A DNA stretch of 36,019 nt from Clostridia bacterium. GTDB lineage: Bacteria; Bacillota; Clostridia; DUPQ01. Below the pieces are notes generated by a model. That model saw only the letters and a program-made list of their open reading frames with translations. It was not told the DNA's origin and made no database searches. This document shows positions 1 to 36,019 of this stretch, piece after piece. Numbering within the stretch: the first letter of the stretch is position 1; the number at the start of each line of letters is the position of its first letter. A program made the translations under genes and the position numbers. Where the stretch lies: the NCBI GenBank assembly GCA_016938455.1, contig JAFGUQ010000272.1:1-36019 (forward strand). The letters run 5' to 3'.

Positions 1-82
1 AAGGCTTGATACTGACTGTTTGCTAAACTTTATCAGGTCGGGACTTCCACCCGACTATATTCTACGCACCGAACTGGCGCAC
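1..82 (-). mobile_element. 5' end of a group II intron, cut by the window edge
   Basis: Read on the minus strand from position 82, the sequence begins GTGCGCCAG, matching the GUGYG start of bacterial group II introns. It continues with a perfect hairpin, GTCGGG-(7 nt)-CCCGAC (plus 36-54), whose GTGGAAGTCCCGAC side is typical of domain I in such introns, then GATAAAGTTTAGCAAACAG, a purine-rich domain I segment. The intron would run leftward out of the window, so its reverse transcriptase and domains V/VI are not visible. The 5' exon (minus strand, ending TATTAGGGA) is the non-coding leader of the glycosyltransferase gene, which is transcribed the other way. Call made from remembered consensus and local hairpins, without a covariance search. 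Confidence 0.6.
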
Positions 83-206
83 TCCCTAATATCCATTATA
101 CATATAAAGAGACATTTCGTTTCACTTCTATCTGTATTATACAATTCCTTTTGCAAATTATACAGATTTGTAATAAACTAATCATTAGATTATTGATGGA
201 GAGAAT

Positions 207-1424
207 ATGAAAAAAGTATTGATTATTGCGGATGAATTCCCGCCTGTAGGTGGTGCCGGTGTTCAGCGAACACTCAAATTCACCAAATATTTACAGCATT
301 TTAAATATATGCCAACCGTTTTCACCAGAGACGAATACGATATTTCTTTAAAGGATGAATCTCTTTTATCTGAGATTCCTTTTAATGTGGAAGTCATCAG
401 AACAAGGCCTTTTGATTTTCTTCATCAGAATAACCTGATCAGTAAAATCATTTATTACAAATTGCTGATTCCAGACGGAAGATTTCTCTGGTATTTTTTT
501 TCCAGGAAAGCACTGCTCAGGCAGGTGAAGCGAGTCAGTCCTGATATTCTTTACTCAACCTCTTTTCCATACTCTGATCATTTATTAGGTCTCTATGTTA
601 AGAAGAAGATGAAGAACATCAAATGGGTAGCTGATTTCAGAGATGAGTGGACCAACAACCCATATTTCAAATACAGCAAATTCCGAACTTCAATTGAAAA
701 AAAACTTGAAAAGAAAATTCTTGCAAATGCAGACAGCCTGATTACCAACACCCCATATATGAGAGATAACTTTATAGAAAGTTACCCTTTTATAAAAGAT
801 AAGATAGCTGTCATTCCTAACGGATATGATCAAGAGGATTATCATGATATGTCATTGAATCATGAAAATAACCATATTTTTACCATTACTTACACAGGAT
901 CATTATATGGAAGCAGAAAACCTGACTCTTTTCTGCAGGCGCTTTCCTCTGTAAAAGACAAACTGCCGAATATGAAAGTTGTTTTTATCGGGAACATTAA
1001 ATCTGACCAGATAAAAAAACTATTGTCCCAATTAAATCTGGAAGACAGTGTTGAATTCATTCCCTATCTTCCTCATAAAGAGTGCATCAAGAAATTATCT
1101 TCCGGTCATGTTTCTCTGCTGATAGAGGGGAAAGAAAACATTCCTTTCTATACTGGAAAGCTGTTTGAATACATGTATGTCAGTCATCCCATTCTGGCAG
1201 TCATCCCTGAGAACGGAGCGGCTGCAGATCTGATCAGAGAAACCGGTACCGGATTAGTTTGTGACTGTGAAGATATAAACGCCATCTCATCTGCACTTAT
1301 AAAATTATATGGTGACTGGGAAAAGAACGTTGCTTCTGTTCTAAGAAACGAATCAGAAATTGAAAAATATTCAAGAAAACATCTGACAGAAAAACTGGTT
1401 GATATTTTCAACAGTATTTTATGA
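207..1424 (+). CDS. GT4-family glycosyltransferase
   Basis: A 405-residue protein of usual length for a GT-B fold, GT4 glycosyltransferase acting at the cytoplasmic membrane in surface polysaccharide assembly. The N-terminus has the Rossmann start MKKVLIIADEFPPVGGAG with the glycine-rich acceptor-side loop. The C-terminal half carries ITYTGSLYG and VVFIGN strands and, near residue 315-340, FEYMYVSHPILAVIPENG, the region that binds the sugar nucleotide in GT4 enzymes. GGAGAG lies just before the ATG. It is first in a plus-strand run of four genes that ends with an O-antigen-ligase-like protein, so it likely adds a sugar to a lipid-linked repeat unit. A weak promoter-like pair, TTGCAA (151) and TAAACT (174) with 17-bp spacing, precedes it. 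Donor and acceptor cannot be told. Confidence 0.85.
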   Translation: MKKVLIIADEFPPVGGAGVQRTLKFTKYLQHFKYMPTVFTRDEYDISLKDESLLSEIPFNVEVIRTRPFDFLHQNNLISKIIYYKLLIPDGRFLWYFFSRKALLRQVKRVSPDILYSTSFPYSDHLLGLYVKKKMKNIKWVADFRDEWTNNPYFKYSKFRTSIEKKLEKKILANADSLITNTPYMRDNFIESYPFIKDKIAVIPNGYDQEDYHDMSLNHENNHIFTITYTGSLYGSRKPDSFLQALSSVKDKLPNMKVVFIGNIKSDQIKKLLSQLNLEDSVEFIPYLPHKECIKKLSSGHVSLLIEGKENIPFYTGKLFEYMYVSHPILAVIPENGAAADLIRETGTGLVCDCEDINAISSALIKLYGDWEKNVASVLRNESEIEKYSRKHLTEKLVDIFNSIL

Positions 1425-1458
1425 TAAAATAGCATAGTATAAATTTTGGAGGAATCAT

Positions 1459-1950
1459 ATGAAAATCATAGATGAAAAAGGAAGACTTTTCAAATTAGTT
1501 AATGTTGTTGACCTGCTGGTGATACTGGCAATCGTTTTAGTCGTTGGTGGCGTATTTTATGCTCTGTCAAACAGCGGTGCCATTACTGTGACTCCAAAGG
1601 AGTATTATGTAGCCACCATACAGTGTAAGGAAGTGACTCCCTCTGTTTTTGACAGTTTGAATATTGATGATAAAATTGTTTACAGCAATACCTATGTCAA
1701 CGGAACCATTCTCAGCAAATCAGTACAGCCTTCAAAAGTGGAGGTACTGACAGATGATAATCAGCTGATACTGGTTGACCACCCTTCACTGGTTGATGTT
1801 TTCGTGGAACTGGTTGTTGAAGTCGAAAAAGGTTCTGATTTCATCATGCTTGGAAAATATCAGGTGAACATAGGAAAAGAACTTGTCGTTAAAACAAGAA
1901 GAGTAGAAGTGAACGGACTTGTACTTTCAATAAAGGAATATACAAAATAA
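1459..1950 (+). CDS. DUF4330 family membrane-anchored protein
   Basis: 163 residues. The N-terminal MKIIDEKGRLFKLVNVVDLL, followed by one membrane helix (about residues 19-40), is the signature start of DUF4330 proteins. The rest (45-163) is a beta-rich extracytoplasmic domain with no catalytic motif visible. GGAGG sits 6 bases before the ATG. Such proteins recur in surface-polysaccharide clusters of Firmicutes beside glycosyltransferases and O-antigen ligases, as here, and may be accessory to polymer export or assembly; the function is not established. The stop codon overlaps the next start by one base (TAATG), suggesting translational coupling. Confidence 0.75.
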   Translation: MKIIDEKGRLFKLVNVVDLLVILAIVLVVGGVFYALSNSGAITVTPKEYYVATIQCKEVTPSVFDSLNIDDKIVYSNTYVNGTILSKSVQPSKVEVLTDDNQLILVDHPSLVDVFVELVVEVEKGSDFIMLGKYQVNIGKELVVKTRRVEVNGLVLSIKEYTK

Positions 1951-2462
1951 TGAAATATTTCAAATACAGCCTGCTATTTAAAATATGGAACTTTCTATGC
2001 TTCTGCTACCAGAACAGCCATTATCATAAACTGGGAATGGCTTTGTCTGCTATTTCCCTGAAAAGCAAAGCTCATCAGGTCATGAAAAGATACATTGAAC
2101 GTACTCCTTCAAGTCATCAGGCCAGAATCACTGATGGTACAGTACATTTTCTGACCAAACCTTTTTCGTTTCTAAAAAAATATTCAGGTGAAAGTAAAAG
2201 CAGTCAGTGGCTTCATCAGATCAGTCAGCAGTTTAACCAGCATGTCATTTTTTCTTTTCTGCTGATTCTCACCACTTTTTCATTAGGGTTGAATATTGCA
2301 GATTTCATTAAAACCGGAACTCCTGATATTTTATATTCCTCTATTTTTATCGCATCAGTGATTGCTTTTTTCCTATATATGAAAGTTGAGAAATTCATCA
2401 GATATTCTCTGATTTACAGGATGCTTGATTCTATATTCGAGCTTAAGGTGACCAATGAATAA
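1950..2462 (+). CDS. small membrane protein of the polysaccharide cluster, unrecognised
   Basis: 170 residues, no family recognised. The first 95 residues are basic and rich in Ser, His and Gln, with no signal peptide. Two membrane helices follow (about 98-118 and 124-143), then a short charged tail. The start ATG overlaps the stop of the DUF4330 gene by one base and its own end overlaps the O-antigen-ligase-like gene by eight bases, so it is clearly co-translated with that cluster. The position between DUF4330 and the ligase suggests an accessory or scaffold role in polymer assembly, but nothing in the sequence indicates chemistry. Confidence 0.7.
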   Translation: MKYFKYSLLFKIWNFLCFCYQNSHYHKLGMALSAISLKSKAHQVMKRYIERTPSSHQARITDGTVHFLTKPFSFLKKYSGESKSSQWLHQISQQFNQHVIFSFLLILTTFSLGLNIADFIKTGTPDILYSSIFIASVIAFFLYMKVEKFIRYSLIYRMLDSIFELKVTNE

Positions 2463-3834
2463 AAAAACACAGATCATATTATCGGTTATATCTTTCATTA
2501 TTGGACTGACAGGATTTTTCATTAATCCTATACTGTCTATTGTCGGTATTTTCTGTTTTATGGCCTTGCTGTTTTTCATTACCGATTATGCCAGAGTGGT
2601 TTATCTTTTAACTTTTTTCTTCATTCTTGATTACCTTCTAAGAAGTGTCTTCATGCTGACGATTGTCAGTTCAATCTGGGATGAGCTTTTACTTATCGGT
2701 GCACTTTTATTGTTCATCATAAAATATATTTATGATACCAAAACAAAGAAACATGTTTTTACTCCAGTTGATATTCCGATGATTGTTTTTATTCTGATTA
2801 ACCTGTTTATCCTGATCATCAATTCAACATATATGGAAGTAGCGGTTGAAGGGTTCAGAGCAGTGACCACCAATCTATTATGGTTTTTCCTTGTATTTTC
2901 ACTGGTAAAAGATGATAAAGGTGCAAAAAAAGTATTGTCCTTTGTGGTTGCTTCTTCTGTCATCATTGCCTTATATGGAGTTTTCCAGTATGTGACCGGG
3001 GTTGAAATGCCTGCAGGATGGGTCGATGCCGCTGAACTGGGTGTGAGTACAAGGGCTTTTTCGTTTGTACAGAGTCCCAATATTCTCGGTGCAATCATGA
3101 CCCTGACTTCGATGATTGCTGTCGGTCTGTTTTTCTACGAGAAGAAAAAGTTAAATAAGCTGTTTTATCTTGCCTCGTTTGCTGTGATGTTACTCTGTCT
3201 TGTCTTTACTCTATCTCGAGGTGCCTGGATCGGGTTTGCTGTTTCGTTGTTTGTCTTTGTACTTTTGAAAGATAAAAGATATATCCTCCCTGTGCTTGCC
3301 ATTGGAATCATCGTCATCTTATTTGTCCCTGCTGTCTCTTCCAGAGTGCTGTACATGATTTCTCCTGAATATATCTTTTCCAGTCTGACCGGTGGCAGAA
3401 TGCTCAGATGGATTGAGGGATTTGACCTGTTCAAGGAGAATTTCCTCACAGGAGTAGGTTTAGGTCATTTCGGTGGTGCGGTCGCCATGCATTATCCCAA
3501 TTATTTTCCGAAAGCCTTTTACATGGATAACTATTTCCTGAAAACGGCTGTTGAAACAGGAATTTTAGGTGTTACATCGTTTATTGTATTGTTGTATGCC
3601 ATGCTTTCAAGTATATTCAAGAATGTCAAACTGAATAAAAACACCCCTCAAGGCGATTTACTGTTAGCTCTTTTTTCAGGCTTGTTCGGTGTCACTGTTC
3701 ACTGTTTCTTTGAAAATATTTTTGAAGTTCCCGGAATGATTACATTGTTCTGGATGGTAGCAGCTTGTGCCATGGTCATGATTTACAAAAAAAAGGAACT
3801 TCCCGGTCAGGCAGTTCCGCTTTCTAATATCTGA
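2455..3834 (+). CDS. O-antigen ligase / polymerase family (Wzy_C) membrane protein
   Basis: 459 residues with about twelve hydrophobic helices, the usual size and shape of Wzy/WaaL-type proteins that polymerise or transfer lipid-linked glycans on the outer face of the membrane. The Wzy_C core includes TLSRGAWIGF (about 243-252), then a large outside loop with RMLRWIEGFDLFKENFLTGVG and a GLGHFGG turn; Arg and His residues in this loop are functionally important in the family. It overlaps the preceding gene by eight bases. The last codons overlap the convergent thioesterase gene by 28 bases and also encode, on the other strand, that operon's terminator. Ligase versus polymerase cannot be decided. 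Confidence 0.85.
   Translation: MNKKTQIILSVISFIIGLTGFFINPILSIVGIFCFMALLFFITDYARVVYLLTFFFILDYLLRSVFMLTIVSSIWDELLLIGALLLFIIKYIYDTKTKKHVFTPVDIPMIVFILINLFILIINSTYMEVAVEGFRAVTTNLLWFFLVFSLVKDDKGAKKVLSFVVASSVIIALYGVFQYVTGVEMPAGWVDAAELGVSTRAFSFVQSPNILGAIMTLTSMIAVGLFFYEKKKLNKLFYLASFAVMLLCLVFTLSRGAWIGFAVSLFVFVLLKDKRYILPVLAIGIIVILFVPAVSSRVLYMISPEYIFSSLTGGRMLRWIEGFDLFKENFLTGVGLGHFGGAVAMHYPNYFPKAFYMDNYFLKTAVETGILGVTSFIVLLYAMLSSIFKNVKLNKNTPQGDLLLALFSGLFGVTVHCFFENIFEVPGMITLFWMVAACAMVMIYKKKELPGQAVPLSNI
3787..3818 (-). terminator. Intrinsic terminator inside the convergent coding end
   Basis: On the minus strand GGAACT-G-CC, loop, GG-A-AGTTCC forms a stem followed by eight T. It begins just before the thioesterase stop codon and lies entirely inside the last codons of the plus-strand O-antigen-ligase-like gene. 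Confidence 0.75.
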
Positions 3835-4214
3835 TAAATCTCATTATTGTTCTTTTTAAGATTAACCGGTTTTAAATGAAGGTCCGTCCATACATGGCCC
3901 GTTTTTCCAGTAGCAATGACCTCATCACTTCCTTTTTTCCTGATCTCATAGCCGATCACCAGCCGTACTGGTGTTAACTTCTCGATAAATGCTTTAATGA
4001 GAAGTGTGTCTTCATAATATGCCGGTTTCTTGAACTGGCATTCAAGTGAAATCAACGGAAGCATAAATCCTTTTTTTTCACAGTCCGAATAGGAAATGCC
4101 AAGGTCTCTTATAAAATCACTTCTTGATGCTTCATACCATATGGCATAATTGGAATGATGAGCAATACCCATCTGATCTGTCTCAGCATACCTTACTACT
4201 ATTTCTGTCTCCAT
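3807..4214 (-). CDS. Hot-dog-fold acyl-CoA thioesterase, YbgC/4HBT family
   Basis: 135 residues, the normal length for the 4-hydroxybenzoyl-CoA thioesterase-like family. The N-terminal motif VRYAETDQMGIAHHSNYAIW contains the catalytic Asp13 and the helix start typical of YbgC/FadM-type enzymes, which hydrolyse short or medium acyl-CoA thioesters in the cytoplasm. The ATG follows immediately after the YebC stop with no gap, so it is the last gene of the zapA-dut-yigZ-yebC unit. Its stop lies within a strong terminator. Substrate is unknown; housekeeping of acyl-CoA or acyl-ACP is the likely role. Confidence 0.88.
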   Translation of the reverse strand: METEIVVRYAETDQMGIAHHSNYAIWYEASRSDFIRDLGISYSDCEKKGFMLPLISLECQFKKPAYYEDTLLIKAFIEKLTPVRLVIGYEIRKKGSDEVIATGKTGHVWTDLHLKPVNLKKNNNEIYQILESGTA

Positions 4215-4937
4215 TTAACTCTCCCAGTTATGGTATACATTCTGGACATCATCAGAGTCCTCAAGCATATCAATCAGTTTTTCCATCTGTAATCCGTTTT
4301 CTTCATCCAGTGTTGTCATCGTTCCCGGAACCCACTGTAGAGAGGCTTCCATCAAGTCATATTTCTTATCTTCAAGTATCCTTCTGACTCCTGAAAATGC
4401 TGACACCTCAGTGATGATTTCGTAATATTCATCTTCTGACGAGAAATCTTCAGCCCCTGCTTCGATGGCTTCCATCATCAATGTCTCCTCATCAACGGAA
4501 TCTTTTTTTTCAATGATGATGACCCCTTTTCGTTCAAACATGAAAGAGACACATCCGGTAGTTCCAAGGTTCCCGCCGCATTTGTCAAAAGCATGACGGA
4601 TATCGGCAGCTGCTCTGTTTCTGTTATCAGTCATGACTTCTACAATGCAGGCTACACCACTTGGACCATACCCTTCATAAATCACTTCTTCAAAGTTATC
4701 CTGGTCAGCATCTCCTGATGCTTTTAAGATGCTTCTTTTTATATTGTCATTAGGCATGTTATTGGCTTTTGCCTTGGCAATGACATCATAAAGCTTCACA
4801 TTGTTGTCAGGATCAGGTCCACCCTGTTTTACTGCCACCATGATTTCTCTGCCTATTTTTGTAAAGATCTTGCCTTTTTTAGAATCGCTTTTTTCTTTTT
4901 TGTGTTTAATATTAGCCCATTTAGAGTGACCAGACAT
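4215..4937 (-). CDS. yebC: YebC/PmpR/TACO1 family protein
   Basis: 240 residues, full length for the family. The start [20 protein letters not shown] is almost invariant in YebC proteins, and the later segments [20 protein letters not shown] and [20 protein letters not shown] are the other hallmarks. Family members were described as transcription regulators; more recent work on bacterial YebC and mitochondrial TACO1 links them to relief of ribosome stalling on proline-rich stretches. The gene lies between yigZ (two-base gap) and a thioesterase (zero-base gap). The common neighbour ruvC is absent here. Identification is firm; which molecular role dominates in this organism is not visible. Confidence 0.95.
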
Positions 4938-4939
4938 TT

Positions 4940-5572
4940 TTAAATCTCCATTTCCATATATTGTTCTTTTCCTATAGTAAATTCAACATGTCCACTTGTC
5001 AAATTTATCAGTTCATTTTTAATGAATTCCACGTTTTCTTTCTTCATCAGCACAGCTATTATAACATTTTCAAGAAATTCTGTGTTGATGACATTGATGT
5101 TGTTTTCAAGCAGGTAGTTCTGTAATCTTCCAAGCATGGGATAACTGCATTTGATATCAACCTGGTGACATGACATCATCTTGACCACTTTAGCGTTTTT
5201 GACTGCCATTTTGGCTGCTTTACTGTACGCTCTGGCAAGTCCACCGGTACCTAATAAGGTTCCCCCGAAATATCTTGTCACGACAATCAGGACATTTTCC
5301 AGATCGTTTCCTGTGATCACCTCAAGGATCGGCAGCCCGGCAGTCCCTTTAGGTTCATTATCATCGCTGTACTTCTGATAAAGATTGCCGTCATTCACTC
5401 TAAAAGCATAGGTGTTATGGCTTGCATCACTGTAAAGATTCTTAATCTCTTCAATGGCCATCTGTGCTTGCTCATTTGTACTGACTTTTTTAACTGTCGC
5501 AATGAACCGCGATTTCTTTTCAATGATTTCACAGGAATTCTCATTCTTGATTGTGGTATAATCTCTATTCAT
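4940..5572 (-). CDS. yigZ: YigZ/IMPACT family protein (UPF0029)
   Basis: 210 residues, full length. The N-terminal UPF0029 domain shows [36 protein letters not shown] and [19 protein letters not shown], the conserved blocks of the family, followed by a C-terminal ferredoxin-like domain (about 137-205). Eukaryotic IMPACT binds GCN1 and counters GCN2; bacterial members are thought to act near translation, but their role is not settled. Its ATG overlaps the dut stop by four bases and its end is two bases from yebC, so it is co-expressed with a dUTPase and a translation-linked factor. Confidence 0.93.
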
Positions 5573-6063
5573 TTCACTCCGGTTGACCCGAATCCTCCAC
5601 CTCTGTCTGTTCCAATGGTTCTGACATCCTCAATCTTTATGAATTCAATCTGCGGAACTCTAGCAAGCACAAGCTGTGCTATCCTGTCCCCTTTTTTTAT
5701 ATCATATGTCCCGCTCTTGTTTCCGCTAGATGAAAGCGGCAGTATAATCTCTTTATCCTCCTTGTCAGAGGTGTTTGTCATCAGTATGCCCACTTCATCA
5801 CGATAACCGCTGTCAATGGTGCCTGGTGAGTTAGACAGCCTCAGCGGTGTCTTGAATGACAACCCGCTTCTTGGTCGGACCTGTATCTCAAATCCTTCAG
5901 GAATCGCCAATTTAAAACCGGCTGGAATGATGATGGTTTCACCCGGTTCAATCACTGCATCAACTGCTGCGCAGACATCCATTCCTGCATCAAAAATATT
6001 GGCATATCTTGGTATCTCCACACCTTCTCTGCACAATTCAATATATACGTTAATCTTTTCCAT
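5569..6063 (-). CDS. dut: dUTP diphosphatase (trimeric dUTPase)
   Basis: Hydrolyses dUTP to dUMP and PPi, limiting uracil in DNA and feeding dTMP synthesis. All five motifs of the trimeric family are present in order: AGMD, RPRSGL, GTIDSGYRDEV with the catalytic Asp, RIAQLVL, and the C-terminal arm RGGGFGSTG. The start chosen is the ATG at 6063 (164 residues), preceded by AAGAGG at short spacing; a TTG five codons upstream (6078) is possible but has no Shine-Dalgarno. The gene lies 34 bases after zapA and overlaps yigZ by four bases. Confidence 0.94.
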   Translation of the reverse strand: MEKINVYIELCREGVEIPRYANIFDAGMDVCAAVDAVIEPGETIIIPAGFKLAIPEGFEIQVRPRSGLSFKTPLRLSNSPGTIDSGYRDEVGILMTNTSDKEDKEIILPLSSSGNKSGTYDIKKGDRIAQLVLARVPQIEFIKIEDVRTIGTDRGGGFGSTGVK

Positions 6064-6097
6064 AACCCTCTTTTTCAAGTAACATAGCAGTTACTGT

Positions 6098-6481
6098 CTA
6101 CCTTTGCGGATTTCTTGATTGTCCCAGTTCAGTTTCTCTCCTGACAAGCTGCATTTTCAGATTGGAATTTTCTTCAGTAAGTCTTTCAACCTTATTCTCG
6201 AGATTCTTGATTTTCTGATTAAACTCACGAAGCTGTTTCTCAAGTGCCAATGTTCTCCCCTTCAGATTGGTTGATTTATCTCTTTCCTTGAAAAATTCGT
6301 CAGCAATATTCGTGGCTCCCAAAACAGCCACCATCACTGTGCTTAATTTGCTGTCACCAAGTTCTTCAACCTGCTTAAGTTTTTTATCGACATATAAGCC
6401 CACTTTTTGAATATACTCATCTGACTCAGTACCTACTATTAAATAATCTTTACCTAATATAGATAATTTCACTTTATTCAT
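6098..6481 (-). CDS. zapA: Cell division protein ZapA
   Basis: 127 residues, the size of Gram-positive ZapA. The N-terminal globular domain reads KVKLSILGKDYLIVGTESDE and YVDKKLKQVEEL, then helix-rich VMVAVLGATNIADEFFKERD, both typical, followed by a long coiled coil (about 68-120) used for dimer and tetramer formation. ZapA bundles FtsZ filaments at the Z-ring. The usual neighbours in Bacillus (pheT side, mutS2) are absent; here zapA leads a unit with dut, yigZ, yebC and a thioesterase. GGAG seven bases before the ATG and a strong upstream promoter support this start. Confidence 0.9.
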   Translation of the reverse strand: MNKVKLSILGKDYLIVGTESDEYIQKVGLYVDKKLKQVEELGDSKLSTVMVAVLGATNIADEFFKERDKSTNLKGRTLALEKQLREFNQKIKNLENKVERLTEENSNLKMQLVRRETELGQSRNPQR

Positions 6482-6509
6482 TTATTCGCTCCAAACATTT
6501 TATATTACC

Positions 6510-6538
6510 ATTATATAGAAATTCGCAGATTATATCAA
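6510..6538 (-). promoter_or_regulatory. Sigma-A-type promoter of the zapA operon
   Basis: On the minus strand TTGATA (6538-6533), a 17-base spacer and TATAAT (6515-6510) form a near-consensus promoter about 30 bases upstream of the zapA start. It lies directly after the terminator of the rsmA unit, marking a clean transcript boundary. Confidence 0.75.
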
Positions 6539-6553
6539 TCTAATCAAAACTCT

Positions 6554-6589
6554 TAAAAAACAAAAAAAGACTTCAATCGAATGAAATCT
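6554..6589 (-). terminator. Intrinsic terminator after rsmA
   Basis: On the minus strand AGATTTCA, a six-base loop and TGAAGTCT (one G-U pair) form an 8-bp stem at 6589-6568, followed by a T-rich run (T7, G, T6). It sits 23 bases past the rsmA stop. Confidence 0.8.
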
Positions 6590-6612
6590 CACCTGCAGAT
6601 AAAAGTATGATG

Positions 6613-7491
6613 TCAGTTTTTTTCCTGACCGAGTTTATGATAAATGGAATCTGCAATCTGGGCAAACTGCTCAATTGATAATCGCTCGGCACGAACTTGA
6701 ACATCAAGTCCCATGTCAACTAAAATTGCCTCAACATCCTCTCTTGTGATATCTAGATAAAGTGTATTGGCTAATGAATTGGTCACTTTCTTTCTTCGCT
6801 GGGCAAAAGAAGCTTTGACGATTTTGAAAAAAAGTTCCTTGTCCTTGACCTGAACTTTCTGACTGGAGTTTTTAATGAACTTCAAAACAGTGCTGTTCAC
6901 ATCAGGTTTCGGAACAAAGCAATCAGGGCTGACATTGGCTACCCTTACCGTGTCGCAATAATAATTGACTATCACACTTAATCCGCCGTATGTTTTTGTT
7001 CCCGGTCCTGCCAGAATTCGATCTGCGACTTCTCTTTGCATCATCAATACCGACAGTGCAGGTGGTTCGCTGCATTGCAGAAACTTCATGATGACAGCTG
7101 TTGTAATATAGTATGGCAGATTAGCAATGACTTTATATGATTTGAACTCTCTGTTTTTTTCAAGAATATCTTTAATGATATCAACTTTTAAAACATCTTC
7201 ATGAATGATCTCCACATTATCACAGTCATTTAAATAATCTTTTAAAAGAGGAATCAGTTTCTTATCAATCTCAATGCCAACCAGTTTCCTGCATTTTGAA
7301 GCAATGATTTTAGATAAGCTTCCAGCCCCCATTCCCACTTCGATGACAAGGTCTTCCTGAGTAAGATCGGCAGCATCAATGATTTTCATGGCTGTATTTT
7401 TATCTTTCAGAAAATTCTGTCCTAAAGACTGAACTGTTTTGATCTGATATTTGGACATTAAATGGAACATATTGTCTTCATTATTTCTCAT
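6613..7491 (-). CDS. rsmA: 16S rRNA (adenine1518/1519-N6)-dimethyltransferase
   Basis: RsmA/KsgA dimethylates two adjacent adenines in the 3'-terminal loop of 16S rRNA during late 30S assembly, using SAM. 292 residues, family-typical. Seen: SLGQNFL near the N-terminus, the SAM-binding EVGMGAGSLS, VGIEIDKKLI with the acidic ribose-binding residue, HEDVLK, the catalytic NLPYYITTAVI (N-L-P-Y) and MMQREVADRI. The gene overlaps the 3D-domain gene by 11 bases, conserving the yabE-ksgA neighbourhood of Bacillus but without the usual rnmV between them. The ATG at 7491 has only a distant AGGG; Met8 or Met12 could be the true start. Confidence 0.95.
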   Translation of the reverse strand: MRNNEDNMFHLMSKYQIKTVQSLGQNFLKDKNTAMKIIDAADLTQEDLVIEVGMGAGSLSKIIASKCRKLVGIEIDKKLIPLLKDYLNDCDNVEIIHEDVLKVDIIKDILEKNREFKSYKVIANLPYYITTAVIMKFLQCSEPPALSVLMMQREVADRILAGPGTKTYGGLSVIVNYYCDTVRVANVSPDCFVPKPDVNSTVLKFIKNSSQKVQVKDKELFFKIVKASFAQRRKKVTNSLANTLYLDITREDVEAILVDMGLDVQVRAERLSIEQFAQIADSIYHKLGQEKN

Positions 7492-8551
7492 AGATAAAAT
7501 ACACCCTGACTTTTCTTATCCCCCAGTCCAAAGCATCCTGTTTATCATACATGAACAAGTCAATACGATTTCCTTTGATTCCGGTACCGGTATCACCGGC
7601 AACAGCAAATCCGTAATTCTGAAAAGCCCCTGAAATGGTTTCGATGTATACTTTTGTCCCGAATGGGATGACACTCTTGTCAACAGCAATTACACCGGTA
7701 TCCGCTTTCATCCCTGATGCTGTAATCCCATATCCGGGATCTCCAGGTGCTTTCCCGCCACATTCATCCGGGTCAAGTGTATAGGCTGTGGCTACGAAAG
7801 TCTCATAGCGAAGATACATGAAAGTCTTTCCTGTATTCGGATCAGTTTTTGAAGGAATCACTCCGATTTCAATTTTTTTATTGACTGGTTCTCTGGTGAC
7901 TTCTTCTAAAGATAACTGTCTGTTTACCTCTACACCGTTTTCATAGGTGATTTCATAGATGTATGTTTTTTCACCTAGTTGTCCGTCATCAAGTACATGG
8001 GTTTCATTAAGTGCCATGTTCTGATTTTCTATCAGTTCTATATAATTCTGAAGCAGTGTTTTTTCGATTTTGATGCCTTTTGTGACTCTGACGATTTCAA
8101 TGGTCATATTAGCAGATAGTGAAGTGTCCAATGAACAGTTGAGAAGTTTGTCATCTTCATAAACCGTTATTTTCATTTCATCCAGTAATTGACCGACAGT
8201 TTCATAGTATGTCATGACTTCTTTTTCATTCCCGTCCCATTTGACAGTGACCGGGACAGCTGTTTTTATTGCAATGGTATTGGCTTCTTTCTCCAATGAG
8301 TCATTGACATCAACACTTATGAAATCAACATTGTCATTAAAAGGAATGTTATTGTCCTTCATAAATCCTGCAATGGTTGTTTCCAGTGTACGGGCGGCAT
8401 AAACATGCCCATTAAAATTTAATGTGACGTTTTTAAGATTGTTTTCAAATATATACAGGGTGACAAGCATAATCAGCAGCAATGCAAATATGCCTGCGAT
8501 GGTGTGTTTTATTACTCGATATTTACTTTTAGCATCATGGTGCTTAACCAT
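7481..8551 (-). CDS. yabE: YabE-like cell-wall protein: DUF348 repeats, G5 and 3D domains
   Basis: 356 residues. One N-terminal membrane helix (about residues 13-38) anchors or exports it. Two DUF348-like repeats follow, then a G5 domain (about 160-235, glycan binding), then a C-terminal 3D domain (about 270-355) with ATAYT, SGMKADTGVIAVD, IPFGTKVYI, AGDTGTGIKGNRIDLF: the three conserved Asp residues of the fold shared with resuscitation factors and lytic transglycosylases. Probably trims peptidoglycan. The ATG at 8551 has GGAG six bases upstream; an ATG at 8563 would place that Shine-Dalgarno inside the gene. Expressed from a perfect consensus promoter with rsmA. Confidence 0.9.
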   Translation of the reverse strand: MVKHHDAKSKYRVIKHTIAGIFALLLIMLVTLYIFENNLKNVTLNFNGHVYAARTLETTIAGFMKDNNIPFNDNVDFISVDVNDSLEKEANTIAIKTAVPVTVKWDGNEKEVMTYYETVGQLLDEMKITVYEDDKLLNCSLDTSLSANMTIEIVRVTKGIKIEKTLLQNYIELIENQNMALNETHVLDDGQLGEKTYIYEITYENGVEVNRQLSLEEVTREPVNKKIEIGVIPSKTDPNTGKTFMYLRYETFVATAYTLDPDECGGKAPGDPGYGITASGMKADTGVIAVDKSVIPFGTKVYIETISGAFQNYGFAVAGDTGTGIKGNRIDLFMYDKQDALDWGIRKVRVYFIYEK

Positions 8552-8561
8552 ATCATTCTCC

Positions 8562-8620
8562 ATTTCATAAATTCCCGCAAATTATAATCGAAAAAACGAT
8601 CATTGTCAAATTTATGAAAT
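8562..8620. repeat. 12-bp perfect inverted repeat flanking the yabE promoter
   Basis: ATTTCATAAATT (8562-8573) and its exact reverse complement AATTTATGAAAT (8609-8620) flank the promoter. One arm touches the -35 box; the other covers roughly +1 to +13. Each arm is itself nearly palindromic (AATTT-ATG-AAATT), as expected for paired operators of a dimeric regulator. Confidence 0.6.
8581..8609 (-). promoter_or_regulatory. Perfect sigma-A promoter of the yabE-rsmA unit
   Basis: On the minus strand TTGACA (8609-8604), exactly 17 bases, then TATAAT (8586-8581): a full consensus match. The expected start of transcription is near 8574, about 23 bases before the yabE ATG. Confidence 0.85.
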
Positions 8621-8626
8621 TCAGGA

Positions 8627-9364
8627 TCACTTCATGGAAGTGATGAGCCATGTGCTTTTCGTCGTATCGTACTTGAAAGTAAAGAAGAAAACATTGACTC
8701 CCTCTACAAAATTTTCGTCTTCAACAGGAAGTCCTTCTTCGTTTTTGGCAAGAGTTATATTAAGCTGAACTTTAAATTCAAGATACTCCAGCTGATTGAC
8801 ATCACTCTTTGTACTTTCCACTTTGTCAGCATTTGTAACCTCGATATTGACTACATTTTCAAATTGCTGTCTGAAAGTCGAATAACTCTCATCTGTTGTT
8901 TCTCCCAGAACAATTTTACTGTCCTGATATAGAAAAGGAGTAGATAGAGTCTGTGCACTGATGGGAATCGCCCAGTTCACTGTGAGGAAATTAATAAAAT
9001 AAGTACTCCCTACAGCTTGTTTCAGTGCATCGATAATCAGGTAGTGATTGTTGATTTCTTCATAGATATCTTGAAGCTGTGCATCTTTATCGTTAAGCTC
9101 AGCATTCTTGCTGGCCAGGATTTCATCAAATGTATTGATTTCATTCTGAAGCGCATCTCTTGCTTCACGGATGCTTCTTATCGTATCATCCTTATCATTG
9201 AGTGTATCAATGAGTGACTGGATTGACTGCAGGTTTTCGCTTTTAATTAATTCTGATTCATTCAGTTTTTCTTTTTTTGCCATGTTATCCCATAACAGGT
9301 AGTTGAATCCCGCTAAAATAGTGAATATGATTATTCCGGCTGTGAAAATAGCAGCTTTTTTCAT
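8627..9364 (-). CDS. Membrane-anchored coiled-coil protein, unrecognised
   Basis: 245 residues. An N-terminal membrane helix (about 6-25) is followed by a coiled coil (about 30-105, with repeated Asn/Asp/Lys/Leu spacing) and a C-terminal domain of about 130 residues, probably outside the cell, with no motif I recognise. The ATG at 9364 is chosen because GGAGG lies five bases before it; the TTG at 9376 would include the Shine-Dalgarno. A TATAAT at about 9391-9396 suggests its own promoter. The gene lies between tatD and the yabE-like gene, a position empty in Bacillus, so a cell-envelope role is plausible but unproven. Confidence 0.75.
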   Translation of the reverse strand: MKKAAIFTAGIIIFTILAGFNYLLWDNMAKKEKLNESELIKSENLQSIQSLIDTLNDKDDTIRSIREARDALQNEINTFDEILASKNAELNDKDAQLQDIYEEINNHYLIIDALKQAVGSTYFINFLTVNWAIPISAQTLSTPFLYQDSKIVLGETTDESYSTFRQQFENVVNIEVTNADKVESTKSDVNQLEYLEFKVQLNITLAKNEEGLPVEDENFVEGVNVFFFTFKYDTTKSTWLITSMK

Positions 9365-9411
9365 TGTTACCTCCAACTCATGTTATTGCTATTATACCAT
9401 AATACCAAAAA

Positions 9412-10185
9412 CTAAAAAACTGGTAAAGAGAACAGGTCATTTGTGTTCTTCCATGATGCTTCAAACACTTCCTCAACTGTTATTTCTTTTATCTCCGCAA
9501 TGGCTTTAGCGACATAAATCACATTTCTGCTGTCGTTTCTTTTTCCCCTGTTTGGAGCAGGAGTCAGATAAGGGCTGTCCGTTTCAATCAGCAGTCTGTC
9601 AAGAGGTGTGTGTCTGACTGCCTCATGCACATTCTTTGCATTCTTGAATGTGGTGATTCCGTTGAAAGACAGATAAAAATTCAATCCAAGTACCTGCGGT
9701 ATCATTTCTTTGCTGCCTGAATAACTGTGGAATACACCTTTTGTCAATGAGTCTTTATACCTGGTCAATGTATCAAGTACAGGCTTATGCGCCTCTCTGT
9801 CGTGAATGATCATCGGAAGTTTCAATTGATTGGAAAGTTTGATCTGCCGGATAAAGGCCTCCATCTGCATATCCCTTGGTGAAAAATCATAATGGTAATC
9901 AAGACCTATTTCACCAACGGCTACCACTTTTTCGTTGGCAAGCAGTTCAATTAACCTGTTTTCATTCTCATCAGAATATGTGCTTGCATCATGAGGATGT
10001 ATGCCAACTGCTGCATAGATGAAATCATATTGCATAGACAAATGAAGCGATGCGAGACTTGATTTCATATTTGAACCTATGTTGATTACTCTGTCAATGC
10101 CTGCTTGTTTAATTTGCTCAATGACCAGTTCTCGATCATCATCAAATCTGCCATCATCGAGATGCGCATGGGAATCTACAATCAT
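9412..10185 (-). CDS. tatD: TatD family metal-dependent DNase/hydrolase
   Basis: 257 residues, the usual TatD length. The TIM-barrel metal site is complete: VDSHAHLDD with the HxH pair, AVGEIGLDYHYD with the Glu, LPMIIHDREAH, GVFHSYSG and LLIETDSPYLTP with the metal-binding Asp. Family members are 3'-5' exonucleases or phosphoesterases linked to DNA repair and quality control. The ATG at 10185 follows GGAG at five bases; a GTG at 10215 would start inside the preceding terminator. The tatD-yabE-ksgA order resembles that of Bacillus. The transketolase terminator ends directly against this gene's Shine-Dalgarno. Confidence 0.93.
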   Translation of the reverse strand: MIVDSHAHLDDGRFDDDRELVIEQIKQAGIDRVINIGSNMKSSLASLHLSMQYDFIYAAVGIHPHDASTYSDENENRLIELLANEKVVAVGEIGLDYHYDFSPRDMQMEAFIRQIKLSNQLKLPMIIHDREAHKPVLDTLTRYKDSLTKGVFHSYSGSKEMIPQVLGLNFYLSFNGITTFKNAKNVHEAVRHTPLDRLLIETDSPYLTPAPNRGKRNDSRNVIYVAKAIAEIKEITVEEVFEASWKNTNDLFSLPVF

Positions 10186-10194
10186 ATATTCTCC

Positions 10195-10220
10195 AAAAAA
10201 AGAGTGCATAAGCACTCTTT
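10195..10220 (-). terminator. Intrinsic terminator fused to the tatD ribosome-binding site
   Basis: On the minus strand AAAGAGTGC, a four-base loop and GCACTCTTT form a perfect 9-bp stem with a run of T. The stem begins inside the transketolase stop codon (10221-10219) and the T run ends at 10195, directly against the GGAG (10194-10191) of tatD. Confidence 0.85.
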
Positions 10221-11163
10221 AAAGTTTTTTCATTGCTATCGCCTGTTTTGCTTTTTCCACAATGTTTTCTGCTGTCAAACCGAATTCCTGTAATAATGAA
10301 GCCGGTTTTCCGCTTTTTCCGAAAGTGTCTTCAATCCCTACCATTTTAACAGGGACCGGATAATTCTGGCTGGCTACATCACTGACAGAGCTTCCCAGTC
10401 CATTGATGACATTATGTTCTTCAGCTGTGACAATCGCTCCGGTTTCCCTGCATGCTTTGATGATAATATCTTCATCAATCGGTTTAATCGTGTGGATATT
10501 GATGACACGGGCATTGATTCCTTCTGATTTAAGCATCTCATACGCTTCAAGCGCAATATGCACCATCAGTCCGGTAGCAATAATAGTCACATCACTGCCG
10601 TCTTTCATCATGATTCCTTTTCCGATTTCAAACTTATAGTCGTTTTCATCAAACAGTACAGGCACATCAAGTCTTCCCAGTCTTAAGTAGACAGGGCCAT
10701 TATATTCAATAGCCGCTTTCACAGCAGCTCTTGTTTCAATCGCATCTGCTGGTGAAATCACTGTCATGTTCGGTATGGTTTTCATGTTTGAAATATCTTC
10801 AATCATCTGGTGACTCGCACCGTCTTCACCTACAGATATTCCTGCATGAGTGGCACCGATTTTCACATTCAGTTTTGGATAGCAGATGGAGTTTCTAACC
10901 TGCTCACATGCTCTTCCTGCTGCAAATATCGCAAAGGTGCTGGCAAAAACAATCTTACCTGTCGTGGCTATTCCTGCGGCTACTGACATCATATTCGCCT
11001 CGGCAATCCCCATATTGAAAAAACGCTCAGGATACACTTTTCTGAAATTGTCTGTTTTAGTTGACTTGGAAAGGTCTGCATCTAAAACCACGATATCTTT
11101 ATTTGAACCGAATTCGGCAAGTGCATCTCCGTAAGCCTGCCTTGTTGCAATTTTCTTAGACAT
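10219..11163 (-). CDS. Transketolase, C-terminal subunit
   Basis: 314 residues, equal to the pyrimidine-binding and C-terminal domains of transketolase; with the next gene upstream it makes the two-subunit enzyme of the non-oxidative pentose phosphate pathway. Motifs: DADLSKSTKT, FFNMGIAEANMMSVAAGIA (the Glu that activates thiamine pyrophosphate), FASTFAIFAAGRACEQVRN, GEDGASHQMIEDI and the C-terminal VTAEEHNVINGLGSSV. The ATG at 11163 has GGAGGG eight bases upstream and overlaps the N-terminal gene by eight bases. A DXS-like alternative is unlikely given the split arrangement. The stop codon is part of the terminator stem. Confidence 0.93.
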   Translation of the reverse strand: MSKKIATRQAYGDALAEFGSNKDIVVLDADLSKSTKTDNFRKVYPERFFNMGIAEANMMSVAAGIATTGKIVFASTFAIFAAGRACEQVRNSICYPKLNVKIGATHAGISVGEDGASHQMIEDISNMKTIPNMTVISPADAIETRAAVKAAIEYNGPVYLRLGRLDVPVLFDENDYKFEIGKGIMMKDGSDVTIIATGLMVHIALEAYEMLKSEGINARVINIHTIKPIDEDIIIKACRETGAIVTAEEHNVINGLGSSVSDVASQNYPVPVKMVGIEDTFGKSGKPASLLQEFGLTAENIVEKAKQAIAMKKL

Positions 11164-12013
11164 TTTTAACACCCTCCAACTCTTGTAATTTCTCATTCAA
11201 TTCTTTAATGGCCAAATCTCTCTCTTCCTGATTTGGTGCTTTACCATGCCAGCCGTAATCACCTTCCATATACGAGACACCTTTTCCTTTGATTGTATTA
11301 AGGATGACTATGGTAGGTTTTCCCTTGAATTCTTTTGCTTTTTCGAAAGTGCTGATGACCGATTCCATATCATTTCCGTCTTCCACGTTGATGACATTCC
11401 AGTTAAAAGCTTCAAATTTGCTTTTAATGCAACCGGGGTTCATGACATCACAGATCTTACCGTCAATCTGAAGACCGTTATAGTCAACAAATGCCATCAG
11501 ATTATCAAGTTTATAGTGAGCTGCAGACATAAAAGCTTCCCATACCTGGCCTTCTTCCAGTTCGCCGTCTCCAAGCAATGCATAAACACGGTAATTCTTG
11601 TTATATATTTTCCCTGACAAAGCCATTCCGACTGCTGCTGAAATCCCCTGTCCCAGAGAACCGGTAGACATATCCACACCAGGAACATCTTTCATGCTGG
11701 GATGACCCTGTAAATAACTGTCTATGCTTCTGAATCCTTTTAAATCCTCTTCCGGAAAGAATCCTCTTGCTGATAATGTGGCATACAGACCAGGTGAACA
11801 GTGACCTTTTGATAACACAAATCTGTCTCTGTCAGCCATTTTAGGGTTTTTGGGATCCACATTCATTTCATAGAAATATAACGCTGTAAAAACTTCTGCG
11901 CTTGATAGTGATCCGCCCGGATGCCCGCTGCCTGCTGAAAACACTTGCTCGATAATGTTTTTTCTTATTTTAGTAGCTGTGATCTGTAGCTCTAAAAGTG
12001 TTTTTTTATCCAT
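11156..12013 (-). CDS. Transketolase, N-terminal subunit
   Basis: 285 residues, the thiamine-pyrophosphate-binding half of a split transketolase that moves two-carbon units between sugar phosphates. Seen: SGHPGGSLSSAEVFTALYF, DRFVLSKGHCSPGLYA, STGSLGQGISAAVGMAL, and the ThDP motif GDGELEEGQ...DYN at about 155-187. It ends where the C-terminal subunit begins (eight-base overlap), so the two are made together. AAGGAG eight bases before the ATG and a strong promoter inside the end of yitT drive the pair independently of the upstream genes. Confidence 0.95.
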   Translation of the reverse strand: MDKKTLLELQITATKIRKNIIEQVFSAGSGHPGGSLSSAEVFTALYFYEMNVDPKNPKMADRDRFVLSKGHCSPGLYATLSARGFFPEEDLKGFRSIDSYLQGHPSMKDVPGVDMSTGSLGQGISAAVGMALSGKIYNKNYRVYALLGDGELEEGQVWEAFMSAAHYKLDNLMAFVDYNGLQIDGKICDVMNPGCIKSKFEAFNWNVINVEDGNDMESVISTFEKAKEFKGKPTIVILNTIKGKGVSYMEGDYGWHGKAPNQEERDLAIKELNEKLQELEGVKNV

Positions 12014-12054
12014 GTTTTAAACTCCTTATATAATTACTAACTATTCATTCATAT

Positions 12055-12083
12055 AGTATACCTTTATGATTTCTTGCTGTCAA
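12055..12083 (-). promoter_or_regulatory. Near-consensus promoter of the transketolase pair
   Basis: On the minus strand TTGACA (12083-12078), 17 bases and TATACT (12060-12055). The -35 box lies within the last codons of yitT, showing that the transketolase genes have their own promoter. Confidence 0.8.
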
Positions 12084-12960
12084 AGCCTTGAAAGCCTTCT
12101 CCTAAAACTTCTCTGACATCGGTTAAGACAATGAACGCTTCCGGGTCGATTCCCTTGATAATTGATTTAATCAGCGTCACCTGTTTCGCTCTTGCCACGC
12201 AGAACAGCATTTCTCTTTCAGTCTCCGTATACTTACCCACGCTTTTAATACCGGTAACCCCTCTGTCCATTTCGCTCAATATCTTTTCTGCTATGTCCTG
12301 AGACCTGTCAGATATGATATACAGTCCTTTGGCAAAGGCAATCCCGTCAAGAAGCAGGTCAACCACTTTTGAAAAAGTCAGGATAGCTATGATCGCATAC
12401 ATGGAAAGCAATATATTGTTAAAAACAATCCCTGCAGTGACCACAATGATTGCATCAAAGATGAACATGGTCTGACCCATTGTCAGATGAACTCCTTTTT
12501 TAAGTAAAATATCAGCCAGCAGGTCTACACCGCCTGTATTCGTATTGTTTCTGTAAACAATCCCAAGGCCTAAACCCATGATGGCTCCGCCGAACAGCGA
12601 AAACAGAAGTAAATCAATCTGACCTCCGACAGAAATATGATTACTGGCAATCTCCATCAGAAACTGGCCGGATATGTCTATGAAAACTGAGAACAATATG
12701 GTAGCAAACGCAATTCTTACCACTGCTTTTTTGCCAAGTATGAAAAAGCCTGCTATGAAAAGAGGAATATTGATAATCAGGATAAGAATTCCTAAGGGAA
12801 TGACCTTACCAATCAGATAATACACAATTGTGCTGAGTCCTGTGACTCCTCCAGGAGCAATTTTATATGGAATCAGGAAGATATTGATACCAGCTGCTCC
12901 GATAGCAGTTCCAGCCGTGATCACAAGATATTTCAGAAGGAATTTAAATACTTTCTTCAT
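12064..12960 (-). CDS. YitT family membrane protein (DUF161/DUF2179)
   Basis: 298 residues. Five or six membrane helices fill the first 200 residues, with the conserved NIFLIPYKIAPGGVTGLS near the N-terminus and RNNTNTGGVDLLADILLKK in the middle. The C-terminal cytoplasmic DUF2179 domain (about 215-290) reads GLYIISDRSQDIAEKI, DRGVTGIKSVGKYT and FCVARAKQVTLIKSIIK, as in YitT and related proteins. Transport is suspected for the family; no substrate is known. The ATG at 12960, inside the end of the TPR gene (17-base overlap), gives the usual MKKVFKFLLK start; a further ATG at 12993 is less likely. Confidence 0.9.
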   Translation of the reverse strand: MKKVFKFLLKYLVITAGTAIGAAGINIFLIPYKIAPGGVTGLSTIVYYLIGKVIPLGILILIINIPLFIAGFFILGKKAVVRIAFATILFSVFIDISGQFLMEIASNHISVGGQIDLLLFSLFGGAIMGLGLGIVYRNNTNTGGVDLLADILLKKGVHLTMGQTMFIFDAIIVVTAGIVFNNILLSMYAIIAILTFSKVVDLLLDGIAFAKGLYIISDRSQDIAEKILSEMDRGVTGIKSVGKYTETEREMLFCVARAKQVTLIKSIIKGIDPEAFIVLTDVREVLGEGFQGFDSKKS

Positions 12961-13798
12961 AGGACACCAGCTCTTTACTAATCCTGTCATCATCTACTAT
13001 GTCAATGGATGTTTTTTCAAATGTAAGTGCTTTTTTCATGAACTCAATTCCATCTTCGACCTTTTTCTCCTCCATTTTCAATTTCCCCATGAAATAAAGT
13101 GTGTCCTTATTCGCTCCGTTCAGATCATAATAAAGGACTCTGAAATGAAGTTTAGCATCATGGTTCTGGGTGGTTTGAAAATAAGCCATTACAAGGTTCT
13201 GCCTGAGGCCGACCTGATTTCCCATTGTCTGGATCAAATCCTCAATATATGTTCTTGTCTCTCTGAACATTTCCTTTTCAAGATAGAGTCTGGTCAGCAC
13301 GTAACTGATGCTCTCATCACAACCTTTTCTGACACTTTTCTTAATATTTTCAAGCGCACCTTCAAGATTGTCATTTAATTTCCATTCAACCAGTGCCATA
13401 TTCGCTTTCATTTTAGCCGTATCGGCATAAACAAGATCTTTATCACCAAGTTTTGAAAGGATATCCTCCGCTTCTCTGTAATGTTCTTTCAGAATCAGCA
13501 GATGAGCATGAAATACCCTGACGCACGGTGGTACGAATATCCATTTGTTTGCCATGGTTGTAATGGCCAGAGCCTGTCTGATATGAAACTTTTGATACCT
13601 TCTCATGGCGATTCCCGACAGCGATCTTGACATGCCGACAACCAGTGCAATGAATCCGTAAACTGAACCGAACAGAAACGGATATGGCGAATAAATCAGC
13701 ATATAGACACCAATGGCAAAGGTCATGAAGGGTAATACAAGCAATAGCATAAGTCCTGCAAAGTTCTTATAATAGAAATAATTTTTTCCCCAGTACAT
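12944..13798 (-). CDS. Two-helix membrane protein with TPR-like repeats
   Basis: 284 residues. Two membrane helices (about 12-34 and 39-58) are followed by a cytoplasmic helical region of about 210 residues whose paired amphipathic helices look like tetratricopeptide repeats (for example HAHLLILKEHYREAEDILSK, then MALVEWKLNDNLEGALENIK). No catalytic motif. It follows another gene of similar build after a nine-base gap and overlaps yitT, so the two TPR proteins may be partners or diverged duplicates. Probably a scaffold; not assignable further. Confidence 0.7.
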   Translation of the reverse strand: MYWGKNYFYYKNFAGLMLLLVLPFMTFAIGVYMLIYSPYPFLFGSVYGFIALVVGMSRSLSGIAMRRYQKFHIRQALAITTMANKWIFVPPCVRVFHAHLLILKEHYREAEDILSKLGDKDLVYADTAKMKANMALVEWKLNDNLEGALENIKKSVRKGCDESISYVLTRLYLEKEMFRETRTYIEDLIQTMGNQVGLRQNLVMAYFQTTQNHDAKLHFRVLYYDLNGANKDTLYFMGKLKMEEKKVEDGIEFMKKALTFEKTSIDIVDDDRISKELVSYEESI

Positions 13799-13807
13799 CT
13801 TTCCCTC

Positions 13808-14581
13808 CTAAATAGAAGTGAATATGTCCTTCTCGAATCTATCCACTTTCTGATACATTTTCTGAGCATTAAGCTGGTCTCCTGTTTTTTCGTAGGCAAG
13901 TCCAGCGTAATGAAAAGCGTTCTTAGTAAAAGGTTTCTGTTTCATCAGAACAGGAATCACTTTCAGTGCTTTTTCATAATCTTCAGTCATACAGTAAATT
14001 CTGATGAGGTTTTCAAGTATATGTTCGTTTTTATTGTTATATCGATATGCGTCTTCATTGAATTGTTTCGCTTTTTCCATGTCATTGTTTTCTATCAGCA
14101 TTTTCCCGAGAATATGGAAATATGATGTGTTTTTCAGTTCTTCCGGTGCTTTTTCAAGTTCAATGATTGCTTTGACTAACCTGTTTTCAATTTTCCACAG
14201 TAAAAGGTTTTCACAGATTAAAATCTGAGATTTGATGCTGTCGATATCTTTCATTCCCCTGACGATGGCAAGCACTTCACTTGCTTTGGTGAAATCACCA
14301 GTCAGAATCAGGCTGTAACAATAGGAGATGCATACTTTAGGTTCTGCCTTGTTTGTTTTAAAAGCTTTTGAATACAAGTTGACGGCTTTTGCGTATTTAC
14401 CTTTCAGATATGCTCTTTTTCCGAAAAAGGAATTGACCTTATCTCTTTCATCATAAAATCTGAAGACAATATAGGCAAACAGAACCAGAAGACCTTCCAG
14501 GAACTCTCCTGTCAGAATAATGATAACGACAACGATGGGAGCCACCCAGTTAAAGGCAGCTTTATACATATTTCTATTCAT
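13808..14581 (-). CDS. Membrane protein with tetratricopeptide repeats
   Basis: 257 residues. A hydrophobic N-terminal stretch (about 10-42, probably two short helices) is followed by TPR-like repeats: GKYAKAVNLYSKAFKTNKAE, GDFTKASEVLAIVRGM, NNDMEKAKQFNEDAYRYN, EDYEKALKVIPVLMKQKP and GDQLNAQKMYQKV. The chosen ATG (14581) overlaps the URO-D stop by eight bases (ATGAATAG), indicating coupling. TPRs bind other proteins; the partner is unknown. The gene is the first of a pair of similar membrane TPR proteins. Confidence 0.72.
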   Translation of the reverse strand: MNRNMYKAAFNWVAPIVVVIIILTGEFLEGLLVLFAYIVFRFYDERDKVNSFFGKRAYLKGKYAKAVNLYSKAFKTNKAEPKVCISYCYSLILTGDFTKASEVLAIVRGMKDIDSIKSQILICENLLLWKIENRLVKAIIELEKAPEELKNTSYFHILGKMLIENNDMEKAKQFNEDAYRYNNKNEHILENLIRIYCMTEDYEKALKVIPVLMKQKPFTKNAFHYAGLAYEKTGDQLNAQKMYQKVDRFEKDIFTSI

Positions 14582-15695
14582 GCCAGTTGGCCCAGAACCT
14601 TTCTTTTCCCGCTTCAGATACATAGGAATTCAATTGTTCTCTGTCAATTCCCTCATCAATCAGCTTCTTGCATTCTCTGCAGGCTTTTTCGAAAGCAAGT
14701 ACTTTCTTGACACCTGACTCATTAATCTGCTGATGAGTGACAATGGAAAAAATCTCACTGGCTCCGTCTGCTGCTGCTTTATACACCCAGTCACTCACTT
14801 CCTGTACTGTCAGAAGATCATAATGAAATCCGTTTAATCTCCATTTAAAAGGCACTCTAGTGTTCTCAAAAATCAAGGGTGGATTGAGTTTAGCAGACAC
14901 AGAGGGATCATACATATTGATATTTGCTTTTTCAAGATGCTTAACATGCTTATAGTTTAAATCCTCCACATGAATGAACCGCTTTCCGTCTGTCACGCCG
15001 TTATAGTAGATTTCCCAGTAAGGAAGAACAAATTCTTCCCATAAATCAGGAGAAAACATGGAAGCGATATCATCACACAGTCCCCATCCGTCATTTGAGA
15101 ATTCTTTGTTTCCATTTATTTTTGAATGGATTTTTATATATTCCACTGTGTTTTTTGTCATCACAGTCAGAAACTCCTTGAATTTCTCAGGATCATCATA
15201 AACATCATAAAAAACATTCATGTCCCGCAGTTCATAGGCGGTGGTCATGGGCCCTTCATATCCGAAAGTCCAGCCTACCTTTTCTCCCGGAAATGCTTTT
15301 TGCAGCTGTTCTCTGTATTCCAGTTGTTTTTTGGCAAGATCAGATAACTCAATGTCTTTTTTCAGAATTTTTATCCACTCATCCATGCTTTTATTCTCGT
15401 GGACATAGTTGACATCTCCTCCGCCTTCAGGGAAAACCAGTTCCATACCCAGGCAACTTAAGTGACCATATGAGATATGGCCTGTTGAAGGAGCTATATG
15501 ACTTAGTTTATAGTCAAACATCTTATCAAGTTTCTCAACATTTTCTTTTGAATAAAGCTTGATTCCCGCTTTATAGTCTGTATTGATCTCATAATAGGTA
15601 AGATCGGCGATTTCCATCAGCGAACTGACACCGTTACTGACGCTGTAATTGAATCCAGCTTCTTTTCTTGCCGTCTCATAATTCACTTTAAACAT
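14574..15695 (-). CDS. URO-D superfamily protein, divergent (MtaA/CmuA-like or UroD-like)
   Basis: 373 residues, TIM barrel of the uroporphyrinogen decarboxylase superfamily. The segment FSNDGWGLCDDIASMFSPDL, then WEEFVLPYWE, matches the family's hallmark (active-site Asp followed by SP-LW-F-P). At the place where methyltransferase-type members have the zinc motif H-x-C this protein reads HVED, so a zinc-thiol site is not evident. Heme synthesis is unlikely: no other heme gene is visible in the window. It lies 43 bases after a flavodoxin gene and overlaps a TPR membrane gene. GAGG six bases before the ATG supports the start. Reaction unknown. Confidence 0.8.
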   Translation of the reverse strand: MFKVNYETARKEAGFNYSVSNGVSSLMEIADLTYYEINTDYKAGIKLYSKENVEKLDKMFDYKLSHIAPSTGHISYGHLSCLGMELVFPEGGGDVNYVHENKSMDEWIKILKKDIELSDLAKKQLEYREQLQKAFPGEKVGWTFGYEGPMTTAYELRDMNVFYDVYDDPEKFKEFLTVMTKNTVEYIKIHSKINGNKEFSNDGWGLCDDIASMFSPDLWEEFVLPYWEIYYNGVTDGKRFIHVEDLNYKHVKHLEKANINMYDPSVSAKLNPPLIFENTRVPFKWRLNGFHYDLLTVQEVSDWVYKAAADGASEIFSIVTHQQINESGVKKVLAFEKACRECKKLIDEGIDREQLNSYVSEAGKERFWANWHE

Positions 15696-15738
15696 GATTT
15701 ACCTCACTTGTCTTGATGCTTCAATTGTACCATACATA

Positions 15739-16266
15739 CTATGAAAACTGCCTAACATAATCGATTATTTCATTGATGTTTTTTTTATTCGTGAAATCTG
15801 CCGGGTGTGCATATGCATTTAACATCCCTTTCACATCCGCATCTTTATCCTTTTTCATCTTTAATTTCATTTTCATAAGCATCATCATGAATTTATGCAA
15901 CAGAGACAGTTTGTTAAAATCAAATCCCCCTCTGAGATAAAAGAATCTGATATGCTCCTGCTGCTCTTTTGTGAAATTGGCTTCTTTAATCTCTTCAATC
16001 GTGTGCGCTCTTCGCGGTGTCGCTCCGGTGGTGAAAACAACAATTTTCTTATCCTTGATCTTGTCAAAGTTATCCTTGATAAAAGAAATTCCATTGATTC
16101 CGACTGCATATAATCCGGCTCCGTAAATGATCGTGTCATAGGATAAAAGCAATGACTGGTCATGCTTTTTCAATTCAGTCATATCGCAGCAGAGTTCTTC
16201 CTGAATCCATGTCGCATATTGTTTTGTGAATCCTGATCTCGATTTATAAATGACTATGGTCTTCAT
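15739..16266 (-). CDS. Flavodoxin-domain protein (Flavodoxin_5 / HemG-like)
   Basis: 175 residues. The FMN phosphate loop is YKSRSGFTKQYA at residues 7-18; IIYGAGLYAVG and VVFTTGATPRR form the other flavin-binding loops. The pattern fits the flavodoxin family that includes menaquinone-dependent protoporphyrinogen oxidase HemG, though the oxidase function is not established by this. It overlaps the GNAT gene by four bases (ATGA) and is followed 43 bases later by a URO-D gene, suggesting electron delivery to that enzyme or to a shared pathway. A lysine- and methionine-rich insert (about 125-145) may bind the membrane. Confidence 0.85.
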   Translation of the reverse strand: MKTIVIYKSRSGFTKQYATWIQEELCCDMTELKKHDQSLLLSYDTIIYGAGLYAVGINGISFIKDNFDKIKDKKIVVFTTGATPRRAHTIEEIKEANFTKEQQEHIRFFYLRGGFDFNKLSLLHKFMMMLMKMKLKMKKDKDADVKGMLNAYAHPADFTNKKNINEIIDYVRQFS

Positions 16267-16814
16267 TTATCATCCCTCAATTCAGTCCATGTGGCAAAAG
16301 TGATTCCCCAATAGACAATATCATGATAATAGCTGTCTTTAAGCACATCATCTTCGAAAGTGCCTTCTTTTCTCATTCCGATTTTCTGCATGACCCTGCC
16401 AGATGACGGATTAATGAAAAGATGTCGTCCGATGATCTTGTTCATGCCTAACGCTGTAAAAGCATAATCAACAAGTGCTTTTCCTGCCTCTGTGCAAAAA
16501 CCCTGATCCCAGAAGTCTTTCCCGATCCAGTAACCGATTTCAGCTTTATTGTATCGCATGAAAGAGAGTCCGATTGCTCCGATCAGTTGTTTATCTTTTT
16601 TGTTGATGATGGCTAATGTAAGTGATTTCTTTTCCTTGAAATGTTCAATATGTGTTCCGATCCAGCTTTCTGCCATGCCATCTTCATAGGGATGAGGAAT
16701 ATTCAGCGTCGTTTCATATATTTCCTTTTCACCGGCCAGTTTCTGTACTGATTTGGCATCAGACATTTTGAATTTCCTTAACAGCAGTCTTTCTGTTTCA
16801 AGTTTAGGGTACAA
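16263..16814 (-). CDS. GNAT N-acetyltransferase, RimJ/RimL-like
   Basis: 183 residues, acetyl-CoA-dependent N-acetyltransferase of the RimJ/RimL type. The start ETERLLLRKFKMSDAKSV is the standard opening; NKAEIGYWIGKDFWDQGFCT is the acetyl-CoA-binding region and NPSSGRVMQKIGMRKEGTFE the C-terminal hallmark. Translation appears to start at TTG (16814): AGAGGTG lies four bases upstream and overlaps the stop codon of the NUDIX gene. It ends in a four-base overlap with the flavodoxin gene. Target could be a protein N-terminus, an amino sugar or a drug; not determinable. Confidence 0.9.
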   Translation of the reverse strand: MYPKLETERLLLRKFKMSDAKSVQKLAGEKEIYETTLNIPHPYEDGMAESWIGTHIEHFKEKKSLTLAIINKKDKQLIGAIGLSFMRYNKAEIGYWIGKDFWDQGFCTEAGKALVDYAFTALGMNKIIGRHLFINPSSGRVMQKIGMRKEGTFEDDVLKDSYYHDIVYWGITFATWTELRDDK

Positions 16815-16817
16815 TTT

Positions 16818-17330
16818 TCACCTCTCAAGCATAAATACTTTCTCTATATAATCAAAGACATTGACAAATGTCTTTTTTTCTATCATATCATATATTTCTT
16901 CTTTATATGCCCATTTTGCATCACATACTTCCTCTTTCTGGTACACTACATCACAGATGTCAGAATCATCACTGAATAACCATACATCAAGAATATGAGA
17001 GCAATAGTCATCATCTCTTTTGATACTGTGAATCACTTTTCCTTTTTCACAATCAAGACTGATGCCTATTTCTTCTTTGACCTCACGAAGCGCTGCCATC
17101 AGGCTGTCATCACCCACAAGTGCGGAACCCCCGACCGTCTCCCAAAGATTCGGATATGATTTATTTGGTGTTCTCTTTGAAATCAGATATTGATTTTTTT
17201 CATTTCTGATCCACACATGAACAACCAGATGGTATCTCCCTTGTTTAATCCGGTCTCCTCTGAAAGCAGTTTCTCCCGTTTTCATCCTGTTTCTGTCATA
17301 TAGTTCCCATACTTCTCTTTTTTCAGTCAT
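16818..17330 (-). CDS. NUDIX hydrolase, IPP-isomerase-like/YfcD type
   Basis: 170 residues. The N-terminal EVWELYDRNRMKTGETAFRG and YHLVVHVWIRNEKNQYLISK match the NUDIX branch that includes IPP isomerase-like proteins. The NUDIX box at about 68-91 ends in REVKEEIGI and is complete except that the first conserved Glu appears as Asp (GGSALVGDDSL). Likely cleaves a nucleoside diphosphate derivative or acts on a related substrate; the substrate is unknown. GGAGAG precedes the ATG by eight bases. First gene of a seven-gene minus-strand run down to yitT. The 130 bases upstream (17331-17460) hold no gene or clear terminator. Confidence 0.88.
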   Translation of the reverse strand: MTEKREVWELYDRNRMKTGETAFRGDRIKQGRYHLVVHVWIRNEKNQYLISKRTPNKSYPNLWETVGGSALVGDDSLMAALREVKEEIGISLDCEKGKVIHSIKRDDDYCSHILDVWLFSDDSDICDVVYQKEEVCDAKWAYKEEIYDMIEKKTFVNVFDYIEKVFMLER

Positions 17331-17460
17331 CTGGATTTCTCTCCTATCAATTTATATAAGGAAAATGCTTGATTATGCCCTCTTCTAATAATATGAATCA
17401 CAGAAAAATCTATTACCTTCATTTAATAGAAAAGCTCATATTTAAATTGCTTTTAAAAAA

Positions 17461-17979
17461 TTATATCAGATTTTTTCTCATCATGAAATTCCTTTTTTCA
17501 CTGTATCCCATAAAAAAGGAGTTTGTGCTGACAATTTTAAATGACTGTTTCTCAAAAAATCCCAAAGCTTCCTTATTACACTCCATCACTCTAAGCCACA
17601 GATATTTTTTTCCCATTTTAGCCGCTATGTCAGTAGCTCTTTTTAATAAATGATTACCGTAATCACATCCCTGATGCGAGTGCAGGAGATAAAGCTTTTC
17701 TATTTCAAGCGAATCAGGATCTTTTAATATGGTTTGTCCCGGTGTATCATTGATTTTCATATAGCCTATGATTTCTCCTTGGCTATATGCTAAATAGTAA
17801 AAGGTATGAGTACTTTCAATCTGCCTCTGCAATTCTCTGTCATCAAATTCCTGATTGATATACACTTCAATATTGCTCTTTTCAATAGATTCAGCATATG
17901 TTTCATAAAAAGTTTTAATCCCGATCTGCTTCAGTTTTTCAATGTCATTCTTCTTACACAACCTTAATAAAAGTCTCAC
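17461..17979 (-). CDS. GNAT acetyltransferase, PaiA-like
   Basis: 172 residues, the same length as Bacillus PaiA, which acetylates spermidine and spermine. Similar blocks: IKTFYETY, IIGYMKIN, LEIEKLYLLHSHQGCDYGNH (acetyl-CoA loop), LLKRATDIAAKMGKKYLWL and NKEALGFFEKQSFKIV, ending with SFFMGYSEKRNFMM. A longer open frame begins at 18054, but the GTG at 17979 has GAGG five bases upstream and gives the family length, so it is preferred. The gene stands alone, with non-coding spacers on both sides and no clear terminator. Polyamine acetylation is inferred from resemblance only. Confidence 0.8.
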   Translation of the reverse strand: MRLLLRLCKKNDIEKLKQIGIKTFYETYAESIEKSNIEVYINQEFDDRELQRQIESTHTFYYLAYSQGEIIGYMKINDTPGQTILKDPDSLEIEKLYLLHSHQGCDYGNHLLKRATDIAAKMGKKYLWLRVMECNKEALGFFEKQSFKIVSTNSFFMGYSEKRNFMMRKNLI

Positions 17980-18136
17980 ACAATCCTCATTTCGCAAGCA
18001 AACAACACATAAGTGTCCCCTGATGTTTTCTTTGCCATATTTTTTTAAAAACAAAACCCTAATATTCGATTCAAGTATATTCTAATAGAAATTCCCAATT
18101 ATTGCAATATTTTTATTTACTTATTAATGCCTGATG

Positions 18137-18640
18137 TCAGCCATCAGCCAATTTCAATAGTGACTGCCCTGTCATTCTGTATACCGTCCACTCATCCATG
18201 GCAACTGCTCCAAGGCTTTTATAGAACTTAATGGAAGGACTGTTCCAGTCAAGGCAAGCCCATTCAAGCCTTTTACAGTCTCTCTCTACTGCTATTCTGG
18301 CAAGACAAGACAGCATTTCCTTACCGAACCCGTTTTTTCTCATATCCTCATCGATAAACAAATCTTCCAGGTAAATACCCGGTTTTCCCTCAAAAGTAGA
18401 AAAGTTATGAAAAAACAACATGAATCCTACTGGTTTTTTCATATAATAGGCAAGAAGAACTTCTGCTTTTTTCCTGTTGAACAATGAATCCTCAAGCATT
18501 TTTTCATCAGCAAGAACCTGATTTTCCATTTTCTCGTACACCGCTAATTTTTTTATATATTCAAGAATCAGTGAGGTGTCTTCCCTGGTAGCATATCTAA
18601 GTTCAAATTCATCGATCCCGGACTTTAACATTTTCGTCAT
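18137..18640 (-). CDS. GNAT acetyltransferase, SSAT/diamine acetyltransferase-like
   Basis: 167 residues. The layout matches the spermidine/spermine N1-acetyltransferase branch: LRYATREDTSLILEYIKKLA, VGFMLFFHNFSTFEGKPG, IYLEDLFIDEDMRKNGFGKE (acetyl-CoA loop), RLEWACLDWNSPSIKFYKSL and a GA ending block. SSAT-like bacterial enzymes acetylate diamines, polyamines or related thialysine. The ATG follows the stop of the 2H phosphoesterase gene with no gap; AGGAGA precedes it. It is the last gene of a run starting upstream at the SGNH hydrolase. Confidence 0.87.
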   Translation of the reverse strand: MTKMLKSGIDEFELRYATREDTSLILEYIKKLAVYEKMENQVLADEKMLEDSLFNRKKAEVLLAYYMKKPVGFMLFFHNFSTFEGKPGIYLEDLFIDEDMRKNGFGKEMLSCLARIAVERDCKRLEWACLDWNSPSIKFYKSLGAVAMDEWTVYRMTGQSLLKLADG

Positions 18641-19159
18641 CTATTCTCCTATCTTGTATGAAATAAATTCTTTCCATCCGCTGTCTTCCTGAATGCAGAT
18701 TCCAATTCTTCCTGCGGTCAGACTGATTCTCTCACTGCCGAACTTATCAAGATACTTGCTGATGATTTTTTCTTTCATGTTATCAGGATACCGGTAAGCC
18801 AGTGTCATGTGAAAGACAGGAAATTTTCCCCCGTTGGAAAACTCTGGAAACTGGTTATACAATTCAGTCACCAGTTTTTCGATTGGTGTCACCGGGCTAG
18901 GTGTCAGGTAAATCACATTGGTGGTAGGAAAAGTGGAAATAGGGAGCGCATCAAAAGAAAAAGCTTCTGTGTTTTTTGCAATGCTGAAGAGTTTTTCACT
19001 GATTTGTTCATTGATGTCGTCTTTACCATAAAACTCCGAGAGAAGTGTCACATGAAAAGGGACATCCTTTCCCGGATTATCAATGTATTTTTGCCTGAAG
19101 CCTTCTATTTTTCGTATTCTCTCTTTTGGGAAAAGACAGAGCACTGTTCTCTTTTCCAT
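18641..19159 (-). CDS. 2H phosphoesterase (2'-5' RNA ligase/LigT-like)
   Basis: 172 residues, the size of small 2H phosphoesterases. The two catalytic HxT motifs are HVT (36-38) and HMT (117-119), with the hydrophobic strands expected before each. Enzymes of this fold open 2',3'-cyclic phosphates, make 2'-5' RNA bonds, or cleave small cyclic nucleotides; the substrate cannot be read from the sequence. GGAGG four bases before the ATG. It is followed with no gap by the SSAT-like gene and preceded by DUF975 (31-base gap). Confidence 0.85.
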   Translation of the reverse strand: MEKRTVLCLFPKERIRKIEGFRQKYIDNPGKDVPFHVTLLSEFYGKDDINEQISEKLFSIAKNTEAFSFDALPISTFPTTNVIYLTPSPVTPIEKLVTELYNQFPEFSNGGKFPVFHMTLAYRYPDNMKEKIISKYLDKFGSERISLTAGRIGICIQEDSGWKEFISYKIGE

Positions 19160-19190
19160 TTATCCTCCGTTCTTTTTAATAAACTGAGTA

Positions 19191-19895
19191 TTAATACTCT
19201 TTATCGTACTTTGGTATTCCTTCTGTTTCAATATTTTCTTTTAATCTCAGATACAATTCAACGTTGGTGGCACTTTGATACGGTGTCACAAAAAGCACAC
19301 CGATTCCGCAGGCCAATACGCCTAGCAAGTACCAGCCGATGAATGAAAGATCGAGCACCCACATATCCAGCTTATGACCCATGGTCATTTTTTCACTTAA
19401 GTGAAGTGCCTCAGTCGAATCCATTTCAGGATTCTCTGCAAGGATATAGGGAACCATTCTATATGCATACCCTTTTATGATACCCGGAATGATGAAAAGC
19501 AGCGTCCAGAGAAAAATCAGTACGCCCCTATATAACATGGTTTTCAGAATATTGCCATAGCGGCCTTGCCCAAAAGAATACCCTAAATAGCTGATGTTGC
19601 TGTCATTGACAGTATTGCTGATATAGAACTTCTTGTCAGAGACTTCAAACGCATAACCTACAAATATCCGAAATACAAGTGATAACAAGGTGACTGCCAG
19701 TGAAGCGGCAATGACAAATCCCATGATTCTGATGTCAAATTCACCGAATCCGTTTTTTGACGGAAATGAATAACTGATATTTCCACCTCTTGTCCCAGCT
19801 AGAAGCGATACTACCAGACTGACTAAAAATGCATTCCAGTAGGTTGTTCTAAGTACATTCTTTGCGTTTGATTTCAATTCTTCTCTAGTCCACAT
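19191..19895 (-). CDS. DUF975 family integral membrane protein
   Basis: 234 residues with about five membrane helices. The start MWTREELKSNAKNVLRTTYW and the later LLFIIPGIIKGYAYRMVPYI, LAENPEMDSTEALHLSEKMT and HKLDMWVLDLSFIGWYLLG are the hallmarks of DUF975. The function is unknown in the family. AGGAGA lies eight bases before the ATG; the gene follows the SGNH hydrolase by 12 bases and precedes the 2H phosphoesterase. Confidence 0.9.
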   Translation of the reverse strand: MWTREELKSNAKNVLRTTYWNAFLVSLVVSLLAGTRGGNISYSFPSKNGFGEFDIRIMGFVIAASLAVTLLSLVFRIFVGYAFEVSDKKFYISNTVNDSNISYLGYSFGQGRYGNILKTMLYRGVLIFLWTLLFIIPGIIKGYAYRMVPYILAENPEMDSTEALHLSEKMTMGHKLDMWVLDLSFIGWYLLGVLACGIGVLFVTPYQSATNVELYLRLKENIETEGIPKYDKEY

Positions 19896-19907
19896 AATGA
19901 TCTTCTC

Positions 19908-20522
19908 CTATAATTCTTTTACTTTTCTGTTCCATTCCCTGGCAATCAGTGCATGTCCGCTTAATGATGGATGCACACCATCTGCTGCAAAGAACTTATA
20001 TCCTTTATTTACTGCAACACTCTGAAATATTCCATCAAGGGGAATCAATGCTGTCTTGTATTTCATGGACAGCTCTCTGACTATTTCGATTTTCCGGTAA
20101 AGTTTCTTTCTTCTATGTTGTCGGTCTTCATCAACAGGATAGACAAACGGCTCCATCAGAATGATGATGCTATCATTTTTCTTTCTTGTCATTTCAAGCA
20201 GCAGATCATAATATTTAAAAAAATCGCTGTCTTCATTGATATTGTCTCCGGAAGTGTCATTGATTCCCACAAATATGGTTAAAAGATCAGGTGTCAGTCT
20301 AATACAGTCTTCGTCCCACCGGTTATATAGGTCAATAGCCTTGTTGCCGCTGATTCCTTTATTTAAAAATGTGACCTCCTGGTTATAATGAGATGCGATG
20401 TAGTCTGAAGCAATCATCATGACATATCCATTGCCTAGGCTGCTGCTGTCTTCCTTATCTCTTCCTGCGTCTGTGATGCTGTCACCTTGAAACAAGATGA
20501 GACTGTTGTTCTTTATTTCCAT
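19908..20522 (-). CDS. SGNH/GDSL-family esterase
   Basis: 204 residues, cytoplasmic (no signal peptide). The four family blocks are clear: FQGDSITDAG with nucleophile Ser15, NKGISGNK (Gly), FVGINDTSGD (Asn) and ADGVHPSLSGH with Asp181 and His184. The closest known type is the acetylxylan or rhamnogalacturonan acetylesterase-like SGNH branch, so removal of acetyl groups from imported plant oligosaccharides is a fair guess, in keeping with the GH51 enzyme elsewhere in the window. A purine-rich GGGGGAG lies three bases before the ATG. Confidence 0.9.
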   Translation of the reverse strand: MEIKNNSLILFQGDSITDAGRDKEDSSSLGNGYVMMIASDYIASHYNQEVTFLNKGISGNKAIDLYNRWDEDCIRLTPDLLTIFVGINDTSGDNINEDSDFFKYYDLLLEMTRKKNDSIIILMEPFVYPVDEDRQHRRKKLYRKIEIVRELSMKYKTALIPLDGIFQSVAVNKGYKFFAADGVHPSLSGHALIAREWNRKVKEL

Positions 20523-20559
20523 TGTCTCCCCCAGTTAAATTATTTATTTAATTATACCT

Positions 20560-21408
20560 TTACTCTTTCATACATGCAATTGCTACCACTTCAGTATCCT
20601 CATGATATGGTTTTCCGGTGACATCGCCATAGAAATCGAGCACTTTGAATCCGCTTTCCTTAAGTTCCGAAGAAATCTCGTCAACCGTGAAGTATTTAAG
20701 CCAGTTATATACTTCAAATACTTTCTCATCAGTGAAAACTGTGTATTTATCTAGAAACACTTTTTCGTCATCATATGAGAAACTGTTCACAAAACAGTAA
20801 TAATCACTTTCGGCCCAGAACCCGTTCATCAGATTCTTCCCTGATCTTGTCACACCTTCTCTTTTCAAATACGCTTTTTCAGTGAAGACATCCAGTAAAA
20901 AATAAGCACCCTGATGTAATGACTGATAAATGTTATGTAAAAGTGTTTTACGTTGTTCTTTGCTTAACGGACAATAGTCACAGTAGATGAGCAGTGCCAT
21001 GTCATGTTCTTTCAGACTGTTAAAAGAAAGGTAATTACTGCAGATATATTCAATATCAAGATGCTTTCTTAATGCATCTTCTTTTGCATAGGAAATGGAA
21101 TTTCTTGAGAAATCAACTCCTGTCACCTCTAACCCTTTTTCTGCAAAGCGTGAGGTATATAATCCGGGTCCGCAGCCGAAATCTATCAGGCGGTCACCTT
21201 TTTCAAGCTGAAATGTCTTTGCAATAAAATCAGCAGATTTAGTGATGAATGCTTCATTTCTTGAGGCAAGTTCCGTAGACTGATTCAGATGATATTCAAG
21301 CATTTTTTTTGAAATATGGGAATCATCCCATAAGATATCTGCGGTGTATCTCTCAAAAGCAAGTGGTTTTCGATCCACTTCAAGCAAATATTTAATAAAG
21401 TCATTCAT
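20560..21408 (-). CDS. Class I SAM-dependent methyltransferase
   Basis: 282 residues. The Rossmann core has motif I LIDFGCGPGLYTSRFAEKG, then LEVTGVDFSRNSISYAKE with the ribose-binding Asp, and MALLIYCDYCPL as motif IV, typical of Methyltransf_25/11 proteins. About 70 N-terminal residues precede the core and a C-terminal lid follows (SFSYDDEKVFLDKY). Substrate unknown. AGGGGA precedes the ATG; the gene follows another methyltransferase by 16 bases. Confidence 0.88.
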   Translation of the reverse strand: MNDFIKYLLEVDRKPLAFERYTADILWDDSHISKKMLEYHLNQSTELASRNEAFITKSADFIAKTFQLEKGDRLIDFGCGPGLYTSRFAEKGLEVTGVDFSRNSISYAKEDALRKHLDIEYICSNYLSFNSLKEHDMALLIYCDYCPLSKEQRKTLLHNIYQSLHQGAYFLLDVFTEKAYLKREGVTRSGKNLMNGFWAESDYYCFVNSFSYDDEKVFLDKYTVFTDEKVFEVYNWLKYFTVDEISSELKESGFKVLDFYGDVTGKPYHEDTEVVAIACMKE

Positions 21409-21424
21409 ATTGTTCCCCTGACAT

Positions 21425-22015
21425 TCATGTCATTTTACTGGCAAGCCCTGATGCAAATATTCCGGTTTTACCGGGGATGCTTTCTATGACAGTAAATCCC
21501 GCTTCTCTGATGGTCTTTACCGTTTCTCTGTTTATATGACAGCCATTGGCCATTTTAACCCATAAATGATTGGTGCTGTTCACCATTTTCTTAAGTCTTT
21601 TATCATGTGGAAGCACATGCTCAATAAAAATGATTTTACCGTTGTCTTTCAGTACTCTCTTAATTTCACTTAGCCCTGCAAGCGGATTGGTTACCGAGCA
21701 GAAAACCAGTGTAAAGACAACTGTATCAATCGACTTGTCCGCTAAAGATAACTTCTCTACACTTTCATTCAGGAATTCTACTGCTCTGTTTTTAAGATAG
21801 TTACTCTTTCTGACTGCGTCATTGACTTTAAGATCGCTTAGGTACAGTTTCTCGATTTTATCATAATGATAATATTTCAGGTTCACTCCTGTCCCTGTCC
21901 CTACTTCAAGCACAGTACCTTCCGCCATGGGAATCAGCTGCCTTCTTAATTCCATCAACCGTGCCTTTTCAAGCGGGTACATGAACAGATTATAGATTTT
22001 TGACCCTGTTGTCAT
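21425..22015 (-). CDS. SAM-dependent methyltransferase, UbiE/METTL7-like
   Basis: 196 residues. Motif I is LEVGTGTGVNLKYY, followed by LYLSDLKVND. The combination VVFTLVFCSVTNPLAGLSEI, VLKDNGKIIFIEHV and NGCHINRETVKTIREAGF strongly recalls the METTL7/TMT1 branch, whose animal members methylate small thiols. A bacterial role in thiol or small-molecule methylation is only suggested by this. Weak Shine-Dalgarno; a TATAAT lies about 25 bases upstream but without a good -35. It is followed by a second methyltransferase gene. Confidence 0.85.
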   Translation of the reverse strand: MTTGSKIYNLFMYPLEKARLMELRRQLIPMAEGTVLEVGTGTGVNLKYYHYDKIEKLYLSDLKVNDAVRKSNYLKNRAVEFLNESVEKLSLADKSIDTVVFTLVFCSVTNPLAGLSEIKRVLKDNGKIIFIEHVLPHDKRLKKMVNSTNHLWVKMANGCHINRETVKTIREAGFTVIESIPGKTGIFASGLASKMT

Positions 22016-22055
22016 TTAAATCACTTCTTTCTTACTCTATTATACCCACTATTTA

Positions 22056-22535
22056 TTATTTAATGATATCAGCGAAAGAAGCTTCTGTTATGGTAATAAG
22101 GTCGCTCACCTTCATCTGAAGCTGTAACCCGATCATACCTCCGCTGACTACAATGTCTTCAGTCAACATAGCACTTTCTTCGAATACAGTCACTAACTTG
22201 CTTTTCATTCCGATCGGAGAGCATCCGCCTCTGATATACCCTGTTGTTTTGAGAAGATCCTTGACCATAATCATTTCAACTGCTTTCTCTCCCACTGCAG
22301 CAGCAGCTTTTTTAAGGTCAAGTTCCAAAGTGACAGGAATCACGAAAACATAGTTGTCTTTGCTCTTTCCAATGGTAACCAGTGTCTTATATACGATATC
22401 CGACGGAATCCCGATTTTCTCTGCTACAGAAACACCATCTATCTTGCCATCTTCCGCCTGATAGGTATAACTGACATAACTGATCCCTGCAGCATCAAGA
22501 ATTCTCATGGCATTAGTCTTAATTACTTTACTCAT
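22056..22535 (-). CDS. ybaK: Cys-tRNA(Pro)/Cys-tRNA(Cys) deacylase YbaK
   Basis: 159 residues, family length. YbaK clears cysteine mischarged on tRNA-Pro, a trans-editing step. The hallmark lysine region is DIVYKTLVTIG (about 45-55) and the diagnostic GGCSPIGMKSKL follows at about 104-115, with VSGGMIGLQLQM at the end. The ATG overlaps the end of the Dabb gene by four bases. Related ProX and EbsC proteins are alternatives, but the GGCSPIGMK block favours YbaK. Confidence 0.92.
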   Translation of the reverse strand: MSKVIKTNAMRILDAAGISYVSYTYQAEDGKIDGVSVAEKIGIPSDIVYKTLVTIGKSKDNYVFVIPVTLELDLKKAAAAVGEKAVEMIMVKDLLKTTGYIRGGCSPIGMKSKLVTVFEESAMLTEDIVVSGGMIGLQLQMKVSDLITITEASFADIIK

Positions 22536-22837
22536 TTAACCTCGTAGTCGGCTACAATTCTGTCTTTTGTGACACTCCTTATAAAAGCAGCTACTTTCTG
22601 ATGCTCATCATGCACCTGATAGGCATTCAACCCTTCTTCATCATCAAATTCAGAATAAAGAACAAGCTCTTTGGCAAATTCAGAGTGATTGAAATTGAAT
22701 CCCACTTCAATCATCCTGATGGATGGAACCTTTCCTTTTAAATCCTCCAGCAGCTCTTTTGCGATTTTCATGTTCTTCTCTTTGTCGTTACCCGCAGCAA
22801 ACTCCTTGAAATCCCATGCGACGATATGTTTAATCAT
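22532..22837 (-). CDS. Dabb-domain stress-responsive A/B barrel protein
   Basis: 101 residues, the size of the dimeric alpha-beta barrel (Dabb) family: IKHIVAWDFKEF at the start, VGFNFNHSEFAKELVLYSEF and YQVHDEHQKVAAFIRSVTKD with the conserved His pair. Such proteins are linked to stress, and some relatives are enzymes on small ring compounds. GGGAGG precedes the ATG by seven bases. It lies 17 bases after a URO-D gene and overlaps ybaK. The reaction, if any, is not known. Confidence 0.9.
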   Translation of the reverse strand: MIKHIVAWDFKEFAAGNDKEKNMKIAKELLEDLKGKVPSIRMIEVGFNFNHSEFAKELVLYSEFDDEEGLNAYQVHDEHQKVAAFIRSVTKDRIVADYEVK

Positions 22838-22854
22838 GTGTTAACCTCCCGTTT

Positions 22855-23886
22855 TTAGTAACTACCATATTTCAAAGCAGTTTCAAAAAAGGCGACTATG
22901 TTTTCAAGTGGCATATCATCTGTCAGTACCTGAGAAGGTCCTAAGATATACCCTCCCCCTTTTTTCAACTGTTCAATTCTTAATTTCACTTCATCCACGA
23001 CCATCTGTCTGGTTCCTCTAACTAATACATTAATCTGATCCACTCCTCCGTCAAATGCCAGTTTATCCCCATAAACTTCTTTCATCTCAAGTGGATCGCT
23101 CCCTCTGACATAAGGGGGAATGGGATTAAGTATGTCAACTCCGATTTCAATGAAATCATCAACTAAATCACGGCAGAATCCACAGGAATGAAGCCATATT
23201 TTCGCCTTGTTCTCATGACAGATATCAAACACTTCTTTCCAGAGCGGTTTGTACCATTTTCTCCACAGCTGCGGACTGATGTTCAGTTTATCCTGTCCTC
23301 CAAGATCTTCATCTGCTCTGATGATATCAATATTCCCGTTTGAATAATGGAAAAGTCTTTTAAAATACTCCAGAAAAAAAGTTCTGTTTCTTGCCATATA
23401 CTCTTCCATCCAGTCATCATCATAAAGATCATAAAAAGTTTCTGTATAGCTTCTCATCTGATAGTGGTGCTGAAATCCGACACCGGCATGAGCAGAAGTC
23501 GCGGTCATGTCTCTTTGCTTGATCTCCATCAGTTTTTTTGATAGATCCGTAAAGTCAAAGTGCTCAATGTCAGGCCAGATATAGGTATCAAGGTCAAGCT
23601 TTTCCATAGGATAAATTATTTCGCTTTCCTTACCCCAGCAGCCATGTGTCGCATCCATTTTTTTAACACCTTCTCTTTTAGGTCCTTTGTAATCAGGTGT
23701 AGCTGCCGGCCAGTCCCAGACTGAAAAACATTCTACTCCTGTTTTTTCATAGAAATCCCTGTAATCGCTGACTCCGTAATACTTCATCATTTCCTTTTTC
23801 TTGTTGTCATGAACATCAAAGCCAATAGGAATACGGTCTGGTTCCTGATGGTTGATTGTCGTTAAAATGCGCTCTCTTCGTTTCAT
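22855..23886 (-). CDS. URO-D superfamily protein, methyltransferase-like
   Basis: 343 residues. The N-terminal RRERILTTINHQEPDRIPIG is the standard URO-D opening. The hallmark LGGQDKLNISPQLWRKWYKP is at about 192-211, and WLHSCGFCRDLVDDFIEIG carries the H-x-C zinc-ligand motif of MtaA/MtbA/CmuA-type corrinoid methyltransferases. The third cysteine found in that group is not evident in the closing segment (YILGPSQVLTDDMPLEN). A flavodoxin gene lies 17 bases upstream and a Dabb gene 17 bases downstream. No corrinoid protein is seen. Methyl transfer is inferred; UroD activity is unlikely. Confidence 0.85.
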   Translation of the reverse strand: MKRRERILTTINHQEPDRIPIGFDVHDNKKKEMMKYYGVSDYRDFYEKTGVECFSVWDWPAATPDYKGPKREGVKKMDATHGCWGKESEIIYPMEKLDLDTYIWPDIEHFDFTDLSKKLMEIKQRDMTATSAHAGVGFQHHYQMRSYTETFYDLYDDDWMEEYMARNRTFFLEYFKRLFHYSNGNIDIIRADEDLGGQDKLNISPQLWRKWYKPLWKEVFDICHENKAKIWLHSCGFCRDLVDDFIEIGVDILNPIPPYVRGSDPLEMKEVYGDKLAFDGGVDQINVLVRGTRQMVVDEVKLRIEQLKKGGGYILGPSQVLTDDMPLENIVAFFETALKYGSY

Positions 23887-23902
23887 AAATGTCCTGCCTT
23901 TA

Positions 23903-24370
23903 TTATTGTATTTTTTCTATCCAGTCTTTGGCTCTTTTAAGCTCCCCATCTTTTAATGGTCCTTCAGATTCAATCACATAAAATGCTTCCAGCGGTTCAA
24001 CCACTCTGATTCCCTTGTTCTTAATGACCTTGGCCATTTTCTGGTTGGCATATCCCCCTTTATGAACGATGTTTCTTGCCAACCTGCTTTTGATCTGCAT
24101 ATAGTCAATTCTAGTATCGTAAATGGCTACTTTCATTGCATCATTATCTGTTTCCAAACTTTTAACAAACTGAGTCATCGGTTTTGTCGGGCTAAATCCT
24201 CTTGTAGGACTGCCAAGAATAATCAGATCAATCTCCTTGACCATAGTGGTGTTCATTTTGTCCACTTTCCTGATTTCTACTTTGTTATTTTCTTTCAGGG
24301 TGTCATAAAGTTCCTGTGCCACTTTTTCAGTGTTTCCGAAAACACTGTCATAAATAATCAGTATATTCAT
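23903..24370 (-). CDS. Flavodoxin
   Basis: 155 residues, the size of a free flavodoxin. The FMN phosphate loop is YDSVFGNTEKVAQEL at residues 8-22, followed by DLIILGSPTRGFSPTKP, the first aromatic-poor flavin loop, and VAIYDTRID. The ATG at 24370 has AAGGAGG at good spacing and is preferred to an in-frame ATG at 24388. It sits between an iron-alcohol dehydrogenase (20 bases) and a URO-D gene (17 bases), so it is probably their electron carrier. Confidence 0.9.
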   Translation of the reverse strand: MNILIIYDSVFGNTEKVAQELYDTLKENNKVEIRKVDKMNTTMVKEIDLIILGSPTRGFSPTKPMTQFVKSLETDNDAMKVAIYDTRIDYMQIKSRLARNIVHKGGYANQKMAKVIKNKGIRVVEPLEAFYVIESEGPLKDGELKRAKDWIEKIQ

Positions 24371-24390
24371 TTTCCCCTCCTTGTTCAATA

Positions 24391-25548
24391 CTAATATGCG
24401 GCCTGATATATTTTTATAACCTCTTCTAAACTTAATTTATATCTGTCAAGATTAAACAGTCCTCCCATGGTATCAAATGCATTTTTTGCGAATTTTTCCA
24501 TTTCATCATATTGAATACCAAAGTCTGCAAGCTTCATGTTTTCCACTTGGCATCTTACTTTCAATTCATGGATGGCCTTAACCACATTCTCTGGTTTCTC
24601 TTCTTTTCCCATGGCTTTAGCTATTTTTTTAAACTGTTCAGGGGCTTTGTCACTGAAAAAAGAAAAATAGGCTTCTGATAACAGAATCAAACCGGCACCA
24701 TGAGGTAAGTTTGGATGATAGGCAGATAGTGCATGCTCCATGGAGTGTTCAGAAACACAGCTTGAGGTAGACTCAACAAGTCCTGAAAGTGTATTGGCTA
24801 AGGCAACATCAGTTCTCGCTTCAAGATTGTTTCCGTTTTTTGCAGCCTCAGGTAAGCTTTTATTAATCAGTTCAATGCTTTTAAGTGCAAATAAGTCACT
24901 GACTGGTGTCGATATATTGGCAATCACCCCTTCAGCGGCATGAAAAAACGCATCAAATCCCTGATAAATGGTTAAATTCCTTGGTACACTAAGCATCAGT
25001 TCCGGATCAACAATTGATAGTCTCGGAAATGTTTCCTCATAACCAAACCCGATTTTTTCATTGGTCTCTTCTTTGGTAATCACCGTCCAGGGGTCTGCTT
25101 CTGTACCTGTTCCAGCTGTTGTCGTAATGGCAACAATCGGCAAAGGCTTATTCGGCACTTCCAGGCCTTTTCCGGTTCCTCCTGAAATATAGTCCCAGTA
25201 ATCGCCTTCATTTGTCGCCATGACAGCGATGCTCTTTGCTGAATCGATACTGCTTCCACCGCCAAGGCCGATGACAAAATCACATTTGGCTTTTCTTGCA
25301 AGCAAAGCACCTTCCATGACATGAGTTTTCACCGGGTTTGGTAATATCTTATCAAAAACTGTGCTTTCGATTCCCTGCTTGCTTAAAAGCTCAATCACCT
25401 GATCAAGGTATCCGTTTTTCTTCATGGAAGTCCCTGAGCTTATGACAATCAGTGCCTTTTTACCAAAAAGTTTTTCTGTGGCAAGTTCTTTTATTTTTCC
25501 TGGTCCGAAAATGATTTTTGTCGGAATGCTGTAATTGAATGATAACAT
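24391..25548 (-). CDS. Iron-containing alcohol dehydrogenase
   Basis: 385 residues, normal for group III alcohol dehydrogenases. Seen: TKIIFGPGKIKEL, the dinucleotide-binding GLGGGSSIDSAKSIAV, TTTAGTGTEADPWTVIT, and the metal site GFDAFFHAAEG (Asp, His), SEHSMEHALSAYHPNLPHGAG (His, His). The closest functional types are butanol- or 1,3-propanediol-dehydrogenase-like NAD(P)H enzymes; the substrate is not determinable. It is first in a run with flavodoxin, URO-D and Dabb. A TATAAT lies about 25 bases before the Shine-Dalgarno, with a poor -35. Confidence 0.93.
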   Translation of the reverse strand: MLSFNYSIPTKIIFGPGKIKELATEKLFGKKALIVISSGTSMKKNGYLDQVIELLSKQGIESTVFDKILPNPVKTHVMEGALLARKAKCDFVIGLGGGSSIDSAKSIAVMATNEGDYWDYISGGTGKGLEVPNKPLPIVAITTTAGTGTEADPWTVITKEETNEKIGFGYEETFPRLSIVDPELMLSVPRNLTIYQGFDAFFHAAEGVIANISTPVSDLFALKSIELINKSLPEAAKNGNNLEARTDVALANTLSGLVESTSSCVSEHSMEHALSAYHPNLPHGAGLILLSEAYFSFFSDKAPEQFKKIAKAMGKEEKPENVVKAIHELKVRCQVENMKLADFGIQYDEMEKFAKNAFDTMGGLFNLDRYKLSLEEVIKIYQAAY

Positions 25549-25603
25549 ATGTTCTCCTTTGTTTTGCTGACTATATTATACATAAAACAAGCCCTTTTAG
25601 AAA

Positions 25604-26233
25604 CTATCGGATTGTAAATCCGAAGGTATTTTGTATGACTCCAGGAAGCAGATTGTATATCGATTCCCCGACTTCCTTATCAAAGTAGTTTTTAAGGTCA
25701 AGTACTGCTTTTAATTTATGGATTGTCTCCTCATTAATCCCGTGATTGATGATGGAATTCACCATTTTCTTTTCAATTAAAAGATATCCGTTTGACATGG
25801 AAAAAGAATCACACAGTTGAATGAGCTTGTCATAAATATCATATTTAGTTTTTGTTATATATTGACTGATGAAGTCTATTTCAGATTGACTGCAATCCCA
25901 CTTCCCGTAAATCCCATTGATATCTTTATAGGCAAATGAGTGAGTCAGACAGATTCTTGCGGCTGTTTCATAACCAAGATTGGAAAGATACTGATAACCC
26001 ACAAATATATGTCTCATATGCATTGCTCCGTCTTTTCTTCCGATATCATGTAATAAACCCAATGAAAATGCATAATCAGGATTGATATTCTTTGTTCTAT
26101 GGGCAATAATCCTGGCAGCTCTTGCCACATTTTTAGAGTGTTCAATCCAGACGCCCGGGCTTGTCATCTCTGCTTCTTTTAAAATATCCAGTGCCTGATC
26201 TCTTGTTGGAATTCCTTTTAATTCTTTCATCAT
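25604..26233 (-). CDS. HD-domain phosphohydrolase-like protein
   Basis: 209 residues. The HD superfamily site is complete: His32 (WIEHSKNVARAARII), LHDIGRKDG with His62-Asp63, MHMRHIFVG and LCDSF with Asp142, in a YqeK- or HDIG-like arrangement. Family members cleave nucleotides or phosphate esters. The start codons ATGATG overlap the stop of the BtrH-like gene (AAGG upstream), so the two are translated together. Substrate unknown. Confidence 0.85.
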   Translation of the reverse strand: MMKELKGIPTRDQALDILKEAEMTSPGVWIEHSKNVARAARIIAHRTKNINPDYAFSLGLLHDIGRKDGAMHMRHIFVGYQYLSNLGYETAARICLTHSFAYKDINGIYGKWDCSQSEIDFISQYITKTKYDIYDKLIQLCDSFSMSNGYLLIEKKMVNSIINHGINEETIHKLKAVLDLKNYFDKEVGESIYNLLPGVIQNTFGFTIR

Positions 26234-27132
26234 TACACCTTCTTTATTAAATTCTCGATTTTTTCTCCCGCTGTTTTCTCAAGATTTCCGGCCTCTTCCA
26301 GTAATGATATTTTGCTGTTGTCTGCAAGTTCTTTATCTTTGATTTTACTTAATAATTCACTGATTTCATAATAGATTTCAGAAAGAGAATTACATTCTTT
26401 CAGATTATATCCGTATTTGCTGATCTCCTTGAAAAATTTTGAAGCATAAAGTTTGGATTCAGACCAGACCATTCCATTCCACCAGTTACCGTGTGATGAT
26501 CCATGTCCTCTTTTCACACAGTCAATCCAGTTATCATAGGCACATAACCCTAAGCAACCATTATCATCTTTCTGAGAGTGGAAAATGAGATGAGCAGCAT
26601 ATTCAAGTGTCTGATGAATGGCTTCTCTGATAGATACTGAGGTACTTACTTTTTCAATGGCTGTATAACCACTGAAGGGTCCTGGCCAGTTTCCATATTC
26701 AATTCTCTTAGTCTCTGACGGAACTTTTCCCCAAGGAAGGGTAATCAGGAAAGCTTCATTATCATATTCTTCAAAAAGCTGGTGTTCAAGCGAAACAAGC
26801 ATGACGACTATTCCACTGTCCATTTTGTGCTTGATGTCGTTTTCACATTTTTTCACAAATTCTTTATCACTGTCATTTACAATCCATTTGGTTTCATCCA
26901 ATCTGGGATAGAGGCCGAAGTTTTTACATAGTTTCTGAAGCTGACTCATGTCCCATGTATATGGACCGCTTGGACAAAGGTCTTTGACAGTGTTGATGAC
27001 AAAAGCATGGCCTGAAAGCCCATAAATCATCACATCAGAAATGTCCAGATTGTAATATCTTGCAGCTCCTGTCAAGCAGCCTACCAGTGTCGAGTTAAAA
27101 CACGGTTGAGATAAATTCATTTTCATTATCAT
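26233..27132 (-). CDS. BtrH/C39-like protein of unknown function
   Basis: 299 residues. The N-terminal half resembles the BtrH N-terminal, cysteine-peptidase-like fold: CFNSTLVGCLTGAARYYNLD gives a candidate Cys, and MIYGLSGHAFVINTVKDLCP a candidate His. A second half (about 165-250) has an unusual His/Trp-rich run, RGHGSSHGNWWNGMVWSESK, then a charged helical tail. BtrH transfers an acyl side chain in butirosin biosynthesis; no other natural-product gene is visible, so that role is not implied. It overlaps the HD gene. A second ATG two codons on (27126) fits the AGGGGG better. Confidence 0.55.
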   Translation of the reverse strand: MIMKMNLSQPCFNSTLVGCLTGAARYYNLDISDVMIYGLSGHAFVINTVKDLCPSGPYTWDMSQLQKLCKNFGLYPRLDETKWIVNDSDKEFVKKCENDIKHKMDSGIVVMLVSLEHQLFEEYDNEAFLITLPWGKVPSETKRIEYGNWPGPFSGYTAIEKVSTSVSIREAIHQTLEYAAHLIFHSQKDDNGCLGLCAYDNWIDCVKRGHGSSHGNWWNGMVWSESKLYASKFFKEISKYGYNLKECNSLSEIYYEISELLSKIKDKELADNSKISLLEEAGNLEKTAGEKIENLIKKV

Positions 27133-27192
27133 TACCCCCTGATATTCATAATAGATATATCATATCACTTTTTCTCTTTTTTTTTAATAGAG

Positions 27193-27711
27193 CTACTGTA
27201 TCCTTTTGATTTTAGGATAATAGGTGAACATGGCTTTCGCCAGAATGTTTTTCTCATTTACAAATGTATTTTCCCAGTACCTTGAGTCTTTACTGCTGTT
27301 TCGGTTGTCTCCCAGCATGAAGTAACTGTCAGATGGCACTTCATAAGGTCCGAACACACCTCTTACAATGACATCCGTATAATCGCCTGTCAGGGCAATC
27401 CCGTCAATGTATACCATCCCATCACTGATGAACACAGACTCTCCTGGAAGACCGATCACACGCTTGACAAGCAATGTCCTGTTATCATCAGGATATTTAA
27501 AAACAACAATGTCTCCACGTTTCGGCGGTTCAAACAGAAAAGCTGTTCTGCTTGCAAAGAACCTGTCACCGGTCATGATGGTGTCTTCCATGGATTCACT
27601 TGGAACCCGTGCGTTTAAAATGAGAAACTGGCTGAGAATAAGGTAAACTATAAGAACAGCTGTTAAAAGCCTGATATCTTCATATTTGTTTTTAACCGGT
27701 ATATTTTTCAT
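27193..27711 (-). CDS. lepB: Signal peptidase I
   Basis: 172 residues, the size of Gram-positive SipS-type enzymes that remove signal peptides from exported proteins. One N-terminal membrane helix (about 15-33) leads to the catalytic PSESM with Ser40; the general base Lys83 is in LLVKRVIGLPGE; the closing box GDNRNSSKDSRYW is intact. It begins seven bases after a NUDIX gene. The single-helix layout and lack of an insertion confirm the bacterial P-type. Confidence 0.95.
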   Translation of the reverse strand: MKNIPVKNKYEDIRLLTAVLIVYLILSQFLILNARVPSESMEDTIMTGDRFFASRTAFLFEPPKRGDIVVFKYPDDNRTLLVKRVIGLPGESVFISDGMVYIDGIALTGDYTDVIVRGVFGPYEVPSDSYFMLGDNRNSSKDSRYWENTFVNEKNILAKAMFTYYPKIKRIQ

Positions 27712-27718
27712 AAATCAC

Positions 27719-28177
27719 CTACAACATGATGAATTCATTGATTAACACATCATCCCAGGTACCGAAGGCTTCTGAATAAGTATCAGATGAGAAAATCTTA
27801 AGGTAATGACGGAAACCGTCAGCCAGGTCCATTGTCTCCAGTTTGTCATAATCAACCCAGCATACTTTTCCTTCATGGGTCTCATCAAGTTTCTCACCGG
27901 AAAACACTGTTGTCTTATACAGAAAAATCATCCATCTGGATTGATCCTTGATATTGGACCAGTGAATGACTCCTTTTAATTTAAGTTGACTGACATCAAG
28001 TCCTGTTTCCTCTTTCACTTCCCTGATGGTAGATTGAACAAGACTTTCTCCATCTTCAACATGACCGCCGGGAAAGGTGATACCGGGCCAGTCTTTCTTG
28101 ATTCTCTCCTGCACCAGTACCTTATCAGTCTTTTCATCATAAATCATACACATATTAAGTAACTTTACTTCGCTCAT
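27719..28177 (-). CDS. NUDIX hydrolase, 8-oxo-dGTP diphosphatase-like
   Basis: 152 residues with a canonical NUDIX box, GGHVEDGESLVQSTIREVKE then ETGL (about 37-60), all metal-binding Glu present. The strand pattern and the VLVQERIKKDWPGITFPGGH lead-in are those of MutT/YtkD-type enzymes that clear oxidised nucleotides or similar diphosphates. GAGG five bases before the ATG. It follows the broken lipoprotein gene after 29 bases and precedes signal peptidase I by seven. Confidence 0.9.
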   Translation of the reverse strand: MSEVKLLNMCMIYDEKTDKVLVQERIKKDWPGITFPGGHVEDGESLVQSTIREVKEETGLDVSQLKLKGVIHWSNIKDQSRWMIFLYKTTVFSGEKLDETHEGKVCWVDYDKLETMDLADGFRHYLKIFSSDTYSEAFGTWDDVLINEFIML

Positions 28178-28206
28178 AAATACCTCGTTACCTTATTCTA
28201 ACACAA

Positions 28207-29714
28207 TCAGTTAAATCTATTATTCATCTGAGCCACTTTTTTTTCAAGACCTGTTTTCTGATATTCCACGATATATGACATAATGGCATCATCAATATTG
28301 ACATCTTCATCGAGTACCTTTTTCAATAAATCAGTAAAAAGCAGTTTTTCAGAAGCGCTGCTAAGAATATTGACAGGAATTTCAGTATCATAACTTGTGG
28401 CAAAATATATGTATTAGAATTGTTTTCTAACAATTCATCTATTTGACTGTTTATTTCGACTGTCTCTGCAAATCCTTCCAAATATTTTTTTTCATAATTG
28501 ATATCCGATACAGCTGGTTTTGATAAAAGCTTATAGTATATATATATTCCTAATGGAGCTTTTTCATTTGAAGTATCAATCACATAAGCATCATCAACTT
28601 CGTGATAGAGTTCTCCTGGAACTCCGTAATGGAGTGCTAAAGAAAAGTAATCAGTATTCACTGAGCTTGACATAAATCTTCGAATTATTTCTTCACTGTT
28701 TTCTGTATATTTTAAAACAGCAAAATATTCATTATATGCACGTACATTAATCAGATTCTTGTCATTGACTCCTGATAAAAAGAAGCCAACTGAAGTGTTG
28801 TCAAAAGGCATGAGATAAGGTGAATCATAGTAAGAAAGCAAGTCCTTACCGACTTCTTCCTTGTATGTAATACTGCTTAATTTCGCTTTTCTCTCAATAA
28901 TAAGATGGCTGTCTTTAAGGTTTTTAATGAACAGTAGTGCTGCTCTGAAATTTTCATTAAGTACAATGTCTTCATATTTGTTCAAAGTTGGATTGAAACC
29001 TATTTCAACAAGTGTCTTTGAATCAGGGTAGCATCCATAAGCTAAGAATATATCATAGAAATCATCAAGCAAGGTTTCATTAGCATACTGTGCAATGTAT
29101 GAATCATTTATTCCATTCCCATCCGGGTCTTCCTTCGAAACCCTTTTCGCACATTCATAAAACTCTTCAGTAGTCGTCGGTACCTTCATACCCAATTTAT
29201 CCAACCAGTCCTGATTATAGCTTCTAGCATTGATTATAAACGTATTTCCAGCGGGTAGCCCCCACAGTACTCCATCTCTATCTGATAACGCTTCAACAGC
29301 AATCGGTTTTAACACATTCGTCTCTTGTACTTTTTCTAAAATTTCATTAAGCGGTATAATCATATTCTTATTTATCAGAGATTTCAGCAGTTCGATATTG
29401 TTTACATAAATCAATCCATTAAAACCACTTTCCTTGATTTTCTCCTCATAATTTGTCAAGCTTGAGAAAGCCAGATTGATATCCATTTTAAACTCTTTCT
29501 TGACATATTCATTCCAGTTTTTTATATCAGAAGATGTCCATCTCTCTTGCCGCCTATCTGGGTAAATAAAGTTATAACTAATACAGCTCTTTTCGCTGAT
29601 GACCAGTGGTTCATTCAATTTAAGTTCTGGTCGTTCTTCTGTCTTTTTCTGACAACCTGAAAACAACAGCAAAAAGATTATGAATAACAGAAAGCAATGT
29701 CTGGTTTTTTTCAT
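28207..29714 (-). pseudogene. Solute-binding lipoprotein gene with a late frameshift
   Basis: A substrate-binding lipoprotein of an ABC sugar or peptide importer. The start MKKTRHCFLLFIIFLLLFSG, then Cys, is a lipoprotein signal with lipobox LFSGC; AAGGAG is six bases upstream. The uninterrupted frame ends at 28323, but its last ~25 residues look unnatural. In another frame the sequence continues coherently (TSYDTEIPVNILSSASEK and onward to NNRFN) to a TGA at 28207. One extra T in the minus-strand T4 run at 28402-28405 would join both parts into about 500 residues. Either a true frameshift mutation or a sequencing error. No permease genes are nearby. Confidence 0.8.
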
Positions 29715-29773
29715 ATATGGCTCCTTATAAGTTTTCTTGATTTTCAGATGGTGTATACTATCTCCCTTTTTCA

Positions 29774-29803
29774 AGTATATCATACTCCAAAAAATGGTGT
29801 AAA
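29774..29803 (-). promoter_or_regulatory. Probable promoter of the solute-binding lipoprotein gene
   Basis: On the minus strand TTTACA (29803-29798), 18 bases and TATACT (29779-29774). The -35 box overlaps the T run of the tRNA terminator. Confidence 0.5.
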
Positions 29804-29833
29804 AAAAGCACTCAGATTTCTCTAAGTGCTTTT
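29801..29833 (-). terminator. Intrinsic terminator of the tRNA unit
   Basis: On the minus strand AAAAGCACT pairs with AGTGCTTTT, extended by three more pairs across one mismatch, with a run of seven T. It begins at the CCA end of tRNA-Thr. Confidence 0.8.
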
Positions 29834-29908
29834 GGAGCTGATGGACGGAATCGAACCCCCGACCTGCTGATTACAAATCAGCTGCTCTACCGGCTGAGCT
29901 ACATCAGC
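29833..29908 (-). tRNA. tRNA-Thr (anticodon TGT)
   Basis: A 76-base cloverleaf on the minus strand. The acceptor stem GCTGATG pairs with CATCAGC, the discriminator is T and CCA is encoded. The D-loop reads AGCCGGTAGAG, the anticodon loop TTTGTAA with TGT (reads ACN, threonine), and the T-arm GGGGGTTCGATTCCG. Transcribed after tRNA-Val, nine bases apart. Confidence 0.95.
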
Positions 29909-29917
29909 GAATTCAAA

Positions 29918-29993
29918 TGGTGGGCACAATAGGGCTCGAACCTATGACCCCCTGCTTGTAAGGCAGGTGCTCCCCCAGCTGAGCTATGCGCCC
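29918..29993 (-). tRNA. tRNA-Val (anticodon TAC)
   Basis: A 76-base cloverleaf on the minus strand. The acceptor stem GGGCGCA pairs with TGTGCCC and CCA is encoded. The D-arm has GCTCAGCTGGGGGAGC, the anticodon loop carries TAC (reads GTN, valine) and the T-arm GTTCGAGCC. First of the two-tRNA unit, with its own promoter 23 bases upstream. Confidence 0.95.
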
Positions 29994-30015
29994 GAAATGA
30001 ATTACAGCAAAAACA

Positions 30016-30044
30016 ATTTTAATGGTTTATGAGACGTTTGTCAA
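30016..30044 (-). promoter_or_regulatory. Promoter of the tRNA-Val/tRNA-Thr unit
   Basis: On the minus strand TTGACA (30044-30039), exactly 17 bases and TAAAAT (30021-30016), a near-perfect match. The tRNA-Val begins 23 bases after the -10 box. Confidence 0.8.
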
Positions 30045-30064
30045 TTAAAATTTATAAATTTCTT

Positions 30065-31081
30065 TTACAAAGTCCATTTAATGATTCCAACATGATATCT
30101 GTGATGATGGGAGTCTCTGCTTGTATAGTAACCGGTCACCAGTGATCCGTCTTTCAATTGAACAGTTGAGGGGTAACCCATATCTCCCTCAGTGTCAATG
30201 ACCTGCAGAATTGTTGGATCTGAAAACCTGATTCCATACTGATCACCGATTCTATATGAGATTCTTTTAATGTTGTTTCTGCAGCCGTAAGTAACCAAAG
30301 TACGGTTGTCTTTCAGGACAATGGCGGAAGCAGGTATCTGATTTGTCATGGAAAGCTGTTTTTGATTCGTCCATGTCTTTCCCCAGTCCAGCGACTGATA
30401 AAGCTCTAGATGCTGTTCTTCTGCTGTTCTTGCCACTGCAATGACCTTGTCTTCTAATACTGATATACTGACTTCATTTAATCCTTTATCAATATCATAA
30501 TATTGTTCCCAGGTATAACCATCGTCATAACTTAGCAGCACTCCTGCGCTCAGGTTATTTTCACCAAGAAAAGATTTTGTGGTTTTATCACCAATCAGAT
30601 ATATACTGCAGATCAAAGCATTGTTCTTTAATTTGCATATTTCTCCAAACGGAATGATCGATTGATCTGATTTAAATTGAAGCGGGATATTAGTGTAGGT
30701 CACCCCTCCGTCGCTTGAACGTGCAATGATTGGTTGTAAGGTCTTTGACTGATAGAAAACTTGTCTGTATGCTTCATCATCTTCGATGATTTCTTTTGGT
30801 CTGTTTGAGTATCCGCTGACAATCGAAACAAAATCACCGTTATGCGCAAATCCTGAGCAATGGTTCATTCTGTTGGTCGTCGGTTCATGAACGACAGGAG
30901 TCCCTGTATAGTTGAATGTCTCCCCTCCGTCTTTACTGACCCATAAGACCACATCACCTTCAGTTTTTCCATGACAGGGCTGATTGAATCCTGTCATGAA
31001 TATCTCCTGATTATCATTGATCCTTAGCTGCGGCCACGCACACACATTGTCAATCGCCACATAACGCTTATTTACTTTCAT
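30065..31081 (-). CDS. Sialidase/BNR-repeat beta-propeller protein
   Basis: 338 residues. Several Asp-box (BNR) motifs of the S/T-x-D-x-G-x-T/S-W/Y/F type mark a six-bladed propeller: SKDGGETFNYTG, SSDGGVTYTN, SYDDGYTWEQ and SLDWGKTWTN. The N-terminal Arg-rich site and the catalytic Tyr/Glu pair of true sialidases cannot be placed with confidence. No signal peptide: if active, it works inside the cell on imported glycans, which fits a sialidase-fold glycosidase or lyase-related protein. The start ATG (31081) has GGAG upstream and overlaps the DUF951 end by 14 bases. Longer upstream ATGs lie inside that gene. Confidence 0.82.
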   Translation of the reverse strand: MKVNKRYVAIDNVCAWPQLRINDNQEIFMTGFNQPCHGKTEGDVVLWVSKDGGETFNYTGTPVVHEPTTNRMNHCSGFAHNGDFVSIVSGYSNRPKEIIEDDEAYRQVFYQSKTLQPIIARSSDGGVTYTNIPLQFKSDQSIIPFGEICKLKNNALICSIYLIGDKTTKSFLGENNLSAGVLLSYDDGYTWEQYYDIDKGLNEVSISVLEDKVIAVARTAEEQHLELYQSLDWGKTWTNQKQLSMTNQIPASAIVLKDNRTLVTYGCRNNIKRISYRIGDQYGIRFSDPTILQVIDTEGDMGYPSTVQLKDGSLVTGYYTSRDSHHHRYHVGIIKWTL

Positions 31082-31271
31082 TTTCCTCTCCTTTAAGAAT
31101 CTTCTTGATTCTTTTTTCCAGATCAACTCTTGAGAGCATGACCTTATGACCGCAGCCAAGACATTGAATTCTGAAATCTGCACCTGTTCGCAGGATTTTC
31201 CATCGTTTGTCTCCGCAGGGATGAGGTTTTTTAAGTTCGACTATATCATTCAAATTAAGTTCTATCGGCAT
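31068..31271 (-). CDS. DUF951 family zinc-ribbon protein
   Basis: 67 residues, a complete DUF951 protein. MPIELNLNDIVELKKPHPCG is the signature start; Cys19, Cys37 and Cys40 look like metal ligands, and RTGADFRIQCLGCG is conserved, as in Bacillus YyzM. Function is not known; many members lie near ychF or parB, which is not the case here. The ATG at 31271 (AGGA seven bases upstream) is preferred to an in-frame GTG immediately before. It follows glnA by ten bases and overlaps the sialidase-like gene by 14 bases. Confidence 0.9.
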   Translation of the reverse strand: MPIELNLNDIVELKKPHPCGDKRWKILRTGADFRIQCLGCGHKVMLSRVDLEKRIKKILKGEENESK

Positions 31272-31280
31272 CACATTGTC

Positions 31281-32618
31281 CTAATACTTTGTCAGGTATT
31301 CATCCAGTTCCCATTTAGTGACTTTTGTTCTGAACTGGTCCCATTCATCTAACTTGGCATCCACATATTTTTCAAAGACATGTTTACCAAGCGTTTCTTT
31401 GGCAAGAGGACTCTTCTGCATTTCTTTAATAGCTTCATTAAGATCTGCAGGTAATGAATAAATCTTGTGTTTCTTTCTTTCGGCTTCTGTCATTTCATAA
31501 ATATTTAAGTTCACCGCTTTTGGTGGTTCTGTTTTTTTACTGATACCGTCAAGTCCTGCATTAAGGATTCCTGCCAGTGCAAGATAAGGATTACAGGAGG
31601 GATCAGGGTTTCTAAGTTCGATTCTCGTGGAGTTACCTCTTGCTGCCGGTATTCTGATCAATGGACTTCTGTTTTTACATGACCATGCAATATAGACTGG
31701 TGCCTCATATCCCGGTACGAGTCTCTTGTATGAATTGACTGTCGGATTGGTAAGAGCAGTAATGGCAGAAATGTTTTTTGTCAGACCTCCTATAAAATGA
31801 TAAGCTTCTTGGCTTAATTCAAGCTCATCATTTTTATCATAAAATGCATTCTTCCCATTTTTAAACAATGAAACATTGGTGTGCATACCGGAACCATTTA
31901 TTCCGAAGATGGGCTTTGGCATGAATGTGGCATGTAAGCCATGGCGCTGCGCAATCACTTTAACCACAAGTTTAAAAGTGACAATAGCATCTGCCGCTGC
32001 TAAAGCATCGGTATATTTAAAATCAATTTCATGCTGTCCGGGAGCGACTTCATGATGTGAAGCTTCAATTTCAAAACCCATGTCTTCAAGAACCATGCAC
32101 ATGTCACGTCGCGCGTTTTCACCTAAATCAATTGGTCCTAAATCAAAGTATCCGGCATTGTCATGAGTAATGGTGGTCGGATTACCATCATTATCTGTCA
32201 GGAAAAGGAAAAATTCACATTCTGGTCCCACATTAAACTGTTCATATCCCATTTTCTCAGCATTTTTAATGGCTTGCTTTAAAACATATCTCGGATCTCC
32301 TTCAAAAGGTTTTCCTTCTGAAGTATAGACATCACAGATCAGTCTCGCTACTTTACCGATTTGAGGTCTCCATGGGAAAATAACAAAGGTGTCAAGGTCA
32401 GGTCTCAGATACATATCTGATTCTTCAATTCTGACAAATCCTTCAATGGATGATCCATCAAACATACACTGATTATCCAGTGCTTTCGGCAGCTGGTCAG
32501 AGGTAATCGCCACGTTTTTAAGCATTCCGAAAATATCTGTAAACTGCAATCTGATGAATTTGACATTCTCCTCTTTGACAATGGCAAGGATGTCTTCCTT
32601 GGTTTTATGTGTTTTCAT
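31281..32618 (-). CDS. glnA: Glutamine synthetase, class I
   Basis: 445 residues, the length of Gram-positive GSI-alpha. It makes glutamine from glutamate, ammonia and ATP in the cytoplasm. Seen: [42 protein letters not shown] (metal Glu), [43 protein letters not shown] and [13 protein letters not shown]. The Tyr-adenylylation loop of the E. coli type is not present (NIYEMTEAE instead). GGGAG lies seven bases before the ATG. An intrinsic terminator lies 15 bases before the ATG with no room for a separate promoter, suggesting attenuation or read-through from rubredoxin. No GlnR box was recognised. Confidence 0.97.
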
Positions 32619-32633
32619 AACAATTCTCCCTTC

Positions 32634-32688
32634 AAAAAACGACGTCTGACTATTTGAGACATGCTCAAATTAAAAGTCGAAACGCCGT
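32634..32688 (-). terminator. Large terminator hairpin directly before glnA
   Basis: On the minus strand a long stem (ACGGCG...CGTCGT with G-U pairs) encloses a second helix (TTTGAG, loop, CTCAAA). It ends in six T at 32639-32634, 15 bases before the glnA ATG, and begins 28 bases after the rubredoxin stop. Confidence 0.7.
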
Positions 32689-32715
32689 TGTCTCTATGTA
32701 TTCAGTTAAAATAAT

Positions 32716-32874
32716 TTATTCTTCTTCAAATAAATCTTTAGCAGCTCCGCAGTCAGGACAAACCCAATCTTCAGGGATATCTTCAAAAGCTGTACCTGGT
32801 TCTACTCCATTGTCCGGATCTCCATCTGCTGGATCATAAACATAACCACAAACTGTGCAAACATATTTTTTCAT
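32716..32874 (-). CDS. Rubredoxin
   Basis: 52 residues, the classic size of a one-iron rubredoxin. The two Cys pairs [15 protein letters not shown] (Cys6, Cys9) and [13 protein letters not shown] (Cys39, Cys42) hold the Fe; the aromatic core (Tyr4, Tyr11, Trp37) is intact. It carries single electrons in anaerobes, for example to oxygen- or peroxide-reducing enzymes. AGGTG precedes the ATG by five bases. The gene lies between glnA and a divergently transcribed URO-D gene, 91 bases away, so it could also serve that enzyme. Confidence 0.95.
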
Positions 32875-32909
32875 TACTTCACCTTTTATCCTTTTTATGT
32901 TCTTTAGTA

Positions 32910-32938
32910 TTAACTATATACCGATTATGATATATAAT
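32910..32938 (+). promoter_or_regulatory. Probable promoter of the URO-D/GH51 operon
   Basis: TTAACT (32910-32915) and TATAAT (32933-32938) with 17-base spacing on the plus strand, 28 bases before the URO-D ATG. The -10 box is perfect, the -35 box moderate. The rubredoxin gene reads away from the same 91-base gap. Confidence 0.6.
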
Positions 32939-32965
32939 GAAAAAAAAATCAAGTGGGAGATTAAA

Positions 32966-34006
32966 ATGGACAGTCGTACAATTATTAAGAAAGTCATAGA
33001 TTTTGAGGATACACCCAGAATCGGTTATGAGTTAAGAAGCCGTAAAGATGGTTTGTATAACGATTTCAGAGGTGCTGGAATTTCAAACCTTGAAAATTTT
33101 GATTATTCCTGGCACAAGGCCAAAGACATGGCATATAAGTTCCCATACCTTGAGACATTTGACGGGTTTGTCCGTCACGACGAATATGGCAACCTCTGGG
33201 GTAAAGTCGCTTCTGATCCCTCGATGCAAGGCGAAGTCATTGAAGGTGCGATGGAAGACTGGTCACAGCTTAAAAACTACAAGCTTCCCGACTTTACGAA
33301 CACTAAACGGTTCAAAGAAGCTGAAAACGCATTCAAAAACAATAACGGACGATATAAGCTGCCGGGTATTCCTGGATTTCCGTTTGCTATCATGAGAAAC
33401 ATCAGAAAAATGGATCACTTTCTGATGGATCTGATTCTTGAAAGAGAGAATGTGGATATTTTAAATGATATGGTGGTAAACATGCTCATGAAAATTACTG
33501 ACAACTTTGCTTTGGCCGGTGCAGATGCCATTTTCTTCTGTGAAGACTGGGGAACACAGGACCGGTTACTGATCAGTCCCTCTTTATGGAGAGAAGTATT
33601 CAAACCATCCTACATTAAACTATGTAATCATGCTCATGACAGAGGGTTAAAGGTTTTCATGCATTCCTGCGGATATATCTATGAAATAATTGATGATCTT
33701 ATTGAAGTGGGAATTGATGTTTTCCAGTTCGATCAGCCAACTTTGATGGGAATGGATAACATAGCTGAAAAATTCACTAAACATAAGAAAGTCCTTTTTT
33801 CTTCATGTGATATACAAAAAGTACTTCCAACAGGAGATAAAGAACTGATTCAACAGAATGCCAGAGACCTAATCAGTAAATTCTCCTCTCATGGTGGCGG
33901 GTACATCTGCCGTGATTACGGAGATTATCCTACCATACAGGTATCACAGCAGTCAGTGGACTGGATGCATGAGATTTTCATCAATGAAGGTGTTTTTAAA
34001 AAATAG
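32966..34006 (+). CDS. URO-D superfamily protein, methyltransferase-like
   Basis: 346 residues from the ATG at 32966 (GGGAGA at good spacing); an open frame extends further upstream but lacks a Shine-Dalgarno. The URO-D hallmark is FFCEDWGTQDRLLISPSLWR, with the acidic active-site residue and SPSLW; VFMHSCGYIYEIIDDLIEVG holds the H-x-C motif, and GGGYICRDYG provides a nearby third Cys, so a zinc-thiol site as in MtaA/MtbA is possible. An arabinofuranosidase gene follows 18 bases later, hinting at O-methylated or other arabinoside-derived substrates. UroD activity for heme is unlikely. Confidence 0.85.
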   Translation: MDSRTIIKKVIDFEDTPRIGYELRSRKDGLYNDFRGAGISNLENFDYSWHKAKDMAYKFPYLETFDGFVRHDEYGNLWGKVASDPSMQGEVIEGAMEDWSQLKNYKLPDFTNTKRFKEAENAFKNNNGRYKLPGIPGFPFAIMRNIRKMDHFLMDLILERENVDILNDMVVNMLMKITDNFALAGADAIFFCEDWGTQDRLLISPSLWREVFKPSYIKLCNHAHDRGLKVFMHSCGYIYEIIDDLIEVGIDVFQFDQPTLMGMDNIAEKFTKHKKVLFSSCDIQKVLPTGDKELIQQNARDLISKFSSHGGGYICRDYGDYPTIQVSQQSVDWMHEIFINEGVFKK

Positions 34007-34024
34007 CAGTCAAGGAGAACAGAT

Positions 34025-35497
34025 ATGAATAAAATCACTGTTAACTTTTCTAATGACGGACCGATTATCAGCAGATATATATATGGTCATTTTGCTGAGC
34101 ATCTCGGTAAATGCATTTATGATGGCTTCTTTGTCGGCGAGAATTCAGCAATTCCAAACATACGGGGAATCAGGCAGGATATCATTGAAGCACTTAAAGA
34201 AATCAAAGTCCCTGTACTTCGGTGGCCAGGTGGCTGTTTTGCAGATGAGTATCACTGGATGGATGGCATCGGAGATAAAAGAGAACGAAAAGAAAGTATC
34301 AACACTCACTGGGGAATGGTGACTGAGACCAATCATTTCGGAACCCATGAGTTTTTTGATCTGTGTGATATGATTGGATGCGATGCCTATGTCGCAGGTA
34401 ATCTCGGAAGCGGGACTGTAAAGGAAATGCAGGACTGGGTGGACTATATCTCCTGTGAAAAAGGAACCGCCATGTCATCTCTTCGAAAAGATAACGGCAG
34501 AAAAGAGCCCTGGAAGCTTCCTTTCTTCGGAGTGGGAAACGAAAGCTGGGCCTGCGGAGGCAACATGACTCCTCAATATTATTCGGATCTTTACAGGCAG
34601 TATCAGACTTATGTCAGGAATTACCCCGGAAATGCGGTGAAGAAAATCGCCTGCGGAGCTCATGATGATTTTTATGAATGGACTGATACTGTCATGAAGA
34701 ATGCAGCCTCATTCATGTGGGGACTCAGCCTTCATTATTATACCACCACTTTTTCTACTTTCTCCAAAATGGGAGAAGCGGTTGATTTTGAACCTGAGGA
34801 ATGGGATAACATCATAAGAAATTCCTACAAAATGGATACATATATTAAAAACCACAGTACCATCATGGACAAATATGACCCTGATAAAAAAGTCGCCATG
34901 GTCATCGATGAGTGGGGAACCTGGTATAAGGCAAAACTAGGATCAAACAAACGGTTTCTTCATCAGCAGAACACCATCAGAGATGCGGTTTCTGCCAGTA
35001 TTCACTTCAATATCTTCCATAAATACTGCGACCGTGTGAAAATGGCTAATCTCGCTCAGACTGTCAATGTGCTTCAGGCAGTCATTCTGACCGATGGAGA
35101 GACAATGATCAAAACTCCTACTTACCATGTGTTTGACTTATATAAATATCATCAGGATAATATCAGTCTTGATGTTAAAGAACAGGTGGAAACAAAGGAT
35201 GAAATTCCTTATCTTTCCTCTACTGCTTCTTTTAATGAGGAAGAAAATACTCTTTATTTTTCAATCAGTAATTCTGATATGCTAAGTGAAAGAGACTGCC
35301 AGCTTGATTTTCTGAACCTGGGAGAAATCAAAAAAGCAGAAGGCATGATTCTTTATGGTGATGAGATTAATTCTCATAACACCAAGGAGAATCCTGATCA
35401 GGTATCCATTAAGAAATTCACAGATTTCACTCTGAAAAAAGAGATAACCCTTAAGTTACCTCCACGATCTGTCGTGACACTTATTTTATCTATATAA
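34025..35497 (+). CDS. Alpha-L-arabinofuranosidase, GH51
   Basis: 490 residues, the usual length of bacterial GH51. It releases terminal arabinofuranose from arabinoxylan or pectin oligosaccharides by a retaining mechanism. Seen: SRYIYGHFAEHLGKCIYDG, VLRWPGGCFADEYHW, the acid/base Glu173 in FFGVGNESWACGG, and the nucleophile Glu296 in MVIDEWGTWY; HYYTTTFSTF lies between. A C-terminal beta domain (about 385-490) closes the protein. No signal peptide, so it acts on imported sugars. AAGGAG seven bases before the ATG. Co-transcribed with the URO-D gene, ending at a terminator. Confidence 0.96.
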   Translation: MNKITVNFSNDGPIISRYIYGHFAEHLGKCIYDGFFVGENSAIPNIRGIRQDIIEALKEIKVPVLRWPGGCFADEYHWMDGIGDKRERKESINTHWGMVTETNHFGTHEFFDLCDMIGCDAYVAGNLGSGTVKEMQDWVDYISCEKGTAMSSLRKDNGRKEPWKLPFFGVGNESWACGGNMTPQYYSDLYRQYQTYVRNYPGNAVKKIACGAHDDFYEWTDTVMKNAASFMWGLSLHYYTTTFSTFSKMGEAVDFEPEEWDNIIRNSYKMDTYIKNHSTIMDKYDPDKKVAMVIDEWGTWYKAKLGSNKRFLHQQNTIRDAVSASIHFNIFHKYCDRVKMANLAQTVNVLQAVILTDGETMIKTPTYHVFDLYKYHQDNISLDVKEQVETKDEIPYLSSTASFNEEENTLYFSISNSDMLSERDCQLDFLNLGEIKKAEGMILYGDEINSHNTKENPDQVSIKKFTDFTLKKEITLKLPPRSVVTLILSI

Positions 35498-35517
35498 AAG
35501 GGCCTTAGGTCCTTTTT
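35496..35517 (+). terminator. Terminator of the GH51 operon, shared with the convergent gene
   Basis: AAAAGGGCC, loop TTA, GGTCCTTTT (one G-U pair) followed by T on the plus strand. The stop codons of the GH51 gene and of the convergent gene touch either end, so it may work in both directions. Confidence 0.75.
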
Positions 35518-36019
35518 ATTTTTGTATTTTTATCGTATCAAGAAATGTCATCAATTCTTCCCTGTCTTCTGGGGTATTGTATCCAAGTACGATATTAATG
35601 GCAAAGTTTCCTCTTAGTATGGTGAACATTTCCTTTTTCATTGTCACATCATCAAGATTAACTGAAAGAACTGAATTGGCAAACTGTCTGTCATCGAACC
35701 AAAGTTTATCAATGTTGGAAGCACTTGCCTTATATCCTGAAGCATTGAATACTGCCACTGCAAATTCCATGTTATAGGTAATGTAGTCTTCTTTTGTTTT
35801 AATGACCTTTTCAAGATAATCAAGGTTTTCTGAATAAACTGAAATATATGGGTTATACACCACTTCATCTTCCTTCGGGTATTTCAGTGCATATAAATAA
35901 TAGATGACAGGCTGATCTTCTAATTTAACCACTTCATCAGTCAATATCTCATCATCAACTGCTGATCTTCTGATGTCAAGAATTTCCTCCTGTGTTAAAA
36001 AGGTATAGTTTTCATCTAC
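35516..36019 (-). CDS. Unrecognised protein, C-terminal 167 residues (start beyond the window)
   Basis: The frame stays open from the stop at 35516 to the right edge (VDENYTFLTQEEILDIRRSA, then VDDEILTDEVVKLE at the visible beginning), so the gene continues outside the window and the apparent TTG start at 35944 is not its start. The visible part alternates beta-strands and helices (IYYLYALKYPKE, YNPYISVYSENLDYLEKVIK, FAVAVFNASGYKAS, ITYN, FTILRGNFAINIVLGYNTPE) without a motif I know. It may be a secreted or lipoprotein-like domain, but no signal sequence is visible. Confidence 0.75.
   Translation of the reverse strand, partial: VDENYTFLTQEEILDIRRSAVDDEILTDEVVKLEDQPVIYYLYALKYPKEDEVVYNPYISVYSENLDYLEKVIKTKEDYITYNMEFAVAVFNASGYKASASNIDKLWFDDRQFANSVLSVNLDDVTMKKEMFTILRGNFAINIVLGYNTPEDREELMTFLDTIKIQK

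Follow-up and report, generated by a model that had tools for sequence, protein, structure and literature searches.

A sigma-A consensus promoter bracketed by conserved 12-bp inverted arms upstream of yabE-rsmA: candidate paired operators in a genus of Clostridia

Why should a promoter that matches the sigma-A consensus at every position be enclosed by two exact inverted copies of a 12-bp sequence, and does this arrangement point to a regulator of the genes behind it? The question arises at the yabE-rsmA locus of a Clostridia bacterium (assembly GCA_016938455.1, contig JAFGUQ010000272.1), in a stretch of 36,019 nucleotides that was analysed as a whole and is called the window below; the minus-strand gene order is tatD, a gene without a Pfam match, yabE, and rsmA. 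An earlier note on this DNA had described a perfect promoter (TTGACA, 17, TATAAT) with inverted arms at the -35 edge and over the transcript start. Both observations hold. The promoter scan gave the site 12/12 with a 17-nt spacer, the sole perfect score among 75 promoter-like sites in positions 1-20000 of the window, and the two arms are exact inverted copies with 35 bp between them; relaxing the repeat search lengthens them to 19 nt at 84%. Both arms are located between the stop codon of the upstream gene and the yabE start. On the minus strand, the region upstream of yabE reads ATTTCATAAAT-TTGACA-N17-TATAAT-TTGCGGG-AATTTATGAAAT-GGAG-N6-ATG, and the interval between the upstream gene and yabE can be written in short form as ATTTCATAAATTTGACA-N17-TATAATTTGCGGGAATTTATGAAATGGAG-N6-ATG; the -35 hexamer begins with the T that ends the 12-bp upstream arm. 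From the spacing, with the last T of TATAAT taken as -7, we infer a transcript start near position 8574 and a leader of 23 nt. The yabE start given in Table 1 was set by the Shine-Dalgarno sequence and by alignment with two genomes of the same genus, G001 and G002; the listed open reading frame begins at 8563. The upstream gene is a possible source of RNA that reads through the promoter. Elsewhere in the window, two tandem tRNA genes lie on the minus strand at 29836-29993.

Table 1. Features of the yabE-rsmA locus, in window coordinates.
Feature	Position	Strand	Basis or remark
Upstream arm ATTTCATAAATT	8609..8620	minus	-46 to -35; identical in G001 and G002
-35 hexamer TTGACA	8604..8609	minus	promoter scan; remainder outside the arm kept 5/5 in G001 and G002
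17-nt spacer	8587..8603	minus	poorly conserved; identity with own sequence 7/17 (G001) and 9/17 (G002)
-10 hexamer TATAAT	8581..8586	minus	promoter scan; kept 6/6 in G001 and G002
Discriminator TTGCGRG	8574..8580	minus	conserved (alignment); identity with own sequence 6/7 (G001) and 7/7 (G002)
Downstream arm AATTTATGAAAT	8562..8573	minus	about +2 to +13; G001 and G002 differ by one base (AATTTATGAAGT)
Shine-Dalgarno GGAG	8558..8561	minus	directly 3' of the downstream arm; sequence and alignment
yabE	7481..8551	minus	DUF348, G5, 3D (Sps): Pfam PF03990, PF07501, PF06725
rsmA (ksgA)	6613..7491	minus	Pfam PF00398; overlaps the yabE end
Upstream gene, no Pfam match	8627..9376	minus	syntenic in G001 and G002
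tatD	9412-10215	minus	

Whether the pair is remarkable depends on the frame in which it is counted. Exact 12-bp inverted pairs whose arms lie 10-60 bp apart occur once in the window, at the yabE promoter; the mean over 200 dinucleotide shuffles of the window is 0.24, and 16.5% of these carried at least one. Locally, base shuffling of the surrounding 100 bp produced such a pair in 7 of 20,001 copies. The inverted pair is thus not significant window-wide, but it is special at the yabE promoter.

We found yabE in three of the four genomes of the genus (our own, G001, and G002), and all three have both the promoter and the arms; we found none of yabE, rsmA, and the upstream gene in the fourth, G003, which is 71% complete. 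G001 and G002 match 23 of the 24 arm bases, 12/12 in the upstream arm and 11/12 in the downstream arm, where the sole change is A to G. The YabE proteins are 67-68% identical to ours. With gaps counted as differences, identical columns number 725/1070 and 726/1070 for yabE and 429/761 and 409/761 for the upstream-gene region, the upstream gene of G002 being cut by a contig end. The longest three-way identical runs in the 1.9-kb alignment are one of 20 nt inside yabE and then one of 17 nt, which consists of the upstream arm and TTGACA. Since the yabE genes of G001 and G002 are themselves close (930/1070 identical columns), these two genomes amount to about one lineage, and conservation rests on two independent lineages. 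The outcome that the earlier note had named as fatal to its idea, arms that vary freely beside a promoter that is kept, does not occur in the two close relatives available.

As a control, we aligned seven further upstream regions from our own genome, G001, and G002. Two noncoding promoters among them, judged by eye (those of zapA and of the gene before yabE), keep mainly the -10 and ribosome-site regions. The transketolase promoter (identified by Pfam) was rejected because the -35 side that it also keeps is coding, and four regions (URO-D, YitT, DUF975, and TatD) were set aside as having no clear noncoding promoter. The URO-D-family gene at 14574-15695 is single at this location in the window and a tandem pair in G001 (C17 4119-6372) and G002 (C80 4539-6793); two more members of this family lie in the window at 22855-23886 and 32855-34006. 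At the yabE locus itself, two candidate features were discarded by eye: a coding role for the downstream arm, as a short frame from its ATG, since the frames diverge after three codons, and a hairpin at 8626-8644 over the upstream stop codon, which is not kept in G001 and G002.

Outside the genus the picture changes. In the sister genus, three of three genomes (G008, G009, and G010) keep the perfect promoter without the arms, which argues against a general role of the arms; they look genus-specific. Another genus of the same family gave no yabE match in four genomes. The conservation in relatives to which the earlier note had looked therefore holds in G001 and G002 (23/24) and fails in the sister genus.

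The same note had considered a consensus promoter unusual before cell-wall and rRNA-modification genes, a view that did not survive a wider sample. We collected 91 regions upstream of YabE homologues, taken by YabE match and not by a neighbouring rsmA: 31 initial loci and 60 of the next 67 matches, seven being omitted because their match did not start before residue 90 (upstream regions L006-L011 and L113-L197 are included). A promoter scoring 11-12/12 lies within 660 bp in 82 of the 91, compared with 1.4 per 91 shuffled regions, and 15 are perfect; outside the family the counts are 76/85 and 9/85. The Mycobacterium tuberculosis rpfB-ksgA genes, which are under several controls (PMC6009663, excerpt), likewise count against the notion that such a promoter is unusual here. 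The class-wide occurrence of near-consensus promoters before YabE homologues suggests a gene built for strong expression, which therefore needs control.

Bracketing repeats are not a general property of these promoters. Among 84 YabE-homologue regions whose promoter scored 10/12 or better, and with mispaired flanks as the control, inverted flank matches of at least 6 bp occurred 24 times (23.8 expected) and of at least 7 bp 8 times (7.6 expected). Longer matches exceeded expectation, with 7 versus 2.4 at 8 bp or more, 5 versus 0.7 at 9 bp or more, and 4 versus 0.23 at 10 bp or more, three in each class coming from this genus. The long-match excess is carried largely by the three genus loci, and a general yabE feature was rejected on this ground. 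The non-genus promoters with matches of at least 8 bp are L136, L137, L113, and L162. At L136 (G031), the yabE promoter is bracketed by another exact inverted pair, 10 bp long and different in sequence, AGGATTCGTT/AACGAATCCT; this pair may be due to chance, and it was not seen when a few more upstream regions from the family were read.

We also asked where else the arms occur as a unit. The gapped repeat TTCATAAATT-N33..37-AATTTATGAA is present in 4 of 391 genomes of the class, three of them this genus; in the fourth, G053, other DNA lies between the arms and the promoter match is loose. A named genome collection, from which our own record may be left out, yielded 64 stretches, two of them at the yabE locus (L056, the G002 site, and L063, the G001 site). 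The DNA between the arms differs from that of the yabE locus in the other 62, of which 10 have a loose promoter, TTGANN-N15..19-TANNNT, at the repeat; one of these, L054, also belongs to the LysR group described next. Mostly in Bacteroidetes-named records, TTCATAAATT and AATTTATGAA are the arms of a conserved 53-bp element whose right arm holds a LysR-type start codon (L024, L038, L042, L043, L046, L053, L054, L057, L059, L067, L071, and L079; also L066). The genes at L079 and L067 match Pfam HTH_1 and LysR_substrate, the other LysR-type calls being made from a similar N-terminus, and in 9 of 12 cases the element contains a TAnnTTTG box, which we take to be the Bacteroidetes promoter element. 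Here, too, a repeat brackets a promoter, this time at the gene for a regulator. A LysR regulator resembling the Bacteroidetes one was rejected as a candidate at yabE: our own genome has no match at E 1e-10, and the matches in G001 and G002 reach 23-24%. Five further stretches (L019, L020, L026, L047, and L048) are T-box-like, with GGTGGTACCGCGG, presumably the T-box motif, and outer stems that happen to match the arms.

A shared regulator might be expected to leave further sites, and the genome-wide search for the 12-mer that the earlier note had in mind was carried out. Our own genome has five exact copies, two of them the yabE arms and three elsewhere, and among the copies read there is no second promoter of this kind. 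With at most one mismatch, AYTTCATAAATT occurs 177 times against 127 for the reversed pattern in our own genome, a slight excess, and 168 against 215, 208 against 241, and 279 against 310 times in the other three genus genomes; apart from that slight excess the arm is not enriched in the four genomes, and no regulon is visible at this threshold. A composite search for the arm joined to TTGACA, with up to 3 mismatches, covered the same four genomes. Among the matches listed, which for the 1-mismatch arm gave positions in our own genome and G001, no second such promoter was seen at 13 exact AYTTCATAAATT copies elsewhere (5 in our own genome and 8 in G001), at the 17 composite near matches read, or at a stretch of G001 in which two copies with 1 mismatch lie close together; several of these copies appear by eye to be coding. 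That no regulon was seen implies that any regulator is either dedicated to this locus or works with looser sites. The 44 window proteins scanned contain no Pfam repressor or DNA-binding regulator domain, with one match by name, YebC/TACO1, and the promoter site has no Rfam match. CodY and the other known boxes compared did not, to our knowledge, fit the arms well.

What, then, do the arms do? We give roughly even credence to the reading that they are paired sites for one dedicated DNA-binding protein, which would repress yabE-rsmA by promoter occlusion. Each arm is nearly palindromic (ATTT-CAT-AAAT) and would probably take one dimer, although in G001 and G002 the near-palindrome of the downstream arm is broken at one position. 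One dimer would sit over the -35 edge and a second over the first transcribed bases; the bound protein would thereby keep RNA polymerase off a near-maximal promoter, blocking both sigma contact and initiation. Near-palindromic arms at positions that would block these two steps are what favours paired operators, and the suggestion in the earlier note that the placement suits a two-site repressor is supported by the location of the arms, one over the -35 edge and one shortly past the predicted start. Its further suggestion of looping is not favoured, because the arms are 47 bp apart, which makes about 4.5 turns if 10.5 bp are assumed for each and puts them on roughly opposite faces of the helix; a strong promoter held by a repressor would here mean occlusion with no loop. 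From the observed sequence, position, and two-lineage conservation we infer binding by a protein and, with it, repression and a timing of its release. Against paired operators count the restriction to two lineages, the one change in the downstream arm, the sister genus that lacks the arms, the absence of a visible regulon or second such promoter among the copies read, and the lack of a regulator candidate among the 44 window proteins scanned. The interpretation offered in the earlier note is supported in part, by the two-site placement and by the conservation of the arms within the genus, and finds no support as to the unusual promoter and looping.

A different function for the same repeat lies in RNA. 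In putative read-through transcripts from tatD and the upstream gene, the arms may pair as a hairpin of 13-14 bp whose loop holds the promoter, insulating yabE, a possibility that we regard as doubtful. Promoter-started RNA would have the second arm alone and could form no such hairpin; the stem would have its base at the ribosome site, and read-through RNA would be translated less or cut. A stable hairpin is indeed predicted in the read-through RNA of all three genomes, the native RNA being without the upstream arm: the 66-nt segment folds at -15.9 (own), -15.8 (G001), and -18.4 (G002) kcal/mol, and our 72-nt segment has z = -3.0, with none of 200 shuffles folding as well. After the A to G change in the arm, the RNA can still pair at this position, as G-U, and an outer C-G pair is added in G001 and G002. 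There are precedents for a promoter in a hairpin at phage T4 I-TevI to III and segB and at Aeh1 mobE, and in seg43(25) of Aeromonas phage 25 the stem ends right before the ribosome site (PMC2988022, excerpt). However, the Shine-Dalgarno sequence lies outside the stem and its accessibility changes little (unpaired 0.48 in read-through versus 0.62 in native RNA for our own sequence, 0.58 versus 0.52 for G001, and 0.68 versus 0.86 for G002), so the ribosome site would not be sequestered as a rule; the start codon is more open in our own read-through RNA (0.75 versus 0.15) and equally closed in G001 and G002. Moreover, across the three sequences 23 of the 24 arm letters are unchanged and no double compensatory change is seen, despite strong divergence of the spacer. 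Conservation of the arm letters, beyond what pairing alone would require, favours recognition by a protein. Paired operators and a read-through hairpin could nevertheless both hold at once, and we consider it quite unlikely, on predicted folding and sequence, that one repeat of this chromosomal operon serves both as DNA operator and as a hairpin that insulates yabE, tying translation of the gene to its own promoter.

Two readings do without any repressor. In one, no regulator exists: the upstream arm would act as an extended, AT-rich contact of the promoter, the downstream arm would be a flank of the ribosome site that is transcribed early, and chance would account for part of their mirror symmetry. 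The 0.24 pairs expected per window and the absence of any inverted-flank excess up to 7 bp among the 84 YabE-homologue promoters are compatible with this joint account, which we nonetheless judge unlikely, given the local chance of 7/20,001, arm letters that are kept where the spacer is not, two usable control promoters that do not conserve the corresponding flanks, and inverted flanks of at least 10 bp that are in excess and belong mainly to this genus. In the other, the locus is an inverton whose promoter a recombinase flips between the arms. A promoter between inverted repeats is inverton anatomy (PMC8748976, excerpt), but 35 bp between the arms would be too short for an ordinary recombinase loop, the orientation is the same in three of three assemblies, the register of the arms to the adjoining conserved hexamers is fixed, and no Pfam recombinase is among the 44 window proteins scanned; we hold this to be highly improbable. 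Overall, the conserved arms suggest that the promoter is under the control of a switch protein or, with lower probability, of a hairpin in RNA. The element is ordinary in kind and probably real.

Its interest lies in the genes that it precedes. YabE (SpsB) and RpfB have both domains and the tatD-ksgA context in common (PMC1084345, excerpt); proteins of this type are thought to cut or remodel peptidoglycan at growth restart, and rsmA marks ribosome maturation (PMC1084345 and PMC6009663, excerpts). The yabE-rsmA neighbourhood is old and shared. A conserved, locus-specific pair of sites provides a concrete bait for finding its regulator. We know of no established regulator that acts on this neighbourhood in most Firmicutes, and a narrow literature search found no report of this promoter-bracketing element among the entries listed.

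Repressors of the lac, gal, and Bla/Mec type use two copies of one site around a core promoter, one of them at or after the start. The yabE element is like them in having two like sites at a strong core promoter and unlike them in that no repressor gene was found in the window and in its 47-bp, half-integral spacing. With the T4-type promoter-in-hairpin it shares a hairpin that could be formed by longer upstream transcripts alone, and with seg43(25) a stem foot that adjoins the ribosome site, sequestration of that site being absent there too; it differs from the phage cases in belonging to a chromosomal operon, in having its Shine-Dalgarno sequence outside the stem, and in arms that are conserved by letter (PMC2988022, excerpt).

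The closest parallels concern the genes themselves. M. tuberculosis rpfB-ksgA-ispE is one operon with a 5' RNA switch limited to few species (PMC6009663, excerpt). It is homologous to the operon described here, with rpfB as the counterpart of yabE and ksgA as rsmA, and it resembles ours further in having tatD upstream, overlapping frames, and an element before the first gene in few relatives; it differs in its two promoters and long leader with terminator and antiterminator, as against a predicted 23-nt leader here (PMC6009663, excerpt). An rpfB-type switch has no visible counterpart in our sequence, as neither a terminator-like site nor an Rfam match is listed at the yabE promoter. In Bacillus subtilis, yabE has an antisense RNA (PMC2784878, excerpt). 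yabE would then be under special control in both organisms, in B. subtilis through an antisense transcript and here, we suggest, through an inverted repeat around the sense promoter.
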